64,000 nucleotides of DNA from contig NC_012489.1 of NCBI RefSeq assembly GCF_000010305.1, positions 186,001 through 250,000 on the forward strand, read 5' to 3'. The position numbers were made by a program, and so were the translations under genes. Positions 1 to 64,000 of the stretch are shown here, piece after piece. The stretch's first letter is position 1. Every line of letters begins with the position of its first letter. Source of the stretch: Gemmatimonas aurantiaca T-27. GTDB lineage: Bacteria > Gemmatimonadota > Gemmatimonadetes > Gemmatimonadales > Gemmatimonadaceae. Below the pieces are notes generated by a model. It worked only from the letters and a program-made list of their open reading frames with translations, did not search any database and was not told the DNA's origin.

Positions 1-574
1 CACGATCGAGTGGCCAGAAGTGCGAGAGCAGCCAATGGGTACCGCTCACCGGCTGTGCGCGCTGCAGGTGCGTGTACGCCGGCAGGATGGCGTCGGTGAG
101 CGTTTCCGCCTGCGTGAGCAGGGCCTGCTGCAGTTCCCGAATGGCGGCATCGAGCTTCTGGCAGGCATCCATGGTCCACAGGCGCGACGCCGTGGCCACC
201 TGATCATTGCGTGAGCGACCGGTGTGCAGCTTGGACGCCACCGTGCCGGCTTCTTCGTGCAGCAACCGGTCGATCATGGTGTGGATGTCTTCATCCGTCG
301 CGACGGGCTGTGCGCCATCGGCGATGCGCTGTGCGACACGGTCGAGTCCCTGCTGCAACGCGAGGCTTTCGTCCTGGGTGAGCACGCCGGCGTGACCGAG
401 TCCGGCGGCCCAGGCCTGCGACAGGCGCACATCGTGCGGCCAGAGACGGAAGTCGGTGCCGATGGAGCGATTGATGGCGTCGAGCAGCGGCGACGGGCCG
501 CCGGCAAATCGGCCGCCCCACAACTTGTGGGTGCCAGCAGCGGAGCCGGATTCGGATGAAGAGGAGGCAGTCAT
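1..574 (-). CDS. argH: Argininosuccinate lyase (5' part only)
   Basis: Catalyses the last step of arginine synthesis, splitting argininosuccinate into arginine and fumarate in the cytoplasm. The translation from the ATG at 574 shows the family N-terminus: KLWGGRF near residue 17, then FRLWPHDVRLSQAW, the DEDIHTMID segment and the signature TGRSRNDQVAT. The gene runs off the left edge, so only about 190 of roughly 460 residues are present and the C-terminal GSSxMPxKxN loop is not visible. It lies 11 nt behind argR on the same strand, so the two are probably cotranscribed from the argR/argC divergent promoter region and subject to ArgR control. Confidence 0.95.
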   Translation of the reverse strand, partial: MTASSSSESGSAAGTHKLWGGRFAGGPSPLLDAINRSIGTDFRLWPHDVRLSQAWAAGLGHAGVLTQDESLALQQGLDRVAQRIADGAQPVATDEDIHTMIDRLLHEEAGTVASKLHTGRSRNDQVATASRLWTMDACQKLDAAIRELQQALLTQAETLTDAILPAYTHLQRAQPVSGTHWLLSHFWPLDR

Positions 575-585
575 GGCGCGGAAAT

Positions 586-1047
586 CTAGCGGTCGATGTA
601 GGTGCGGAGTTTGCGGAGCACACGCTCACGCCCTTCCGTGCTGCGGCAGATGATGAGGACCGTGTCGTCACCAGCGATGGTGCCTGCGACGTCCGGCCAT
701 TCGAGTTGATCGAGCGCTTCGGCCACTGGCTGCGCGCCGGATTTCATCGTGCGGGCGACGACCAGCACCTGCACCCCCTCCACGGCGACCAGCAATTCCG
801 GGAGCATGCGCTCCAGTCGGGCGAGCTCGTAGTCACCGTTGGTTTGATCCGAAAATGCATATCGGGCGCGTCCCTGGCCGTCGGGAATGCGGGCCAGACG
901 CAACTCCCGCAAATCCCGGGAGAGGGTGGACTGCGTGACGTCCCAGCCTCGACCCGCGAGCTGTCGTCGCAGCTCCTCCTGGCTCGCCACGGCATGCGCC
1001 GCGACGATCTCGCGAATGGTCTGCTGGCGCTCGCGTTTGTCTGACAA
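586..1047 (-). CDS. argR: Arginine repressor ArgR
   Basis: Hexameric arginine-responsive repressor of arginine genes. The 153-residue product has the usual two parts: an N-terminal winged helix (KRERQQTIREIV, then TQSTLSRDLRELRL as recognition helix) and a C-terminal oligomerisation and arginine-binding part with the GTIAGDDTVLIIC core that carries the conserved Asp pair. I chose the TTG at 1045-1047 because it gives the normal family length and has GGAG about 7 nt upstream. The open frame extends much further upstream, but that part is antisense to argC. Transcribed with argH and divergent from argC, with a palindromic operator between them, so autoregulation is likely. Confidence 0.93.
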   Translation of the reverse strand: MSDKRERQQTIREIVAAHAVASQEELRRQLAGRGWDVTQSTLSRDLRELRLARIPDGQGRARYAFSDQTNGDYELARLERMLPELLVAVEGVQVLVVARTMKSGAQPVAEALDQLEWPDVAGTIAGDDTVLIICRSTEGRERVLRKLRTYIDR

Positions 1048-1083
1048 CGGGACTCCGGAATGAGGCTGAGGGCGTCCGGGCGA

Positions 1084-1112
1084 TTGACAGCACCCTTCTG
1101 CAAAATTATGCA
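1084..1112 (+). promoter_or_regulatory. Promoter of argCBD
   Basis: TTGACA at 1084-1089 is followed, after exactly 17 nt, by TATGCA at 1107-1112. This is a good sigma-70 type arrangement facing argC. The -10 overlaps the ARG box, so bound ArgR would occlude polymerase. A start near 1119 would leave a very short leader before the ATG at 1128. On the other strand CATAAT within the same stretch could be the -10 of argR. Confidence 0.6.
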
Positions 1113-1126
1113 TTAATTGTGCATAA
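1106..1126. promoter_or_regulatory. ARG box (ArgR operator)
   Basis: Perfect inverted repeat TTATGCA-TTAATTG-TGCATAA. It is AT-rich in an otherwise GC-rich window, about the size of the 18-bp ARG box, and sits between divergent argR and argC on top of the argC -10. The assignment rests on the palindrome, the context and the presence of argR. Confidence 0.75.
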
Positions 1127-1127
1127 C

Positions 1128-2186
1128 ATGCCGGTCCTGATGCAACCGTCTTCCGCTCCATTGAACGTGCCCGACTCGTCTTCGTTGCCAACCTATCGTG
1201 TGGGGGTGTTGGGTGCCTCCGGCTACTCCGGGCGTGAGCTGTGCGCGCTGGTGACCGGTCATCCGCAGCTCTCGCTCGCCTTTGCCACGGCCCACACTCA
1301 GCGCGGCACGACGCTCCGCGTGCGTGCCAGCGGTGCGGTGCATGACATCCCGTTGATCGGCCCGGAAGAGGCGGACCTGGCGGGGGTGGACCTGGTGTTT
1401 GCGGCGCTGCCACACGGCGCGTCGGCCGAGTGGGTGGGCAAGGTGATCGCGGCCGGCGCGCGGGTGGTGGACCTGTCGAGCGACCTGCGGCCCGGGCATG
1501 GGGGCACCACGCATGCGTTGCCGGATGGTGTGCCGGCCGATGCGCCGTACGGACTGCCCGAGCTGTTCCGCGCACCGCTGCATGGCGCGCGCGTGGTGGC
1601 GAACCCGGGGTGTTATGCCACCAGCGTATTGGTCGCGCTGGCGCCGTTGGCCAAGGCGGGATTGATCGCGCCGGGAGCCACCGTGAACATCGCGGCGGCA
1701 AGCGGCATCAGTGGTGCGGGCGCATCGCCCAAGCTCGAGTACCTGTTTGCGGAAGTCACCGAGAACTACCGCGCCTATGGTGTGGGCAACGCCCACCGGC
1801 ACCTGTTCGAGATGCGGGACACGCTGTCGCACCTCGGGGCCGACTGCGATCTGCTGTTCACGCCGCACCTGCTGCCGGTGGACCGCGGTATTCTGTCCAC
1901 GATCACGGTGCCGCTGACCCGTCCGCTCGCCGACCCATTGGAGCCGTTCCGCACAGCGTTCGCCAACGAACCGTTCGTCGAACTGACGACCGGGTTGCCC
2001 GCGCTGGCCGACGTGCAACATCGCAACGTCGTGCGCATCGGCGCCGTTTCACCCACCGGGATGCGTCAGCCGACGCTGCTGGTGTTCAGCGCGATCGACA
2101 ATCTCGTGAAGGGCGCGGCGGGGCAGGCGGTGCAGAACGCCAATCTCATGTTGGGGTTGCCGGAGACGGCCGGGTTGCAGCGATAA
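1128..2186 (+). CDS. argC: N-acetyl-gamma-glutamyl-phosphate reductase
   Basis: NADPH-dependent reduction of N-acetylglutamyl phosphate to the semialdehyde, the third step of arginine synthesis. The nucleotide-binding start YRVGVLGASGYSGRELC, the PHGASAEW region, the active-site Cys in NPGCYATS and the late HRHLFEM and TPHLLPVDRGIL motifs are all present. About 350 residues, normal for the family. Several starts are possible: ATG 1128, ATG 1140, or a TTG near 1184 just before the conserved part. I keep 1128, which leaves a very short leader after the predicted promoter. First gene of argC-argB-argD, and the upstream ARG box indicates ArgR repression. Confidence 0.95.
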   Translation: MPVLMQPSSAPLNVPDSSSLPTYRVGVLGASGYSGRELCALVTGHPQLSLAFATAHTQRGTTLRVRASGAVHDIPLIGPEEADLAGVDLVFAALPHGASAEWVGKVIAAGARVVDLSSDLRPGHGGTTHALPDGVPADAPYGLPELFRAPLHGARVVANPGCYATSVLVALAPLAKAGLIAPGATVNIAAASGISGAGASPKLEYLFAEVTENYRAYGVGNAHRHLFEMRDTLSHLGADCDLLFTPHLLPVDRGILSTITVPLTRPLADPLEPFRTAFANEPFVELTTGLPALADVQHRNVVRIGAVSPTGMRQPTLLVFSAIDNLVKGAAGQAVQNANLMLGLPETAGLQR

Positions 2187-2259
2187 GCGGTTCTGGTTCG
2201 CATCGCCGCGACCGGCAACACGTCGGTATTCCACTCCACCTGCCCCACTCTCTCCAAAG

Positions 2260-3042
2260 ATGTTTGTCGTCAAACTCGGTGGCCGCACACAGAACGACCC
2301 GGCGTTGCCGGCTGCCCTCGCTGCCCTTTGGCATCAGAGCGGCGGCCGGGTCGTGATCGTGCATGGCGGCGGTGACCAGATCAGCGCGCTGCAGCGTCTG
2401 CGTGGTGAAGAGCCGGTGTTCATTGGTGGTCGGCGGGTGACCACCGATACGGCGCTCGAGCTGGTGCGCATGGTGCTGTCGGGGCTCGCCAACAAGCAGA
2501 TGGTTTCGTCGCTGGTGGCGGCCGGTGCGCCGGCCGTGGGCATCAGCGGTGAAGACGCCGGACTGTTGCGCGCCACCCCCATCGATGCGGCGACGTTTGG
2601 GCATTCAGGGACGCCGGCGTCGGTGAATCCGGGCGTCGCCCGTGCGTTGTTGGCGGCCGGCTACCTGCCGGTGATTTCGCCGGTGGCGGCGCGCGAGGAT
2701 GTGTCGGTGGCGGGTGCCTACAATGTGAACGGCGACGATGCCGCGGCCGCGATCGCGGCGGCACTGGGCGCTGATGAGCTGTTCCTGATGGCGGACGTGC
2801 CGGGTGTACTCGATGGCAACAAGACGCTCGTACCACGACTGACGCTCGAAGAAACGCAGGCCCTCGTGGCCAGTGGTGTGGCTGGTGGCGGCATGGCCGC
2901 CAAGCTCGACGCCTGCGCTGCGGCGCTGGCGGGTGGTGTGTCCCGAGTGCGGATCGGAGATCTCGCCGCACTCACTGTTCCCAGCGCGGGAACCGCGATC
3001 GTTGCGCGCGCCGACGCAACGGATGCCGTCTCTTCCAGGTAG
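2260..3042 (+). CDS. argB: Acetylglutamate kinase
   Basis: Phosphorylates N-acetylglutamate, the second step of arginine synthesis. An amino-acid kinase fold protein of 260 residues: N-terminal VVKLGGR with the phosphate-binding Lys, glycine loop VIVHGGGDQIS, substrate-binding GRRVTTDTALE, NVNGDDAAAAIA, and the C-terminal LMADVPGVLDG and GGGMAAKLDA motifs. It lacks the N-terminal helix extension that arginine-inhibited kinases carry, so allosteric feedback may be weak (inference). It lies 73 nt after argC and 5 nt before argD. A LysZ-like role is possible in principle, but argH and argR next door favour arginine. Confidence 0.92.
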   Translation: MFVVKLGGRTQNDPALPAALAALWHQSGGRVVIVHGGGDQISALQRLRGEEPVFIGGRRVTTDTALELVRMVLSGLANKQMVSSLVAAGAPAVGISGEDAGLLRATPIDAATFGHSGTPASVNPGVARALLAAGYLPVISPVAAREDVSVAGAYNVNGDDAAAAIAAALGADELFLMADVPGVLDGNKTLVPRLTLEETQALVASGVAGGGMAAKLDACAAALAGGVSRVRIGDLAALTVPSAGTAIVARADATDAVSSR

Positions 3043-3047
3043 CTGCC

Positions 3048-4283
3048 ATGACTTCGACGATGCCCTCGCCTGCTTCCGCCACTGCCCTGACGCCGACGTC
3101 GTCGGCTGCGGAACCGACGACGCTGCCCGCCATTCTGGGCACGTACAAGCGACAGGCGCCGCTCTTTGTCCGAGGTGAAGGCGTCCACATGATCGACGAG
3201 TCGGGGAAGCGCTATCTCGACTTTGTCGCCGGTATCGCGGTGTCATCGCTCGGCCACGCGGATGCAGGCGTGATGCAGGCCATGCAGGAAGCCATGGCCA
3301 CGGGACTCATTCACACGTCCAACCTGTATCGCACGGCGCCGGGTGAGGCGCTCGCGTCGTGGCTGGTGGCGCATTCGTTTGCGAGCAGTGTGTTTTTCTC
3401 CAACTCGGGCGCCGAGGCCAACGAGGGGGCGTTCAAGTTTGCGCGCCGGTGGGCCAAGAGCACGGGACATCAGGCCAAGCACGAGATCATCGCGCTACGT
3501 GGTTCCTTCCATGGCCGTATGCCCGGCACGCTGGCGGCCACCGATCGGCCGGCGTATCGCCTGCCGTTCCGTCCGCTCATGGGCGGGGTGACCATTGTGG
3601 AACGCAATCTCGAGGAGCTGCGCGCCGTGCTCGATCCGGAAACGGCGGCCGCGGTGATCGTCGAGCCAATTCAGGGCGAAGGCGGGGTGCGCATCGTGGA
3701 GCCGGAGTTCCTGCGCGGACTGCGTGAGCTCACGCGTGAGCGCAATGTTCTCCTCATCCTCGACGAGATCCAGTGTGGCCTCGGCCGCACGGGTTCGTTC
3801 TTCGCCTACGAGCAGTTGGGCTTCGAACCGGACATGCTCACCATCGCGAAGCCGCTGGCCAATGGTTTGCCGATGGGTGCCATTCTGGTCAACGATACGG
3901 TGGCCCGTGTGATGCAGCCCGGTGATCACGGCACCACGTTTGGTGGCGGTCCGCTGCTGGCCCATGTGGCGCATCATGTCGTACAGCGTCTGGCTGATCC
4001 GGCGTTGCTGCAGCATGTGCGGGAAACGGGCGCCTGGTTCGGTGAGCAGTTGCAGGCGATCGCTGATCGTACGGGAGCGGTGCGTGCCATCCGTGGCACC
4101 GGTCTCATGTGGGGCATGGACGTGCACGAACCTGCCGCGGCCATCATCGCCCGGGCATTCGATCAGGGACTGCTGCTGGTGAGCGCCGGCGAGCATACGC
4201 TGCGCTTTCTGCCGCCGCTGGTGATCAGCCGCGAGGAGCTGGCCAAGGGGCTCGCCATTCTCGAAGGCGCGATCAAGGCGTAA
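3048..4283 (+). CDS. argD: Acetylornithine aminotransferase
   Basis: Class III PLP aminotransferase of 411 residues, converting N-acetylglutamate semialdehyde to N-acetylornithine. Visible features: [15 protein letters not shown], the [18 protein letters not shown] segment, [13 protein letters not shown], the [11 protein letters not shown] loop with the PLP-ring Asp, the Schiff-base Lys in [14 protein letters not shown], and the [10 protein letters not shown] motif. The first 25 or so residues are low-complexity (Ser, Thr, Ala), so a later start is possible. Last gene of argCBD. argG, argF and argJ/argA are not in this window. Confidence 0.94.
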
Positions 4284-4293
4284 CTCAAAAACA

Positions 4294-4319
4294 CCGGCGC
4301 CCGTATCGGCGGGCGCCGG
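4294..4319. terminator. Hairpin after argD
   Basis: Perfect 10-bp stem CCGGCGCCCG / CGGGCGCCGG with a 6-nt loop, 10 nt past the argD stop. There is no T-run on the + side. The T-run lies on the minus side, so termination efficiency for argD is uncertain, and the hairpin could instead stabilise the mRNA 3' end. Confidence 0.55.
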
Positions 4320-4341
4320 GCTGCCCGCCATCGACGGCACC

Positions 4342-4986
4342 ATGTACATCCCAGCGTCCTACCGGGAGACGGATCGCACCGTGCTCCTCGATTTCCTCGC
4401 GGCACATCCCCTCGGCGTGCTCGTATCGGGCACGTCGGGTGGTGAACGCGGACTGTACGCGACGCACCTGCCGTTGCACGTCGACCGTGAGCGGGGCGTA
4501 CTGCAGGGACATCTCGCGCGCGCCAATCCGCACGTCGGTCACCTGGCGGCGCTGGCCAGCGGGGAACGGGTCCTCGCGATCTTCAGCGGCGCCGATGCCT
4601 ACATCACGCCGACGTGGTACCCGAGCAAGCAGGAGCACGGCAAGGTCGTTCCCACCTGGAATTTCAGTGCCGTGCATGTGCATGGCGCGGTCACGCTGCA
4701 CGACGATCCGTCCTTCCTCCTGGCGCACCTGCATCGTCTCACCGACACACACGAAGCCACGCAGCCCAAGGCGTGGGCGGTCGATGACGCACCGGCGGAT
4801 TTCATTGCGCAGCAGATGCGCGCCATCGTCGGTATCGAGATCGCGATCGACGTGCTGGAAGGAAAATTCAAGATGAGCCAAAACCGTTCACACGCCGACA
4901 TCGACGGCGTGATTGCCGGACTCGGCGCGAGCGGCGCGGCACCGGATGTGGTCGCGGACATGATCGCGAGAAAGCCGGTGCGCTGA
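4342..4986 (+). CDS. FMN-binding PaiB-like protein
   Basis: A 214-residue protein of the FMN-binding negative transcriptional regulator (PaiB) family, with a flavin-reductase-like split-barrel fold. Family hallmarks: the N-terminal MYIPASYRETD, the THLPLHV segment, GHLARANPHV, and ITPTWYPSKQEHGKVVPTWNF, whose pattern is diagnostic, followed by HVHGAV. In Bacillus, PaiB is reported with the acetyltransferase PaiA, but no PaiA is adjacent here and the regulatory role is not shown by sequence. Stands alone between two hairpins. The C-terminal 30 residues (NRSHADIDGVIAGL) resemble the family's helical tail. Confidence 0.85.
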   Translation: MYIPASYRETDRTVLLDFLAAHPLGVLVSGTSGGERGLYATHLPLHVDRERGVLQGHLARANPHVGHLAALASGERVLAIFSGADAYITPTWYPSKQEHGKVVPTWNFSAVHVHGAVTLHDDPSFLLAHLHRLTDTHEATQPKAWAVDDAPADFIAQQMRAIVGIEIAIDVLEGKFKMSQNRSHADIDGVIAGLGASGAAPDVVADMIARKPVR

Positions 4987-4995
4987 TCGGTCGCG

Positions 4996-5030
4996 CGATC
5001 GTTTTCGACGATCGTTCGTGGTTTGTTCTT
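4996..5030 (+). terminator. Rho-independent terminator after the PaiB-like gene
   Basis: CGATCGT / ACGATCG stem (4996-5002 and 5008-5014) with a 5-nt loop. It is followed by a T-rich run to about 5030 and begins 10 nt past the stop codon. Confidence 0.7.
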
Positions 5031-5192
5031 GCCAGTCCGCAACATTCGATCAATATTGTTGCCACCTTCACGTGCCTCCGTGAACGGTGCGGTTCGTTCA
5101 CGCGGCGCACGTCAGGTGTCGCCATCGCGTGTCGGTTCCGCGAATTCGCTCGGAAGCACTGTGGCCGCGGCGCGTTGCAGCCCGCGTGACCC

Positions 5193-5270
5193 GATCACCG
5201 GCGGTGTAGGCCCTGTCCTGGCGCGTCGATCCGGCGGCGCGCTCGAGGCCGGACGGGGCCGCCGGTGATC
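5193..5270. other. 78-nt imperfect hairpin, unexplained structured element
   Basis: In the 405-bp gap before the phosphatase gene, GATCACCGGCGG (5193-5204) is matched perfectly by CCGCCGGTGATC (5259-5270). Inside, GGCCC/GGGCC, GTCC/GGAC and GCGCG/CGCGC can pair in order, giving one long interrupted stem. It has no T-run and no good coding frame. It could be a leader RNA of the phosphatase gene, a small RNA or a repeat element. The rest of the gap (5031-5192 and 5271-5392) shows nothing I can name. Confidence 0.4.
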
Positions 5271-5392
5271 CTGCATCGCTGACCATGTGCAGCGTCGACT
5301 CTGCGTGGGTATTCCGTCACGAGTCGGTTTCACACCATACCGCACCCCACTGGCCGTAACGACAGGTCAAGTTTCCGGGTGTACTTTTCGGC

Positions 5393-7018
5393 ATGCGCAC
5401 TCTTCGTCGTCTCCTCATGCATGCGAACATGGTGAGTGCGGCCACGACCGCTGCCGTTGTCACGGCGGCCGTCTCTGCCGCACTGCCGTCTGCTCTCGCT
5501 GCCCAGACCAAGCCGACGCTGGTCGTTCAGATCACCGTCGACCAGCTGCGTCCCGACTATCTCGACCGGTTTCGGCCGCAGTTCACAGGGGGATTTGCGC
5601 GCCTGCTCAAGCAGGGCGCGTTCTTCACCCAGGCCTTCCACGACCACGCGGTCACGGAAACGGCACCAGGCCATGCCACGCTCTGGTCCGGACGGTTTCC
5701 GGCACACACCGGCGTGGTGCTCAACGAAATCGGCGTCGCCGACCCGCAGGCGCCCTTGCTGTTCGGACGTGGCGGTGGAGCATCGCCGTACCGATTCCGC
5801 GGTTCGGCGTTCTTCGACTGGGTGCGCACGCGTGATCAGTTCTCCCGCGCGCTGTCGGTGTCGCGCAAAGACCGCGGCGCCATTCTGCCGCTGGGTCGCG
5901 CCAAGCAACAGGTGTACTGGTACTCGCTCGACGGTGGCTTCACGACCAGCCGCTACTACGCGGACACATTGCCGAGCTGGGTGCAGCGCTTCAATGCGCG
6001 CGATGTGACCGCCAAGTACCTCGGCACCGAATGGAACCTGCTCCTGCCGGCGTCCGAGTACACCGAGAAAGACTCGGTGCCCATCGAACACGGTGGACGT
6101 GATTTCACGTTCCCGCACAAGCTGTCGGCCGACCGTCGTCAGGGCACGTTCCAGTTCACGGACTATCCGTGGATGGATGAGATCACGGTGGACATGGCGC
6201 TCGAAGGGCTGCAGGCGCTCGATCTCGGCAAGGGTACCAGCACCGATGTGCTCTCGGTGTCCCTGTCGACGGTGGATGCGATTGGCCATGCGTACGGCCC
6301 CGCGTCGCTCGAATTGCACGACCAGATCCTGCGTACCGACCGCGCGCTGGGTCGCCTGATCGATTCGCTGTACAAACTGCGCGACTCCAGCCGCATCGTC
6401 TTTGCCCTCAGTGCCGATCATGGCGTCACGCCATATCCTGAACTGGCATTCCCGGGCGCCGATCCGAATCGTGGCCGGGTGGACATCCGTCCGGTGATGG
6501 ATGCCGCGCGGAGTGCGTTGGCGGCCCGCGGTATCGAAGGTGATGCGCTGCTCATGCAGTCCGGCATCATCATGCTCGACCGGCCGCGCCTGATCGCCAA
6601 GAAGGTGAACGCCGATTCCGTGGTGACCTCCCTGCGTGCGGCGCTCATCAAGCTGCCGGGCATGCTGCGTGTGGACCGTGTGAACACGCTGGCCACGGCG
6701 GCGGCCAAAGGCGACAAGATCGCGCGTCGCTGGAACCAGTCCATTCCCAAGGACCTCCAGGCCGAACTCACGCTGACCTTCAAGGAAGGTTACTACTGGG
6801 TCACCACGCGGTACGCGACGCACGGATCACCGTACGATCTCGACGCGCATATCCCCATCCTGTTCATGGGGCCGATGGTGAAGCCGGGCCGCTATACGCA
6901 GCCCATCCGTTCGGTGGATATTGCGCCCACGCTGGCCGAGATCGTGGGCGTCGAGCCCATCGAACCGATCGACGGCAAGGTGCTGCGCATGATCCTCCCG
7001 GCGTCCACCGGCAAATAA
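5393..7018 (+). CDS. Secreted PafA-like alkaline phosphatase
   Basis: A 541-residue exported phosphomonoesterase of the alkaline phosphatase superfamily. An N-terminal signal peptide of about 36 residues ends near LAAQTK. Metal ligands and nucleophile are visible: Asp in ITVDQLRPDY, the nucleophilic Thr90 in ETAPGHATLWSG, Asn in VVLNE, Asp/His in STVDAIGHAYGP, Asp/His in SADHGVTP and the late His in DAHIPILFMGP. SRKDRGAI supplies the Lys159/Arg161 pair that marks PafA-type phosphatases and separates them from the diesterases of the superfamily. A role in scavenging phosphate from organic esters follows. No recognisable Pho box was found upstream. Confidence 0.88.
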   Translation: MRTLRRLLMHANMVSAATTAAVVTAAVSAALPSALAAQTKPTLVVQITVDQLRPDYLDRFRPQFTGGFARLLKQGAFFTQAFHDHAVTETAPGHATLWSGRFPAHTGVVLNEIGVADPQAPLLFGRGGGASPYRFRGSAFFDWVRTRDQFSRALSVSRKDRGAILPLGRAKQQVYWYSLDGGFTTSRYYADTLPSWVQRFNARDVTAKYLGTEWNLLLPASEYTEKDSVPIEHGGRDFTFPHKLSADRRQGTFQFTDYPWMDEITVDMALEGLQALDLGKGTSTDVLSVSLSTVDAIGHAYGPASLELHDQILRTDRALGRLIDSLYKLRDSSRIVFALSADHGVTPYPELAFPGADPNRGRVDIRPVMDAARSALAARGIEGDALLMQSGIIMLDRPRLIAKKVNADSVVTSLRAALIKLPGMLRVDRVNTLATAAAKGDKIARRWNQSIPKDLQAELTLTFKEGYYWVTTRYATHGSPYDLDAHIPILFMGPMVKPGRYTQPIRSVDIAPTLAEIVGVEPIEPIDGKVLRMILPASTGK

Positions 7019-7048
7019 TCCACTTCGTCGTACAGGCGTCCGCCCTCC

Positions 7049-7645
7049 GTGTCCATGCACTCGATCGATCGTGCGTTCGACGAAATCCGGTTTGGGGATG
7101 GGCGGACGCTCAACCTGCGCTCGTTGCAGCCCACTGCGCTGCAGGCCACCGCACTCTGTGAGCGGTGGCTGCGGGAGCGTCAGGTACAGGGTGTGTCGGA
7201 AGCCCTGGTGATCACGGGGCGCGGCAACAACAGTCTCGAAGGGTATTCGCCGGTGCGCGAAGCGATCGTGCGCCTGTTGCCGTCACTGCGCCGACGCAAT
7301 GTCATTGCGGGCTACGCGGAGCACACGCCCGGTTCCTTCGTGGTGAACTTCGCGCCCCTGACGGCGCTGTTCGAAGTGCCGCGTCGTCGCCGGGAAAAAG
7401 CGCCCGAGCCTACGCGCCCGCCCACGCTCAAGGCGTTGGATCCTGAGACGGTGCATCAGTTGCGCGACCTGGCGGTGATGTCGCTGGCCGTGCTGGGGGT
7501 CCAGTCTCCCACCCGTGGGCAGCTCGAAGACGAAATGTTGCGCCAGTTTGCCGCATTGAGTGCGGCGCTGCCCGACAATGGCGACCGCGAGGCGTTGCTG
7601 CAGCAGGCCCTCATGCGGGCCGCAGAAGAGTACGAAGCCGAGTAA
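7049..7645 (+). CDS. Smr-domain-like protein
   Basis: A 198-residue cytoplasmic protein. Residues about 20-85 resemble an Smr (small MutS-related) domain: LNLRSLQPTALQATALCERWL in place of the usual LDLHG start, then ALVITGRGNNS followed by VREAIVRLL, as in the core of MutS2 C-termini. The His of the LDLHG motif is replaced here (NLRS), so nuclease activity is doubtful. The second half is charged and helical with no known domain. It lies 30 nt after the phosphatase and 73 nt before the M28 peptidase. The family assignment is from pattern only. Confidence 0.55.
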   Translation: MSMHSIDRAFDEIRFGDGRTLNLRSLQPTALQATALCERWLRERQVQGVSEALVITGRGNNSLEGYSPVREAIVRLLPSLRRRNVIAGYAEHTPGSFVVNFAPLTALFEVPRRRREKAPEPTRPPTLKALDPETVHQLRDLAVMSLAVLGVQSPTRGQLEDEMLRQFAALSAALPDNGDREALLQQALMRAAEEYEAE

Positions 7646-7718
7646 TTTCGGGGGGTGGATTGTTCCCAGGGCGTGGCTCGGGGACATCTCTTGTCCATTC
7701 CATTCACCGGAGTTCGTC

Positions 7719-9890
7719 GTGTTTGTCTCCCACCCCTCCCGCCTGCTGAGTGCGGCCATGTCGGCCGTGCTTTCGGGGTCGGTTCTCGCCGCGCCGTCTG
7801 TGATGCATGCCCAGGCGGGGGCATTGCCCACCATTCCGGGATATGCACCGGCGACGGCCGCCGCTCAGCGCCAGTTGGAGCAACAGGCGATCGCCGGACC
7901 GCTGGCGACACGCGCCCGCACGCATTCGTCCTCGCTGTCGCGCGAGCCGCATGTGGCGGGCACGGCGGCGCAGGAGCGCACACGCGACTACGTCATCGCG
8001 CAAATGAAGGCGATGGGGCTCGAGACGGAGATCCGCACGTACGACGTGTGGTTGCCGCACGCGACGAGTGTGAAGATCACCCGTCTGGGGCGCGATACGG
8101 TGTCGCTCGATCTGGCCGAGCCGCCGATCGCGAGTGATCCGGCCACGCAGTTGCCGCAGTATCTCACGGCCAACGGCTCCACCGGTGAAGGCGTCGGACA
8201 GGGTGAGCTGGTGTTCGTGAACTTCGGACTCATCGAAGACTACGCCACGCTCGATTCGATGGGTGTGTCGGTGAAGGGCAAGGTGGTGTTGGCGCGCTAC
8301 GGCCGTTCGTTCCGCGGCATCAAGGCGCGTGAAGCGGAGAAGCGCGGGGCGGTGGCGGTGCTCATCTACACTGACCCGCTCGACGACGGATTTGTGCAGG
8401 GCGACATCTATCCCGACGGTCCGATGCGCCCGTTGCGTGGCGTACAGCGTGGTAGCGTGTTCAATGGCACGGGCGATCCACTCACACCGGGATATGCCAG
8501 CAAGCCGGGTGCGCCGCGGCTCAAGCCGGAAGACACACCGCTGACCAAGCTGCCCGTGGTGCCCATCAGCGCGTACAATGCCGAGCAGTTGTTGTCGCAG
8601 GTGCGGGGCACGGATATCCCGCGCAACTGGCAGGGTGGCATGGGGCTGCGGTACCACGTGGGCCCCGGCCCGGTGCAGGTGAAGGTGGAAGTGGTCACCG
8701 ATGCAGCCACCAAGGGCACCAAGCAGATCCACAACACACTCGGCTATCTGCGTGGCAGCGAGTATCCCGACCAGTACATCTATATCGGGGCACATCGTGA
8801 TTCGTGGGGACCGGGTGCGGCTGACAATATCAGCGGCACGGTGAGTGTGCTCGAAGCAGCCAATGCCTTGTCGGATATGGCAAAGAAGGGGCTGCGTCCC
8901 AAGCGCACCATCGTGTTCGCCACGTGGGACGCCGAGGAGTGGGGGCTGGTGGGCAGCACGGAGTACGTGGAAGACGATTCGCTGCGCCTCAAGAAGGGCG
9001 CCGTGGCCTATCTCAATCAGGACGTGTCGGCACAGGGCTCGCAGTTCGGTGGTGGCGGTTCGCCCTCGATGCGCGCCATTCTGCGGGACATTGTGAAGAG
9101 TGTGCCGGATCCGAAGGGGCGCGGCTCCGTGTATCAGGCCTGGCGTCTCACGTCGGGCACGCGCGTTGATTCGCTGGAGCCGGGCATGGGCGATCCGGGC
9201 GGTGGCAGCGACTTTGCCGGGTTCTACAATCACTTCGGCATCCCCACCGCAGACTGGGGCTTTGGTGGTCCGGCCGGCACGTATCACTCCGCATACGACA
9301 CGTTCGCGTGGATGGAACGGTTCGGTGATCCGGGCTTTCTGTATCACGCGGCCGCCGGCCGTATCGGTGCGGCGATGGCGTTGCGTTTGGCCAATGCCGA
9401 AGTGTTGCCGTACGACTACGCCGAGTTCGCGCGTACGATGCTGCGCTACATCGCGCCGGTGGAGCGGGGCATGACGCAGAAGGGATGGAGCACCGCGCAG
9501 GTGGCGACGCTCACGGCCGCCATCAACAAGCTCAATCAGGCGGCCAATGAGTTTGCCACGGCGCGTGACGCGACGTTGGCCAAGGGTGTTGCCAAAGAGC
9601 AGAAGGAGGCCGCCAACGCGGCGTTGTTGTCGGTGGAACGTGGCTTCGCGCGGGATGCGGGGCTCAAGAGTCGGCCGTGGTACCGCACGCTCATCTATGC
9701 GGCAGACGTGGACAACGGCTATTCGTCGATGGTGTTCCCGGGTGTGAACGAAGCGATCCGATACGGCACCGAGGCGGAAACCAACGCCGAGATCGCGGAT
9801 CTCGTAAAGCGTTTCGATGCCGCGTCGGCGGCCATGCTCCGTGCCCGCACGGCGCTTACTACGGCTCCCAGCGCGCCGACACGTCGCTGA
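7719..9890 (+). CDS. Secreted M28 metallopeptidase, glutamate carboxypeptidase II-like
   Basis: A 723-residue zinc peptidase with the PSMA/transferrin-receptor layout: signal peptide (ending near MHAQA), a protease-associated insert (GKVVLARYGRSFRGIKAREAEKRGAVAVLIY), the M28 core and a C-terminal helical dimerisation domain. Zinc ligands appear in IGAHRDSWGPGAADN (His and bridging Asp) and FATWDAEEWGLVGS (catalytic Glu and ligand Glu), with a further ligand Asp near YLNQD and His in TYHSAYDT. I chose the GTG at 7719 because GGAG lies 7 nt upstream and a signal peptide follows directly; the frame is open further upstream. Probable role: releasing C-terminal amino acids from peptides outside the cytoplasm. 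Confidence 0.9.
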   Translation: MFVSHPSRLLSAAMSAVLSGSVLAAPSVMHAQAGALPTIPGYAPATAAAQRQLEQQAIAGPLATRARTHSSSLSREPHVAGTAAQERTRDYVIAQMKAMGLETEIRTYDVWLPHATSVKITRLGRDTVSLDLAEPPIASDPATQLPQYLTANGSTGEGVGQGELVFVNFGLIEDYATLDSMGVSVKGKVVLARYGRSFRGIKAREAEKRGAVAVLIYTDPLDDGFVQGDIYPDGPMRPLRGVQRGSVFNGTGDPLTPGYASKPGAPRLKPEDTPLTKLPVVPISAYNAEQLLSQVRGTDIPRNWQGGMGLRYHVGPGPVQVKVEVVTDAATKGTKQIHNTLGYLRGSEYPDQYIYIGAHRDSWGPGAADNISGTVSVLEAANALSDMAKKGLRPKRTIVFATWDAEEWGLVGSTEYVEDDSLRLKKGAVAYLNQDVSAQGSQFGGGGSPSMRAILRDIVKSVPDPKGRGSVYQAWRLTSGTRVDSLEPGMGDPGGGSDFAGFYNHFGIPTADWGFGGPAGTYHSAYDTFAWMERFGDPGFLYHAAAGRIGAAMALRLANAEVLPYDYAEFARTMLRYIAPVERGMTQKGWSTAQVATLTAAINKLNQAANEFATARDATLAKGVAKEQKEAANAALLSVERGFARDAGLKSRPWYRTLIYAADVDNGYSSMVFPGVNEAIRYGTEAETNAEIADLVKRFDAASAAMLRARTALTTAPSAPTRR

Positions 9891-9907
9891 GCAACATCAC
9901 CACCATC

Positions 9908-10231
9908 ATGGCTGTCGAGTATCTGTCTCCCGCCGAAGTTGTGGCACGACTCAATGGGGACACGCAGTTGCAGATCATCGATGTGCGCGAACCGTGGGAG
10001 TACGGTATCGCGCACATCGAACCGAGCGAGTTGATCCCGCTGTCGGAGCTGCCGGGTCGTGTGCAGTCGCTCGACCCGGAGCGCCCGTATGCGCTGCTCT
10101 GTCACCACGGCATGCGCAGCGAAATGGCTGCCAACTGGTTGGTGCAGCAGGGGTTTCAACAGCTCATCAACATCGAAGGCGGTATCGATGCCTGGAGTCA
10201 TCAGGTGGACCCCGACATTCCCCGCTACTGA
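9908..10231 (+). CDS. Single-domain rhodanese
   Basis: A 107-residue rhodanese-like sulfurtransferase. YLSPAEVVARL opens the domain, IIDVREPWEYGIAHIEPSELIPL is the CH2A-type segment, and the active-site loop is LLCHHGMRSEMAA, with the catalytic Cys and a six-residue loop as in GlpE/PspE-type enzymes. Such proteins transfer sulfane sulfur, but the acceptor cannot be told from sequence. It starts 17 nt after the peptidase stop and may be cotranscribed with it and the esterase that follows. Confidence 0.9.
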   Translation: MAVEYLSPAEVVARLNGDTQLQIIDVREPWEYGIAHIEPSELIPLSELPGRVQSLDPERPYALLCHHGMRSEMAANWLVQQGFQQLINIEGGIDAWSHQVDPDIPRY

Positions 10232-10263
10232 TTGCGCGCGGTTGATCGAGTGGGGCTGATCCC

Positions 10264-11121
10264 ATGTTTAACCTGAGCGCCCGACGGGCTGCAATCGGCG
10301 CGCGCTTCGAGCAAGCCGACGAGGCTCGGCGCCCGCGTGATGCTCAGGGCATCGTGCGTGGTGCGGAGCCTTTCCTGTTGCGGGGCACCAATGACCGCGC
10401 GGTACTGGTGTTGCACGGATTCAATGACACGCCACAGTCGATGCGTCATCTGGCGATGCGCATCAATGACGACGGCTACACGGTGGACGTACCGCGGCTG
10501 CCGGGCCATGGTGGATCGTTGGCCGAACTGGCACGCGACGGCCATGCCGTGAACTGGCGTCGTGCGGTCCGCGAGGCATACGACGCCCTGCGACGGACGC
10601 ACAGTGTCGTGCATCTCTGTGGACAGAGCATGGGTGGTGCACTGGCCACGCTCGAAGCCCATGACCACGCGGAGGTTCGTGCGCTGGTATTGCTGGCACC
10701 GTACCTCGGCATGCCGTTCGATATGCGCTGGCAGACGTATGCCGCGGCGCTGTTGGCGCCGTTTACGCTGTATCACCGCAGCAAGGGAGCCGAGCGCTCC
10801 ATTCACGACCCGGCGGCCCGCGCCAAGGCGTTGGGCCCGGGTATCGTCACGCCTGGAGCGCTGGCCGGTCTTCGCACGGTCGCACTGGCGGCGCATGACG
10901 CGTTGCCCACGCTGACGGTGCCCACGCTGTATCTGCAATCACGCGAGGACAATCGCATCGCCGCGGCCGATGCGGAGCGCTATTTCGTGCGCATTGGCAG
11001 TGCGATCAAGAAACAGCAGTGGTTGACCGGTTGTGGCCACATCATTTCAGCAGACTACTGCCGGGATACGGTCGCCGATGCCGCCATTGCCTGGTTCCGG
11101 CGATTTGAGGGGACGGCGTGA
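10264..11121 (+). CDS. Alpha/beta hydrolase, carboxylesterase or monoacylglycerol-lipase-like
   Basis: A 285-residue serine hydrolase. The oxyanion region LVLHGFNDTPQSMRHLA precedes the nucleophile elbow LCGQSMGGALA (GxSxG), with the acid in LYLQSREDNRIA and the His in GCGHIISADY near the end. This arrangement matches Est30-like carboxylesterases. It follows the rhodanese by 32 nt. No signal peptide, so it acts in the cytoplasm; the substrate is unknown. Confidence 0.85.
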   Translation: MFNLSARRAAIGARFEQADEARRPRDAQGIVRGAEPFLLRGTNDRAVLVLHGFNDTPQSMRHLAMRINDDGYTVDVPRLPGHGGSLAELARDGHAVNWRRAVREAYDALRRTHSVVHLCGQSMGGALATLEAHDHAEVRALVLLAPYLGMPFDMRWQTYAAALLAPFTLYHRSKGAERSIHDPAARAKALGPGIVTPGALAGLRTVALAAHDALPTLTVPTLYLQSREDNRIAAADAERYFVRIGSAIKKQQWLTGCGHIISADYCRDTVADAAIAWFRRFEGTA

Positions 11122-11142
11122 AGGGCGGGGTGGGGATTTGAA

Positions 11143-11339
11143 GGGTTACCGCGTTGCCGCTGCGCGGCGAACACTGCAGGACATGAATGGATGAAAGGGC
11201 TGGGCAATGAAGGGCAGAAGCGTGTGGGAATTGGTGGGCGAATTTCCTGTTGGCACTCCCGCCGTTCTCCAAATGCTGTCCATGCGGCTTTCCCTTGGAC
11301 TCCTGCGGTTTTCGCCGCGCAGCGGCCGGTTGGCAACCC
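11143..11339. repeat. Intergenic element bounded by 29-nt inverted repeats
   Basis: The 299-bp gap between the esterase and desaturase genes contains GCCGCTGCGCGGCGAA (11156-11171), repeated exactly in inverse at 11311-11326. Similarity continues outward (GGGTTACC against GGGTTGCC), so arms of about 29 nt bound a 197-bp unit. Just outside, TCCATT recurs three times in 11343-11371. No transposase is encoded. It resembles a MITE or an intergenic repeat family; copies elsewhere in the genome would prove it. Confidence 0.5.
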
Positions 11340-11420
11340 TTCGTTCCATTCCCGTCCATTGGCGTCCATTTGCTCCGACAGGTGACACGGCCCTACGCCG
11401 GGCACTAATTTTCTCAGGCT

Positions 11421-12266
11421 ATGCCCGAGCGGTCCGTCGTGAAGATGGCCGGTCCGGGCAACCCGATCTTGATCACCGTTTGGAGTTGCTACATGCCCGA
11501 GTTCGGAAGCTGGGGGACCGATTGGTGGAAGCCGGTCGTCTTCATCCTTGTTGCCGGTCATCTCACCAACATCTGCGTCACCTTGTTCCTGCACCGCTCG
11601 CAGACCCATCGCGGGGTGCAGTTCCATGGGTTGGTCGAACTGCCGATGCGTGTCTGGCTGTGGCTGACGACAGCGATCCGGACCAAGGAGTGGGTGGCCT
11701 GTCATCGGAAGCATCATGCGTTTGCCGACCGGGAAGGCGATCCGCATAGCCCGGTGGTGGAAGGACTGCGCAATATTCTGCTCAAGGGCGCGTTCTTCTA
11801 TCGCAAGGCGGTACGTCAGCCGGGAGTGCTCGAGAAGTACGGCAAGGGCACGCCTGAGGATTGGATCGAACGGCACCTGCTCGACAAGCGTTCCAGTGTC
11901 GGCATTCTGGTCATGCTGGCCATCGACATCTGGCTGTTCGGCTGGTTCACCGGCCCCGTCGTCTGGGCCGTGCAGATGATCTGGATCCCGTTCTGGGCTG
12001 CGGGCGTCATCAACGGCATCGGCCACGCGCTGGGCTACCGCAATCACGACGTGAAGGACGAAAGCCGCAACATCTCCCCGATCGGCATCATCATTGCCGG
12101 TGAGGAGTTGCACAACAACCACCACGCCGATCCGCACTCGGCCAAGTTCGCGCACCGCTGGTTCGAATTCGACATCGGCTGGATGTACATCACGCTGCTG
12201 TCGTTCTTCGGTCTCGCGCAGGTGAAGTACGCGCGGCAGGGCACCCACGTGCGGATCTCGGAGTAA
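11421..12266 (+). CDS. Acyl-CoA/acyl-lipid delta-9-type fatty acid desaturase
   Basis: Membrane di-iron desaturase of 281 residues. The three histidine boxes are complete: HRSQTHR, HRKHH and HNNHH. Hydrophobic spans lie near residues 35-60, 155-185 and 235-255. It inserts a double bond into membrane acyl chains, using an electron donor not found in the window. ATG 11421 gives an atypically polar lead of 24 residues; ATG 11493 (MPEFGSWG) is an alternative start and fits many family members better. yggX begins 2 nt after its stop, so the two are probably cotranscribed. Confidence 0.88.
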   Translation: MPERSVVKMAGPGNPILITVWSCYMPEFGSWGTDWWKPVVFILVAGHLTNICVTLFLHRSQTHRGVQFHGLVELPMRVWLWLTTAIRTKEWVACHRKHHAFADREGDPHSPVVEGLRNILLKGAFFYRKAVRQPGVLEKYGKGTPEDWIERHLLDKRSSVGILVMLAIDIWLFGWFTGPVVWAVQMIWIPFWAAGVINGIGHALGYRNHDVKDESRNISPIGIIIAGEELHNNHHADPHSAKFAHRWFEFDIGWMYITLLSFFGLAQVKYARQGTHVRISE

Positions 12267-12268
12267 GC

Positions 12269-12547
12269 ATGGCCGACATCTCCTGCACTCGTTGCGGACA
12301 GACCCGTGAAGGGTTCGAACGTCCGCCGTTCCCCGGCGCCATCGGCGCCCGCATCGTTGGAGAGATCTGCAAGGATTGTTGGGGCCAGTGGCTCAAGCAG
12401 CAAACCATGTTGATCAATCACTACGGCCTGAACGTGATGGACCCGCAGGCGCGCACCTTTCTGACGCGCAACATGGACGCCTTTCTGTTCAAGGCGGGTC
12501 AGAACGAGGACGTGGATACCAGCAAGCAGGGAACGATCAACTGGTAA
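12269..12547 (+). CDS. yggX: YggX-like Fe(II) trafficking / oxidative damage protection protein
   Basis: A 92-residue protein matching the YggX family almost end to end: CTRCGQTREGFERPPFPG at the N-terminus with the conserved Cys, then CKDCWGQWLKQQTMLINHYGLN and DPQARTFL. The family is linked to labile iron and protection of Fe-S clusters from superoxide. Here it has extra cysteines (CxxC at 6-9 and again at 35-38), so a metal site is plausible. Its place behind an iron-dependent desaturase fits an iron-handling role. Confidence 0.92.
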   Translation: MADISCTRCGQTREGFERPPFPGAIGARIVGEICKDCWGQWLKQQTMLINHYGLNVMDPQARTFLTRNMDAFLFKAGQNEDVDTSKQGTINW

Positions 12548-12591
12548 GACATTCGTCGGCGCGTGATTGGCCGTAGACGACCAGCATGACA

Positions 12592-12626
12592 AACGCCCCG
12601 CCGGAGATCCGGTCGGGGCGTTCTTG
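12592..12626 (+). terminator. Rho-independent terminator after yggX
   Basis: AACGCCCCG (12592-12600) pairs with CGGGGCGTT (12614-12622), with an inner CCGG/CCGG stem and a TTCTT tail, 44 nt past the stop. Confidence 0.8.
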
Positions 12627-12680
12627 CGTCAGAGACGATGCTGAAAGCGTGCTACAGGCGTACAGCGTCGGCTGGAAGGA

Positions 12681-12890
12681 TCAGTTCAGACCTGCGATGT
12701 ACCGTGCCAACCGGCCACAATTGCTGCACGTCAACGTGACATGCGAGTGCGGTGGGGGCGGATGAGCAACAGGGTCGCGGTCGATGTGCCCGGAACAGGA
12801 CGGACAGCTCAAAGGAAGCCCAGTACGGTCCGCCGCGATCAAGTGCAGCGCCTGTGCCGGGTTGTACGTGTTCGGTCGTGGCTTACGCAT
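12681..12890 (-). CDS. Small zinc-ribbon protein
   Basis: A 69-residue product with two Cys pairs, LSCPSCSGH near residue 30 and LTCSNCGRL near residue 56, spaced as in a zinc ribbon. No enzyme domain. The ATG at 12890 has a strong GAGGAGG a few bases upstream, which supports a real gene despite its size. It is divergent from marR across a 276-bp AT-rich gap. Function unknown; a nucleic-acid or protein-binding zinc finger is the simplest reading. Confidence 0.6.
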   Translation of the reverse strand: MRKPRPNTYNPAQALHLIAADRTGLPLSCPSCSGHIDRDPVAHPPPPHSHVTLTCSNCGRLARYIAGLN

Positions 12891-13166
12891 CACGCCTCCT
12901 CGCGTAAAGTGCGCCGGCCCGTCAGGGTGGCCGACGTGCGTAACCTAAACCGCCCTTGCGCGATTGTGCACCGTCATCACCATTTTTTCATGTTCGGCGT
13001 AACCAATGTTTGTGGCTTTTGATGGTTACAATGATCGTATGCACATTTTGCCAACCCCGTTTTGCGGGTTACCATAGGCATCAGGTGCGCTTCGGCCCTG
13101 TTACTGCACTGCTTATCATCTTAGCCCTTGCGGACTTGGCTTGGATTGCCGAGGCTATAGAGAATC
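12891..13166. promoter_or_regulatory. Divergent regulatory region upstream of marR
   Basis: This AT-richer gap carries GTAACCA at 12999-13005 and its inverse TGGTTAC at 13023-13029, followed by another GGGTTACC near 13067-13074. The repeated (G)GTTACC motif could be the binding site of the MarR protein encoded next. TATAGA ends 5 nt before the marR ATG, which would suit a leaderless or nearly leaderless message. Confidence 0.4.
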
Positions 13167-13694
13167 ATGGCAACCATTACTCAACCAATCAGCGATCACT
13201 CGGCTCTGCGGCATCCTGAAGCGCATGAGCCCGACGTCGACGAAACCACGCTGTCGGCGCTGCGGCTGTGGGTGATCATGAATCGCGCCCAATCAGCAGT
13301 GACTGCCCATGCTGCTGCGCACGTCGCCCGTCATGGGTTGACGCTTGCTGAATTCGGCATTCTCGAAGCGCTGTATCATCGTGGTCCCATGCTGCTGGGC
13401 GAAGTCCAGAAGCGCATTCTCGTCTCGAGTGGTGGCATCACCTTTCTCGTGGACCGATTGACGGCCAAGGGCTTGGTGGAGCGTCGCACCTGCGACAGTG
13501 ACCGCCGTGCGCGCTATGCCGCGCTGACGGAGCGCGGACGCGAGCAGGTGGTGGAGATGTTTCCCACGCACGCGCAGGAGCTCGCGCGGGTGATGAGTGG
13601 CATTTCGATCGAAGACCAGAAGGTCGCGACGGAAATCCTGAAGGCGATGGGCAGGGCCGCCGCACAGATGGCCCCGCCAGAAGACCTGCGCTGA
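13167..13694 (+). CDS. MarR-family transcriptional regulator
   Basis: A 175-residue winged-helix dimer of the MarR family. The DNA-binding part reads GLTLAEFGILEALYHRGP, then LVSSGGITFLVDRLTAKGLVERR and the wing DSDRRARYAALTERG. N- and C-terminal helices form the dimer interface. It sits upstream of a YceI-family gene with a terminator and a separate promoter between them. Control of that gene is plausible because MarR/YceI pairs are common, but it is not shown here. The effector is unknown. Confidence 0.92.
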   Translation: MATITQPISDHSALRHPEAHEPDVDETTLSALRLWVIMNRAQSAVTAHAAAHVARHGLTLAEFGILEALYHRGPMLLGEVQKRILVSSGGITFLVDRLTAKGLVERRTCDSDRRARYAALTERGREQVVEMFPTHAQELARVMSGISIEDQKVATEILKAMGRAAAQMAPPEDLR

Positions 13695-13702
13695 GTGCGA
13701 CA

Positions 13703-13727
13703 AAGGGCCTCTTGACGGGGCCTTTTG
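13703..13727 (+). terminator. Probable terminator after marR
   Basis: AAAGGGCC (13703-13710) and GGGGCCTTTT (13718-13727) form a stem with one G-G mismatch, ending in a short T-run, 8 nt past the marR stop. Confidence 0.6.
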
Positions 13728-13740
13728 AATTGCTAGTATT
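13713..13740 (+). promoter_or_regulatory. Promoter of the yceI-like gene
   Basis: TTGACG (13713-13718) and TAGTAT (13735-13740) are separated by 16 nt. The likely start falls inside the imperfect inverted repeat CACCACTGAGATGGTGG (13743-13759), a possible MarR operator. AGGGAG precedes the ATG at 13788. Confidence 0.5.
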
Positions 13741-13787
13741 CTCACCACTGAGATGGTGGCATCACAACCGAATAACAGGGAGTCAGT

Positions 13788-14303
13788 ATGCAGTGGGCAT
13801 TTGATCCAGCGCACAGTCAGATCCAGTTCGCCGTGAAGCACATGGGCATTTCCACGGTCCGTGGCACCTTCGACCAGTTCACGGGAACGATCGACGAGGA
13901 GAATGGCGTCGTAAAGAGCGTGACGGTGGAAGTCGATGTGGCCTCGCTCAATACGTCGAACAGCCAGCGCGACGAGCACCTGCGTAGCGCGGACTTCTTC
14001 GACGTGGGCAATCACCCCAAGGCCACCTTCACGCTGACCTCGTTCGATCGCAGCGGCGATGACGTGACGGCATCCGGTGACCTGACGCTTCGTGGCGTCA
14101 CCAAGTCCGTAACGCTCAAGGGCGAAATTGGTGGTCCGGCCAAGGATCCGTGGGGCAATCAGAAGGTGTCGGCCGAGCTCGAGACGAAGATCTCGCGCAA
14201 GGAGTGGGGCCTGGTCTGGAACGTGGCGCTCGAAGCCGGTGGTGTGCTCGTCAGCGATGAAGTGAAGCTGCGCATCGACGTGCAGGCCGCACCCGCCGCC
14301 TGA
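13788..14303 (+). CDS. YceI-family protein
   Basis: A 171-residue lipocalin-like beta-barrel protein. Family pattern: WAFDPAHSQIQFAVKHMGISTVRGTFDQF, the alternation region VDVASLNTSNSQRDEHLRSADFFDV (a diagnostic motif), then TASGDLTLRGVTKSVTL and KISRKEWGL. YceI homologues bind isoprenoid or polyprenyl ligands. This copy has no signal peptide, so it is cytoplasmic, unlike periplasmic E. coli YceI. Single gene between a MarR gene and a bidirectional terminator. Confidence 0.93.
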   Translation: MQWAFDPAHSQIQFAVKHMGISTVRGTFDQFTGTIDEENGVVKSVTVEVDVASLNTSNSQRDEHLRSADFFDVGNHPKATFTLTSFDRSGDDVTASGDLTLRGVTKSVTLKGEIGGPAKDPWGNQKVSAELETKISRKEWGLVWNVALEAGGVLVSDEVKLRIDVQAAPAA

Positions 14304-14352
14304 TCCAGGCATCGCGGCGGCATCGCTGCGGCATTGCCAACATCTCTGATGA

Positions 14353-14391
14353 CACGAAGGCCCCGTCGGACATCCCGACGGGGCCTTCGTG
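14353..14391. terminator. Bidirectional terminator between convergent genes
   Basis: Perfect 17-bp stem CACGAAGGCCCCGTCGG / CCGACGGGGCCTTCGTG with a short loop. It lies between the yceI-like stop and the stop of the leftward PD40 lipoprotein gene. Confidence 0.8.
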
Positions 14392-14425
14392 TGTGCGTGG
14401 GCCGCTCAGCGCATCTGCGCGTGGT

Positions 14426-15538
14426 TCAGTTCTTCCACTCGGCGATGAACAGGTTCGTGTCACCTTCCTTGGCTGCGCCGCGGTTCGATGCCCAGATCAG
14501 CTTCGTGCCATCGGGGCTGAACATCGGGAAGCCATCGAACTCGCCATTGGTGGTGACCTGCTCGAGGTTGTTGCCGTCGAGGCCCACAATGTAGAGATCG
14601 AAGTTGCGGCTGCGCGGATTCTTGTGATTCGACGAAAAAATCACGCGCTGCCCGTCTGGGGTCCATGATGGGCCGAAGTTCGCGCCGCCCAGCTTGGTGA
14701 TCTGCCGCTGATCGCTGCCGTCGGCGTTCATGACGAACAGCTCCATCTTGTTCGGGCGGATCATGTTCTGCTTGAGCAGCTCCTGATACGCCTTGAGATC
14801 CGTGTCGTTGTCGTAGTGCCAGGCGCGATACACGATCTTCGTGCCATCGGGTGACCACCACGGACCGCCGTCGTAGCCCGGCGTGGTGGTGAGGCGCTTC
14901 ACATCGGTGCCATCGACATTCATGGTGTAGATGTCGAGATCTCCGTCCTTGAGCGACGTGAACACGATGCGCTTGCCATCGGGCGAGAGCACGCCTTCGG
15001 CCGTATACACGCCGTAGTTGGTCAGGCGCGTGAGGTTCTGACCATCACGATCGGCCGTGTAGATGTCGTACTTGTCGATGCCCCACACGTACCCCTTCGA
15101 CGGATCCGGGCGCGGCGGGCAGGCGCTGTCGGCCGCATGCGTGGAGGCGAAGAACAGCTTGTTGCCACCGGGCAGGAACCAGCCGCAGGTGGTCTTGCCA
15201 CCCACCGACACCTTGGTGAGCCCGGTGCCATCGACCCGCATGACATACTGCTGGTCGCAGGCCCGACCGTCACGCGTGGACTGGAATGTCAGCCACTGCC
15301 CATCCTGGCTGAAATAGGCTTCGGCGTTTTCACCGCCGTTGGTGATCTGCCGGATGTTGGTGAGGTGCGCTTCACCAGAATCGGCTGTCACGGCGATGTT
15401 CAGCGCGCCGGAATCGGCGGTGGCGGCGGTAGCCGCGGTGTCCCTGGCAGCCGAATCAGGGCTGCTGCAGGCGGCGGACAACAGCACGATGGCAGAGGCG
15501 ATCGCGGTGTGCGCCGGGAGGCGGGGAGAAATAGACAT
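14426..15538 (-). CDS. TolB-like PD40 beta-propeller lipoprotein
   Basis: A 370-residue exported lipoprotein. The signal peptide ends in the lipobox LLSAAC, followed by an Ala/Thr/Ser linker. The rest consists of WD40-like PD40 repeats, seen as repeated SPDGKRIVF, SPDGTKIVY, TPDGQRVIF and SPDGTKLIW motifs with MNVDGTDVKRLT-type loops, about six blades as in TolB. No enzyme domain follows the propeller. It probably binds a protein or glycan partner at the membrane. Both candidate ATGs (15538 and 15568) lie in the arms of a perfect hairpin that also looks like the terminator of the preceding ctpA gene. Confidence 0.8.
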   Translation of the reverse strand: MSISPRLPAHTAIASAIVLLSAACSSPDSAARDTAATAATADSGALNIAVTADSGEAHLTNIRQITNGGENAEAYFSQDGQWLTFQSTRDGRACDQQYVMRVDGTGLTKVSVGGKTTCGWFLPGGNKLFFASTHAADSACPPRPDPSKGYVWGIDKYDIYTADRDGQNLTRLTNYGVYTAEGVLSPDGKRIVFTSLKDGDLDIYTMNVDGTDVKRLTTTPGYDGGPWWSPDGTKIVYRAWHYDNDTDLKAYQELLKQNMIRPNKMELFVMNADGSDQRQITKLGGANFGPSWTPDGQRVIFSSNHKNPRSRNFDLYIVGLDGNNLEQVTTNGEFDGFPMFSPDGTKLIWASNRGAAKEGDTNLFIAEWKN

Positions 15539-15569
15539 GGGCAGAACCGTAAGACCGGTTCTGCCCATG
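15536..15569 (-). terminator. Hairpin overlapping the start of the PD40 gene
   Basis: CATGGGCAGAACC (15536-15548) is matched perfectly by GGTTCTGCCCATG (15557-15569) with an 8-nt loop. Read leftward it ends in TCTATTTCT and lies 46 nt past the ctpA stop, so it looks like the ctpA terminator. It also contains the ATG of the next gene, so it may regulate translation of that gene. Confidence 0.65.
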
Positions 15570-15615
15570 CGGCAATCAGCACTTCTACCGAGGGGCCCCC
15601 TCGGCGACTACAAAA

Positions 15616-17223
15616 TCAGTTTCCGCTGCGGCGCGTTGCGGCGGGCTTGGCGACCGGTTCCTGCGCAGCGGCGGCGAAGATCTCCTGCTGCGTGGTGCCC
15701 TTGCGCATCAGTTCAACCGCGCGGCGGAGCTGGTTGTCGATGCGCAGGTTGCGGCGCAGCACCAGCGTGTCGCCGAACGCGACCTTGGCCACCCGGTCTT
15801 CGATGAACCGATCGACGTCGCTGGCGCCGGCGTCCCACACAGCCTTGTCGATCTTGACCGTGTCGGCCGTGAGGCGACGATACACCTCTTCACGCCAGGC
15901 CGGGTTCACGACGAAGTCCGGACGGACCTTGCCCTTCTGGTCTTCGGCCACGGCCAGGATATGTCCCTGATACTTGCCGAAGTACGGCAGCAATGCGCGC
16001 CGCAGCGTCTGTTCGGCGCTGGTCAGCGTATCCGGCGCGAGGATCATGTCGGGCGTGATACCACCGCCGCCATACAGTGTGCGGCCCGAGGCGGACTTGT
16101 ACGTGGGGCGCGCCTTGCGGACGGAATCCGTTTCCAGGGAGTCCGGCTGAACTTCGAGGAACTGGCCATCGGCGTTCAACTTCCGCTCCTTCTGGATGGA
16201 GCGACCCGACGGCGTGTACCACTTGCCCGTGGTGATCTTGAGGGCGTACCCGCCGTCGAGATTGTACACCGACTGCACCAGGCCCTTTCCGAATGATGTG
16301 GTGCCGAGCACGTAGGCGCGGTCGTAGTCCTGCAGGGCGCCGGCGACGATTTCCGAAGCCGAGGCCGAGCCACCGTCGACGAGCACGAGCAGCGGCACGT
16401 CGGGGGCGAGTGGATCCTGCTGCGACACGAACTTCTGGAACTCACCCCGTCCACGCACCGAAAGCAGTTCCTTCCCCTTCGGCAGGAAGAGGTTGGACAT
16501 CGAGAAGGCTTCCTCGAGAATGCCGCCCGGGTTGCCGCGCAGGTCGATGATCACGCCCTTCGCGCCCTTCTTGCGCAGCGCCAGCACGGAGTTGGCGATG
16601 TCTTCGGTGGTCTGTTCGGAGAAGCGGGTGAGCGGCACGTAGCCGGTGCGTTCGTCGAGCATCATGGCGAACGGCACGGCCGGCACGTGAATCTCGGCGC
16701 GCTTGAAGTTGAGTTTGACCGGCTGTGACACACCGACACGCAGGAACTGCACGTTGACGGGCGTGCCGATCGGACCGAGCAGCTTGTTCTGCACCTGCTG
16801 GGTGCTGAAGCCGCGGGTGTTGGTGGTGTCGATGTTGGCGATCTTGTCCCCTTCGAGCACACCGCCCTGTTCGGCCGGTGAATTGGGGAAGACCTTGTTG
16901 ACCGTCACGTAGTCGCCAACCTTCACGATCTCCATGCCGATACCGGCGTAGCGACCGTTGGTGTTACGCGAGAACTCTTCGAGCTGCTTGGGCGTGAAGA
17001 GTTCGGTGTAGGGGTCGTTGAGCTCCTTCACGAGCCCGCGGGCGGCCTTTTCGTAGAGCTGCTGCGCGTCGAGCGTGTCGACGTAACGCAGAGCCACGAA
17101 GGTCAGCACCTGGTCGAGTAGTTGTGCACCGCCGCGCGTTGCCTTGGCCTGCAGGGCAAAGCCCGAGGCGAGCAGGGGGACGAGCACGATCGCGGCCAGT
17201 GCCGCCTTGCGATTCCGGGTCAT
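15616..17223 (-). CDS. ctpA: Carboxy-terminal processing protease (S41)
   Basis: Periplasmic serine protease of 535 residues. N-terminal signal anchor (residues 7-27), the S41 N-terminal helical segment (LDQVLTFVALRYVDTLD), a PDZ domain (GIGMEIVKVGDYVTVNKVFPNSPAEQGGVLEGDKI) and the protease core. The nucleophilic Ser is in VDGGSASASEIVAGAL and the catalytic Lys in GTTSFGKGLVQSV. GNPGGIL is the oxyanion strand. The C-terminal 130 residues after GGGGITPD are an extra helical region seen in many longer Ctp proteases. Trims or degrades envelope proteins. Convention would also allow prc or ctpB as symbol. Confidence 0.92.
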   Translation of the reverse strand: MTRNRKAALAAIVLVPLLASGFALQAKATRGGAQLLDQVLTFVALRYVDTLDAQQLYEKAARGLVKELNDPYTELFTPKQLEEFSRNTNGRYAGIGMEIVKVGDYVTVNKVFPNSPAEQGGVLEGDKIANIDTTNTRGFSTQQVQNKLLGPIGTPVNVQFLRVGVSQPVKLNFKRAEIHVPAVPFAMMLDERTGYVPLTRFSEQTTEDIANSVLALRKKGAKGVIIDLRGNPGGILEEAFSMSNLFLPKGKELLSVRGRGEFQKFVSQQDPLAPDVPLLVLVDGGSASASEIVAGALQDYDRAYVLGTTSFGKGLVQSVYNLDGGYALKITTGKWYTPSGRSIQKERKLNADGQFLEVQPDSLETDSVRKARPTYKSASGRTLYGGGGITPDMILAPDTLTSAEQTLRRALLPYFGKYQGHILAVAEDQKGKVRPDFVVNPAWREEVYRRLTADTVKIDKAVWDAGASDVDRFIEDRVAKVAFGDTLVLRRNLRIDNQLRRAVELMRKGTTQQEIFAAAAQEPVAKPAATRRSGN

Positions 17224-17344
17224 GCGGGGTCTCTCGAAGGAAGGACCAGAAAAGTACTGCTCTTACGTACGCGTCGGAAAAGGTGCTGTTCCCGGTCGAT
17301 ATCCGAAGGGACCGGTCTGTATCACCTTCCCCTACCCGCTGAGC

Positions 17345-18202
17345 TCAGCTTTCGTCGCGCGGCCGGGAACCGAGGACGTAATCCACGTGCCACTGCCGGT
17401 CGTACTGCCGAATGGCGATGTCCCGCACCAGCCCGGCACTCAACAGCATTTCGTGCGCTGGTTGTAGGACGCGCTGGAGGTGGGAAGGGTATCGCTGGGT
17501 CAGCGGCAACTGCTCGGCCAGGCGCTCGAGGGGAATACGCCAGGAGAGGCGTCCATCGGCCCGGGCCACTTCAAGGATGCGGTACAGACGACGGGCAACC
17601 GGGGACGAAAGGGCGTGATACCGTGCCGCGGAGATCGTCACCACATGTCGCGCGGCCAGATTGGCGCGCAGGGTGCCTGACAGCGTGACCCGGGCGTCGC
17701 CGGGTTCGCCGGCGGCCAGGTTGCCGAACAGATGGAGTTGTTCGCGGTCGGCCACCCGTCGGCGCTGCACGGAGACGGTGGAGAGGACCGTGAAGCTGGT
17801 ATCGGCGTGGGCGGACTGCGCCGACCAGTAGGCGCCGATCGACTCGAGCGTGGTGCGTTCGAGTCGGGAGAGGGCGGCCCGGAGCTGCTCGTAGGTGCGC
17901 CCATCGGCGCGGCGGCCCATGGAGCGCAGGAAGGCGTGCAGGGTGAAGGTGATGGCCCCGTCGGCCGGGGCGCCCGCTTCGTGATAGCGGTGCAGCAGCT
18001 CGACGTAGACGTCCTGGTCGAAAGTACCGGGCAGGCGATCGCCAGGCGCGGGGATAACACGCCAGCGCCCACCGTTCTCGGTAGTAAACGAGACGGGCAC
18101 ATCGTCTGCGGAGTCGCTCAGACGGAAGAGCGGGAGTTCCTCGAGCGAGCGATCGAGGATGACTCCACGCGCAGCCGGGCGGCGGCGGGCGGCGAGTGAC
18201 AT
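17345..18202 (-). CDS. RepA/TrfA-like replication initiator protein
   Basis: A 285-residue protein resembling the replication initiator A group: an N-terminal LPLFRLSDSADDVPVSFTTENGGRWRVIPAPGDRLPGTFDQDVYVELL, then a winged-helix part with ITFTLHAFLRSMGRRADGRTYEQLRAALSRLERTTLES, and a second half ending SPVARRLYRILE and PLTQRYPSHLQRVLQPAHEML. This order matches plasmid Rep proteins with two winged helices. No other plasmid gene and no obvious iterons are near, so it may be a domesticated initiator. ATG 18202 is preferred; TTG 18250 would extend it by 16 residues into Pro/Arg-rich sequence. Confidence 0.6.
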   Translation of the reverse strand: MSLAARRRPAARGVILDRSLEELPLFRLSDSADDVPVSFTTENGGRWRVIPAPGDRLPGTFDQDVYVELLHRYHEAGAPADGAITFTLHAFLRSMGRRADGRTYEQLRAALSRLERTTLESIGAYWSAQSAHADTSFTVLSTVSVQRRRVADREQLHLFGNLAAGEPGDARVTLSGTLRANLAARHVVTISAARYHALSSPVARRLYRILEVARADGRLSWRIPLERLAEQLPLTQRYPSHLQRVLQPAHEMLLSAGLVRDIAIRQYDRQWHVDYVLGSRPRDES

Positions 18203-18251
18203 CGCGGTGAAAGGTGGGCGAGGCGTGCGGCGGGCGCTAGGCGGGGACAAT

Positions 18252-18356
18252 GGGAACTGCGGGAGATGGAACTGCGGGGGCTGGAACTACGGAAGCTGGA
18301 GGGACGGGAGCTGGGGGAACGGGAGCTGGAATGACGGGAGCTGGGACTACGGGGAA
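18252..18356. repeat. 15-bp tandem repeat array, seven copies
   Basis: Seven adjacent 15-bp units of the form TGGAACTACGGGAGC, diverged by 1-5 bases each, fill the gap between the stop of the threonine dehydratase gene and the RepA-like gene. Degenerate half-units continue to about 18400 and run into the end of the dehydratase gene. The + strand reads W-N-Y-G-S pentapeptides, but no start or gene context supports expression. Confidence 0.75.
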
Positions 18357-18392
18357 GAGCGGGAGTTGGAACGACGGTGGACTACGGGAAGA

Positions 18393-19397
18393 CTACGGCT
18401 GGAGGTGTTTGGCGTAGGTGGCGATATCGGTGTTACCCCCGCAGACCACGACGCCGACTTGTTGGCCGGCGAGTTGTTCACGCAATGGGAAGCGCAGGGC
18501 GGCCATCGCTGCGGCACCTGCGGGTTCGACCACCAGCTTGGCGCTGCGGAACAGCGTGCGCATGCCATCGCGGATCTGGTCGTCGCTCACGAGCACGATG
18601 TCATCGATGAAGCGTTTGTTGAGCGCATACGAATACGGCTCTGAGCGTGGCGAACCAAGAGAGTCGGCGATCGTGCGTACGGCTTCGATGGTCTGTGGGG
18701 AGCCGGCTTGGAAGCTGCGGTAGAGACTGTCGGCGCCTTCGGGTTCCACGACGTACACCTTTGTCGTGGGACGCCACTGTTTCACCGCGCAGGCGATGCC
18801 GCCGGTGAGACCGCCGCCACCGGAAGCCACGATGATGGCGTCGAGTGCGGTGTTCACCTCCGCCATTTGCTCCATGAACTCGAGGCCGACCGTGGCCGTG
18901 CCCAGTGCAGTCAGTGGGCCTTCAAACGGATGCACCTGCGTGCGGCCTTCGTCGGCGATGATCTCTTCGACACGCTCGAAGGCGATGTGAATGGTGTCGA
19001 CGAGTTCGGCGATGCCACCGAGATCGCGGAAGAGCTGAATGCGATACGGGTTTGCCGTGCGGGGCATGACCACCTTCGCGGTCGTGCCGAGTTGCCGTGC
19101 CGAGTAGGCGAGCGAGATGGCGTGATTGCCCGCGGAGACACCGGTCACGCCGCGCTCGCGCGCTTCCGGTGTGAGCTCGGCCATCACGGTGAGTGCACCG
19201 CGCGGCTTGAAGCTGCCGGTGTGCTGGAAGAGTTCTTCCTTGAGCCACACGCCGGTGGTGGCGCCCACTTCGGCTGAGAGGGCGTCGTCGAAGATGCGGC
19301 GAACCGGTGTGGTGATCACACGATTCCCGAGACGTTCACGCGCGGCGCGGATGTCTTCGAGCGAAGGAAACGGAACCGTTTCAGGTGTGTACGTCAC
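18393..19397 (-). CDS. Threonine/serine dehydratase (PLP)
   Basis: Fold-type II PLP enzyme of 334 residues that deaminates threonine (or serine) to a 2-oxo acid and ammonia. The PLP Lys is in HTGSFKPRGA. GVSAGNHAISLAYSARQLG binds the substrate carboxylate, and the phosphate-binding glycine loop is SGGGGLTGGIA. There is no C-terminal ACT/regulatory domain, so it is the short, catabolic type (TdcB-like) rather than biosynthetic IlvA. The GTG at 19397 lies 2 nt after the stop of the preceding S51 gene, which implies translational coupling. Serine racemase is an alternative of the same fold. Confidence 0.88.
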   Translation of the reverse strand: MTYTPETVPFPSLEDIRAARERLGNRVITTPVRRIFDDALSAEVGATTGVWLKEELFQHTGSFKPRGALTVMAELTPEARERGVTGVSAGNHAISLAYSARQLGTTAKVVMPRTANPYRIQLFRDLGGIAELVDTIHIAFERVEEIIADEGRTQVHPFEGPLTALGTATVGLEFMEQMAEVNTALDAIIVASGGGGLTGGIACAVKQWRPTTKVYVVEPEGADSLYRSFQAGSPQTIEAVRTIADSLGSPRSEPYSYALNKRFIDDIVLVSDDQIRDGMRTLFRSAKLVVEPAGAAAMAALRFPLREQLAGQQVGVVVCGGNTDIATYAKHLQP

Positions 19398-19399
19398 GG

Positions 19400-20224
19400 C
19401 TACAGCATCTCGGGTTGCATCACCTTCTCCGTCACCTTGCCGTTCTCGACACTCACGTAGTACACCTTGGCGTCGGCGCGGGTGTGCACGACCCGCTTCA
19501 CTGCGTTGTCTTCGAAGTAGATGCCGGCATCGTTGTCGCAGGCATAGCCAGGCTTCATCTCTCCTGAGCCGATCAGCTTGTGGTACAGCGGACGGCGACC
19601 GGCTTCGGCGTCGTAGTGCGGTGAGTGACTGCCCTTGAGGAAGCCAAGACACTTCACGATGGACAGCGCCTTCGGGCGCGAGTCGGTGGTGCCTTCTTCG
19701 AACCAGCACAGCGAACCCGCTGACGCCCCACCGAGTACGATGCCGCGGTCCCAGGCTTCGCGCAGCACGACATCGATACCCTGCGCTTTCCAGATGGCCT
19801 GTTGATTGAGCGTGTTGCCGCCGGAGCAGACGATGGCGTCGGCCGAAAGCAGCACTTCATCCCAGCCTTGGGTCTGCGAAAGACTTTCGATGAAGACGTT
19901 CTGCACGAACGGCTCCACGTTGAGTGGTGCGCAGGCCTGGAAAAAGCCGATGGAGGTCTCTGGCGCATCAGCCGATGCGGTGGGCAAGAAGCAGATCCGC
20001 GGGCGTGACTTGCCGGTGAGTTGCGCCATGTAGCCGATGAACTTCGTCCGGAAACCGCCGCCGGCAATGAGGATCTTGCGAGTGGCGCGCGGAGCGTTGG
20101 AGGCGATGTCGGTCATGGGCAGGGGCTCGGCGGCGTGGGCGGGTGAGAAGGAGGGGATCAGGGCGCCGGAGGCGATGGCGCCTGCCGCACCGAAGGACGT
20201 GGAGACAAAGTCGCGACGTTTCAT
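19400..20224 (-). CDS. Exported S51-family peptidase (cyanophycinase/dipeptidase E-like)
   Basis: A 274-residue protein with a twin-arginine-type signal ([16 protein letters not shown], cleaved after AHA). The mature part has the S51 pattern: [36 protein letters not shown] and the nucleophile elbow [18 protein letters not shown], with the Ser in GASAGS. His follows in KGSHSPHYD. Family members cleave Asp-containing dipeptides or cyanophycin. Its ATG overlaps the stop of the SEC-C gene (ATGA) and its stop is 2 nt before the dehydratase GTG, so the three form one operon. Confidence 0.82.
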
Positions 20225-21069
20225 GTGGACTCTCCGGGAGGTTCGCCGAGGATACCATCGTGGAGGGGGCTTCCGCCGTGGCCAGCGGCATTCCAGTACC
20301 CCGATGCACGTTCGTGCCACGCATGACGCAGGGTCACGTGCAGCAGCGGATCGGCCAGGAATTCACGTGGCACGCGGGCGGCCGATGCACGATCTGTGGC
20401 CACACCGGCCATGTCGCGCACTTGTTGTGCGATCTGCTCGGCTTCGTCCATGGGCAGCAGGTCGAGATGTGTGCCGAGGATGAGCTGGATGTCGTCGAGC
20501 GTGAGCACGTAACCGAGACAGACATCGTCGGGTTGTTCACCCAGTGTGCCCGCATCGTCGTACACGAAGGCCGTGGTACCGGTGAGCAGGTCGTGCAGGC
20601 CGTAACCGACTCCCACGTCCACCTGCGTCACGCGCCAGAGTCCGATGCGCGACTCGTGTTGCGCGATGAGCAGCGCGTCCACGTCGGCATCCATGCGTGC
20701 GCCGTGACGGGCGCGTTGCATCTCGAGCCATTGCACGGCGGGCGTGGCCGTGGTGGCCGAGGCCGGGCGATGATGCAGCAACCAGTGGGCGTAGAAACTC
20801 TCGTCGTATTCAGAGAGTTCATTGTCGGGGCCACCGGCGAATTGATCGAGGGCGGCATTGGCCCACTCGGCGCCGAGTTTGCGATCACACCAGTCGAGCA
20901 GCTCCTGATGGATGCGCCGATCGCGCTCGATGAGTTGCACGGCGCGCTGCAGGCGCTCGCGTTCGGGCGCAGGCAGGGCCGCGACTTCGGGGGGCACGGC
21001 GGCGCCGTGGCATTTCTTGAACTTGCGGCCTGAGCCACAGGGGCAGGGCGCGTTGCGATCGACGGACAC
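20221..21069 (-). CDS. SEC-C motif protein
   Basis: A 282-residue protein with an N-terminal SEC-C zinc-binding motif, [17 protein letters not shown], the same C-x-C-8-C-H module that ends SecA. The rest is helical and acidic with Trp-rich stretches ([17 protein letters not shown]) and matches nothing I recognise. SEC-C proteins often serve as adaptors or metal-binding accessory factors; the partner here is unknown. It starts 49 nt after the stop of the SDR gene and overlaps the S51 gene by 4 nt. Confidence 0.75.
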
Positions 21070-21118
21070 AGAGCGACTGCGAAAGGGATCCGACAGGAAG
21101 GCTGGCGTTGTGACGGTG

Positions 21119-21850
21119 TTACGCCAGCGTGATGACCTGCCCCGTGATATTGCGGGCGGCTGGGCTCACGAGGAAGGCTACCACGTCGGCCACCGATTCG
21201 CGCTCCACGTAAAACGTCTTGTCTCCCATATCGGCGAGATTGGTCGCCGTACGGATGGCGGTTGGCGCCACGGCGTTGGCGCGCACACCGTGAGCTTTTT
21301 CGTCGAGTGCGACCGTGCGCATGAGGGCAAGCACACCACTTTTGGCAGCGGCGTAGGCGGCGAGGCCCTTGGGGGAACCGCCTGGCAGCGCCGACGCGGA
21401 GCCAAAGTAGACGAGACTGCCTTTGGCCTCCCGCAGGGCGGGCAGGAACGCGCGCGTGGTGGCGAAGGCCGTGTCGACGTTGATGGCGAATTGCTGGTGC
21501 CAGGCGTCGGGATCGGCTTCGTCGAGTGGGCCCGTCGCGCCAAACCCGCCGGCAACGCAGACGACAGCATGCACACGGCTCGTCTTGTGCGCCAACAACA
21601 CCTCGGCTGCCACCGATTCGGCGGCCGCTGGACTGGCCAGGTCGGCGGCGTGGGCGGTGAAGCGCTGGCCGGATGGTGATGCGGTCAACTCAGCGGTACG
21701 GGCCTGCGCTTCATCCAGCGTGCGGCCGATCAGCGCGAGGGAGAAACCTGTCGCCGCAAAGTGGGCGGCGAGGGTTTCACCGAGTTGGCTGGGACGGCCA
21801 GCGCCGGTGATGACAACAAGTGCGTTGGGAAATTTGGTCGCGTTTGGCAT
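21119..21850 (-). CDS. Short-chain dehydrogenase/reductase
   Basis: Classical SDR of 243 residues. The nucleotide-binding motif reads [17 protein letters not shown] (TGxxxxxG form), then [16 protein letters not shown] in place of NNAG, the catalytic Ser in [12 protein letters not shown] and the YxxxK in [11 protein letters not shown], followed by [13 protein letters not shown]. The Asn-Ala-Gly motif is altered (CVAGG), which is common in divergent members. The ATG at 21850 gives a normal family start; the open frame upstream is antisense to the next gene. Substrate unknown. It is the first gene of the leftward run ending at 14426. Confidence 0.85.
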
Positions 21851-21954
21851 GGCATGCTCATCTTCGTGTCGACAGTATTGGCAGGGTCGTTCCGAGACGC
21901 GAGGTATTGTTTCGCGCACCCAACGTGCCGACCCATGACCTGAACTACAACTGT

Positions 21955-22935
21955 ATGCCCGGATTCTGGATGGTGCGAGCTGGCGAGGGGGGATATCTCG
22001 CCAAGGAGTTTGTGGAGAAGGAGTGTGTCGCTGTCGGATTCGATGGCGTTGGATCATTTGAGCAGCTGACCACTCTCGGTGCCTTCAAGGGGAGACTGCT
22101 CGGGGTCTATCCCGATGATTCTCCTGGAAAGCGAGCAGGAGCAGCTGGGGTGGGTCACAAGTTTCGCACGCTAGTTCAGCGGGGCGACCGCATCCTCACG
22201 TATGATCCGGATACCCGACTGTACCATCTGGGTCGTGTAGAGGGGGACTACGAGTATCGCCCCGGGTTTGTGAGCGACTATTCACACGTGCGAAGAGTGA
22301 AGTGGGATCGGCAGATTCTTCGCGACACGCTCTCCTCAGGCGTTCGCAATACACTGGGATCCACTCTCACGTTGTTCGAGCCGGGTGATGCGATATTGCA
22401 GGAGATGCTGAGGTCGGGAGTATCCGCAGAGACTCCCGCCGTCCTGGATGAGGAGGATCGAGGTGACGAGACGACCATCTATCTCGAACAGTTAAGCCGC
22501 TCACATGAATTCATCGCGGATCGGGTCAACCGGCTGTCTCCCCATGAAATGGAACAGCTGCTGGCTGCTCTTCTTCGGACCATGGGATTCAAGGCCCGCG
22601 TAACGCTACCTGGGCCCGATCGAGGGCGGGATGTAGTTGCTTCTCCTGATGGTCTCGGCCTTCAGAGTCCGCGCATTTTCTGTGAAGTCAAACATCGCAA
22701 GGGTTCGATCGGTGCGCCGGAGGTTCGTAGCTTCACTTCCACGCTGCGGGGAGATGATCGCGGGCTGTTTCTCAGCACAGGTGGGTTCACGCGGGAGGCG
22801 AAGTATGAAGGTGACCGCTCACACGTGCCCGTCACTCTTGTGGATCTGGAAGAGCTGGTACGCCTTGTGGTTGAACACTATGAGCAGTTCGATACTGTCG
22901 GTCGCGCGCTGATCCCGCTGGACCGGGTATACTAG
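21955..22935 (+). CDS. Mrr-type restriction endonuclease with EVE-like N-terminus
   Basis: A 326-residue defence nuclease. The C-terminal Mrr_cat domain (about residues 185-310) starts NRLSPHEMEQLLAALLRTMGF. It has the PD-(D/E)xK core GPDRGRDVV followed by FCEVKHRKGSIGAPEVRSF, with Asp, Glu and Lys in place and the trailing Glu. The N-terminal half (FWMVRAGEGGYLAKEF, LLGVYPDDSPGKRA, DRILTYDP, YHLGRVEGDY) resembles EVE/PUA-like modified-base readers. Together they suggest cutting of modified DNA. First gene of the defence island, convergent with hsdR. No clear RBS; ATG 21955 is the first in frame after the SDR promoter region. Confidence 0.8.
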   Translation: MPGFWMVRAGEGGYLAKEFVEKECVAVGFDGVGSFEQLTTLGAFKGRLLGVYPDDSPGKRAGAAGVGHKFRTLVQRGDRILTYDPDTRLYHLGRVEGDYEYRPGFVSDYSHVRRVKWDRQILRDTLSSGVRNTLGSTLTLFEPGDAILQEMLRSGVSAETPAVLDEEDRGDETTIYLEQLSRSHEFIADRVNRLSPHEMEQLLAALLRTMGFKARVTLPGPDRGRDVVASPDGLGLQSPRIFCEVKHRKGSIGAPEVRSFTSTLRGDDRGLFLSTGGFTREAKYEGDRSHVPVTLVDLEELVRLVVEHYEQFDTVGRALIPLDRVY

Positions 22936-23015
22936 CCCGTGGGGTAACAGAACCGCACAGCGCAAGGTTCCTCGAGGGTTCCTCAACGTCTGCTGTACGC
23001 TCTCATGCGCCCGGG

Positions 23016-26000
23016 TCACGCAGCGATCGCCCACTCACTGCTTAGCAATTCCGCCTGCTCCAACACCGTCTGCGTGGCCCGCTCCTGTTTGTCAGGTGGA
23101 TAGCCGTACTTGCGGAGGATGCGTTTGACGTACACGCGCAATTGCGCGCGCATGTTGTCGCGGATGGCCCAGTCGATCGACACATTCTTTCGGATTGTGG
23201 CTACGAGTTCACGGGCAATGACCCGCAGTTGCTCGTCTCCGAGCACCTGAACGGCGCTGTCGTTCACTTCGAGCGCGTCGTAAAACGCCAGTTCATCGTC
23301 GGTGAGCCCAAGCGCCTCGCCGCGGGCGTTGGCGGCCCGCATGTCCTTGGCCAGCTTGATGAGTTCTTCGATGATTTGTGCGGTTTCCACCGCCCGGTTC
23401 TGATACCGGCGCAGCGCCTGCTCCAGCAGGCCGGCAAACGAGCGCGCCTGCACTACGTTGCGCCGTGAGCGGGTCCGGATTTCTCCTTTCAGCAGTTTCT
23501 GCAACAGCTCCACGGCCAGATTGCGGTGCGGCATGCCACGCACCTCCGCCAGAAACTCATCGGAGAGAATCGAGATATCCGGCTTCTTGAGCCCCGCCGC
23601 GGTGAATACGTCGATGACTTCGTCCGACACGAGCGCCTTGGAAACGATCTGCCGAATGGCGTGTTCCACATCGCTTCTCGGTCGAGCTCTGCCCACCTCG
23701 TTCTTGGCCAGCACAGCCCGAACAGCCTGGAAGAATCCCACATCGTCGCGAATGTGCATGGCGGTGTCGTGAGGCACGGCCAAGGCAAAGGCGCGCGTCA
23801 GTTCGCTGACATGCCGCATGAGGCGCTCCTTGCCGTCTGGAAGTGCCAGCACATGCTCCTGAGCCGCCGGCAAAAGGGACAGTCGCTGCTGCGCCGTGCC
23901 AACATACCACGCGCTACGGTCAAAACCGTGGAATAGGCCGACACAGATCTCATGCTTCTCCAACATTACGGCCACGGCCTCTTCCTGATCGAGTGCCGTC
24001 TTGCCCGTGCCTCCTGCTTCAGTGTAGGTGGCGAGTGCACTCTTGAGCGCATCGGCAAGACCCAGATAGTCCACCACGAGCCCACCCGGTTTGTCCTTGA
24101 ATACGCGATTCACTCGGGCGATGGCTTGCATGAGCCCGTGGCCTCGCATCGGCTTGTCCACGTACATCGTGGCGAGGCTCGGGCAGTCGAAGCCCGTGAG
24201 CCACATGTCGCGCACGATGACGAGTCGAAATCCACTCGATCCATCGCGGAATCGGGTGGCGAGGGCCTCGCGGTCAGTCTTGTTGCGGATGTGAGGCTGC
24301 CAGTCGACGGGGTCGCTCGCCGATCCGGTCATGACGATCTTCAGCAGTCCTTCGTCGTTGCGATCACTGTGCCATTCAGGACGCAGCGCGACAATTCTGT
24401 TGTACAACGCCACCGCAATGCGTCGACTCATGACCACGATCATGGCCTTGCCGTCGAGCACCTCGTTGCGGCGCTCGAAGTGATCCACGATATCCCGGGC
24501 AATGAGATCGAGTCGCGTGTCGGCGCCGGCGATGACCTCGAGCTGCGCCCATTTGCTCTTGAGTTGCTCCTTGCGCTCGACTTCCTCTCCTTCCGTGACT
24601 TCCTCGAATGCCGAATCGATGCCCAACTTCTCTGATTCTGCAAACTCAAGTTTTGCCAAGCGGCTTTCGTAGTAGATGGGTACAGTCGCTCCGTCGACCA
24701 CCGCGCGCTGGATATCGTACACGCTGATGTATTCGCCGAACACCTGCCGCGTGTTGGCATCGGCTTTTTCGATCGGTGTTCCGGTGAATCCCACGAACGA
24801 GGCGTTTGGCAAAGCATCGCGCATGTGTCCGGCGAAGCCATCGTGGAATTCGTACTGACTGCGGTGCGCCTCGTCGGCAATGACGATCACATTGCGGCGG
24901 TCCGAGAGCGGGGGATGTTTGTCGCCCCGTTCATCGGGCATGAACTTCTGGATGGTGGTGAAAATCACGCCACCCGCGCTCACGGCGAGTTGCTTCCGCA
25001 GGTCGGCGCGGTCCTTGGCCTGCACCGGTTCCTGGCGCAGCAGGTTGCGGCAACGCGCGAAGGTGCCGAACAGTTGTTCGTCCAGATCGTTGCGGTCGGT
25101 GATCACCACCACCGTGGGGTTGGCCATGCCGGGGTGCAGGATCACCCGTCCGGCATAGAAGGCCATGGTGAGACTCTTCCCCGATCCCTGGGTGTGCCAC
25201 ACCACGCCGACGCGGCGGTCGCCGGGTTCCCCACCGGGTTGCTCACCGGATGAATAGCGCCCGATGTTTTCGGCAATACGGTCGGGGTTGACGCTGCGCG
25301 CGGCCCGCAGGGTTTCTTCCACCGCCACGTTGACGGCGTGATACTGGTGATATCCCGCCAACTTTTTGACGAGCGGGCCGTCATCTTCCTGCTCGAAGGC
25401 CACGAAGTAGTGCAGCAGGTCGAGGAAGCGACGGTGTTCGAACACACCGTGCAGCAAGACTTCCAGCTCAGACAGTGAACTCGGCGCACTCGTGGTTCCG
25501 CTCACCGTGCGCCAAGGCTTGAACCATTCCTTGCCGGCGCCGAGCGCGCCGATGCGCGCCTGAACCCCGTCGGAAATCACCAGAGCCAGATTGCTGGTGA
25601 ACAGGGTCGGGATCTGTGCCTGATAGGTCTGCAACTGCTGCCAAGCCGACCAGATGGTGGCGTTTTCGTCGGCGGCGTTCTTGAGTTCGAGCACGGCAAG
25701 TGGCAGTCCGTTGACAAACACCACCACGTCAGGCCGGCGGTGGTGTTGTCCCTCGGCCACGGAGAACTGGTTGACGGCCAGCCAGTTGTTGTTCGTCGGC
25801 GTGTCGAAGTCGAAGATCTGCACCTGTCCGCCGCCAATTGATCCGTCGGGACGCCGAAACTCGACCTCCACGCCATTCAGCAGCATGCGATGCATGGCGC
25901 GATTGCGGTCCATGGCCGACGGGGCGTCGAGGCGGGTCAGTTTGCGGTACGCCTCGTCGATGGCCTCCGCCTGAAGCAACGGATTGAGGCGGAGGAGGGC

Positions 26001-26165
26001 TGCGCGGAGCCGGTGTTCCAGGACCACGTCGCGATAGCCGGGGTCGCTGCGTTCGGCGCCAGGTTCTCCGGCTGCCATATCGGGACCGTGCCGGACCTCA
26101 TAACCGAGCCCGGCCAGCCACTCGAGGGCGGCGTCTTCGACGATCGATTCAGAGAAACGAGGCAT
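23016..26165 (-). CDS. hsdR: Type I restriction enzyme R subunit
   Basis: A 1049-residue restriction and translocation subunit. The nuclease domain at about 160-190 reads [18 protein letters not shown], the PD-(D/E)xK motif. The motor follows: Walker [17 protein letters not shown], Walker [18 protein letters not shown], then the second RecA lobe with [33 protein letters not shown]. The C-terminal 250 residues are the helical HsdM-binding region. Length is normal. Last gene of the operon hsdM-hsdS-AlbA_2-hsdR, with a palindrome in the 164-bp gap upstream that may let it be controlled separately. Confidence 0.95.
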
Positions 26166-26199
26166 TCCGTCCGGTGGGATCCGGGAAAGGCTTAAATAA

Positions 26200-26216
26200 G
26201 CAAGTCAATGACTTGC
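26200..26216. promoter_or_regulatory. 17-bp palindrome upstream of hsdR
   Basis: GCAAGTCA-A-TGACTTGC, a perfect palindrome 34 nt before the hsdR start, in an AT-rich spacer of 164 bp inside an otherwise tight operon. Candidate operator or attenuating hairpin. No T-run follows on the leftward strand. Confidence 0.5.
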
Positions 26217-26329
26217 AATTGTTTAGGAGCTTTGTGACATCGCTGTCATGCGATGCCGTTAAATGAACTCGGTGTTCGGGATTTGGCGAGGATGGTGGCT
26301 GAACGGGATCTGGTTTTTCCAACCAGCGG

Positions 26330-28327
26330 CTACTCCGATCGAACGCGGTAGGCCTGCGCCGGATGATTGGGCTCGTTGGGGTGTGTCATCTGGATGACAC
26401 CGTCCTGAACCATGGGCTGCAGATATTGTTCGCGAATGTACGCGGGGTTTCGGCGGAGCACCGTACTCAGTTCGTCTATTTGCCAGGCTCGGAGAGTCAG
26501 CAGTTCCTTGATCACTGTCTTGACCTGCTGAGGGCGGGATCGTTCACCGAGGCCGCCGACCAAAGCGGCCACATCTCCCGGCACCGGGGCGAGAAGCGTA
26601 CTTCGCCGCTCTTTGGCAGCCAGTTGCTCCAAATCCGGTCTGTTAGCTAGGGACCTCGACTCCCCAGATAGCGGCGGGAGGTCCCCAGACAAGGATGGGA
26701 ACTCCCCAGATAAGGCGGAGAGCTCCACAGATAAGGGCAAAGACTCCACAGATAAGGAAGCAACGGATGCACCGGACTTCGAGCTGGCGCTGGTGCCTTG
26801 GTCGAAGCTGGATGCTGCTGTTGCATTCCCCGCCATGCCCTTGAGACGAAGCCCCGGGACATAGAAGGTGGCTGAACCACGCCCCTTCTGTTCCAACACG
26901 GCAGCATCTCTCAATCGCCGGAGTGCCTGACTGGCCGCAAGGGTATCGACCCGGTTCAGCTGCCGATAGCTGGCGTTGTCGATTGCGCCGGCTTCACGGA
27001 CAACGATCAGCGCCTTCGCATCTTCATCCGTGAGATGGAGATCGCGAAAATTGGCGAGCCACGCGATATCGTCTGCGCCGAGAAAATGATGAAAGAGGTA
27101 GCGGGCGACGAATTCATCGCGGCCTCGATCGCTTTCGAAAACCGGCGGCGTGAGGCCGGCCTCGGACATCATTTCCCGCATAACCCGAATCCCGCTGCCC
27201 TTCGTTTCGGCGAAACGGGTCTCGTGCAGGATTGCGGCGATCTTTGGATTGCGCGGCTGGGACCCGGGTTCGCCAAGATGCTCGGGTGACTTGAGCGAGA
27301 ACCCCGGGTTACGAATCTCCAGCCGATTGGCGTAGCGGATGATCTGCACCGGGCCATGATTGCGGTAACTGCGGTGCATGACCGCGTTCACGAGCGCCTC
27401 GCGAATCACTCGCTGCGGAATGATAGGCGTGTCCGTGCGTTGCAGTTGGCCTTCCTCGAGACCAAAGGACTGAGGCAGGTCGTCCAATACGGCGGCCTGT
27501 GCCCGCCGAATTAACTTGAAGAGCGGATCCCGGAGCTCGACAGTATCGAACCGTTTCTCCGGATCCGGCACCCACTCCTTTCCCGGGACGCGGATATAGT
27601 CCACGCGCGTCATGGGAAAGCAGCGACGCAATGCCTGGCGCGTACCGAAGACAATCAGACCAGCAACGGTCGGCTTCCAGTCCTCGCCTTTGGCGTGCCG
27701 ACGTACTGCGCCAAGCGCCTGCAGCAGCTCGAGATCGGTCCAGCGAAGCGCTTCCGCGTCAACGTTAAACTCCGACTGCGAACGCCGGTACTCGGCGATC
27801 GCCTCCGACGAAATGTCCTCGAGTGAGGCATCAGCCACGATCCCACTGTCATAACTCTGCTGCTCCCGGCCCTGATAGAGGAGCGCCACATCGTCATCGG
27901 TGCAGCGCTGATCGGTACTGCCGACACGCCGGAAAGCGCCCTTGGGCAAACCCGTATTCTTGAAGAATATGGGCTTGTCGTGTGGTGGTGCTTCGGGAAC
28001 CGTGACCACGATAACGGGCTTCCCATCGACCTGCTCGGTCGACACGTCCACCCGCACCGGCACGTTGAACATGTCGCGGCACTGCGTGGCAATCTCCGCT
28101 GACACCTTGTCCGGCTGTGCAACGCCAACTGCCGAATAGCTTGGGAAGAGTGAGAGGTCATCGCGTTCAACGCCGAGCAGAATGCTGCCACCGCCGAGGC
28201 CGGGCTCGTTGGAGAACGCACACACGGTCTCGAGCAATGACCGGCCGGTGTCACTGCCGCGCTTGGCCTCGATATGTTCGTGCTCATCGAGTGCATTCAG
28301 GCTCTCGAGGAGTTCAATGGCGCTCAT
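26330..28327 (-). CDS. AlbA_2/Schlafen-type ATP-binding protein in the hsd operon
   Basis: A 665-residue protein. The N-terminus (EHEHIEAKRGSDTGRSLLETVCAFSNE, then GSILLGVERDD) is the AlbA_2 domain, a putative nucleic-acid-binding or RNase-like fold. The middle (REALVNAVMHRSYRNHGPVQIIRYANRLEIRNPG and LHETRFAETKGSGIRVMREMM) is the ATPase/HATPase-like part of the RecG-related family. Winged helices follow at about 415-470 and at the end (LLTLRAWQIDELSTVLRRNPAYIREQYLQPMV). Between them lies a linker of five 7-residue repeats. Such genes often accompany type I systems; the role is unproven, and restriction control or an extra effector are both possible. Confidence 0.8.
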   Translation of the reverse strand: MSAIELLESLNALDEHEHIEAKRGSDTGRSLLETVCAFSNEPGLGGGSILLGVERDDLSLFPSYSAVGVAQPDKVSAEIATQCRDMFNVPVRVDVSTEQVDGKPVIVVTVPEAPPHDKPIFFKNTGLPKGAFRRVGSTDQRCTDDDVALLYQGREQQSYDSGIVADASLEDISSEAIAEYRRSQSEFNVDAEALRWTDLELLQALGAVRRHAKGEDWKPTVAGLIVFGTRQALRRCFPMTRVDYIRVPGKEWVPDPEKRFDTVELRDPLFKLIRRAQAAVLDDLPQSFGLEEGQLQRTDTPIIPQRVIREALVNAVMHRSYRNHGPVQIIRYANRLEIRNPGFSLKSPEHLGEPGSQPRNPKIAAILHETRFAETKGSGIRVMREMMSEAGLTPPVFESDRGRDEFVARYLFHHFLGADDIAWLANFRDLHLTDEDAKALIVVREAGAIDNASYRQLNRVDTLAASQALRRLRDAAVLEQKGRGSATFYVPGLRLKGMAGNATAASSFDQGTSASSKSGASVASLSVESLPLSVELSALSGEFPSLSGDLPPLSGESRSLANRPDLEQLAAKERRSTLLAPVPGDVAALVGGLGERSRPQQVKTVIKELLTLRAWQIDELSTVLRRNPAYIREQYLQPMVQDGVIQMTHPNEPNHPAQAYRVRSE
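26659..26763 (-). repeat. Five 21-bp in-frame repeats in the AlbA_2 gene
   Basis: Units starting at 26659, 26680, 26701, 26722 and 26743, each reading as CTCCCCAGATAAGG or a close variant, encode heptads of the type P-S-L-S-G-E-F. The copy number lies in a linker between two folded domains, so it can change without breaking the frame. Confidence 0.85.
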
Positions 28328-28396
28328 CGATGGTCCTATGCGGGAGTGGAAGAGGCTGTCGATCGGGAAAGGGGAGACGGTCCGGCGACGACATTG

Positions 28397-29734
28397 CTAC
28401 AAAGCTACGCCGACGAATCGCTCGGCGTCTTTCACACGAAGCTCGCCGGAGATGAGTTTGGGGAGCAGGGTGTCGCGGAGGGCTGTCAATGTGCGCGACG
28501 CCTTTGCGCATGCCACGATTCGCTCATAAAGTGGTCGCGCAAGTCGGTCGAATGCGTCCATGATACACGCACGAGGAGCGACCATGGGAATAGGGCGAAA
28601 ATTTGCCTTGCTGATCTCGAGAAATGTCGAGCCATTCGCGCGGCTGACAATCTGATCATGCGCGAAACTCGCCCAAAGTAGGAGGAACAAGTTCGATACC
28701 CCTGCCTTTGGCTTCATCGCGATGAAGCCCTGATTGATGGCAACCGGAGTCTCGGCTACAGCCAAATAACCAATTGGTGCACGCGAGGACAGCAGAACGG
28801 TTCCGCGAGGGAGCAGTCCCGAGCCGATCTGCGAGAGACCAAGACTAGTTACGTAACGCTCCGTTTCGAGCAGAACAGGAACAGAGAGTCCCGACAGATC
28901 TTTGGGAGTGGCCCAGGCGTGGGTGCCGTCTTCCCAAAATGTTGGCTCCTTCGTGCTGGGAGTACCACCGCCAACAACATCCGCGAGATCTCCAATCGTC
29001 TTGAGTTCCCAATTGTTCGGGATCTCTCCCATCTCCGAACCTTCGAACGAATCGGGGAATAGCTCTGCGATTGGCTGAGGAAGACAATGATGACGACCGT
29101 CAGCCTTGGCGCGAACGGGATCGAAATCCACGAACCACGACTTGAAGAGCGCGCGCGCCATTTCCTCCAGCGTTTCGCTCATGCGTCGGTTCAGCTCGAT
29201 CTTATCGTCGAGCGTGCCGAGGATGTGGGCGATGGCGCGTTGTTCGTCTAGCAGCGGTCGGGAGAACCTGAAGCGCTTTATCCGTTCAGGTGATGTGTGC
29301 TTTACTGTAGTGCCAGTAGCGCTAGCGAGAACTTCATTCCGATAGTCAGCGCTGCACAAGAGGTAGTGAAGGAACCTGCTGTCGATTGCTTGCTGATCCT
29401 TCACGAGGATCTTGCCGAGTCGCTGGTTGTGCAGGTATCTCCGGCCATCGGATCGTGCAGGAACGAAAGCAGGCAAACCAAGCGTGTCGGACTGTTTGCT
29501 GAGGTCCGTCATAGTTACTAGCAGGTCAGCCTCAGCAAGAACGAAGTCCCCAGGTACCGGGCCGTCGAAATACTTGAATTTATCGCTCTTGAATCCACCG
29601 CCTATCGAGAAGTTGCCCGGCGTAAGCAAGATGTCGCCACGTGACTCATCGCGGATAAACTCGCCTTGAAATGCGAATCCGTGCTTAATATCGATCAATT
29701 CACCGAGCGAGCACTCGCGCCACTCACCTCCCAT
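28397..29734 (-). CDS. hsdS: Type I restriction-modification S (specificity) subunit
   Basis: A 445-residue specificity subunit with two target-recognition domains in tandem. TRD1 starts [18 protein letters not shown]. The first conserved coiled-coil region contains [50 protein letters not shown]2 starts [30 protein letters not shown], and a second coiled coil ends [20 protein letters not shown]. Half-sites bind a bipartite sequence that cannot be read from the protein. The ATG at 29734 overlaps the end of hsdM by 11 nt, so translation is coupled. Confidence 0.95.
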
Positions 29735-31283
29735 ACCCAAGCTCCTTCAGGTTGGCGAGAATTGAAGCGTCGAGATCAGCCGACTCGATCTGTTGTTCGT
29801 GCAATTGCGCAGATAGCCGCCGCATCTTCAGCTCAAACGGCTCCCCATCATCCTCAATGTCTTCGGCGCCAACATAGCGACCCGGCGTCAACACATGCCC
29901 ATGCTGGCGGATCTCGTCGATGTAAACACTCTTGCAGAACCCGGCCACATCCGCGTACTCACCAGCGTCCTTGTCACCACGCCAAGCGTGATACGTGTCG
30001 GCAATATTTGCGATGTCGGCATCGGTCAGTTCACGGCGCACACGATCGGCCATTGAGCCGAGCTTGCGCGCATCGATGAACAGCACGTGCCCGCGCCGAT
30101 CACGGAAGCGCCCGTTGCGTTTGTTGCGCGCCAGGAACCACAGACACACGGGAATCTGCGTGGAGTAGAACAACTGCCCCGGCAGCGCCACCATGCAGTC
30201 CACGAGATCGGCTTCCACAATCGTTTTGCGGATCTCGCCTTCACCCGACTGGTTGGACGACATGGAGCCATTGGCCAGCACGAAGCCGGCGAGTCCGGTG
30301 GGAGACAAATGATGAATGAAATGCTGCACCCAGGCGAAGTTCGCATTGCCTGCGGGCGGCGCTCCGTACGCCCAGCGCTGATCGTCCTTCAGCAGTTCGC
30401 CGCGCCAATCGCTGTCGTTGAACGGCGGATTGGCCAACACATAGTCGGCCTTGAGATCGGGATGTTTGTCATCGTGCAGCGTATCTCCGTGGCCGATCTG
30501 CGCATCGATGCCACGGATGGCCAGATTCATCTTGGCCAGACGCCACGTGGTGTAGTTGCTCTCCTGTCCGTAAATGGAGATGTCGTCGAGTTTGCCCGCG
30601 TGGGCTTCGATGAACTTCTCGCTCTGCACGAACATGCCACCGGAGCCGCAGCAGGGGTCATACACACGCCCCTTGTACGGCGCGAGCATTTCCACCAGCA
30701 CACGCACGACATACGATGGCGTGTAGAACTGCCCGCCGCTCTTGCCTTCGGCGCTGGCGAAACGTGACAGGAAGTACTCATACACGCGGCCCAGGGTGTC
30801 CTTGCTCTTGTCAGCCGAACTACCCAGTTCGATATCGCTGACCAGGTTGATGATCTGTCCAAGCCGCTGCTTGTCGAGGCCGGGGCGCGCGTAGTCCTTG
30901 GGCAGCACCCCCTTGAGCGACGGATTGTCGCGCTCGATGGCGGCCATGGCATCGTCGACCATTGTGCCGACACCAGGCTGCGGCGCATTGGCCTTGAGGA
31001 ACTGCCAGCGCGCCTCGGCCGGAACCCAGAAGATGTTGTCGGCGCGGTACTCATCCGGATCTTCCGGATCGGCGCCGTCCGCATGCTGACTCGCGAGCTC
31101 GGCGTGTTTGATCTCGAAGGCGTCGGAGATGTATTTGAGAAAAATCAGGCCGAGCACGACGTGCTTGTATTCGGCCGCATCCATGTTGTTGCGGAGGGCG
31201 TCGGCGGCAGCCCAGAGCTTGGCTTCGAAGCCGATATTGGCCGAGGTTGCGGCGGACTTACTGGCCTTCTTGGCTCGTGCCAT
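29724..31283 (-). CDS. hsdM: Type I restriction-modification M (methyltransferase) subunit
   Basis: A 519-residue N6-adenine methyltransferase subunit. The N-terminal helical domain ([37 protein letters not shown]) is followed by the SAM-binding motif [11 protein letters not shown] and the catalytic motif LANPPFND (NPPF). [17 protein letters not shown] precedes motif I as in the family. It methylates host sites together with HsdS. First gene of the hsd operon. The upstream 560-bp gap contains two inverted repeats that could bind a regulator. Confidence 0.96.
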
Positions 31284-31890
31284 TTCGGGAGGTCGCGGAC
31301 GGGGGTGGCAAAGAAGATCAAAGTGACGTCGATGATCGGTTGTATCAACCGTATGACGTTGCCAATTCGCGACTTAGCAATCTGAATCTGTTTCAGATCA
31401 CGTTGGATCTGAAAATGAACGACTGGGCTTCGCCAAACGGAAGCCGAAGTGTATCTTTGGCACTCGTCTGTCGAGAGTGCTAAACGGTACCACATACCGG
31501 AGGCGTCGATGGGGTCGAGTCCGAAGGAGCGAAAGGGCAACAAGTACCCGGCTGCCCAGAATGGCACGGCATTGGGAATGGGATCGGGAGGGATGGCAGA
31601 AGAGCAGCAAAGCCAAGATTTCGTGCTGGTACATGTCCGGAAGGCGAATCTGGCCAGGACCAGCCACGGATCGGCCGTAGCGCGTGTTGGTGATGGCGCG
31701 GAAGTAGGCGGCGACCACGGGACGCTCGGGAGTTTCCGAGCCGCTGACCTGATCATTGTGCGCGATCTCGGACTTCGCCGGGGAATCCTGTGGGACAAGG
31801 CCAATCCTGACGCGCCGGTGGTGCGCATGAGGCGGGGCCGGTATGCGTGATCGCAGTGGTCGTCGTGATCAGGGTCAACTGGCACTCCGC
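31284..31890. other. 607-bp gap between divergent hsdM and the Cys-rich gene
   Basis: Contains the short palindrome CGGTTG-TAT-CAACCG (31337-31351), the inverted repeat at 31391-31414 and no convincing gene. A leftward frame near 31620-31790 has protein-like codon use (residues such as FRAITNTRYGRSVAG and IRLPDMYQHE) but lacks a start and degrades downstream, so it may be the remnant of a lost gene. The rightward 133-codon frame at 31449-31850 has no RBS and atypical codons. Confidence 0.4.
31391..31414. promoter_or_regulatory. Inverted repeat upstream of hsdM
   Basis: TTTCAGATC-ACGTTG-GATCTGAAA, perfect 9-bp arms with a 6-nt spacer, about 110 bp before the hsdM start. The size and symmetry suit a dimeric repressor, as C-proteins or other regulators use at restriction loci. 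No C-protein gene is recognisable here. Confidence 0.5.
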
Positions 31891-31906
31891 ATGACAACGG
31901 AGTGCC
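31881..31906 (+). promoter_or_regulatory. Hairpin with the start codon in its loop
   Basis: GGCACTCCG (31881-31889) and CGGAGTGCC (31898-31906) form a perfect 9-bp stem around the loop CATGACAA, which contains the ATG at 31891. It may be an operator palindrome or an RNA hairpin that limits initiation. Confidence 0.5.
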
Positions 31907-32985
31907 CCAAATGCGACGCGTACACGCTTTGCGGTGGCGCCTCCACCGTTCCGTGCGAGTGTGTTTACGCGCGTTCTGACCCCTCGCACAAGCAATGCGG
32001 AACCTGCGCGCTCTGGTGCAGAGAGCGACACCTGCCTGGCCAGCGCAGTTATGCCGAGGAATACCAGTTTTTGACGTCTTTGCAGGGCACGGGGGATTCT
32101 TTCCAAGACGCACTGGGGATCCTTCCTGCGTTCGTTCCAAGCAAAGTCGAAGAAATTCCAATCGATCAGCGACTCATCGCGCCATGGGTGGCGATCGAAT
32201 TGCGGAAGTTGCTGACGTCTACGACGAAGTCCGCAGCGCGGCTGTCCGGTGTCGCACTGACGCAGAGTCTACGCGCAAAAATGCGAGTATCCGACGAGAC
32301 CTCGCTCATCGTCCTTCTGCACGGGAACGACAATCTCCTGGAGCGCTTCTGGGAGATGGACCGCCAGCCCTTCTACCAGCAACTCCTCAAGCACAATATC
32401 AATGCCATCATGGGCACCACGTTCTCGTTGTACAATGAGGGCAGGCTCCGACCGGCATCGCACAATGTCATGCAGCTTCGCCGTCACAGTCATGTGCTGC
32501 ACGAACTGTCGAGCTACGGGCTGACCTACATCCCGAATCTCTACCTGCGCGCAGTGAAGGATGAAGTTGAGCTGGCTGCCTGGCTTCGTGATCGGACGGA
32601 TATTCGTCAGGTAGCGCGTGATTTGTCCATGAACAAGACGTGGCGCGCGAAGGAAGTCGAACTGGATCTACTCGCGAGGGCCTTGGACCGTACTGCCCGC
32701 AACTTCAACGTGCTCGTTACCGGGGTCTCTATCGGCACCTACCGAGAAGTCGTGTCACATCTGCACAAGAATGGGCACACGTGTACCGTGGTGACACCAG
32801 ACCCCATCATGAAAGCACATCATGGTCGGAATCTCGCTTCTCGAGAGGCTGGAAGTCGGACTACCCTGTACCAGCGGAATCTTGAACGCATGGATCGAGA
32901 GATCAGAGCGCTCGACCAGCAGTTGGGTATTAGACGCACCCCGACCTATCCCGGGTTGGCAGTGGCAGGTGCTCAGGCAGCGTAG
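31891..32985 (+). CDS. Uncharacterised Cys-rich protein of the defence island
   Basis: A 364-residue protein I do not recognise with confidence. The first 45 residues hold nine Cys (CPKC, CGG, PCEC, QCGTCALWC), enough for zinc or Fe-S binding. The body reads SLIVLLHGNDNLLERFWEM, then INAIMGTTFSLYNEGRLRPASHNVMQLRRH and YGLTYIPNLYL. This order weakly resembles DUF4417-like TIM-barrel proteins, a guess from pattern. A basic tail includes RNLERMDREIRALDQQLG. Lower GC at third positions than the housekeeping genes suggests transfer. It is convergent with fic (14 nt apart). ATG 31849 would add 14 residues; 31891 is chosen since the Cys-rich part starts right after it. Confidence 0.6.
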   Translation: MTTECPKCDAYTLCGGASTVPCECVYARSDPSHKQCGTCALWCRERHLPGQRSYAEEYQFLTSLQGTGDSFQDALGILPAFVPSKVEEIPIDQRLIAPWVAIELRKLLTSTTKSAARLSGVALTQSLRAKMRVSDETSLIVLLHGNDNLLERFWEMDRQPFYQQLLKHNINAIMGTTFSLYNEGRLRPASHNVMQLRRHSHVLHELSSYGLTYIPNLYLRAVKDEVELAAWLRDRTDIRQVARDLSMNKTWRAKEVELDLLARALDRTARNFNVLVTGVSIGTYREVVSHLHKNGHTCTVVTPDPIMKAHHGRNLASREAGSRTTLYQRNLERMDREIRALDQQLGIRRTPTYPGLAVAGAQAA

Positions 32986-32999
32986 TCTGGTCGTGGTGT

Positions 33000-34361
33000 C
33001 TATTCTTGCAAGCGCACCGCAAGATCTCCCGCCGGCTCAAATGCAAACGCCTTGCTCACCTTGAACTGCCGTAGCAAGCCCAGTTCGGCCATTCGCAACA
33101 GGTCTGTGCGCGCGGTCTGATAGCTGGTGCCGTGCGAGCGTTGATGCGAAGCCACCGTGTACTGCGCACTGGGCGTATTCAGCGCATGACGCAACAAGGC
33201 GAGCTGTCGCGGATTGAGATTGCCCTGTGCGATGGATGTCTGCCGAACCAGTCGTTCGATATCCCGCATTTGCTGTGTCTTGCGTGCGAGATACTCATGC
33301 AGATCCTCGATCGCGCGCACCAGCGTGCGTAGCTGATGCAGCACGAAGTACGTGGTGTCGTTGCTGTCGCTCTCCGTATACAGGTACGAGCGGGCGTAGG
33401 CACCACGCGCTTTGCGGAGGATGCGTGAAATGGACACGTACTCACACAACCAGTAACCGGAACGTGCCATCGACCAGTAGAACAGCGCTCGCGCGGTGCG
33501 ACCGTTGCCGTCTACAAAAGGGTGGTCGTAGGCCAACCAGAAGTGCAGCAGGATGGCGCGAATGACGGGGGGCAGGAACTCGGTGTCGGATGTGCCATTC
33601 GCAAAGTCACACATCGCGGCGAGCCGCTGCGGCAGTTCATCGGCATGCGGCGGATGATGAAGAATGGTGCCGGTCTCATCTTCCACCACGATATGCTCGT
33701 CAGCCCGGCGAAAACGCCCCGCGCCCGATGGGTCGTCCATCGTGCTTTCGGTGAGCATGCGTTGCAGCGCAAAGACAAATTCCGGTGTGAGCGCTCCCTG
33801 TCGGTGATCACGGACAAGCAGCATGCCCCGATAGTTGTTCAGGATCATGCGCTCGCTTCGCGTGGCTGCGGGCCGCCCTTCCTGGATCATGGCCTTGGCC
33901 ACGCGCCGGGTCGTTGACGCCCCCTCCAGCTGGCTGGAGCTGATGGCCTCCTCCACGATCGACTTGAACAGGTAGGTATCCCGGGTGGCCGTATTGGTGA
34001 TGGGTTCGGCGCCCACAAACCCACCGCCTACGTTCCCACTGGCATCGCGATCGATGCGGTGAAGGAACTCCAGCACCGGGGCCGGCATGGCCACCGTGAA
34101 CGGATGGGACTTTGTGTCCAGTAACGGCAGCGGGCGGGCGAGTGCGTCCCGCGACGTGCGGACGGCCAGCCACTGCTCCTCGGCGGAATAGTCGGCGAGA
34201 GGCGGGGCGTGCCTGAAGTTGCCCCAGTGGCGGTATTTACCACTTGGAGCGGGCCCCAGTCCTCGTGCCATCAGGGCCTGAAAGCGTGTCGCTCCCTCCT
34301 CCTTGGAGAGGAGAAGGCCCAGAATGCTGGAAGTTGTTGGCGGACTGTCCGGTCGTTTCAT
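33000..34361 (-). CDS. Fic family protein (AMPylase-type)
   Basis: A 453-residue Fic protein with the N-terminal Fic_N domain. The catalytic motif at 280-288 is HPFVDGNGR, a perfect HPFxxGNGR, so nucleotide transfer (usually AMP) to a hydroxyl side chain is expected. The inhibitory helix motif S-x-x-x-E-G (residues 142-147) lies N-terminal, which makes this a class II, self-inhibited Fic protein. The C-terminal 90 residues form a winged helix (SYQTARTDLLRMAELGLLRQF) that could bind DNA or autoregulate. It is divergent from zorA across a 202-bp AT-rich region with an inverted repeat. Target unknown. Confidence 0.9.
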   Translation of the reverse strand: MKRPDSPPTTSSILGLLLSKEEGATRFQALMARGLGPAPSGKYRHWGNFRHAPPLADYSAEEQWLAVRTSRDALARPLPLLDTKSHPFTVAMPAPVLEFLHRIDRDASGNVGGGFVGAEPITNTATRDTYLFKSIVEEAISSSQLEGASTTRRVAKAMIQEGRPAATRSERMILNNYRGMLLVRDHRQGALTPEFVFALQRMLTESTMDDPSGAGRFRRADEHIVVEDETGTILHHPPHADELPQRLAAMCDFANGTSDTEFLPPVIRAILLHFWLAYDHPFVDGNGRTARALFYWSMARSGYWLCEYVSISRILRKARGAYARSYLYTESDSNDTTYFVLHQLRTLVRAIEDLHEYLARKTQQMRDIERLVRQTSIAQGNLNPRQLALLRHALNTPSAQYTVASHQRSHGTSYQTARTDLLRMAELGLLRQFKVSKAFAFEPAGDLAVRLQE

Positions 34362-34380
34362 CGGGATCGTGTTGATGTCA

Positions 34381-34415
34381 ATTTTCTACTAATTCATGTC
34401 AAATTATTAGAAAAT
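34381..34415. promoter_or_regulatory. AT-rich inverted repeat between fic and zorA
   Basis: ATTTTCTA (34381-34388) is matched by TAGAAAAT (34408-34415), with AATT/AATT pairing inside. It starts 19 nt upstream of the fic ATG and lies 149 nt upstream of zorA. It is a good candidate operator for one or both genes; the winged helix of Fic or a host regulator could bind it. Confidence 0.55.
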
Positions 34416-34563
34416 CGCTTCGATGAGGTGGAAGTAGCGACTCCAACCGCCAACTTCGGACCCGATGTGTACTTTGGATCACAATTCAACCAACGCCACC
34501 TTACCACATACGGAAAGTGAGCCCCTCGCTGAGGACGATCACAAACTCCGAAACGGTCCCTGA

Positions 34564-36573
34564 ATGATTGAGTTCATGCTTCCGTTCCTCCAGGCGGTCT
34601 CAGGCACTGGACGCCCGATCGGCGAATTTCTCGCAGGGATTCCAGTTGAAATCCAATTCTTCTGCTATCTGATCGCGGTAGTACTGGTCGCATCCTCCGC
34701 ATATGGCATCATCGGAGCCCGTCGGGTTCACGCCGCTGCTATGGCAGTGAAGGGTGCACTGCAGCAGCTCGGCCCACTTGACGATGACACGCGACTCCTG
34801 GGGCGTTCGTTAGGCAGTATCGACGGATGGCGCGCCGCGGCAAGTAGGCTCGCTCCCGCTCACCACCCGCTTGCGGAAGAAATCGAGCGCGAACTAGTGA
34901 CTTCACTGGATGTCGATGGTAGACGTCGATTCAGGCTGAGAAATCGCGAAGGCGGACTATGGACACTCGAGCGCCTGACCGAACGTTATGTCAATCTCGA
35001 CTATCTCGACGCAGTACCAGGAATTCTTACAGCGATTGGACTCATTGGCACATTCCTCGCTATCGCTTTGGGACTCTCGGGCCTGAGATCCGAAAATAAT
35101 GTCGTGATTGGTGTGGACGCCCTCTTGGGCAGCCTCGGTGGAAAGTTCGTGTCATCGATCGCGGCGCTCCTGGCCGCACTCGTGTTTCAGTTGTTGGATC
35201 TGTGGGGGCTCCGCCTCGCCTACAAAAAAACCCATCAATCGCTCATCGATGCAGTCGCTGACGGATTTCCCGGACTCTCGCCAACCCAACAGATCACCGA
35301 TCTCCTCGAATCCGCACACCGGCAGGAGCAAGCTCTTTCAAACATCTCTAGTGATGTCGTCAATCGATTCTCCGATGTGTTCGCATCAAATCTGCTACCA
35401 GATCTTGGGGCGCTGCTTGCCAAGAGCGTGCAGACCGAGATGGGCCCCGTCCTTCAACAGGTAGCAACAGGTATCTCCGCACTAGAGGACGGCATCCGAC
35501 GCCTAGAGTCAGGCAAGCAAGAGTCGATCGGAGCCGAGCTGCGATCGCTGACGGAAAACCTCGAGACCTCCATTCGCCGTGCACTCGAGCAGATGGGGGC
35601 ACAGTTCCGGGATTCCCTCTCGGGAAACACAAACGATGAATTCAAACGCGCTGCTGAGGCCATGCAGGGAAGTGCCTCGGTGCTCTCCGGAATGAACAAC
35701 TCCTTTGCAGACATGCAGGCTTCGATGCAACGCATGTTCGAGGAAGCGGAGAAGCGTGGCAGTGAGGCTTTCGCTGAGGGCGAGGGACGCACACGGGCAC
35801 TGAACGACCTGGTGGAGCGCCTGGTGGCACAACTCGGCGATAGTGCGAGCGCAAATGCCAACCAGGTGCAGCAGCTCCTTGTAGAAGCGGTCTCGAACAT
35901 GGGTGGCAAGCTTGCCGAGGTCACCGGCGAATTGGAACGTCGCACTCTCGAAGCAAACGAACAGAATCAGCGCACCAGTGAAGCGCTGCTGCACAAAGTG
36001 ACCGGAGCTGCCGAGCGAACGACTTCTGAAACTGAACGGTTGCTGGCCGTCATTGGCGAGCGAGCAGGAGACTTTGTCGCCGCCGCCGATCAACTTGCTG
36101 AACTACGGGCAGCGGTTCAGTCGGTGTTGGCGGAGACGGGACAGCGTGTGCGGGAGATGCAGGGTGCAGCCGACTCGTTCCGTTCAGTGGCGACGGAAGC
36201 CGGCGCAATGACTCGCACGCTTCGGGAAGCGCAGGCCAGTCATCTGAAAGCGGCCGAAACCGTAAGTGGTCTCGTACACAGGACCGGGGAGGTTGTCGAG
36301 CGACAAGCGGTGGTAGTGCAGCTCTCCCAAGACACCTACAGCGAAGCCGCCCGCGTTCTCTCCGGGCTCGATGAACAATTGGCCAGTGCGCTGCAGACGA
36401 TCTCCACGCACATGCAGGACTACAATCGCCAAGTGGAGAAAAACTTCCAGATCATCATGAATTCGGTGAACTCGAAGATGCCGGAACTGTTTGAACGACT
36501 CGGAGGACTGCTGCAGCAAGTCACGGATTCTGTTGAAGAGCTCGGGGATGTTCTGAAGCGGCAGAACCGGTAG
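34564..36573 (+). CDS. zorA: Zorya type I motor protein ZorA
   Basis: A 669-residue inner-membrane protein with the MotA/ExbB fold. TM segments lie near residues 25-48, 150-172 (VPGILTAIGLIGTFLAIALGL) and 195-218 (FVSSIAALLAALVFQLLDL). The C-terminal 440 residues form a long coiled coil with heptads (NLETSIRRALEQMG, AQLGDSASANANQVQQLLVEA, and so on), the ZorA tail that projects into the cytoplasm. In known Zorya systems ZorA5B2 is a proton-driven rotary motor that senses phage infection and recruits the effectors. First gene of zorABCD; zorB follows after 4 nt. Confidence 0.93.
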   Translation: MIEFMLPFLQAVSGTGRPIGEFLAGIPVEIQFFCYLIAVVLVASSAYGIIGARRVHAAAMAVKGALQQLGPLDDDTRLLGRSLGSIDGWRAAASRLAPAHHPLAEEIERELVTSLDVDGRRRFRLRNREGGLWTLERLTERYVNLDYLDAVPGILTAIGLIGTFLAIALGLSGLRSENNVVIGVDALLGSLGGKFVSSIAALLAALVFQLLDLWGLRLAYKKTHQSLIDAVADGFPGLSPTQQITDLLESAHRQEQALSNISSDVVNRFSDVFASNLLPDLGALLAKSVQTEMGPVLQQVATGISALEDGIRRLESGKQESIGAELRSLTENLETSIRRALEQMGAQFRDSLSGNTNDEFKRAAEAMQGSASVLSGMNNSFADMQASMQRMFEEAEKRGSEAFAEGEGRTRALNDLVERLVAQLGDSASANANQVQQLLVEAVSNMGGKLAEVTGELERRTLEANEQNQRTSEALLHKVTGAAERTTSETERLLAVIGERAGDFVAAADQLAELRAAVQSVLAETGQRVREMQGAADSFRSVATEAGAMTRTLREAQASHLKAAETVSGLVHRTGEVVERQAVVVQLSQDTYSEAARVLSGLDEQLASALQTISTHMQDYNRQVEKNFQIIMNSVNSKMPELFERLGGLLQQVTDSVEELGDVLKRQNR

Positions 36574-36577
36574 GCGA

Positions 36578-37270
36578 ATGCAGAAAGGATCTGGTGCGGC
36601 ATCGTCATCTCTGACGGACATACTCGCGTCACTGGTCGCGGTGTTCGTATTGCTGTTCGTTGCGGCTCAAAACAACCGCGGTGCGGGGGTGGTCACGGCT
36701 CGCGATGTGCTCATCAAGCAACTCAGGGGAGAACTGGTTACCGCAGGTCTGGACAGTGCGGCGATCGACTCCATTCCGAACGATCCAAGTACAGTGCTCG
36801 TGATTCTCCCGGACAGCGTGCTGTTTGAACGGGGCGATAGCCGCATGTCTGCGGCAGGGCAGAATGTCGTGCGAATCGCGACACCGTTGCTGGCAGGTGT
36901 CATTTGCGCTGATAGTATCCGCCAAACGCTCGATCAGGTTGTCGTAGAAGGTCACACCGACAACACGATTCCGTTCGGAATGAGGCCAGAGGCTGGCCGC
37001 ATGTTCAATCTCGAATTGAGCCAGCGGCGATCCATGAACTTTGTTGCGACGAGTACGGCCACGCTAGCTGAACGCGACACCTTGCTCGAGTGCTACCTCG
37101 GCCTAGTCTCCGCAACTGGCCGCGGTCAGGAAAATCCCCTTCCTCGCATTCCGGCCGACTCATCACCTCAGCGTCGAGTGGTGCTGCGCATCCGCCTCAA
37201 GACCGAGATCCGGGACTCCGTACGCATTGTCCAGGATGTCATAGGAGGGGGCGGTGCAGAAAATCCTTGA
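36578..37270 (+). CDS. zorB: Zorya ion-channel and peptidoglycan-binding protein ZorB
   Basis: A 230-residue MotB/OmpA-like partner of ZorA. One TM helix (residues 15-33) follows Asp14 in SLTDILASLVAVFVLLFV, the expected proton-carrying Asp. The periplasmic OmpA-type domain has VVVEGHTDNTIPFGM, ELSQRRSMNFV and the late QRRVVLRIR, as needed to bind peptidoglycan. It overlaps zorC by 17 nt. Confidence 0.92.
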   Translation: MQKGSGAASSSLTDILASLVAVFVLLFVAAQNNRGAGVVTARDVLIKQLRGELVTAGLDSAAIDSIPNDPSTVLVILPDSVLFERGDSRMSAAGQNVVRIATPLLAGVICADSIRQTLDQVVVEGHTDNTIPFGMRPEAGRMFNLELSQRRSMNFVATSTATLAERDTLLECYLGLVSATGRGQENPLPRIPADSSPQRRVVLRIRLKTEIRDSVRIVQDVIGGGGAENP

Positions 37271-38633
37271 CTCGCTGCGCCGCGTGATCGCCGTCGCGGC
37301 CATCAATGTGGAATCCCGACTCGCACTGACTCTCGATCCAGCGCAGGAGTTGGGACCATTGGAGCTGGCTCTGACGCGCTTGCGATCCCAGGGACCGATT
37401 GACGGAGCGGGGCGTCCCTCCGGAATCGATCCTGATGCACTCTGGGCGCGCTGGACAATGTCGACACAGAGTTCAGAAGAATTCAGTCTTCGGGAACTGC
37501 GGGCTCTTTGCTGGGATAGCCGGGCCGTCGAGGATCTGCGTTTTCTGGAGTTGCTAGAATCTGATGGGCATATTCCAAAGCGAGGCGCCTTCCTTAGAGG
37601 CTTGTGGCACTGCCACCAGCATCATTGGCGCCTGCGCTCAGCCAGTCGTCTCGAGTCGTACTTCTTGTTGGCTACAACACAGGCTGAACACCGGACGCGT
37701 TGGCTAGAACAACTCAATGAGTTGCCGGAGATGCTCACAGACAATGCAGCGCGATCAGTTGGCCGCGCACTGTTTGCCCGACTTGACGCCGTTGGGTCGA
37801 CCATCGACAACCTCCGTCTGACAGCCCCGGGCCAGTTGGCACAACTGGCCTTGCGGGCCTGTCGATCCGAATGGCTGGATGCATTGAAGCTCTACGCGGA
37901 GCAGAACGACCCACGGGTAATTTCCGTACTGCACCAGGGCCTTGGCGGGCTATTGCACAGCGACCTCACAAGCAAGGAGGACTTTCCGAAGGTCGTAGAG
38001 TGGTTGTTGGAACTGTTGGACCGATCCGGTGACGCATACCGAAAGGCATTGGCAGATTGGATTGTGTCCGACCGGAGACTCGGACACCCTCGCAGAATCG
38101 GCACGAGTGCGAACTGGATGGGCGTCTCTGAAAAGGCGCGCCTCGCAGCACTGCGCTTGTTTGCCGCCAAAGACATCGGTCGATTCTTTGACATACTGAT
38201 TGGTCGCCAGTTCGATACTCAGAGTCGCCGTCCTTTTTGGGAGCAGTACATCAATTCGCCTCAGTTTGTCGACTATGCAATCGCTTGTGATCCAGAGGAT
38301 CGAAAGCGGTTGATCGCGAATTGGACAGACGGAGTGCCCGATGTCGCGCGATTGGACGGAGCACCAGACAGGCACAGCGCATTCATCATGAGATTTCGCA
38401 CAATCCACTACGATCTGATTGTCGTGGAGATGAGTCGCGCGAACAACGCAATGTACCTATTCGACACAAGCGACTTCGAAGACGAAGTTGGTACCTTGGA
38501 GAAATCCAGATTTCGATTCTCCGCGCTCAAGAATCGTAGCGTGGCGGCGAGAACCTGGTCTCATAGCCATTCCTGGCAGTTTCGCTTCGCCGGCAATCTG
38601 AGGGAGTTCGGAATCGTGAGAGGTCCACAGTGA
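37254..38633 (+). CDS. zorC: Zorya type I protein ZorC (EH_signature domain)
   Basis: A 459-residue cytoplasmic protein. The C-terminal third with PFWEQYINSPQF, DRKRLIANW and VEMSRANNAMYLFD, then a Trp/His-rich end (ARTWSHSHSWQFRF), fits the EH_signature region that defines ZorC. The N-terminal part is helical. ZorC is an accessory DNA-binding subunit in described type I systems. The GTG start at 37254 lies inside the end of zorB, and the stop overlaps the zorD start by 4 nt. I assign it from position plus these motifs; on sequence alone it would be weaker. Confidence 0.85.
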   Translation: MQKILDSLRRVIAVAAINVESRLALTLDPAQELGPLELALTRLRSQGPIDGAGRPSGIDPDALWARWTMSTQSSEEFSLRELRALCWDSRAVEDLRFLELLESDGHIPKRGAFLRGLWHCHQHHWRLRSASRLESYFLLATTQAEHRTRWLEQLNELPEMLTDNAARSVGRALFARLDAVGSTIDNLRLTAPGQLAQLALRACRSEWLDALKLYAEQNDPRVISVLHQGLGGLLHSDLTSKEDFPKVVEWLLELLDRSGDAYRKALADWIVSDRRLGHPRRIGTSANWMGVSEKARLAALRLFAAKDIGRFFDILIGRQFDTQSRRPFWEQYINSPQFVDYAIACDPEDRKRLIANWTDGVPDVARLDGAPDRHSAFIMRFRTIHYDLIVVEMSRANNAMYLFDTSDFEDEVGTLEKSRFRFSALKNRSVAARTWSHSHSWQFRFAGNLREFGIVRGPQ

Positions 38634-41600
38634 AGGAAGCTCAGGCCAACTCGGAACCCAATACATATTGGCTCTCGGCGGCGCCAGGAGGGTTGATCGT
38701 CGGGAAGGGTCAACCTGCAGGATCTGTATCATCTCCGAACTTGTTGCTGGGGGCAAATACCGATGGTGAACTCTCAACCGATATTGCGATTCTTCGAGAA
38801 CAGGGCCTCGCGACCGACCACGAGGATGGGTGGAGAGTCTCATGGCCAGACTGGCCCCTCGCGCTGGATCTCGGCGCAAGAAGTCTGATTGCCCATTCCA
38901 CCCTTTGTCATCTCGTGCTCCAGATTGACAGACGGAGTGAGTTGGGGCGTTCAGACTTTCGCTACATAGTTCGCTGGCGCGAAGGGGCGCATGAGGTGGA
39001 GGTCACCCGGTTCGGTGCCTATGTGCGGCATGAAGCGACAAACCGCGTCATGCATCTTGACAAGAGATTGCTGGAGATCGCGGAAGCGATCGATCACTTC
39101 AACGCACTGACGCCTGCCGAACGAAGCAGCCGCAAGAACGTTTGGGGCACACTGGCGTCCATTGCCGGAAATGCCCGAGAACTGGGAGCGAGATTGGATC
39201 GACACCTTGATTCCAATCTCGTGATCGTGCCGCCGACCATTGGACTCCTCATTCGTGGCGATGAGAATGGGAACGTCAGCTTCCTTCCCAGACTTCCCGG
39301 CGAAGGGGATAGTGAGGCCTTCCGGTTGGAGTTCGAGCGCGCGCTGGACATTCAGGACGTCATGTCGGTCACACTTCCCGATCGTCGCGTGGCTCGAGTT
39401 CTGCTGTCGGAGCCTCAACGAGAAGTGCTGCGACGTATGCGCAAAGTCCGCCACCTGCCGGTAGCGGATGTTGGAGAGTTACTGGATGATCCGTCGCCAA
39501 TATTTGACGGGGTCTTCGACGCTATCGACCTGGCGGATATCTCTCGTGAGTACGGCATTCGTGTGATAGGAATCGGTAGTCTGACCTTGCCAACGGACGT
39601 TCGGCCCGTCGGGGGCCCTTCGGTCTTCGATCGAATGCAGTTGTCGGAATTAGTTCCCACTCCACAGCTGCCGCTCGCCCCCCCCGCTTCTGAATCCGCC
39701 GGCACGGGCACCCAACGCTCCGTAGTGTCCATTGATGTGTTGGAAGCAGAGACTGGATCGGTTCACACGGTACGACTTTCAGGGGATGAGGCGGTACGTC
39801 GGCTTCAGGGCCAGGTGAGAGCGTGCCTCGCTGACGGCGCTGAGCATTTCCTGCATGAAGGAGTTGCCATCAAGGCTGAACCTGAACTGGTGGCAGCTCT
39901 GGATCGCCACATCAGTGGGCCCGTGCCGGGGAGAGAAGACGATGTCGGGTCGGTCGGGCGTTCCGGTCACCTGTATCTGCTAATCAACGAACACGAAGAT
40001 TCCCTGACGCCCGGGCTCGAGGTTGTTCCGCTACCGGATGGAGATGTGGTGGAAGCACCTCGGTCACTTCCTCTGGCGCTTCACGATTCAATCAAACTCA
40101 AGAGTCACCAGCTCGACGGTGTTCAGTGGTTGTCCACATGTCGAGGCATGCCAGGTCGTCGAGGTGCGGTACTTGCGGACGACATGGGGCTTGGGAAGAC
40201 CCTGCAAGTTCTGGTTCACATAGCATTGCTACTCGAGTCGGGAACGGCGCTGGATGGTCTGGGATCAGACCGGAATGGCCCATGGAGACCTGTATTGATC
40301 GTGGCACCGCTGCTGCTTGTGGAGTCAGGTGTCTGGACCGAGGAAATGCGGTCTCGGTTTGCGAACTCGGGTCGTGTGTTCGAGCCGTATGTTGTTCTGC
40401 GCGACGAGGGAATTCGGAAGGTCATGCACAACTCTGGTGAGCGCGACTATCTCGGCAAGCCTGTTCTCGATCCGGCGAAGCTCATGGCGCACAAGGTCGT
40501 GATCACGACCTACGAAACCATGATGGCATATCAGCACAGCCTCGCGCAGCTCGTCGGTGGGCGACCGATGTGGTCGTTGGTGGTATTCGATGAGGCGCAG
40601 GAGGTGAAGTCCCCGAAGACGAAGCAGAGTATTGCGGCGAAAGCGCTTGATGCCCGGTTCAAACTGGCGGCCACGGGTACCCCGGTGGAGACTCGACTCC
40701 GGGACCTCTGGAACATTCTTGATACGGTTGAGCCTGGCCGGCTTGGTACACAGAGGGCATTCGTCACGGCATACGAGCGACCGGCGATGAAGCCGAATAG
40801 AGGGTCTGAGCGTCAGGCGGCACTGGATGCGCTGCGAGTGGCTATCCGCTACGAAAGACCGGGTGCGTTGTTGATCCGACGGGACAAGCGCATTTTGTCC
40901 GATCTGCCAGAGCGGATTGAGCATCGCGTCAAATGCACCATGACCCCTGTGGAGGAAGAAATCATGGGGCGGATTCGCGCGGACCTTGGGTCCACGGCTG
41001 GTCGACGCCAGCCTCTCGCTGCACTTCAACGGCTGCATCTTTGCACCCAGCATCCCGTTCTGGCGGGTGCGGCAACCGGACATGATGTCGACGCGCTGAT
41101 CGCCACGTCAGCGCGACTCGCTCAGCTTCTCAAATTGTTGCGCGAAATCCAAGTGCAGAGTGAGAAGGTGCTGATCTTTGCGCGAAGCGTCGACTCACAA
41201 AGACTGCTGGCGCGGGTGATTGCGCAGTCCCTCGGTACGCAGGTCGATATCGTCAACGGTCAGACCGGGGTCACGGGAGGTCGTGCGACAAGTGGAACTG
41301 TTCGACGTGAGATTCTCAGTCGATTTCGTGCCACACCAGGTTTCGCTGCCATCGTCCTGTCTCCATTCGTTGCAGGTGTTGGTCTGACGCTGACTGAGGC
41401 CAACCACGTCGTGCACTATGGCCGATGGTGGAATCCTGCCATCGAGAATCAAGCTACGGATCGAGCCCATCGCATTGGTCAGACCAAGCCGGTTCATGTG
41501 TACTACCTTCTCGGAACTTATCGAGCGCCTGAGCAACGATCCTTCGACGAGGCGCTCGATGACCTTCTGCGTGAGCGCAGAGATCTCGCTCACGACTTCC

Positions 41601-42082
41601 TGTCGCCCGTCACAGAAGACGCCAATGCGGAGCTGCTCATCCAGCGGCTTGGCTCGTCGGCACGGCCGATCAGCCTGGTCGCACGAATGGAGCCTACCAC
41701 GGTGAGTGAGGCGGCGGCGATGCTCCTATCACTAGCCAGGTCTCGCGATGAGTCTGCCGTTTGGCTTGACGCGGAGGGTATGTATGGGGCGCACGCTCTG
41801 GTCGCCAGACAAGGCGTTGTGCTAGTTGCGAGGATCGTCCAGGTGGACTCAGTTGAAGAGCAGCAACTTCTATTGTCGGCGCAGAGGGCCTGGCAGGATG
41901 CGCTCGGTGTGAGGACAGAAGGATTGATGCTCGCATGTCATGGCTCTGTGGACATCAATACCAAGACTTGGAAGGCCCTCCGCCTCGAGCTGGATAGCCA
42001 AAGCTCGGTGGACCCCGACTACTTGTTGACGCCGTACCGTAGCGTCCACGATGTGCGAGAACGTTTATTGCGACATATATAG
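38630..42082 (+). CDS. zorD: Zorya type I effector ZorD (SNF2 helicase/nuclease)
   Basis: A 1150-residue protein. The N-terminal 450 residues are the ZorD-specific part. The SNF2 motor starts near 475: LKSHQLDGVQWLSTCRG, Walker A DDMGLGKTLQVL, Walker B VVFDEAQEVKS (DEAQ in place of DEAH) and ATGTPVETRLRDLWN. The second lobe has VLIFARSVDSQRLL, PFVAGVGLTLTEANHVVHYGRWWNP and DRAHRIGQTKPVHVYYL. A C-terminal segment of about 150 residues includes a predicted beta-rich region and could hold the nuclease-like part. ZorD degrades or unwinds phage DNA once activated. GTG start, coupled to zorC. Confidence 0.93.
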   Translation: MKEAQANSEPNTYWLSAAPGGLIVGKGQPAGSVSSPNLLLGANTDGELSTDIAILREQGLATDHEDGWRVSWPDWPLALDLGARSLIAHSTLCHLVLQIDRRSELGRSDFRYIVRWREGAHEVEVTRFGAYVRHEATNRVMHLDKRLLEIAEAIDHFNALTPAERSSRKNVWGTLASIAGNARELGARLDRHLDSNLVIVPPTIGLLIRGDENGNVSFLPRLPGEGDSEAFRLEFERALDIQDVMSVTLPDRRVARVLLSEPQREVLRRMRKVRHLPVADVGELLDDPSPIFDGVFDAIDLADISREYGIRVIGIGSLTLPTDVRPVGGPSVFDRMQLSELVPTPQLPLAPPASESAGTGTQRSVVSIDVLEAETGSVHTVRLSGDEAVRRLQGQVRACLADGAEHFLHEGVAIKAEPELVAALDRHISGPVPGREDDVGSVGRSGHLYLLINEHEDSLTPGLEVVPLPDGDVVEAPRSLPLALHDSIKLKSHQLDGVQWLSTCRGMPGRRGAVLADDMGLGKTLQVLVHIALLLESGTALDGLGSDRNGPWRPVLIVAPLLLVESGVWTEEMRSRFANSGRVFEPYVVLRDEGIRKVMHNSGERDYLGKPVLDPAKLMAHKVVITTYETMMAYQHSLAQLVGGRPMWSLVVFDEAQEVKSPKTKQSIAAKALDARFKLAATGTPVETRLRDLWNILDTVEPGRLGTQRAFVTAYERPAMKPNRGSERQAALDALRVAIRYERPGALLIRRDKRILSDLPERIEHRVKCTMTPVEEEIMGRIRADLGSTAGRRQPLAALQRLHLCTQHPVLAGAATGHDVDALIATSARLAQLLKLLREIQVQSEKVLIFARSVDSQRLLARVIAQSLGTQVDIVNGQTGVTGGRATSGTVRREILSRFRATPGFAAIVLSPFVAGVGLTLTEANHVVHYGRWWNPAIENQATDRAHRIGQTKPVHVYYLLGTYRAPEQRSFDEALDDLLRERRDLAHDFLSPVTEDANAELLIQRLGSSARPISLVARMEPTTVSEAAAMLLSLARSRDESAVWLDAEGMYGAHALVARQGVVLVARIVQVDSVEEQQLLLSAQRAWQDALGVRTEGLMLACHGSVDINTKTWKALRLELDSQSSVDPDYLLTPYRSVHDVRERLLRHI

Positions 42083-42151
42083 AAAGCCGCCATTTCTATG
42101 CACGTCGCCAGGATGTGTATAACAACTATTCACATCTCACACCTATCCAAT

Positions 42152-43234
42152 TCACCCCAGAAACCGCCCGATCGCCAGTTCGGTCAGCTCGAACACCTTT
42201 CCGACATCATCACCGTTGACCCGGCCGAGCAGTCCGCTCCGCCAGTCTTCCGGAATCCACGCCGTGCCATGCGCTGCCCCCATGGCCGCGCCGACGATGG
42301 CAGCGATGGTGTCATTGTCCCGGGTGTCGTTCACGGCCACCAGCATGGCTTCCTTCGGGTCATGCCCATGCTGAGCCAGGATGTGCAGCACGGCGGGCAC
42401 GGTTTCCAGCAGATACGCACCGCTGTACCACTGCTCGCCGGTCTTCCGCACGCTCACCCCACGCCGCACGGCGTCGCGCACCTGCGTGTCGAGCATGGCG
42501 GACAAGCTTCCGCGCCAGTGCTGCAACGCGCCACTCTGCACGCGGGACTCATAGCTCTGTCCATGATCGAGCACCCGCAGCACTTCCGTGTACGTCTCGA
42601 GCCACTCGGCAGGGGCTTCCGGAAGGTCGCCATTGAGCAACCGCCACAGCAGCGCGATCCATGCCACGCTGCTGCTGATCGCCATGGCGTCGTTGTGAGT
42701 CACTGCGGCTGACAGAGCGGTGTCGTACCACACGTCGGTGCCACCTTTCAGGAGATGTGGCAATACGGTGGGGGCAATGCGCATCAGCGCACCGTTGCCG
42801 GCGCTCAATTGTGTGGCTTCCCACCATGGCGCCCCGGTACGCAGTGCATTGCAGAAATCGCGTGTGCTGCGGCCGATGCCAAAGATTCGATCGTTGGCAA
42901 TGCGGAACGCGAGTTCGTCCGGAACGAGGGCTCCGTCGGCCAGCAATTGCTCCACCGCCCGGAACGTGAGCTGCGTGTCATCGCTTGGGGTGCCAGCCGG
43001 TGCGCCATCCGCGTAGCGACTGGGCAGGTAACCGACGATGCGGCCGTACTTGGCCTCGCGTTCAGCCGGATTCATGCTCTCGCTGCGATTGCCCAGTGCA
43101 TCACCGATGGCCACCCCCAGCAACATGCCACGCACACGATCCGCAATATCGGGCGCGTCGATCGCCGGTGCCGGCGGCAGGATGGCCAGGCGTTCGCGTT
43201 CGAGGCGGGGAATCCAACTGGGTACGGACATCAT
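42152..43234 (-). CDS. ADP-ribosylglycohydrolase
   Basis: A 360-residue hydrolase of the DraG/ARH family that removes ADP-ribose from proteins or small molecules. Metal-binding motifs are complete: GVAIGDALG, SDDTQL (residues 84-89) and the late DTRDNDTIAAIVGAAMGAAHG, with NGALMRIAP typical of the family. The product is soluble. It is convergent with zorD (69 nt apart) and divergent from a small lipoprotein gene. At the edge of the defence island it could reverse a modification, but housekeeping roles are also known. Confidence 0.88.
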   Translation of the reverse strand: MMSVPSWIPRLERERLAILPPAPAIDAPDIADRVRGMLLGVAIGDALGNRSESMNPAEREAKYGRIVGYLPSRYADGAPAGTPSDDTQLTFRAVEQLLADGALVPDELAFRIANDRIFGIGRSTRDFCNALRTGAPWWEATQLSAGNGALMRIAPTVLPHLLKGGTDVWYDTALSAAVTHNDAMAISSSVAWIALLWRLLNGDLPEAPAEWLETYTEVLRVLDHGQSYESRVQSGALQHWRGSLSAMLDTQVRDAVRRGVSVRKTGEQWYSGAYLLETVPAVLHILAQHGHDPKEAMLVAVNDTRDNDTIAAIVGAAMGAAHGTAWIPEDWRSGLLGRVNGDDVGKVFELTELAIGRFLG

Positions 43235-43389
43235 GTGGCTCGTATCTCTCAGGGAGTAAGACCAGGGGCACTACGGCGCTGCAAGCTACTTGATCGGATC
43301 GCCAAAGACTTGTCCGATCATGGTGCTCAGAACCTCGGGCAATCGTGCGGGTATGTTTGGGCACATCCTTTCACCCACACCCCACGCTC

Positions 43390-43788
43390 ATGCCACGCTT
43401 TTCGCGCGTATTCCCTGTCGCTTTGCTCGCTGCCGTGACCATCTCCAGCAGCGGCTGTTTCCTCGTCGCCGCCGGTGCAGGCGCCGGCGCGGCCATCGCG
43501 TATACGCAGCGTGGCGCGTCTGCATCCGTCCCGGGCTCCGTGGACGCGGTGTTTGGCAAGGCTCAGTCGGCCTTCAATGCCATGAGCATCAACGAAACGG
43601 GACAGAGCACCGAGAACAGCGGCGCCACGCGCAGGCTGGTCGGCAAGAACGGCGACAACGAAATCACCGTGGAAATCAAGCGCTCCAGCGATGAAGTCGC
43701 CGCCGTGGAAGTCGTCGCCAAGAAGAACGTGGTGGACTACGACAAGGATCTTGCGAAGCGGGTCCTCGATCGCATCGTGGGCAAGTAG
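43390..43788 (+). CDS. DUF3568-like small lipoprotein
   Basis: A 132-residue exported lipoprotein. The signal peptide ends with the lipobox SSSGC (Cys23), followed by FLVAAGAGAGAAIAY, a Gly/Ala-rich segment. The mature part SVDAVFGKAQSAFNAMSI and NGDNEITVEIKRSSDEVAAVEVVAKK matches the DUF3568 pattern. Function unknown. ATG 43390 is chosen because the signal peptide follows; the frame is open upstream. It has its own promoter region, divergent from the ADP-ribosylglycohydrolase. Confidence 0.75.
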   Translation: MPRFSRVFPVALLAAVTISSSGCFLVAAGAGAGAAIAYTQRGASASVPGSVDAVFGKAQSAFNAMSINETGQSTENSGATRRLVGKNGDNEITVEIKRSSDEVAAVEVVAKKNVVDYDKDLAKRVLDRIVGK

Positions 43789-43840
43789 TTCGCGCGTCGC
43801 CCGGTAGGGTGGCTCGTCATGGTGCCCGCTATGGCCTTCG

Positions 43841-44695
43841 CTATGGCCTCCGCAGCGCACTCGCACGCGGCAGCGCATCGAGGGCGACGTTGTATCGCAC
43901 CCGCTCGATGGTGAAACGTCCATAGCACCATGGTGCGCGATCCTGATAGTGCCACAGGGCGTACCCTTCCGATGCCAGGCGCGCCATGCCGAAATCCCGA
44001 TACAGCCCCAGTGGTGTGCTCCAGCGATAGCCGTCGGTCTCGAGTACGTGGCGATCGTCCGACACGAAGTCCATCAGGTCGCCATTGATATCGAATGAGA
44101 GCGTGGCGTGCACGGTGTGCGCACCATTCGTGAACGCCACCCGTGCTTCGTTGTCATTCACGGTCTGCCAGGAAAACTCGGGTCCGATCAGCACGGCGGG
44201 CGCCATGATGCAAAAATCGTTGAGGACCGTCACCGTCTCCGCGCGGGTGAGCGCCGGGCCGGATGTGTTCACGATGGGCCAGCAGTCGAAAAGGCGGATC
44301 TGCATACTGGCTCCCTCATGCGTGTAGGCGTGCAACCCCACAACGGGTAAGCCCTTGATGTGCGTGCGCATGAGGAACAGACGGGCAGGATCGTGCACGA
44401 AGCTGGTCTGAAGGATGGGAGTCCGCATCCATGACTGGCCCGGCGCGCGATTGAGCGATGCCGTCATCTCCACGACAAAATTGTGCACGGGCGGACGGCC
44501 CACCACACCGGCGTTGTGCAGGTAGTGCGCGACCGGCGGCGGCAGGTGCCGAATGTCCGATTCGGACACACAGGGCTCCCGGGAGCTGGCCGGCATATGA
44601 TGCACCTGGCGTGCCGACTCCGCTTCGAGCAAGGCATCGTATCGAGTGGCCAATGATTGCCAGCCAAAATGAGCCAGGAGCACCGTGCACTCCAT
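43841..44695 (-). CDS. DUF6544-like protein
   Basis: A 284-residue protein whose LPPPVAHYLHNAGVVGRPPVHNFVVEM and MRTHIKGLPVVGLHAYTHEGASMQIRLFDCWPIV resemble DUF6544/DUF6920 proteins of unknown function. ATG 44695 is preferred to the first ATG at 44770 because a terminator hairpin of the preceding gene lies at 44715-44742. The start also reads ECTVLLAHFGW, a weak hydrophobic stretch but no clear signal peptide. It is convergent with the DUF3568 gene. Confidence 0.6.
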   Translation of the reverse strand: MECTVLLAHFGWQSLATRYDALLEAESARQVHHMPASSREPCVSESDIRHLPPPVAHYLHNAGVVGRPPVHNFVVEMTASLNRAPGQSWMRTPILQTSFVHDPARLFLMRTHIKGLPVVGLHAYTHEGASMQIRLFDCWPIVNTSGPALTRAETVTVLNDFCIMAPAVLIGPEFSWQTVNDNEARVAFTNGAHTVHATLSFDINGDLMDFVSDDRHVLETDGYRWSTPLGLYRDFGMARLASEGYALWHYQDRAPWCYGRFTIERVRYNVALDALPRASALRRP

Positions 44696-44714
44696 GTTGT
44701 ACCGTGAATACGGC

Positions 44715-44742
44715 AGAAGCCGCGCTGTCTGGCGCGGCTTCT
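44715..44742 (-). terminator. Terminator of the serine operon
   Basis: AGAAGCCGCGC / GCGCGGCTTCT, an 11-bp perfect stem with a 6-nt loop, 70 nt past the aminotransferase stop on the leftward strand. Confidence 0.75.
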
Positions 44743-44812
44743 CTGAAATTGGTGCATTCCGGCGCATCACGCATCAGCGATCCCCCGACATGGTCAGGGG
44801 CCGACGAGTCAC

Positions 44813-45916
44813 CTACGACGCGCCGAGTGTCTCCTCGACGGCTTCCGCCGTGGCTTCCAGCACCCGCTCCAGACCTTCCATGGTGTGGTCACCCATGTGA
44901 CCAATGCGGAACGTGCTCGCCTTGAGCTTGCCATACCCACCGCCGATCACGAAGCCGCGCTTGGCGACGGCCTTCACGACATCGTCCCCTTTGAGGTTGG
45001 CCGGCAGCGACACGGCCGTCACCGTCTGGCTGGCAGCGCCATCGGGCGCATACACCGAAAACTCAGCGCCCACCCGCGCCCGCAGCTCGTGCACCCAACT
45101 GTGGGTGTGCTCCGACATGGCGACGTGCCGGTCCCATCGCCGCTCGATGGTCTCCTGCGCGATGCGCTCACCCTGCACCGCGGTGGCGTATAACAACGAC
45201 AGCGCCGGCGTGTTGGGTGTCTGATTCTTGTGCACGTACTGCTCGAACTCCACGAGGTCGAAGTACAGCCCCCGTCCCGCTGCGGCTTTGGCTTCGCCGA
45301 TGAACTTCTCGCTGGCGACACCAAACGCGAGCCCGGGGGGCAATGCCAGCGCCTTTTGAGAACCGGTGAGCACAAAATCGAGTTCCCAGGCATCCGTTTC
45401 CACCGGCACACCGGCGAGACCGGTCACCGAGTCCACCAGCACGGCGCAGTCGTAGCGATGTGCGAGCTTCGTGAGCGGTTCGAGGTCGGTGAGCACACCG
45501 GTGCTGGTTTCCGAGTGCACCACGGTGAGCGCGGAGTAGCCACCACGCTTGAGTGCGCCTTCCACGGCATCGAGCGACACGGGGCCGCTCCAGTCACCAC
45601 CGATCACGGTAGCTTCGCGGCCGCACGACTGCGCGATGTTGGCGAAGCGCTCACTGAACGCGCCGTTCACGAGACACAGGATGGCCCCGGGCCGAGCGCA
45701 GCGAATGGCGGCTTCCATGAGCCCCGTCGCGCTCGAGCTGGATACGTACACCGGCCGCGTGGTGCGGAAGATGGGTTTGAGTCCCGCCTGGATGCGTGCG
45801 AACAGCGCTTCGAACACGGCGCCGCGGTGTGGCAACATGGGTTGCAGCATCGCGCGCAGCACATCGGGATGCACTTCCGTGGGGCCGGGCAGGAAAAACG
45901 TGCCGAAGTCGCTCAT
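44813..45916 (-). CDS. Class V aminotransferase, probable phosphoserine aminotransferase
   Basis: PLP enzyme of 367 residues. It begins FFLPGPTEVHPDVLRAML, typical of alanine/serine-glyoxylate-type class V enzymes, and the Schiff-base Lys is in VLTGSQKALALPPG. VDSVTGLAGVPVETD gives the PLP-ring Asp and KNQTPNTPALSLLY the substrate loop. It is last of the operon serA - FAD oxidase - serB-like, so the missing SerC step (3-phosphohydroxypyruvate to phosphoserine) is most likely its job. Serine-glyoxylate or alanine-glyoxylate activity is the alternative. The terminator hairpin follows. Confidence 0.82.
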   Translation of the reverse strand: MSDFGTFFLPGPTEVHPDVLRAMLQPMLPHRGAVFEALFARIQAGLKPIFRTTRPVYVSSSSATGLMEAAIRCARPGAILCLVNGAFSERFANIAQSCGREATVIGGDWSGPVSLDAVEGALKRGGYSALTVVHSETSTGVLTDLEPLTKLAHRYDCAVLVDSVTGLAGVPVETDAWELDFVLTGSQKALALPPGLAFGVASEKFIGEAKAAAGRGLYFDLVEFEQYVHKNQTPNTPALSLLYATAVQGERIAQETIERRWDRHVAMSEHTHSWVHELRARVGAEFSVYAPDGAASQTVTAVSLPANLKGDDVVKAVAKRGFVIGGGYGKLKASTFRIGHMGDHTMEGLERVLEATAEAVEETLGAS

Positions 45917-45941
45917 CGATCAGTTCGGAAAACGGTCTGGA

Positions 45942-46616
45942 TCAGGTCTTGAACAACAGGGGATACAACGCGTCCACCGAATTCGCTTCGGCGTCGGCCA
46001 CTGCCACCACCTTTTCGCGACGCGCCACCGCCGTGAAGGCGAAAAACGCCTCCACGACTCCACGTACGGCGGCGTCCGTGCTACCATCGCCCACCATCGC
46101 CACGGGGCCGCGCAACTGCAACGCGTTCACCACCTGCGGCTTGCCCTGCTGCGTGGCGAGTCGCTGCTCACCATCGAGCAGGCTGAACGTGCCGTCCTCG
46201 TCGCGTGCCAGCGACACCGCATGGACACGATCGGCAGCCACACCCAGATACAGCGCCAGCGGAATGATGGATGCCCGCAAGCCGCCGCTCAGCAAATGCA
46301 CATGCACGCGCGCATCGAGCAGCGCACGCACCAACTCGGGCATGCCGGGCACGATGGCCTGCCGGTAGGCGTCGCCGAGCATCAACAACTCCGCACCGGT
46401 GGGGCGAATGCGTGCCAGGCGCCGCGTATACACTGCGTCGATAGGAAGCTCACCCGCCATGGCCTGATTGGTGAGCGCTTCGCTTTCGCGGGCGATGGTT
46501 TCATCGCGCAGTGTGGCCAGCCAGTCGATGCCTTCGATGCTGGCCAGTGTGGAATCGACGTCGAACACCACGGTCTTGAAACGTGGTGTTGCCCCTTCAG
46601 CGAATCCTGCGTTCAC
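45942..46616 (-). CDS. serB: Phosphoserine phosphatase-like HAD hydrolase
   Basis: A 224-residue HAD phosphatase. Motif I is VVFDVDSTLASIEG with both catalytic Asp, motif II LLSGGLRASI (Ser-Gly-Gly), Lys in QQGKPQVV, and motif III MVGDGSTDAAV. The cap region IAREALTNQ-type helix follows motif I as in SerB. Dephosphorylates phosphoserine in the last step of serine synthesis. The GTG start at 46616 overlaps the end of the oxidase gene by 4 nt. Confidence 0.88.
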   Translation of the reverse strand: MNAGFAEGATPRFKTVVFDVDSTLASIEGIDWLATLRDETIARESEALTNQAMAGELPIDAVYTRRLARIRPTGAELLMLGDAYRQAIVPGMPELVRALLDARVHVHLLSGGLRASIIPLALYLGVAADRVHAVSLARDEDGTFSLLDGEQRLATQQGKPQVVNALQLRGPVAMVGDGSTDAAVRGVVEAFFAFTAVARREKVVAVADAEANSVDALYPLLFKT

Positions 46617-48013
46617 AACACGTTCCCCGGTGCGAGCAGGCCGAGCGGGTCGAGCTCACGCTTGAGCGCCCGCATCACGCGCTGCTGCGCGTCGCTGGCC
46701 TGCAGCGGCAACCAGCGCCGCTTGATCTTGCCAATGCCATGTTCCGCCGCCACGGTGCCGCCCATGGCGATCACTTCCTTGAGCGTCGCATACACCACCT
46801 GCTCGATTCGCGCGAGTTCGTCGGCGTCCTGTGCGATGATGTTCTGATGCGGATGGCCGTTGCCGGCATGCCCGTAGGCGATGCCACGTGGTGTGCCGGC
46901 TTCTTCGGCAAACCGGCGCGCGATGGTGAGAGCTTCGCCGAGTCGTGGATACGGCACGGCCCAGTCGGTGCTCACCTTGCGGCCACCAAAGGCACGCCGA
47001 GCGGCGCCCCGTTCATTCATCGTCGCTGGTACGGCATGTCGCATGCGGCGCGCGTCGTTCAACGCACTTGCCGAATCGTACACGCGGATGTCTTCGGCCG
47101 AGGCATGATGGGCTTCGGCCAGTGCGAGCCAGGCATCGAGTGGCAGCTCCTCGTCACCATCGCCGCCGCCGGTTTCTTCCACGTAGACCATGGCACTGAT
47201 GCCTGGTGCCCATGCCCCGGCACCCTCGGCCGTGCGTGCGATCTCCATGGCCCCCTGATCGAAGAACTCGAGGCACCGGGGATGCACATCCGGTGCGCGT
47301 CGTGCCGCGACGACGAACGCCAGGGCATCGGCTTCACTCATGAACGGCACCGCGAGCCCCAACACCTGCGATGGTAGCGGATACAGTGCCAGCTCGGCTT
47401 CCACCACCACACCCAGCGTGCCTTCACTCCCAACGAACCAGTCGACCGGGTCGTGTGCGATGGGATAGCCCACCGTGTTCTTTTCGAGTGCTGGACGTCG
47501 CAGTTCGAGTTGCTCGCCGTTGGCCAGCAGCACGGTGAGGGCGCGCACATGTGGACCGGTGGCACCGTAGCGCAACGATCGGGCCCCCGAGGCATTGCAG
47601 GCGATGGCGCCGCCGATGGTGCTTTCTTCTTCGCTGGTCGGATCGGGCGTGAACAGCAACCCGGCTGCTTCGGCGGCGCGGCGCACATCGGCGACAATGG
47701 CACCGGCGCCGGCGCGGATCACGCGGGCATCGGGGTCGACTGCGCCAATGTGCGAGAGTCCACGCAAGGACAACAACACGCCGTGGTCCGCAATGGACGC
47801 ACCCGTCGTGCTGGACTGTGCCCCGGCGGGGGTAACCGACACACCGTCGGCGGTGGCCGCGCGCAACAAGTCCTGCACTTCTGCCACCGAGGATGGACGC
47901 GCCACCATGTCGGCCATCATCTCGAGGCCCGAGACGTCACGCGCAAAGGCGCGACGCACGTCCTCGTCATGCGTGACGGTGGCAAGCCCACCAACGCGTT
48001 GCGTGGTGGTCAC
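46613..48013 (-). CDS. FAD-binding oxidoreductase (GlcD/D-2-hydroxyacid dehydrogenase-type)
   Basis: A 466-residue flavoenzyme of the VAO family. FAD-binding PCMH motifs: ADMVARPSSVAEVQDLLRAA, TPAGAQSSTTGASI, VIRAGAGAIVADV, DPTSEEESTIGGAIACNASGARSLRYG and VGSEGTLGVV. The C-terminal FAD-oxidase cap has YGHAGNGHPHQNI with the catalytic His pair, then VAAEHGIGKIKRRWL. It oxidises D-lactate, glycolate or D-2-hydroxyglutarate. Inside the serine operon, 3 nt after serA, the most sensible substrate is D-2-hydroxyglutarate made by SerA from 2-oxoglutarate. The electron acceptor is unknown. Confidence 0.87.
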   Translation of the reverse strand: MTTTQRVGGLATVTHDEDVRRAFARDVSGLEMMADMVARPSSVAEVQDLLRAATADGVSVTPAGAQSSTTGASIADHGVLLSLRGLSHIGAVDPDARVIRAGAGAIVADVRRAAEAAGLLFTPDPTSEEESTIGGAIACNASGARSLRYGATGPHVRALTVLLANGEQLELRRPALEKNTVGYPIAHDPVDWFVGSEGTLGVVVEAELALYPLPSQVLGLAVPFMSEADALAFVVAARRAPDVHPRCLEFFDQGAMEIARTAEGAGAWAPGISAMVYVEETGGGDGDEELPLDAWLALAEAHHASAEDIRVYDSASALNDARRMRHAVPATMNERGAARRAFGGRKVSTDWAVPYPRLGEALTIARRFAEEAGTPRGIAYGHAGNGHPHQNIIAQDADELARIEQVVYATLKEVIAMGGTVAAEHGIGKIKRRWLPLQASDAQQRVMRALKRELDPLGLLAPGNVL

Positions 48014-48016
48014 GGA

Positions 48017-49621
48017 CTATTCGTTGCGGAAGTGCACGATGCTGGCCGATCGCACATCGGACAACTCGAGCAGGGCTTTCCGGGTCTCTTCGCTCACCGT
48101 GCCGTCCACCGATACGGCGGCGAGTGCATCGCCACCCTGTGCGAGACGCGCCTGGTGATACTCGGCGATATTCACGCCCCGCTCGCCCAGCAGCGTACCC
48201 ACCCGACCGATAACACCCGGTACGTCGTGATTGGTGAGCACCAGCAGCGTTTGCCGCGGGTTCACGTCCACGTGGAACGAGCCGATGCGTGTCAGGCGTG
48301 GCGTGCCGCCTTCCGGCGCCACACCGGCTACAGCGAGCTGCTGCATGCCACCCGACAGTGAGACTTCGAGCGCACGCCCCGACCCGAGCTCGGTGGTTTC
48401 GGCCACCGACAATTCGAGCCCGCGTGCCTCGGCCAACGAACGTGCGTTGATGAGATTGAGACGGTCGGTTTCAATCACCCCTTCCAGCACGCCCGCGGCG
48501 GCGGCGGCGAGCATGGCTCCGGTGCCATGGGCCAGATCCGGGCTCACACGCAGCGCCACGCGGCGTACGGCACGCATGCCCTGATCGGCGAGCACCGCAC
48601 GGGCCACCGCGGCGGCCCGACGTGTCAGCAGCATCGCGCTCTGCAGCTCGCTCCATTCGCCCGTAGCGCCCGACACGTTGATGGACCGCGAGAGGTCGTT
48701 GTGCAGCAGTGCATCGCGCACCGCGACGCATACATCACGCGAGACATTGCGCTGCGCTTCCACGGTGTTCGCGCCGAGGTGCGGCGTGAGCACGAGATTG
48801 GGGATGTTGCGCAGGGGGCTGTCGGGCGCGAGCGGTTCGACGGTGAACACATCGAGCACCGCACCACGCAGTTGATCGGTTTCGAGCGCCGCCTGCAGCG
48901 CGGCTTCTTCGATGACACCACCACGCGCGAGATTCACCACCACCGAACGGGCAGGAAGGCGTGCAAGCTCGCGTTTGCCGATCATGCCGCGCGTTTCATC
49001 GGTGAGCGGCACGTGCAGGGTGAGCACGTTGGTCTCGGCCAGCAGTGCGTCGAGCGATGGCGCACGACGCACACGCAGCGCGGCGAATCGCTCGTCGGCG
49101 ATATACGGATCGTACGCCACCACGGTCATACCAAAAGCGTGGGCCCGGGCGGCCACTTCACTGCCGATACGGCCGAGGCCCACGATACCGAGTGTTTTCC
49201 CCTTCAGTTCGCGGCCCATGAACTTGGCGCGATCCCAGCGTCCGTCGCCCATGGCGGCAGCGGCGGTGTGCAGTTGCCGCAGCAGACCGATCACCGTGCC
49301 GAAGAACAGCTCCGCCACGGCGACGGTGTTGCCGGCCGGCGCGTTGATGATGGCGATGCCCAGCGATGTGGCGACATCGAGCTCGATGTTGTCGACACCA
49401 ACGCCCGCACGACCCACGACCTTGAGCTTTCCGCCGGCTTTCAGCAGTTCGGCAGAAATGCGCGTGGCGCTGCGCCCCACGATCGCATCGTACTCGCCGA
49501 TGCGGCGCAGCAGTTCATCCTTGGGGAGGGTGGGGAGTTCGTCCACCTGCAATGCGGGTTCCGCAGTGAGGAGAACAACACCTTCCTGATCGACTTCGTC
49601 GGTGACGAGGACGCGAAACAT
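48017..49621 (-). CDS. serA: D-3-phosphoglycerate dehydrogenase
   Basis: The first and committed step of serine synthesis. The 534-residue long-type enzyme has FRVLVTDEVDQEGV and VVGRAGVGVDNIELDVA at the substrate domain, the NAD-binding LGIVGLGRIGSEVAARAHAFGM, the catalytic Arg in NLARGGVIEEAAL, Glu nearby and the His in LTPHLGANTVEAQ. The intervening ASB domain and a C-terminal ACT domain (VLTNHDVPGVIGRVGTLLGERGVNIAEYH) suggest feedback control by serine. First gene of the leftward operon with the FAD oxidase, serB-like and aminotransferase genes. Confidence 0.95.
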   Translation of the reverse strand: MFRVLVTDEVDQEGVVLLTAEPALQVDELPTLPKDELLRRIGEYDAIVGRSATRISAELLKAGGKLKVVGRAGVGVDNIELDVATSLGIAIINAPAGNTVAVAELFFGTVIGLLRQLHTAAAAMGDGRWDRAKFMGRELKGKTLGIVGLGRIGSEVAARAHAFGMTVVAYDPYIADERFAALRVRRAPSLDALLAETNVLTLHVPLTDETRGMIGKRELARLPARSVVVNLARGGVIEEAALQAALETDQLRGAVLDVFTVEPLAPDSPLRNIPNLVLTPHLGANTVEAQRNVSRDVCVAVRDALLHNDLSRSINVSGATGEWSELQSAMLLTRRAAAVARAVLADQGMRAVRRVALRVSPDLAHGTGAMLAAAAAGVLEGVIETDRLNLINARSLAEARGLELSVAETTELGSGRALEVSLSGGMQQLAVAGVAPEGGTPRLTRIGSFHVDVNPRQTLLVLTNHDVPGVIGRVGTLLGERGVNIAEYHQARLAQGGDALAAVSVDGTVSEETRKALLELSDVRSASIVHFRNE

Positions 49622-49722
49622 GTATGGCGGCAGTGAGGCAGCAGTGACCTGCGCGTGAGTACAGCGAGCGTAAAGAGACGCCGAGCGGAGTTACGCGACG
49701 ACGGAGCTGACGAAACGACGAC

Positions 49723-49743
49723 GGACGATCACGAGGATCGTCC
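49723..49743. terminator. Possible terminator after the MerR-like gene
   Basis: GGACGATC / GATCGTCC with a 5-nt loop, 27 nt past the stop of the MerR-like gene on the leftward strand, followed by a moderately T-rich stretch. It lies upstream of serA, so it would also separate the two transcripts. Confidence 0.5.
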
Positions 49744-49769
49744 GAGGATTGTCGAGCAGTGGACTGCGG

Positions 49770-50303
49770 CTACTGGCCGAGCGATCGGCGCAGCATGTCC
49801 CGCAAACTCACCAGCGTGTCGTCTTCGGCTGCCGGCGAATCCTCGCGCACATGCAGCTCCACGCCTTCAGCAACGATAACGCGTCGCCAACTCGCAACGG
49901 GATTGCCCGCGCGCGATGCGCTCGCATCCATCTGCAGCGACAAGGCGGGGGCCAATGACGCCGCGACCCGGCGTTCGAGCGCGTCGCCCGTGGTTTCGCG
50001 CATCTCGGCCTTGATAGCCTCGAGCGTCTGTCCCTCGCGCTGGCGAATCTTGATGGACAGCAACTGCAGCAGATGGCGATAGCCGTACGTCGCGGCCGTG
50101 CCGGCACCTTCCGGGCGGTCGAGCAGGCCGTTGGCCACATAGAACCGTACGGCGCGTGCACTGGGCATGGCCCGCGCGGACGCGTTCGTGGGCTTTACGC
50201 CCGCCGAGTCGACGAGAGCGGCCGCGTGCGCAGCGAGACCGCGCGCATTCCACGGAGCGTGGCGCGCGTGGGCGCGCAGAAGTTGGACAGGAGACTCGGC
50301 CAT
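49770..50303 (-). CDS. MerR-like transcriptional regulator
   Basis: A 177-residue protein. Residues 45-105 form a MerR-type winged helix: SARAVRFYVANGLLDRPEG, then TYGYRHLLQLLSIKIRQREGQTLEAIKAEM. An N-terminal extension of 40 Ala/His-rich residues precedes it. The C-terminus (ELHVREDSPAAEDDTLVSLRDMLRRSLG) is short and polar and has no Cys or ligand-binding domain, so the signal is unknown. TATATT lies 9 nt before the ATG with no RBS, which fits a near-leaderless transcript. It follows the NtrC-like gene by 55 nt on the same strand. Confidence 0.7.
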   Translation of the reverse strand: MAESPVQLLRAHARHAPWNARGLAAHAAALVDSAGVKPTNASARAMPSARAVRFYVANGLLDRPEGAGTAATYGYRHLLQLLSIKIRQREGQTLEAIKAEMRETTGDALERRVAASLAPALSLQMDASASRAGNPVASWRRVIVAEGVELHVREDSPAAEDDTLVSLRDMLRRSLGQ

Positions 50304-50358
50304 GGGACGCGCAATATACGTGGATCGAGTCCGTCGTGCCCGCCTGTCCGGTTCGCGG

Positions 50359-51615
50359 TCATGGGAGCCCGTATCGCTTGATCTTCTCGAGCAGGGTGGA
50401 GCGCGCGATGCCGAGACCCTGCGCGGCTCGCGTGCGGTTGCCGCGGTGGGCCGCGAGGGCGGCGCGAATGGCCTCCCGTTCCACGGCATCCAATGGTCGC
50501 GCGCCCGCCGAACCGGCCATGGCAGAAGCGCCAGCGGCACGCACCGCGGTGTCGGTGCCAGGAAGCGCCAGGTGCACGACATCGATGACGTCCTGACCGG
50601 CTACGACCTGCGCCCGCCACAGAGTGTCGCGCAATTCGCGCACGTTGCCGGGCCAGCGATGGGCTGTGAGGGCGTCCTGCGCTGCCGGGGAAAGGGCGGC
50701 GCCGGCGGAGAGAAACGTTTCGGCCAGCGGCAGAATCTCGTCGGGCCGGGCACGGAGCGGCGGCAGGGTGAGAGTCAGGGTCTGCAGCCGGTAGTAGAGG
50801 TCGGCGCGGAACCGTCGGTCGGCCACTGCATCGGACAGGGGCGTATGCGATGCCACGATGAGGCGAACCTCAGCCGCAACAGGCGTCCGTCCACCATGAC
50901 GAGTGAAGCGCCGATGTTCGAGCAGTTCGAGTAACCGGTCTTGCATGGCCGAATCGAGGCGGTCGACCTGGTCCAGAAACACGGTGCCCTGTCCCGCCGC
51001 CTCGAGGAGGCCGGCGACAGAAATCGACGACGAATCTGGGATATGTGGTTCATTGCCGAACAATTCAGATGTCAGATTTTCCGAATGAAACAGACTGCAA
51101 TCAATCTCGAGATATGGTGATTCGTTTTTAGACGAACGATTATGGATGAGACGAGCGATGTACCCTTTTCCGGTACCGATTTCGCCTTGTAGCAGTACCG
51201 GTGCCTCGGCACTGGCTGCCAGAGCGACGAGTTCGTCGAAGGTCGGCGCCAGGGTGGGGCGTGGCAGCGGGCTGGCGGGCCCTCCGTGTGTACGCAGCCA
51301 GCGCAACTCGCGACGGGCTCGCCCGGCATCGGCGGCGTCCTGGAGAGCCGTTTCGATTTCCGTCGCATCAAAAAAGTCCGGCAGCAGGCAGGTGCCGAAC
51401 GATGTGGCGACCAGTTCAGGAAGGCGTTCGAGTTCGGCCGGCGACCCGGTGAGTACCAGCAACTGCGGCGCCTCGTCGCGGGCCAGCGTGTTCGCCTGTT
51501 CACGCGTCGCGGCCTGGCGCACCCGATGACCGTGATCGATCAACCTGGTCGCCAGCGCTTCTCGGGCGCTCGCATCGCTTTCCAGCACCAGCAGGGAGAG
51601 GGAACTCGTCGTCAT
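50359..51615 (-). CDS. NtrC-type AAA+ regulator lacking GAFTGA
   Basis: A 418-residue protein with a receiver-like N-terminus lacking the phospho-Asp pocket (LLVLESDASAREALATRL; the Asp position reads LLVLTG), a AAA+ domain and a Fis-type HTH (RTRAAQGLGIARSTLLEKIKRYG). Walker A is GEIGTGKGYIA. The segment between SELFG and the Walker B loop reads NEPHIPDSSSISVAG, so the GAFTGA loop needed to contact sigma-54 is missing, and Walker B is FLDQVD rather than FLDEI. It is therefore probably a TyrR-like or sigma-70-class regulator, or a repressor. Confidence 0.85.
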   Translation of the reverse strand: MTTSSLSLLVLESDASAREALATRLIDHGHRVRQAATREQANTLARDEAPQLLVLTGSPAELERLPELVATSFGTCLLPDFFDATEIETALQDAADAGRARRELRWLRTHGGPASPLPRPTLAPTFDELVALAASAEAPVLLQGEIGTGKGYIARLIHNRSSKNESPYLEIDCSLFHSENLTSELFGNEPHIPDSSSISVAGLLEAAGQGTVFLDQVDRLDSAMQDRLLELLEHRRFTRHGGRTPVAAEVRLIVASHTPLSDAVADRRFRADLYYRLQTLTLTLPPLRARPDEILPLAETFLSAGAALSPAAQDALTAHRWPGNVRELRDTLWRAQVVAGQDVIDVVHLALPGTDTAVRAAGASAMAGSAGARPLDAVEREAIRAALAAHRGNRTRAAQGLGIARSTLLEKIKRYGLP

Positions 51616-51668
51616 GCGGAGGCCGGTGATGGGTCCAAAGTAGGTGTGCCACGCCTGGCCATGAAACA

Positions 51669-51716
51669 CTGAGCACCCGAGCGCCGCCCGGTGGCAGGGC
51701 GGCTTCGGGTGCTCAG
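51669..51716. terminator. Terminator after the H1-like gene
   Basis: CTGAGCACCCGA pairs with TCGGGTGCTCAG, and GCCGCCC with GGGCGGC inside it, giving a long stem from 51669 to 51716. It lies 32 nt past the H1-like stop and just upstream of the AAA+ gene start. Confidence 0.7.
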
Positions 51717-51748
51717 CAGGATGGAGCGAGTATCACATCCGCCGGGGC

Positions 51749-52669
51749 TCAGCGGCGCTTTGCGCCCTTCTTGGCCGGAGCCTTGGCCGGCTTCTTGGCG
51801 GGCTTGGCGGCCTTTTTCGGAGCTGCCTTTTTCACGGCCTTCTTGGGAGCAGCCTTGGACGGCGCTTTCACCGCCTTCTTCGCCGGTGCCTTCGCGCCCT
51901 TCTTGGCCGGTGCCTTGGCCGCCTTCTTGGGGGCCGCCTTCTTCACGGCCTTCTTTGGCGCGGGCTTGGCTGGCGCCTTCTTGGCCGGCGCCTTCGCAGG
52001 TGCCTTGGCGGCCTTCTTCGCCGGAGCCTTGGAAGCCTTCTTGGCTGGCGCCTTTGCCGGTGCCTTTGCTGGAGCCTTGGCAGGCGCCTTCGCCGGAGCC
52101 TTCGCCGGAGCCTTCGCCGCCTTCTTGGCTGGGGCCTTCGCGGCTGGGGCCTTGGCGGCCTTCGGAGCTGCCTTGGCCGGGGCGGCCGGGGTTTCAGCCT
52201 TTGGCGCCGGAGCCGCCTTCGGGGCCTTGGGTGCCTTTGGAGCCTTCGGCGCCTTCACCGGCGTGGGTTCGGCTTCTGGGGCGTCCTCCTCCTCGATCTC
52301 CACGACCGGGGCGGGCGTCTCGACTACCGGCGCCGGCTTGGGAGCCTTGGGCTTCGGAGCCGGCTTGGGCGCGCCAGGATTTTTCGGTGGCCGACCAGGG
52401 CCGCGACGCACAATGGGGGCGCCGAAGAGGTCGTCCTCGTCGTCCTCGTCGTCGGAAGCGCCGTCATCCTCGAATCCATCGGCGTCTTCATCGTCTTCAT
52501 CGTCCTCGTCATCATCGGCGTCGTCCCACAGGGAATCGCCGCGATCGGAGGGGAGGCCGTATCCGTCCTCTTCATCGTCCTCATCGTACGATGAGCGACC
52601 ATAGCCCCCAAGATCATCCATATCGTCGTCGATCAGCTGGAGCTTCTCCAACTCGTCGCCCTGCGACAT
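51749..52669 (-). CDS. Histone-H1-like protein with acidic N-terminus and AT-hook
   Basis: A 306-residue low-complexity nucleoid protein. Residues 1-90 are strongly acidic (runs of Asp and Glu such as DDADDDEDDEDDED). An AT-hook RRGPGRPPKNPG sits near residue 105. Residues 150-306 are Lys/Ala/Pro repeats of the type APAKKA, as in bacterial H1 homologues. GGAGG lies 6 nt before the ATG at 52669. It probably binds and compacts DNA through the basic tail. The repeat makes the length variable, and the reverse strand reads as an artefactual Ala/Phe frame. Confidence 0.75.
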   Translation of the reverse strand: MSQGDELEKLQLIDDDMDDLGGYGRSSYDEDDEEDGYGLPSDRGDSLWDDADDDEDDEDDEDADGFEDDGASDDEDDEDDLFGAPIVRRGPGRPPKNPGAPKPAPKPKAPKPAPVVETPAPVVEIEEEDAPEAEPTPVKAPKAPKAPKAPKAAPAPKAETPAAPAKAAPKAAKAPAAKAPAKKAAKAPAKAPAKAPAKAPAKAPAKAPAKKASKAPAKKAAKAPAKAPAKKAPAKPAPKKAVKKAAPKKAAKAPAKKGAKAPAKKAVKAPSKAAPKKAVKKAAPKKAAKPAKKPAKAPAKKGAKRR

Positions 52670-52913
52670 GACCGCCTCCTCTCCACCGGAAAAGTTCTGA
52701 TCGTGCATGGTGCGCGATAGTGCGCCGCATGCGATGCCAGGACTCCGCCTGGCATATGATTGCGCACGAGCTTTCGCATGCGCGCGACCATATGCTCCTA
52801 GTACATAGAGATTCGGCGGGAGTCAAGCCGTGGCGGTGCGCAACGTGCAATTCGGCATGCAATTGTCACCGATTCGCGGTGCGGCGTGCGGTCGGCTCGT
52901 GCGCGATGCCGTG

Positions 52914-54035
52914 TTACGGCCGGGGGTCGACACGCGGGATGGTTGGCACCTCACCACGTTCGACCACGGCGCACAGGGCTTCGCAGACACCGGGTTCGAG
53001 CATGCTGCCCACCTGGGTGGTCAGGTAGGCAAGGGTCTCCTGCGCCGACATGGGATCACGATAGGCGCGCTTGGACGTGAGGGCGTCGAAAGCGTCGGCC
53101 GCGGTGAGGATCCGACCACCGATGGTGATATCCAGCCCCGAGCGACCGTGGGGGTACCCGGCGCCATTCCAGCGCTCGTGGTGGTCGCGGATGAAGTACA
53201 GCACGTCGCCCAGGTGGTTCAGGGGGCTCAGGATTTCGAGACCAATGAGCACGTGGTCCTTCACATGCGAGAACTCGTCGTCGCTGAGGCGGCCGGGCTT
53301 GTTCAGCACCTCTTCCCGAATCCCGATCTTGCCCACGTCGTGCAGGCGTCCGGCCAGATGGATCTTGTCCACGGTGTCCGCCGGCAACCCCAATTCGGTC
53401 GCGATGGCGGCGCCCAGGTCGGCGACCCGCTGGGAATGTCCCCGGAGGTAGAGGTCCTTCGCCTCCATCGCGTTGATCAGCGTTTCGGCGATGCTCACCG
53501 TGAGCGCCCGCAGCGCCTCCTTTTCCTGTTCGAGCTGGAAGGTGCGCAGGGCCACCTCCTCGCGAATCAGGCGGTCGATGGCGTGCCGCTCCATCGTGCG
53601 CATCCGGCGCATCGAAGCCCGCTCGACGGCGGCCAGCAGATCGGGCAGCTCGACCGGCTTGGTGAGGTAGTCGAACGCGCCGTTGGACAGGGCGTCGGTG
53701 GCACTCTGGGCATCGTTGACGGCGGTCAACATGATGATCCCGAGATGGGGATCATGCGTGAGGGCCTGTGGCACCACTTCGAGTCCACTCACACCGGGCA
53801 TGCGCAGGTCGCACAGCATCAGCGAGAAACGCTGCTGGGCGAGGATGGACAGGGCCACCGTGCCCGATTCGGCCATCTCCACCTCGTATCCGCGCGTGCG
53901 GAGGAAGCGGCTCAGGGCCAGCCGGATGGTCGATTCATCGTCGACGACGAGGATGCGTCGCAACGAGTCGTCCACCTGGGCCGCACCGGCGGCCTCGATG
54001 GCGCGAATGGGATCGATGGCAGGAGAGATGTCCAT
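52914..54035 (-). CDS. Response regulator with HD-GYP domain
   Basis: A 373-residue two-component output protein. The receiver domain (residues 28-140) has ILVVDDESTIR, the phospho-Asp in LMLCDLRMPGVSG, and Lys in DYLTKPVE. A linker helix leads to the HD-GYP domain: HSQRVADLGAAIA, the HD pair in GRLHDVGKIGI, HVLIGLEIL and the GYP motif in HERWNGAGYPHG, with the final AYRDPMSAQETLAYL. Such proteins hydrolyse cyclic di-GMP. It is 18 nt behind the histidine kinase gene and almost certainly its partner. Confidence 0.94.
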   Translation of the reverse strand: MDISPAIDPIRAIEAAGAAQVDDSLRRILVVDDESTIRLALSRFLRTRGYEVEMAESGTVALSILAQQRFSLMLCDLRMPGVSGLEVVPQALTHDPHLGIIMLTAVNDAQSATDALSNGAFDYLTKPVELPDLLAAVERASMRRMRTMERHAIDRLIREEVALRTFQLEQEKEALRALTVSIAETLINAMEAKDLYLRGHSQRVADLGAAIATELGLPADTVDKIHLAGRLHDVGKIGIREEVLNKPGRLSDDEFSHVKDHVLIGLEILSPLNHLGDVLYFIRDHHERWNGAGYPHGRSGLDITIGGRILTAADAFDALTSKRAYRDPMSAQETLAYLTTQVGSMLEPGVCEALCAVVERGEVPTIPRVDPRP

Positions 54036-54053
54036 GACGACCAGATCAGGAAT

Positions 54054-56681
54054 TCACGCAGAAAGCGCGGGCAATACGATAGTGACCGTTGTCCCGACGT
54101 CGGGCACGGACTCGACAGAAACGGTGCCACCATGCGCACGAACAATGCCGTAGCTGACACTCAGGCCGAGGCCCGTGCCCACACCATTGGGTTTCGTCGT
54201 GAAGAACGGTTCGAAGATGCGTCGCCGCACTTCCTCCGGCATCCCCTTGCCGGTGTCCGTGGCGGTGATGGACACCGTGTCGCCGTGCCCCTGTGTGGTC
54301 AATGTCAGCACGCGATGGGGACGATCCCGCATAGCGTACTCGGCATTCCCGATGATGTTGAGCAGCACCTGTTGCAGCTTCTGCGCATCACCGCTGACAC
54401 GCGGCGCTGACGGATCGAGTGCGAGCTGCACGTCGACACCGCCATTGCGCAGCGGGTATGCTCGCAATCGTACGACCTGACCGAGTGCATCGTTGATATC
54501 GACGGGCCCGGCGGCGCGTTCGGTATTGCGTGCAAAGAGCAGCAGGTCGTGAATGACGCCCTTGGCGCGGTCGGTTTCTTTCTTGATCAGCGCAACGGAC
54601 TCCCGCTGATCGTCGGTGAGGGTCTCCTCGAGCAGGAGCTGCGCAAAGGCCGAAATGCCGGTCAGCGGATTGTTGATTTCATGGGCCACGCCAGCCACCA
54701 GTTCACCGACCGCCACCATCTTCTCGGTGTGTCGCATCTGCTCTTCGAGCTGACGCTCCTGACTCACGTTGCGTACGCTGAGCACGCGGCCGAGCAGTCC
54801 ACCGTCCTGGGAGGTGAGGGGGCTGATCGCCACCGCGGCGGGGAACTCGCTGCCGTCGCGGCGCCGATGGACGTCGTGCGAGGCGCGTGGGCGCTGCTCG
54901 ATCACCGTCGGGTTGGGCGGCGTGGGGTGCGCGCCGGCGGCCGGCGGTGATTCGCTGGCGCCGTTGGTGTCACGCGCGATCGTCGGGTCGTCGTCGGGGG
55001 CGCCGCGTGCTCCCTCCGACACGACGAGTTCCTCGAAGCGCATGTCCATCAGCTCGTTCTGCGACCACCCGTACTCCCGCGCCGCTGCGGGATTGGCATA
55101 CCGCACGCCGACCCGGTCGAGAATGAAGATGGGGTGATTGATGGTCGTGAGCGCGGTCGCGAGGAGCTGCTCGCGATCGCGGGCGAGTCGCTCTTCCTCA
55201 TCCAGGAGCAGCGCGTCGATGGCGAGGGCCAGTGACGCCGACAAACGCTCGAGCGTGATGCGATGGTGCCGCGAGAGGGGGCCGGTTCGGTGGGCACTGG
55301 CAATCAGCACCCCCAGCGTCCGGTCGCGCGCGATGAGTGGCAGGACAAACGCCCACTCATCGGCGAGTCCGGCCTGCAGACTGACCGGTGCCAGCGGCGC
55401 GAGGTCGGTGCACTCGACGGCGTGGCCGTTGGGGGAGAGCTCGTGCAGCGCCAGCAGGCTGGCCGGCCGATGCCCACGCAGTCCGTCGAGCGTTCCGCTG
55501 GCGGCCACATATTCGATCATGCCATCGCGTGCACGGGCCACCCCGATGGCCTTGCCGATGGACGGCACAAACCGATCGAGGACGTGCAGCAACTCCGACG
55601 CGCCTTCATCGAGTTGACGCGCGTGCAGGGCCACACGGGCCACTTCCGCGGCACCTTCGGCACGCTGACGCTGCAGATCCTGCAGGGAAAACAAGCGCGC
55701 GGTTTCGACGGCGGTGCCGGCGTGGCGGGCAAGGATGGCGATCAGTTCGAAGTCATGGCTGTCGAACGCCTGGTGTCGTGGCGCGAGCAACCGGATGACG
55801 CCCGCCGTCCGATTGCCATCACGCACGGGCGCGCAGAGCTCGGTGGTGCCCACGGCCACCTCCACACCGTCCTGCAAGTGCGACGCAAGACGGGCCACGC
55901 CCGCGCGGGCGGTGGCTTCGACGAGGGCGACATCGGCGAGGGGCGCAAAGTCCGCGCTGGTCATGTGACCGTGTTCGAGGCAGACCACGCGCTCGAGGGA
56001 GTCGAGCCGCCGGATGAACACCTCGCAGCGCGCGGCCGGCACAACCAGTTGCACCGCTTCAGCGATACCACCCGGCAGCGAATCCTCGCGGGAGAGCTGG
56101 GTCAGGCGCTGCTGGGCCCGGGCGAGGGCGGTGAGTCGTTCGGCGCGCCGCTCGAGCTCATCCCGCACATCGGCGTTGCGCAGGGCCAGCGCACACTGCG
56201 TGGCAATACCTGAGAGGATCGATTGGGTCGGCGCATCGAAGGTGCGCCGATCGAGGTAGCGCAGGGTCAGCATGCCCTGCACACGGCCCTCGATGATGAG
56301 CGGCAGCAGGGCCGCCGAATGGACATTGTTTTCGAGCAAATGACGGGCGAGCGGGCGGCCTTCGCGCGCAAACGCTTCCACGTCCTCGATGAAGCGCGGG
56401 GTGAGCTCCCGCACCGCATCGCCCAGAAAACTGTCCCAGAAGTTGCTGCCGATCCGGGAGGGCGAGGTGAGGACCACGCCCCATTGATGCTCGAGATGCC
56501 CGCGTTGTGCACCCACGTCGACGCCGTACAGGGCAAAGCCGTCGGCTTGCAGGTCCGTGACCACAATGCGTTCCAGCGCCGCGTGCAGCGATGCACGCGA
56601 GGTGGCCCCCGCAAACGCCTCCGCGACCCGGGCGAGCAACACGCCCAGATGCGCGGCGGGTGGGACGTCTTCAGGGCGCAT
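54054..56681 (-). CDS. GAF-PAS sensor histidine kinase
   Basis: An 875-residue soluble-looking kinase. Two or three GAF-type sensor regions fill about 1-510 (for example [30 protein letters not shown] and [25 protein letters not shown]). A PAS segment ([23 protein letters not shown]) follows near 530-640 and the HisKA box [24 protein letters not shown] has His near 667. The HATPase_c motifs are [34 protein letters not shown] and [13 protein letters not shown]. There is no TM span, so it senses a cytoplasmic signal. GTG 56684 is the alternative start. Partner of the HD-GYP regulator downstream. Confidence 0.93.
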
Positions 56682-56708
56682 CACCGCGTGAAGCCCCAGC
56701 GGGAGGAA

Positions 56709-57482
56709 CTACTTACGACGCGCCTCTTCGACGGCGCGATCGATCTCCGCACGGTGCAGTTGATAGTCCGGCCGCTCGATGGCGAGCTGGGCCTGCAGGG
56801 CGTCGAGCAAGCGCTTGTCGAATCCGGCCGCTGACTTGGTGTCATTGTCCATGCGCGCACCGCGCGCCGCGAGCAGAAGACCGAGGAGATCGTCCGGGCT
56901 CGCCTTCAGGATGGTGTCGGCTTGTGCGCGGGCCACGGCGGCGTTGCCGGTGACTTCCGCGATACGGCCGTGATGATAACGCTCGTCGGGGGTGGGCGAT
57001 TCGAGCATCTCGTGCGACGCCATGGCCATCGGCGCGAAGAACGCGACCGAGTCGACCTTACCGTCCTGCACGTACGTCATCATACGCTGATACAGACGAT
57101 TGGCGCGCTCGCTGGGTGACAGGTCGCCGATGCTGGGGGCCGGGCCACCGGCACCCGCCTGGCCCATGGCCTGCCCATCGATGGCCTGCGTGGGGAGCGA
57201 GTTGGACGAACCGTCGATTCCCGACCCCTTGGCCGCACCGAAGTTCCGGCCAGCGAACATGGCCACCAGTGCGAGCAGGGCCACGAAGGCCACACCCCAC
57301 GGCAACACGGACGCGGCCGAGCCGGACGCCGGCGCGGGGGCGGAGTGACCCGCTCGCGTGGGGCCCGCGCCTTCGCCAGCAGGGGTGCCACAGCGGTGGC
57401 AGAAACGTGCGCCGGCCGAAAGTGCCGCGCCGCAGGCGGCACAGAAGCCGCCGGAGTGAGCCGAAGTCTTGGAGGCAGTCAT
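56709..57482 (-). CDS. Zinc-ribbon membrane protein with TPR-like tail
   Basis: A 257-residue protein. An N-terminal zinc ribbon (GFCAACGAAL and RFCHRCGTP, CxxC pairs 14 residues apart) is followed by a Pro/Ala linker and one TM helix (residues 60-80, VAFVALLALVAMFAG). The C-terminal 150 residues are helical and resemble TPR repeats (ANRLYQRMMTYVQDGKVD, VARAQADTILKASPDDLLGLLLAARGA). It starts the operon that continues with the histidine kinase (27 nt gap). Its ATG is 27 bp from that of the divergent glnA. Confidence 0.65.
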   Translation of the reverse strand: MTASKTSAHSGGFCAACGAALSAGARFCHRCGTPAGEGAGPTRAGHSAPAPASGSAASVLPWGVAFVALLALVAMFAGRNFGAAKGSGIDGSSNSLPTQAIDGQAMGQAGAGGPAPSIGDLSPSERANRLYQRMMTYVQDGKVDSVAFFAPMAMASHEMLESPTPDERYHHGRIAEVTGNAAVARAQADTILKASPDDLLGLLLAARGARMDNDTKSAAGFDKRLLDALQAQLAIERPDYQLHRAEIDRAVEEARRK

Positions 57483-57498
57483 GCGGCCTCTAAGGTAC

Positions 57499-57509
57499 TA
57501 CAATACGTC
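57499..57509 (+). promoter_or_regulatory. -10 element abutting the glnA start
   Basis: TACAAT (57499-57504) ends 5 nt before the ATG of glnA, so a start at or next to the A of ATG is likely and the message would be leaderless. No RBS fits in the space. Confidence 0.5.
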
Positions 57510-58877
57510 ATGGCCACGCCAAGTCGCTCACTGCTTCCTGCCAATCTGGATGGCGCCACCGCCACCGATATTCTCGAGCTCGCAGAAGCGCACCAGGTGC
57601 GTTTTCTCCGGCTCCAGTTCACGGACATCCTCGGCGTCATCAAGAACGTCGAGATCCCGAGCTCGCAATTCAGAAAGGCGATGAAGGGCGACATCATGTT
57701 CGATGGCTCCAGCATCGCCGGTTTTGTGCGAGTGGAAGAGTCGGACATGCTGCTGGCCCCGGACCTGAGCACCTTCCAGATCTTTCCGTGGGGCGACCCG
57801 GCGTCGCGGGTGGGGCGTCTGATCTGCGACATCACCATGCCCGATGGCTCGCCGTTTGTGGGTGACCCGCGCGGTGCGCTCAAGCGGCAGTTGGCGGCGG
57901 CGGCCGAACATGGCTTCGTGATGAATGCCGGCATGGAAGCGGAATTTTTCCTCTTCAAGTCGGCCGATGACGGCCGCCCGGGCACCACCACGCATGATGT
58001 GGGCGGGTACTTCGATCTGGCGCCGATGGATTTGGGCGAAGATGCACGCCGAGCGATCGTCGATGCCCTGGAGCTGATGGGGTTCGAGGTGGAAGCCGCC
58101 CATCATGAGGTGGCGCATGGTCAGCATGAAATCGATTTCCGCTATGCCGACGCCCTGCGCACGGCCGACAACATCGCGACGTTCCGCTTTGTCGTGAAGC
58201 AGGTGGCCCGTCAGTTCGGGCTGTTTGCCTCGTTCATGCCGAAGCCGGTGTTCGGGCAGAACGGCAGCGGTATGCATGCACACCAGAGTCTGTTCAAAGG
58301 TGGGCAGAACGCCTTCTGGGATCCGTCGCGCGAATGGTCGCTGAGCCTCACGGCGCTGCACTACATCGGTGGCCTGCTGCGGCACGCGCGCGCCATGTGT
58401 GCGGTGACCAACCCCATCGTGAACAGTTACAAGCGGTTGGTTCCCGGGTTCGAAGCGCCGGTGAACGTGGCGTGGAGCATGCGCAATCGTTCGCCGATGA
58501 TCCGTGTACCGGAGCGTCGCGGGTCGGGCACCCGCATCGAACTGCGCACCCCCGATCCGAGTGCCAACCCCTATCTCGCCCTCACCGTGATGCTGGCGGC
58601 AGGGCTGGACGGGCTGCGCACCGAGGCGGATTGGCGCGAGCCGGTGAACACCAACATCTGGGAGATGTCGCACCGCGAGCGTCGGCGACTACGGGTGGAC
58701 GACCTGCCCCAGTCCCTGCACGAGGCGTGCGACGAGCTCGAAAAGGACGAAGTGATCTGCGGTGCGCTGGGCGACCATATCACGCAACAGTTCCTTGCTG
58801 CCAAGCGCGCCGAGTGGACCGAGTACAATCAGCAGGTCACCGCGTGGGAACAGGCGCGGTATCTGGCGCGGTACTAG
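57510..58877 (+). CDS. glnA: Glutamine synthetase type I
   Basis: A 455-residue GSI enzyme that makes glutamine from glutamate, ammonia and ATP. Motifs: MFDGSSIAGF, the ATP-binding KPVFGQNGSGMHAHQSLF, NSYKRLVPGFEAPV, and RVPERRGSGTRIELRTPDPSANPYL. In the Tyr-adenylylation region near the C-terminus I see no NLYDL-type site, as in GSI-alpha enzymes controlled by feedback. The ATG at 57510 has no RBS but a -10 hexamer 5 nt upstream. Divergent from the zinc-ribbon gene. Confidence 0.95.
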   Translation: MATPSRSLLPANLDGATATDILELAEAHQVRFLRLQFTDILGVIKNVEIPSSQFRKAMKGDIMFDGSSIAGFVRVEESDMLLAPDLSTFQIFPWGDPASRVGRLICDITMPDGSPFVGDPRGALKRQLAAAAEHGFVMNAGMEAEFFLFKSADDGRPGTTTHDVGGYFDLAPMDLGEDARRAIVDALELMGFEVEAAHHEVAHGQHEIDFRYADALRTADNIATFRFVVKQVARQFGLFASFMPKPVFGQNGSGMHAHQSLFKGGQNAFWDPSREWSLSLTALHYIGGLLRHARAMCAVTNPIVNSYKRLVPGFEAPVNVAWSMRNRSPMIRVPERRGSGTRIELRTPDPSANPYLALTVMLAAGLDGLRTEADWREPVNTNIWEMSHRERRRLRVDDLPQSLHEACDELEKDEVICGALGDHITQQFLAAKRAEWTEYNQQVTAWEQARYLARY

Positions 58878-58934
58878 GCGCAGCATTGGGCGCTGGCGTT
58901 TGCGGGCTGTGACTCCCAGGTACATTCCCTCCCC

Positions 58935-59627
58935 ATGATCGATCGATTGCAGTCGGGACCGTTTGCGGACGGCACGCACAACGTACGAGTGGCACCGGAT
59001 GCGGTGCTGTCACAGAAGTATCCCTTCGTGCTGCCGCCACTGGGTTATGCCAACAACGCGGTGGAACCGGCGGTGGATGCGCAGACCATGGGCATTCATC
59101 ATGATCGGCATCACGCGGCGTATGTCACCAACCTCAACGCCGCCGTGCAACCGCAGACCGCGTTGCATGGTCTGACGCTGGGTGAGCTGCTGATGGGATT
59201 GCGGCGCTGGCCGCCTGCTGTGCAGACGGCCATTCGCAACAACGGCGGCGGTCACGCCAATCACGCGCTGTTCTGGAAACTGCTCTCGCCCGGTGGTGCC
59301 GTGGCGCAGGTACCGTCGGGGCGATTGGCCGAGATGGTGGCACGCGACTTCGAGACGGTGGACGCGTGCAAGGCGGCCTTGAAGGCGGCTGCCGTGTCGC
59401 AGTTCGGCAGTGGTTGGGCGTGGCTGGTGAAGACCGCCACGAGTCGCCTGGCCGTGCGCGCGCTGCCCAATCAGGACTCACCGCTGCTCGAAGGTGAGCT
59501 GCCCATCGTCGGCATCGATGTGTGGGAGCACGCCTACTATCTCAAGTATCAGAATCGCCGGGCCGACTACGTGGACGCGATTCTGGCGCGCATCAACTGG
59601 GACGTGGCGGGAGACCAGGTTGTCTGA
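58935..59627 (+). CDS. sodA: Superoxide dismutase (Fe/Mn type)
   Basis: A 230-residue enzyme with the metal ligands His (MGIHHDRHHAAYVTN), His (GGGHANHALFW) and Asp/His (VGIDVWEHAYYLKYQNRRADYV). Length is a little over the usual 200 because of an N-terminal extension of 30 residues before YPFVLPPLGYA, without a signal peptide pattern. GGHANHALFW with the Gly-rich lead suggests Mn or cambialistic use, but the metal cannot be settled by eye. Followed at once by an acetyltransferase gene that overlaps by 8 nt. Confidence 0.93.
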   Translation: MIDRLQSGPFADGTHNVRVAPDAVLSQKYPFVLPPLGYANNAVEPAVDAQTMGIHHDRHHAAYVTNLNAAVQPQTALHGLTLGELLMGLRRWPPAVQTAIRNNGGGHANHALFWKLLSPGGAVAQVPSGRLAEMVARDFETVDACKAALKAAAVSQFGSGWAWLVKTATSRLAVRALPNQDSPLLEGELPIVGIDVWEHAYYLKYQNRRADYVDAILARINWDVAGDQVV

Positions 59628-60288
59628 CGCGGTTGGCCGGCCGCCTTTTCATCCGGTTGCTGCGACACTCCATGGACGACATGTCCGTCTGGAGCCATTG
59701 GGTGCCCAGCATGCCGAAGGATTGCTGCATGCCGGCACCTATCCACAGCTCTGGGCGGTGACGGTACAACCGCCACTGGATTCGCCGGAGGCCGTGCAGC
59801 GCTATCTGGCCGATGCGATCCGACAGCATGACAGCGGTCAGGAAATACCTTTTGCCATCCTTGAACAGGCGTCCGGTCTGTTGATCGGCAGCACCCGCTG
59901 GATGGACATCGCGCGGGCGCATCACCGCGTGGAGATCGGCAGCACCTGGCTGACGCCGCGGGTGCAGGGCACGCTCATGAACACGGAAGCCAAGTACCTG
60001 CAACTCGTGCATCTGTTCGAGGTGCTGGGGGCCGTGCGGGTGCAGTTCAAGACGGATCTGCGGAATACCCAATCGCAGCGCGCCCTCGAGAAACTGGGAG
60101 CCATTCGTGAGGGCGTGCTGCGTCGTCATATGGTCGTGCGGGACGGCTATGTTCGTGATTCTGTGTACTACGGCATCACCGATCTGGATTGGCCGGGCGT
60201 GAAGCGTCGGCTCGAAGAGCGGCTCATGGCTGAGCAGGCGTCATCGGCCGCGTCAGTCCCAACTGGAGCGTCGTCGCTGTTCCGCTGA
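59620..60288 (+). CDS. GNAT family N-acetyltransferase (RimJ-like)
   Basis: A 222-residue acetyltransferase. HVRLEPLGAQHAEGLLHA opens the fold and IEIGSTWLTPRVQGTLMNTEAKYLQL and VRVQFKTDLRNTQSQRALEKLGAIREGVLRRH form the acetyl-CoA and substrate region typical of RimJ/RimL-type enzymes. The TTG at 59620 overlaps the sodA stop and has GGGAG in front. ORF extension upstream would lie in sodA. The last 65 nt overlap the convergent BIG2 lipoprotein gene. Substrate unknown. Confidence 0.82.
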   Translation: MSDAVGRPPFHPVAATLHGRHVRLEPLGAQHAEGLLHAGTYPQLWAVTVQPPLDSPEAVQRYLADAIRQHDSGQEIPFAILEQASGLLIGSTRWMDIARAHHRVEIGSTWLTPRVQGTLMNTEAKYLQLVHLFEVLGAVRVQFKTDLRNTQSQRALEKLGAIREGVLRRHMVVRDGYVRDSVYYGITDLDWPGVKRRLEERLMAEQASSAASVPTGASSLFR

Positions 60289-61045
60289 GGCGGAAGTTCA
60301 CCTGCGGTCCGCGCGGCACGGGTGCAAAGGTGTGCTGGAGATTGCCGACCTGCGTCGACGCGAGCACGGCGGTGGCGTCCAGGAAATTCCAGGTGGCCGC
60401 TCCACGATCGTATGCAACCGTGCGACCCACTTCGCGGTGCTCGATGCGTCCGTTGACCAGTTCACGTTCGATACCCACCAACTGCAGCACCACCTCATAG
60501 CGATCCTCGAGGTGCACAATGCCTGATTCGAGGCGCGTGAGCAGGTCCACAACACGTCCGTCACCGAGTGCGATGCGCTCCACGTCCACAATGGCTGGCA
60601 GTGCGCGTCCGTCCACCGTCGTGACGGTATAGCTCGTTCCGCCCACCACACTGTTCACCGAGACGCGCATCGTCGCCGCGAGTGCGCCCAGGCGCGCCGT
60701 GATCACGGTGCTGCCCGGCGCAATAGCGGTGAGGTGTCCGGCGGGCGATACCCGCAGGATGGCCGCATCGGCCGAACTCCAATCGAGCGGTCGATCTGCG
60801 AGCAGGGCGCCATTGGCGTCGCGCAGTGTGGCGACCATGCGTCGTGTGCTGCCCAGCGACATATCCATTGTCGCGCTCGGCAACGTGATGGACGCGACCG
60901 GCGTGGGTTGGGGAACGGGCGCCGGCTGTTCCGGTGCGATCGAGGTGTCGCTGTTGCAGGCGCCGAGGAACAGGGCGCAGGCGCACATGGCGATGCGTGC
61001 GCGATGGGACGGACGTGCCGTGATGCGGGACGAGTGCGAAGGCAT
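60224..61045 (-). CDS. BIG2-type lipoprotein
   Basis: A 273-residue exported lipoprotein. Signal peptide with lipobox LFLGAC (Cys30), a Pro-rich linker (PEQPAPVPQPTP), then one BIG2 immunoglobulin-like domain (SITLPSATMDMSLGSTRRMVATLRDANG, WSSADAAILRVSPAGHLTAIAPGSTVITA). The C-terminal 120 residues (GTSYTVTTVDGRALPAIVD, VLQLVGIERELVNG) form a beta-rich domain I do not recognise. It overlaps the end of the acetyltransferase gene on the other strand. Confidence 0.7.
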   Translation of the reverse strand: MPSHSSRITARPSHRARIAMCACALFLGACNSDTSIAPEQPAPVPQPTPVASITLPSATMDMSLGSTRRMVATLRDANGALLADRPLDWSSADAAILRVSPAGHLTAIAPGSTVITARLGALAATMRVSVNSVVGGTSYTVTTVDGRALPAIVDVERIALGDGRVVDLLTRLESGIVHLEDRYEVVLQLVGIERELVNGRIEHREVGRTVAYDRGAATWNFLDATAVLASTQVGNLQHTFAPVPRGPQVNFRLSGTATTLQLGLTRPMTPAQP

Positions 61046-61385
61046 GAGGGATCTCCGTATGTAAAGTGCGCGATCGGTGCTGACGCGCTGTGTGAGCGCC
61101 TGGCAGGATGTGATCGCGTGAGCGCACTACCTCACACCGATGGGCACTGTCACATGCATCCGTCGCACAACGGTGGCCTCGTCGCTCTCCGCAGAAAAGA
61201 AAATCTCGTGCGACATGACGTGTGACACGCTGCCGTCATGCCGGGTACGGCGGTCCGCATTCATCAGTGATGACATCGGATCGTGTGCCGCCCGATGAAA
61301 CTCGTCATGAAGAGTTTCCGTCAGGTGTCGGCGACGCAGGTCGTCATCAATCGATGTTCCCCTCAGATTTTACGGAGTGATTTTT
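61046..61385. other. 340-bp intergenic region between divergent lipoprotein genes
   Basis: Contains no gene that I can support. GGAG at about 61372-61377 followed by an AT-rich spacer serves as RBS for the gene starting at 61386. No clear -35/-10 pair was found. GTCATG recurs at 61235 and 61302. Confidence 0.4.
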
Positions 61386-63692
61386 ATGCGTGCTTCGGCC
61401 AGTTTCCGGCCCGCGCTACAGTGCTTGGCTTTCTCTGTAGCAATGATTGCTACAGCAGCCTGTGGTAGTGATGACAAATCTCCCACCGGCAATCCGCCCG
61501 TCACTGTCGCCAGTGTGGCCATTACGCCAACCACTGCCTCCGTCGTGGTCGGCGCGACGACCACGCTCACGGCCGTGGCCCGTGATGCCCAGAACAACAC
61601 CTTGGCTGGCCGTACCATCACCTACACGTCGTCGGCGGCGACCATTGCCACGGTGAGCGCCACTGGTGTGGTGACGGGCGTGGCCGCTGGCAGCGCAGAA
61701 ATCGCGGCCACAAGTGAAGGAAAGACGGCGACGGCGCAGATCACGGTGACGCCCGTGCCGGTGGCCAGCATCAGCATCACGCCGACATCGGATACACTGG
61801 TGGCCGGAGACACGGCATCACTGCGAGCCACCGTGCGGGATGCACAGAACAACGTGCTCACGGGGCGCGTGGTGAATTTCACATCGTCGGCCACGAACAT
61901 TGCCACGGTGAGCGCCACTGGTCTGGTGACGGCCGTGGCGGCGGGCACGGCGCGCATCACGGCGGCCAGCGAAGGACGCACGGTGGAAGCGACGATCCTC
62001 GTGACGGCGCGCGTCGTGCCGGTGGCGATGGTGACGGTGGCGCCAGTGATCGATACGATCCTGGTCGGCGACTCCGTCGTATTCACGGCCACCGCTCGTG
62101 ATTCGCAGAACAACGTGCTGACCGGGCGCACCTTCACGTGGGCGTCCTCGACCGGCACGATTGCCACCATCAGCAACAGTGGTCTGGTGCGTGGTATCGC
62201 GGCAGGCACCGCCACCATCACCGCCACCAGCGAAGGCAAGACGGGTACCGCCACGGTGCTGGTACAGCCGCGCGTGGCGCCAGTGGCCATCACCATCGAT
62301 GTGGCGCTCGATACGATCGAAGCGTATGAGCAGCGCGCGCTCGTAGCGACGGTGCGTGATGCGCAGAACCGTCCGATCCTGGGATTGCCGGTGACCTGGA
62401 CGAGCTCCAACACGGCCGTTGCGACCGTCGACAGCACGGGGCGTCTGACGGGTGTCGATCGTGGTACGGTGACCATCACGGCGCGTCACGCGGCGTTGAC
62501 GGCCACGGTGAGCCGTGTGGTGGTGATCAAGTATCGCTCGCTGGCCATGGGAACGGCGCATGCCTGCGATCTGGCCAGCGGTGGTATCGCGTGGTGCTGG
62601 GGCATGAATGGCAATGACGCCCGCTTGGGCGATACGCAGACGGGTGATGAAGCCCATCGCACGTCACCGGTGCGTGTGCCGGGCAACCATCGTTATACGC
62701 AGCTCGTGGCGTTCGCGCGCTTCACCTGCGGTCTGCGGACGGACGGTGTGGCGTTGTGCTGGGGCAACAACGGGTGGGGCACACTTGGTGGTGGCACCAC
62801 GGCGGCGTTCTCGGCCAACCCCGTGGAGATCGGTGGTGGTATCAAGTTCACGCAGCTCACCGCAGGCATCGAGCATGCGTGCGGCGCGGCGAATACGTCG
62901 TCGAGCCCGATCGTATGCTGGGGTCACAACGATTGGGGGCAGTTCGGCATCGGTAACACGTCGAGCCCGAATGGCCCGGTGCCCGCAGGCACGGCCGGCG
63001 GCAACCCGCCGTTCCTGAATGTCTACGCCGGTGGTTCTTTCACCTGCGCCATTGCGATGACCAACGCCGCCTATTGCTGGGGCGCGAATGGACTGGGCCA
63101 GAATGGCGACGGCGGCGCGCTGACGTATGGCAACACCTATCGCACGTCACCGATCGCGGTGACAGGTGGCCACAGCTTCCGTTCATTGTCGCTGGGCAAT
63201 CAGTACGCATGTGGTGTCACGACGAGCAACGAAGGCTTCTGCTGGGGCAGCAACAACGGCAAGCTGGGTGATGGTGGGTTCACCGATACGTCCACGCCGC
63301 GTGCGGTCGCTGGTGGACACCGCTTCACGGAGATCTCGGCCGGCTACAATCACTCCTGCGGTCTGACCACGCTCGAGCAGATCTACTGCTGGGGTGGCAA
63401 CGGCAACGGACAGCTCGGCAATGCCGCTGCGAACGCGTCTTCGCCGGTGCTCGCCATCAACGGCGTGAAGGCAGCCGAGGTGGAGGTGTCGGGTATCGGC
63501 ACGGGTTCATCGAGCTTCACCTGTGCCGTGTCGAAGGATCGCCTCACCACCTGGTGCTGGGGGCGCAACGACATGGGGCAGCTTGGCAACGGGCAGCGCC
63601 ATACTGCGGTCACGGTGAATAACAGCGCCACAATTGTGGTGGGCCAGCGTCCGCTGGAGGTGGCGACCCAGCGCGCCAACCGCGCGCAGTAA
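61386..63692 (+). CDS. Lipoprotein with four BIG2 and seven RCC1 repeats
   Basis: A 768-residue exported protein. The signal peptide ends in a TAAC lipobox (Cys near 27). Four BIG2 domains of about 88 residues follow, each starting like VASVAITPTTASVVVGATTTLTA and ending like GTATITATSEGKT. From residue 390 there are seven RCC1-type repeats. Each carries a Cys pair spaced 10-14 residues apart (for example FTCGLRTDGVALCWG, YACGVTTSNEGFCWG), the last ending WCWGRNDMGQLGNG. Seven blades make a complete propeller. It may act as a surface adhesin or scaffold. ATG 61386 has GGAG upstream. Confidence 0.85.
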   Translation: MRASASFRPALQCLAFSVAMIATAACGSDDKSPTGNPPVTVASVAITPTTASVVVGATTTLTAVARDAQNNTLAGRTITYTSSAATIATVSATGVVTGVAAGSAEIAATSEGKTATAQITVTPVPVASISITPTSDTLVAGDTASLRATVRDAQNNVLTGRVVNFTSSATNIATVSATGLVTAVAAGTARITAASEGRTVEATILVTARVVPVAMVTVAPVIDTILVGDSVVFTATARDSQNNVLTGRTFTWASSTGTIATISNSGLVRGIAAGTATITATSEGKTGTATVLVQPRVAPVAITIDVALDTIEAYEQRALVATVRDAQNRPILGLPVTWTSSNTAVATVDSTGRLTGVDRGTVTITARHAALTATVSRVVVIKYRSLAMGTAHACDLASGGIAWCWGMNGNDARLGDTQTGDEAHRTSPVRVPGNHRYTQLVAFARFTCGLRTDGVALCWGNNGWGTLGGGTTAAFSANPVEIGGGIKFTQLTAGIEHACGAANTSSSPIVCWGHNDWGQFGIGNTSSPNGPVPAGTAGGNPPFLNVYAGGSFTCAIAMTNAAYCWGANGLGQNGDGGALTYGNTYRTSPIAVTGGHSFRSLSLGNQYACGVTTSNEGFCWGSNNGKLGDGGFTDTSTPRAVAGGHRFTEISAGYNHSCGLTTLEQIYCWGGNGNGQLGNAAANASSPVLAINGVKAAEVEVSGIGTGSSSFTCAVSKDRLTTWCWGRNDMGQLGNGQRHTAVTVNNSATIVVGQRPLEVATQRANRAQ

Positions 63693-63706
63693 GTCGTGCG
63701 CCAGGT

Positions 63707-63748
63707 GTCGGAGCCGCCGATCCGAACCTCGATGCGCGCGGCTCCGAC
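63707..63748. terminator. Hairpin between convergent genes
   Basis: GTCGGAGCCGC (63707-63717) and GCGGCTCCGAC (63738-63748) form an 11-bp perfect stem with a 20-nt loop, between the BIG2/RCC1 gene and the leftward receiver gene. No clear T-run. Confidence 0.55.
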
Positions 63749-63755
63749 CTGATGA

Positions 63756-64000
63756 TCAGGAAACGGGTGTGCCGCTCGGAGGTGTGGTGCGGCGCGCGCT
63801 GTACACGGCGCTGAGGAGTTCCTGCGCCGAAAATGGCTTGTCCATGACGACGGTGGCCGCCGAGGCAAGCAATGCGGTCGGCCATCCGTCGCGTGTGAAT
63901 CCCGAGATCAGCACGATGGGCAACGCGGGATTCATGGCACGGAACGCGAGCGCCACGGCATCACCACGCACATGTGGCATGTCGTAGTCGGTGATGAGCA
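63756..64000 (-). CDS. Receiver domain, C-terminal end of a regulator (partial)
   Basis: The frame continues past the right edge. The phospho-acceptor Asp is in LITDYDMPHVRGDAVA (first Asp), followed by FRAMNPALPIVLISGF and the Lys in VVMDKPFSAQELL, the standard receiver end. The sequence resembles receivers at the C-terminus of hybrid histidine kinases; the domain ends the protein. Only about 80 residues are visible. Confidence 0.8.
   Translation of the reverse strand, partial: LITDYDMPHVRGDAVALAFRAMNPALPIVLISGFTRDGWPTALLASAATVVMDKPFSAQELLSAVYSARRTTPPSGTPVS

Follow-up and report, generated by a model that had tools for sequence, protein, structure and literature searches.

The Cys-rich gene that stands between hsdM and a Fic gene in Gemmatimonas aurantiaca T-27 is almost certainly one half of a two-gene cassette, in which a small gene for a protein of HIRAN-like predicted fold is directly followed by the gene for a DUF4417-like protein with a predicted TIM-barrel body. 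The cassette lies in a defense island behind a candidate CIRCE operator, in the window analyzed here (the whole stretch of 64,000 nucleotides, bases 186001-250000 of a genome that consists of one contig of 4,636,964 bases; positions refer to this window unless another locus is named). The explanation that we prefer, and about which we are evenly divided between acceptance and doubt, is that of an HrcA-repressed accessory anti-phage or anti-plasmid cassette, pairing a HIRAN-like protein with a DUF4417-like TIM-barrel enzyme, that would be induced at GroEL overload. The pairing, the evidence for the gene starts, the setting among defense and mobile genes, and the CIRCE sequence are observed, and from these we infer the defense function, the action on DNA, and the control by HrcA.

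The gene pair and its start codons

The small gene (31509..31850, plus strand) encodes a protein of 113 amino acids (MGSSPKERKG...) with a disordered, Gly-rich N-terminus followed by a HIRAN-like β domain, and is preceded by the Shine–Dalgarno sequence GGAGG at 31499..31503 (plus strand). It was found with a leave-one-out HMM of five relatives, which ranked it first among the 929 ORFs in six frames of the window (E 7e-6; runner-up E 3.6) and whose alignment to it starts exactly at its first Met. The relatives comprise two loci from Gemmatimonadota (L002/L010 and L003/L011), one from the Salinibacter ruber plasmid pSR56 (L004), one from Fodinibius halophilus (L008), and one from an uncultured member of Desulfobacteraceae (L009). 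The small and the Cys-rich gene form an adjacent pair in all six genomes, overlapping by 8 bases at one extreme and lying ~13 bases apart at the other; in the five relatives, a small gene starting with MG(K/S/A) is found directly upstream of the large gene, ~1 to 13 bases apart.

The preliminary description had taken ATG 31891 as the start of the Cys-rich gene and had described it as enclosed in a 9-bp stem. The perfect stem exists (GGCACTCCG-CATGACAA-CGGAGTGCC, 31881..31906, plus strand) and ATG 31891 does lie in its loop, but this ATG does not appear to be the real start. The reading frame is open from there back to ATG 31843, which has the Shine–Dalgarno sequence GAGG at 31829..31832 (plus strand; 10 nt upstream) and overlaps the stop codon of the small gene by 8 bases, as ATGCGTGA; no Shine–Dalgarno-like sequence stands ahead of ATG 31891. 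In alignments, the five relatives have residues, including a Leu that is conserved (for the most part as LW or LF), ahead of the first conserved Cys, the counterpart of this Leu in the window is located upstream of 31891, and the match of a five-relative profile of the large protein begins at 31882. Based on the Shine–Dalgarno sequence, the overlap with the upstream gene, and the homology ahead of 31891, we place the translation start at 31843 with high confidence as far as sequence features allow, yielding a gene of 380 codons' worth of protein (380 aa; 31843..32985, plus strand). The overlap ATGCGTGA also suggests that the two cassette genes are co-transcribed and translationally coupled.

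Given that the start probably lies upstream at 31843, the hairpin is most likely contained within coding sequence. The proposal that it gates translation draws on the perfection of the 9-bp stem, the ATG in its loop, and a local fold with z = -2.5; against it stand the upstream start, with its Shine–Dalgarno sequence, coupling, and homology, and the abundance of such stems. Perfect stems of at least 9 bp with loops of 3–10 nt give 18 records in the window, nested so that they represent 11 separate places, where a first-order Markov model predicts 4.3 records per 64 kb, and the stem as such is thus unremarkable in this sequence. No comparable hairpin is present at the starts of the five relatives, the outcome that the preliminary description itself had named as speaking against its reading; the start region of the Fodinibius relative has an unrelated fold (z = -3.6). 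With a misplaced start and a lack of conservation, we reject the hairpin as a translational switch and regard such gating as extremely improbable.

Families and predicted folds of the two proteins

The preliminary description had assigned the Cys-rich protein to no secure family and had noted a weak resemblance to DUF4417, and our searches agree with both statements. No Pfam, NCBIfam, or PADLOC model matches the large protein (PADLOC up to E 0.1), and the Pfam model of DUF4417 (PF14386) matches neither the window protein nor any of the five relatives at E values up to 10. However, a tblastn search with the large protein retrieves plasmid proteins annotated as DUF4417, and a profile–profile comparison (hhalign) of the six relatives with six DUF4417-annotated proteins aligns the whole barrel over 312 columns with a probability of 99.7 and E 1.2e-25. 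A distant relative, L005, passes the PF14386 cut-off (29.7 vs 28.9 bits). At the level of sequence profiles, the large protein is a divergent relative of DUF4417; the barrel motifs GxD...W, PxFS...P...R, and (I/V)PNxYW are shared with the DUF4417 proteins of actinobacterial plasmids and with phage ParB-DUF4417 fusions. A PF14386 search of 149 related genomes gave no match, but the control genomes were equally blank, which makes it uninformative.

The N-terminal head of the large protein (CX2CX5CGG-X5-PCXC-X11-CX2CX3CRER; 31903..32028, plus strand) is Cys-rich as first reported, with eight Cys residues (residues 21-59 of the 380-aa form) rather than nine, and these probably form two metal sites that would bind Zn or Fe-S. 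Alignments identify the same head in some of the actinobacterial plasmid DUF4417 members. The body (32116..32817, plus strand) is predicted to be a (β/α)8 TIM barrel: an AlphaFold model built from three sequences has the alternating element order of a TIM barrel, with a pLDDT of 47 overall and mostly 60-84 for residues 210-320, and TIM barrels fill the list of structural matches. Many kinds of TIM barrels are tied in this list (Z 9.9-10.5), and these ties together with the poor model (pLDDT 47) allow neither a catalytic family to be named nor a catalytic site to be defined. Seven of the head Cys residues are invariant in all six proteins, as are D163, W170, T193-F194-S195, E199, N208, R214-H215, P231-N232, Y234, R236, and D260. 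A PDB sequence search with the large protein returned nothing useful, and PDB profile matches to cystathionine β-lyase/synthase and to designed barrels were set aside as weak and partial.

The small proteins match no Pfam family, HIRAN included, in any of the six genomes up to E 10, and the resemblance to HIRAN lies in the predicted fold alone. It was assessed with a structure model of the Desulfobacteraceae protein (three sequences; pLDDT 71.6, mostly 70-89 for residues 31-112), which contains six strands and two helices. The top Foldseek match of this model is the HIRAN domain of HLTF (probability 1.00, E 0.023); in the re-aligned list of structures, 3k2y is first (Z 8.9, rmsd 2.1 over 79 residues), followed by HIRAN structures of Rad5 and HLTF and by the C-terminus of HamB (Z 5.0-5.7). 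From this model, we consider it likely that the small protein adopts a HIRAN-like fold, with a predicted β fold and an order of elements similar to those of the HIRAN domains of HLTF, Rad5, and HipL/HipN and of the C-terminal region of HamB; as in known cases, it would be a small domain that stands alone and works with an effector. A match to the SH3 domain of yeast Pas20 (E 0.001) was discarded, as it covers 32 residues and is missing from the structural comparison.

On plasmids of Streptomyces, Kitasatospora, and Mycolicibacterium, DUF4417 genes have ParB-like neighbors, and on those of Streptomyces and Kitasatospora they are also found near genes for an ATP/GTP-binding protein and a replication-relaxation protein; in phages, DUF4417 is fused to a ParB-CTPase fold (PMC12704722). 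Together with the HIRAN-like partner described here, these ParB-like neighbors and fusions suggest that a DNA-binding partner of DUF4417 recurs, although the partner elsewhere is a ParB protein, beside or fused, and here a HIRAN-like one. The Dpd system of DNA modification and restriction (PMC12839542), with its TGT-fold DpdA and ParB-like DpdB, resembles the cassette in the idea of its design alone, a barrel enzyme with a DNA-binding partner. In a further locus (L007, 6109-9604), a Sinorhizobium DUF4417 protein that has no Cys head is encoded three genes upstream of a KwaB-like (Kiwa) gene.

Defense island and distribution of the cassette

The location of the gene in a defense island, between hsdM and fic, is confirmed. 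On one side, the cassette adjoins the divergent hsdM of a type I restriction–modification (RM) system (29724-31283, minus strand), whose hsdR and hsdS start at 23016 and 28397, respectively; on the other side, the Cys-rich gene is flanked by the Fic gene (33000-34361, minus strand), downstream of which lies a complete type I Zorya system (34564-42082) with ZorA, ZorB, ZorC containing EH_Signature, and the SNF2 protein ZorD, which had previously gone unnamed. An ADP-ribosylglycohydrolase gene (42152-43234) adjoins zorD and a gene for an Mrr-type restriction endonuclease (21820-22935) lies beyond hsdR, which makes the island larger than first stated. Between hsdR and hsdS, positions 26330-28327 encode a protein with Schlafen/AlbA_2, HATPase_c_4, and Fic-like C-terminal domains. 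The intergenic region between the divergent hsdM and the cassette contains a perfect inverted repeat at 31391-31414, TTTCAGATC-ACGTTG-GATCTGAAA, which has no other exact copy in the genome and one further copy with 3 mismatches (reversed control, 0); it is a possible operator of the RM genes.

The relatives, too, adjoin defense genes (Hachiman, Druantia, and type I RM) in a raw tally of neighbors. In L010, hamA and hamB of Hachiman are directly downstream on the same strand and a type IIG enzyme is encoded on the opposite side; positions 5859-10793 of this locus hold, on one strand, an LRAT/Peptidase_C97-like gene, the small partner gene, the DUF4417-like gene, and hamA-hamB, and Hachiman may have captured the cassette there. 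The Fodinibius pair lies between druH3 of Druantia and type I hsdR and hsdS. The Desulfobacteraceae locus has a PDC-M03A candidate nearby; as read from ORFs, it also has resolvase and integrase genes nearby, and L011 adjoins relaxase-like and integrase genes; the Salinibacter pair is carried on a plasmid. A DUF2188 gene is located further upstream of the pair in L002 and L004.

The family is sparse: it was found in 3 of 395 Gemmatimonadota genomes and in samples of two other phyla in 1 of 395 and 1 of 296, besides one marginal partial match. None of the 29 other genus members that were searched carries the cassette, and no relatives of the large protein were found in viral contigs and phage records. 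We regard the cassette as a rare, horizontally mobile unit that was previously undescribed.

The CIRCE element and the function of the cassette

A CIRCE element, the operator of HrcA, is located at 31457..31483 (plus strand; TTGGCACTC-GTCTGTCGA-GAGTGCTAA), 25 bp ahead of the ATG at 31509. It agrees with the consensus TTAGCACTC-N9-GAGTGCTAA in 17 of 18 bases (1 mismatch) and is the sole match in the window, where 0.01 would be expected at up to 3 mismatches. A search of the genome with the 12-base core at a spacer of 9 finds one other site, 55 bp ahead of groES, with 16 of 18 bases (two mismatches). The reversed control of this short core occurs at five places, so that the core by itself is not significant and the case for CIRCE rests on the flanking TT/TAA and on the groES control. 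The genome encodes HrcA (family match, E 8.4e-50). A stricter 24-base pattern has a match in 43 of 61 related genomes, with a reversed control that is empty but for one site. We read 30 CIRCE loci of related genomes, of which 28 are ahead of groES, 42-62 bp from the ATG where measured; the remaining two are ahead of the cassette described here and of an EF-P-like gene (a CIRCE-like palindrome at 1500-1551 of L025, from a related genome). The half-sites, the 9-base spacer, and the position just ahead of the first gene are those of the CIRCE/HrcA regulon (groESL), although the target is a defense-island cassette rather than a chaperone operon and the distance to the start codon is 25 bp instead of 42-62 bp. 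On the strength of these sequence comparisons, we consider it quite probable that the element is a working HrcA operator. A scan with the sigma-70 consensus detected no good promoter ahead of the cassette, nor did the same scan detect one ahead of groES.

None of the five other cassettes has a CIRCE element at up to 5 mismatches, which implies that the operator was acquired locally and that HrcA control is not part of the mechanism of the family. The arms of the hairpin at 31881-31906 are likewise the CIRCE half-sites GCACTC/GAGTGC, with a spacer of 12 instead of 9; the genome contains 12 palindromes of these half-sites at spacers of 4-20, two of them here, 0.4 kb apart, a coincidence of ~0.2-0.5% by a rough post hoc count. 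We found no support for the suggestion that the Cys-rich gene regulates the island. The literature searched on HrcA or CIRCE together with defense reports no CIRCE-controlled defense gene, the nearest case being the clpB promoter of Mycoplasma, where an RM controller and HrcA compete (PMC5282649).

A toxin–antitoxin system, in which the small HIRAN-like protein neutralizes a toxic DUF4417-like enzyme whose release is controlled by stress, would maintain mobile elements rather than be dedicated to anti-phage defense. The small gene is upstream and translationally coupled, the cassette is cargo of plasmid and integrative elements, and putative antitoxins of HipA-type kinases have HIRAN domains (PMC8262856); we nevertheless consider this system unlikely given that antitoxins usually autoregulate and the small protein has no visible operator-binding domain, that the cassette in the window would be under the control of the host HrcA, and that the large protein, an enzyme-like barrel conserved at multiple sites, has no similarity to toxin families. 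The same low probability applies to a pair that the host adopted to help it recover after heat or DNA damage, and that sits in the island only because mobile genes collect there. A CIRCE element common to the cassette and groESL and a HIRAN-like partner would suit such a role; the absence of the pair from the other members of the genus, the relatives that have no CIRCE, and the repeated association with defense genes and mobile elements argue against it. Less probable still is a function in the replication, partition, or transfer of a formerly integrated element, as for plasmid DUF4417 proteins encoded next to transfer genes and ParB-like ones: the plasmid neighborhoods described above, with their ParB-like, ATP/GTP-binding, and replication-relaxation proteins, are consistent with it, but in the window, L008, and L010 there is no recognized transfer or replication gene nearby and defense genes adjoin instead.

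Under the HrcA-repressed defense cassette that we prefer, HrcA bound to CIRCE would keep the cassette promoter off in unstressed cells, which fits a costly or toxic effector. Once heat or phage infection loads GroEL with unfolded or foreign protein, HrcA would lose activity and the cassette would be expressed together with groESL; HrcA repression has been proposed to weaken when misfolded protein titrates GroE (PMC8533110). The HIRAN-like protein might then engage free or abnormal DNA ends and recruit or activate the barrel enzyme, which would act on nucleic acid as an accessory anti-phage or anti-plasmid effector. We lean toward an anti-phage or anti-plasmid role of the cassette as such. From the partners, HIRAN-like here and ParB for other DUF4417 proteins, we suggest somewhat more tentatively, by analogy, that the substrate of the barrel is DNA or its nucleotides. 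It is doubtful, if conceivable, that chaperonin overload serves as an infection alarm, with phage proteins titrating GroEL and so releasing the repressed effector pair; in phage-carrying Campylobacter, the expression of hrcA and its regulon is reported to be altered, down rather than up (PMC4534711).

Two features missed by the preliminary description, the small partner gene and CIRCE, are more informative than the hairpin. Although the hairpin does not hold up as a switch, the gene remains of interest, since it makes up one half of a previously undescribed cassette in a defense island, under a putative heat-shock operator. The cassette places part of DUF4417, which is seldom mentioned in the literature searched, in a functional context for the first time, and points to a recurring design in which a barrel enzyme is combined with a DNA-binding protein. 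Little is known about how defense genes are turned on, and a defense cassette behind CIRCE, if true, would tie immunity to the chaperonin system, on which many phages depend.
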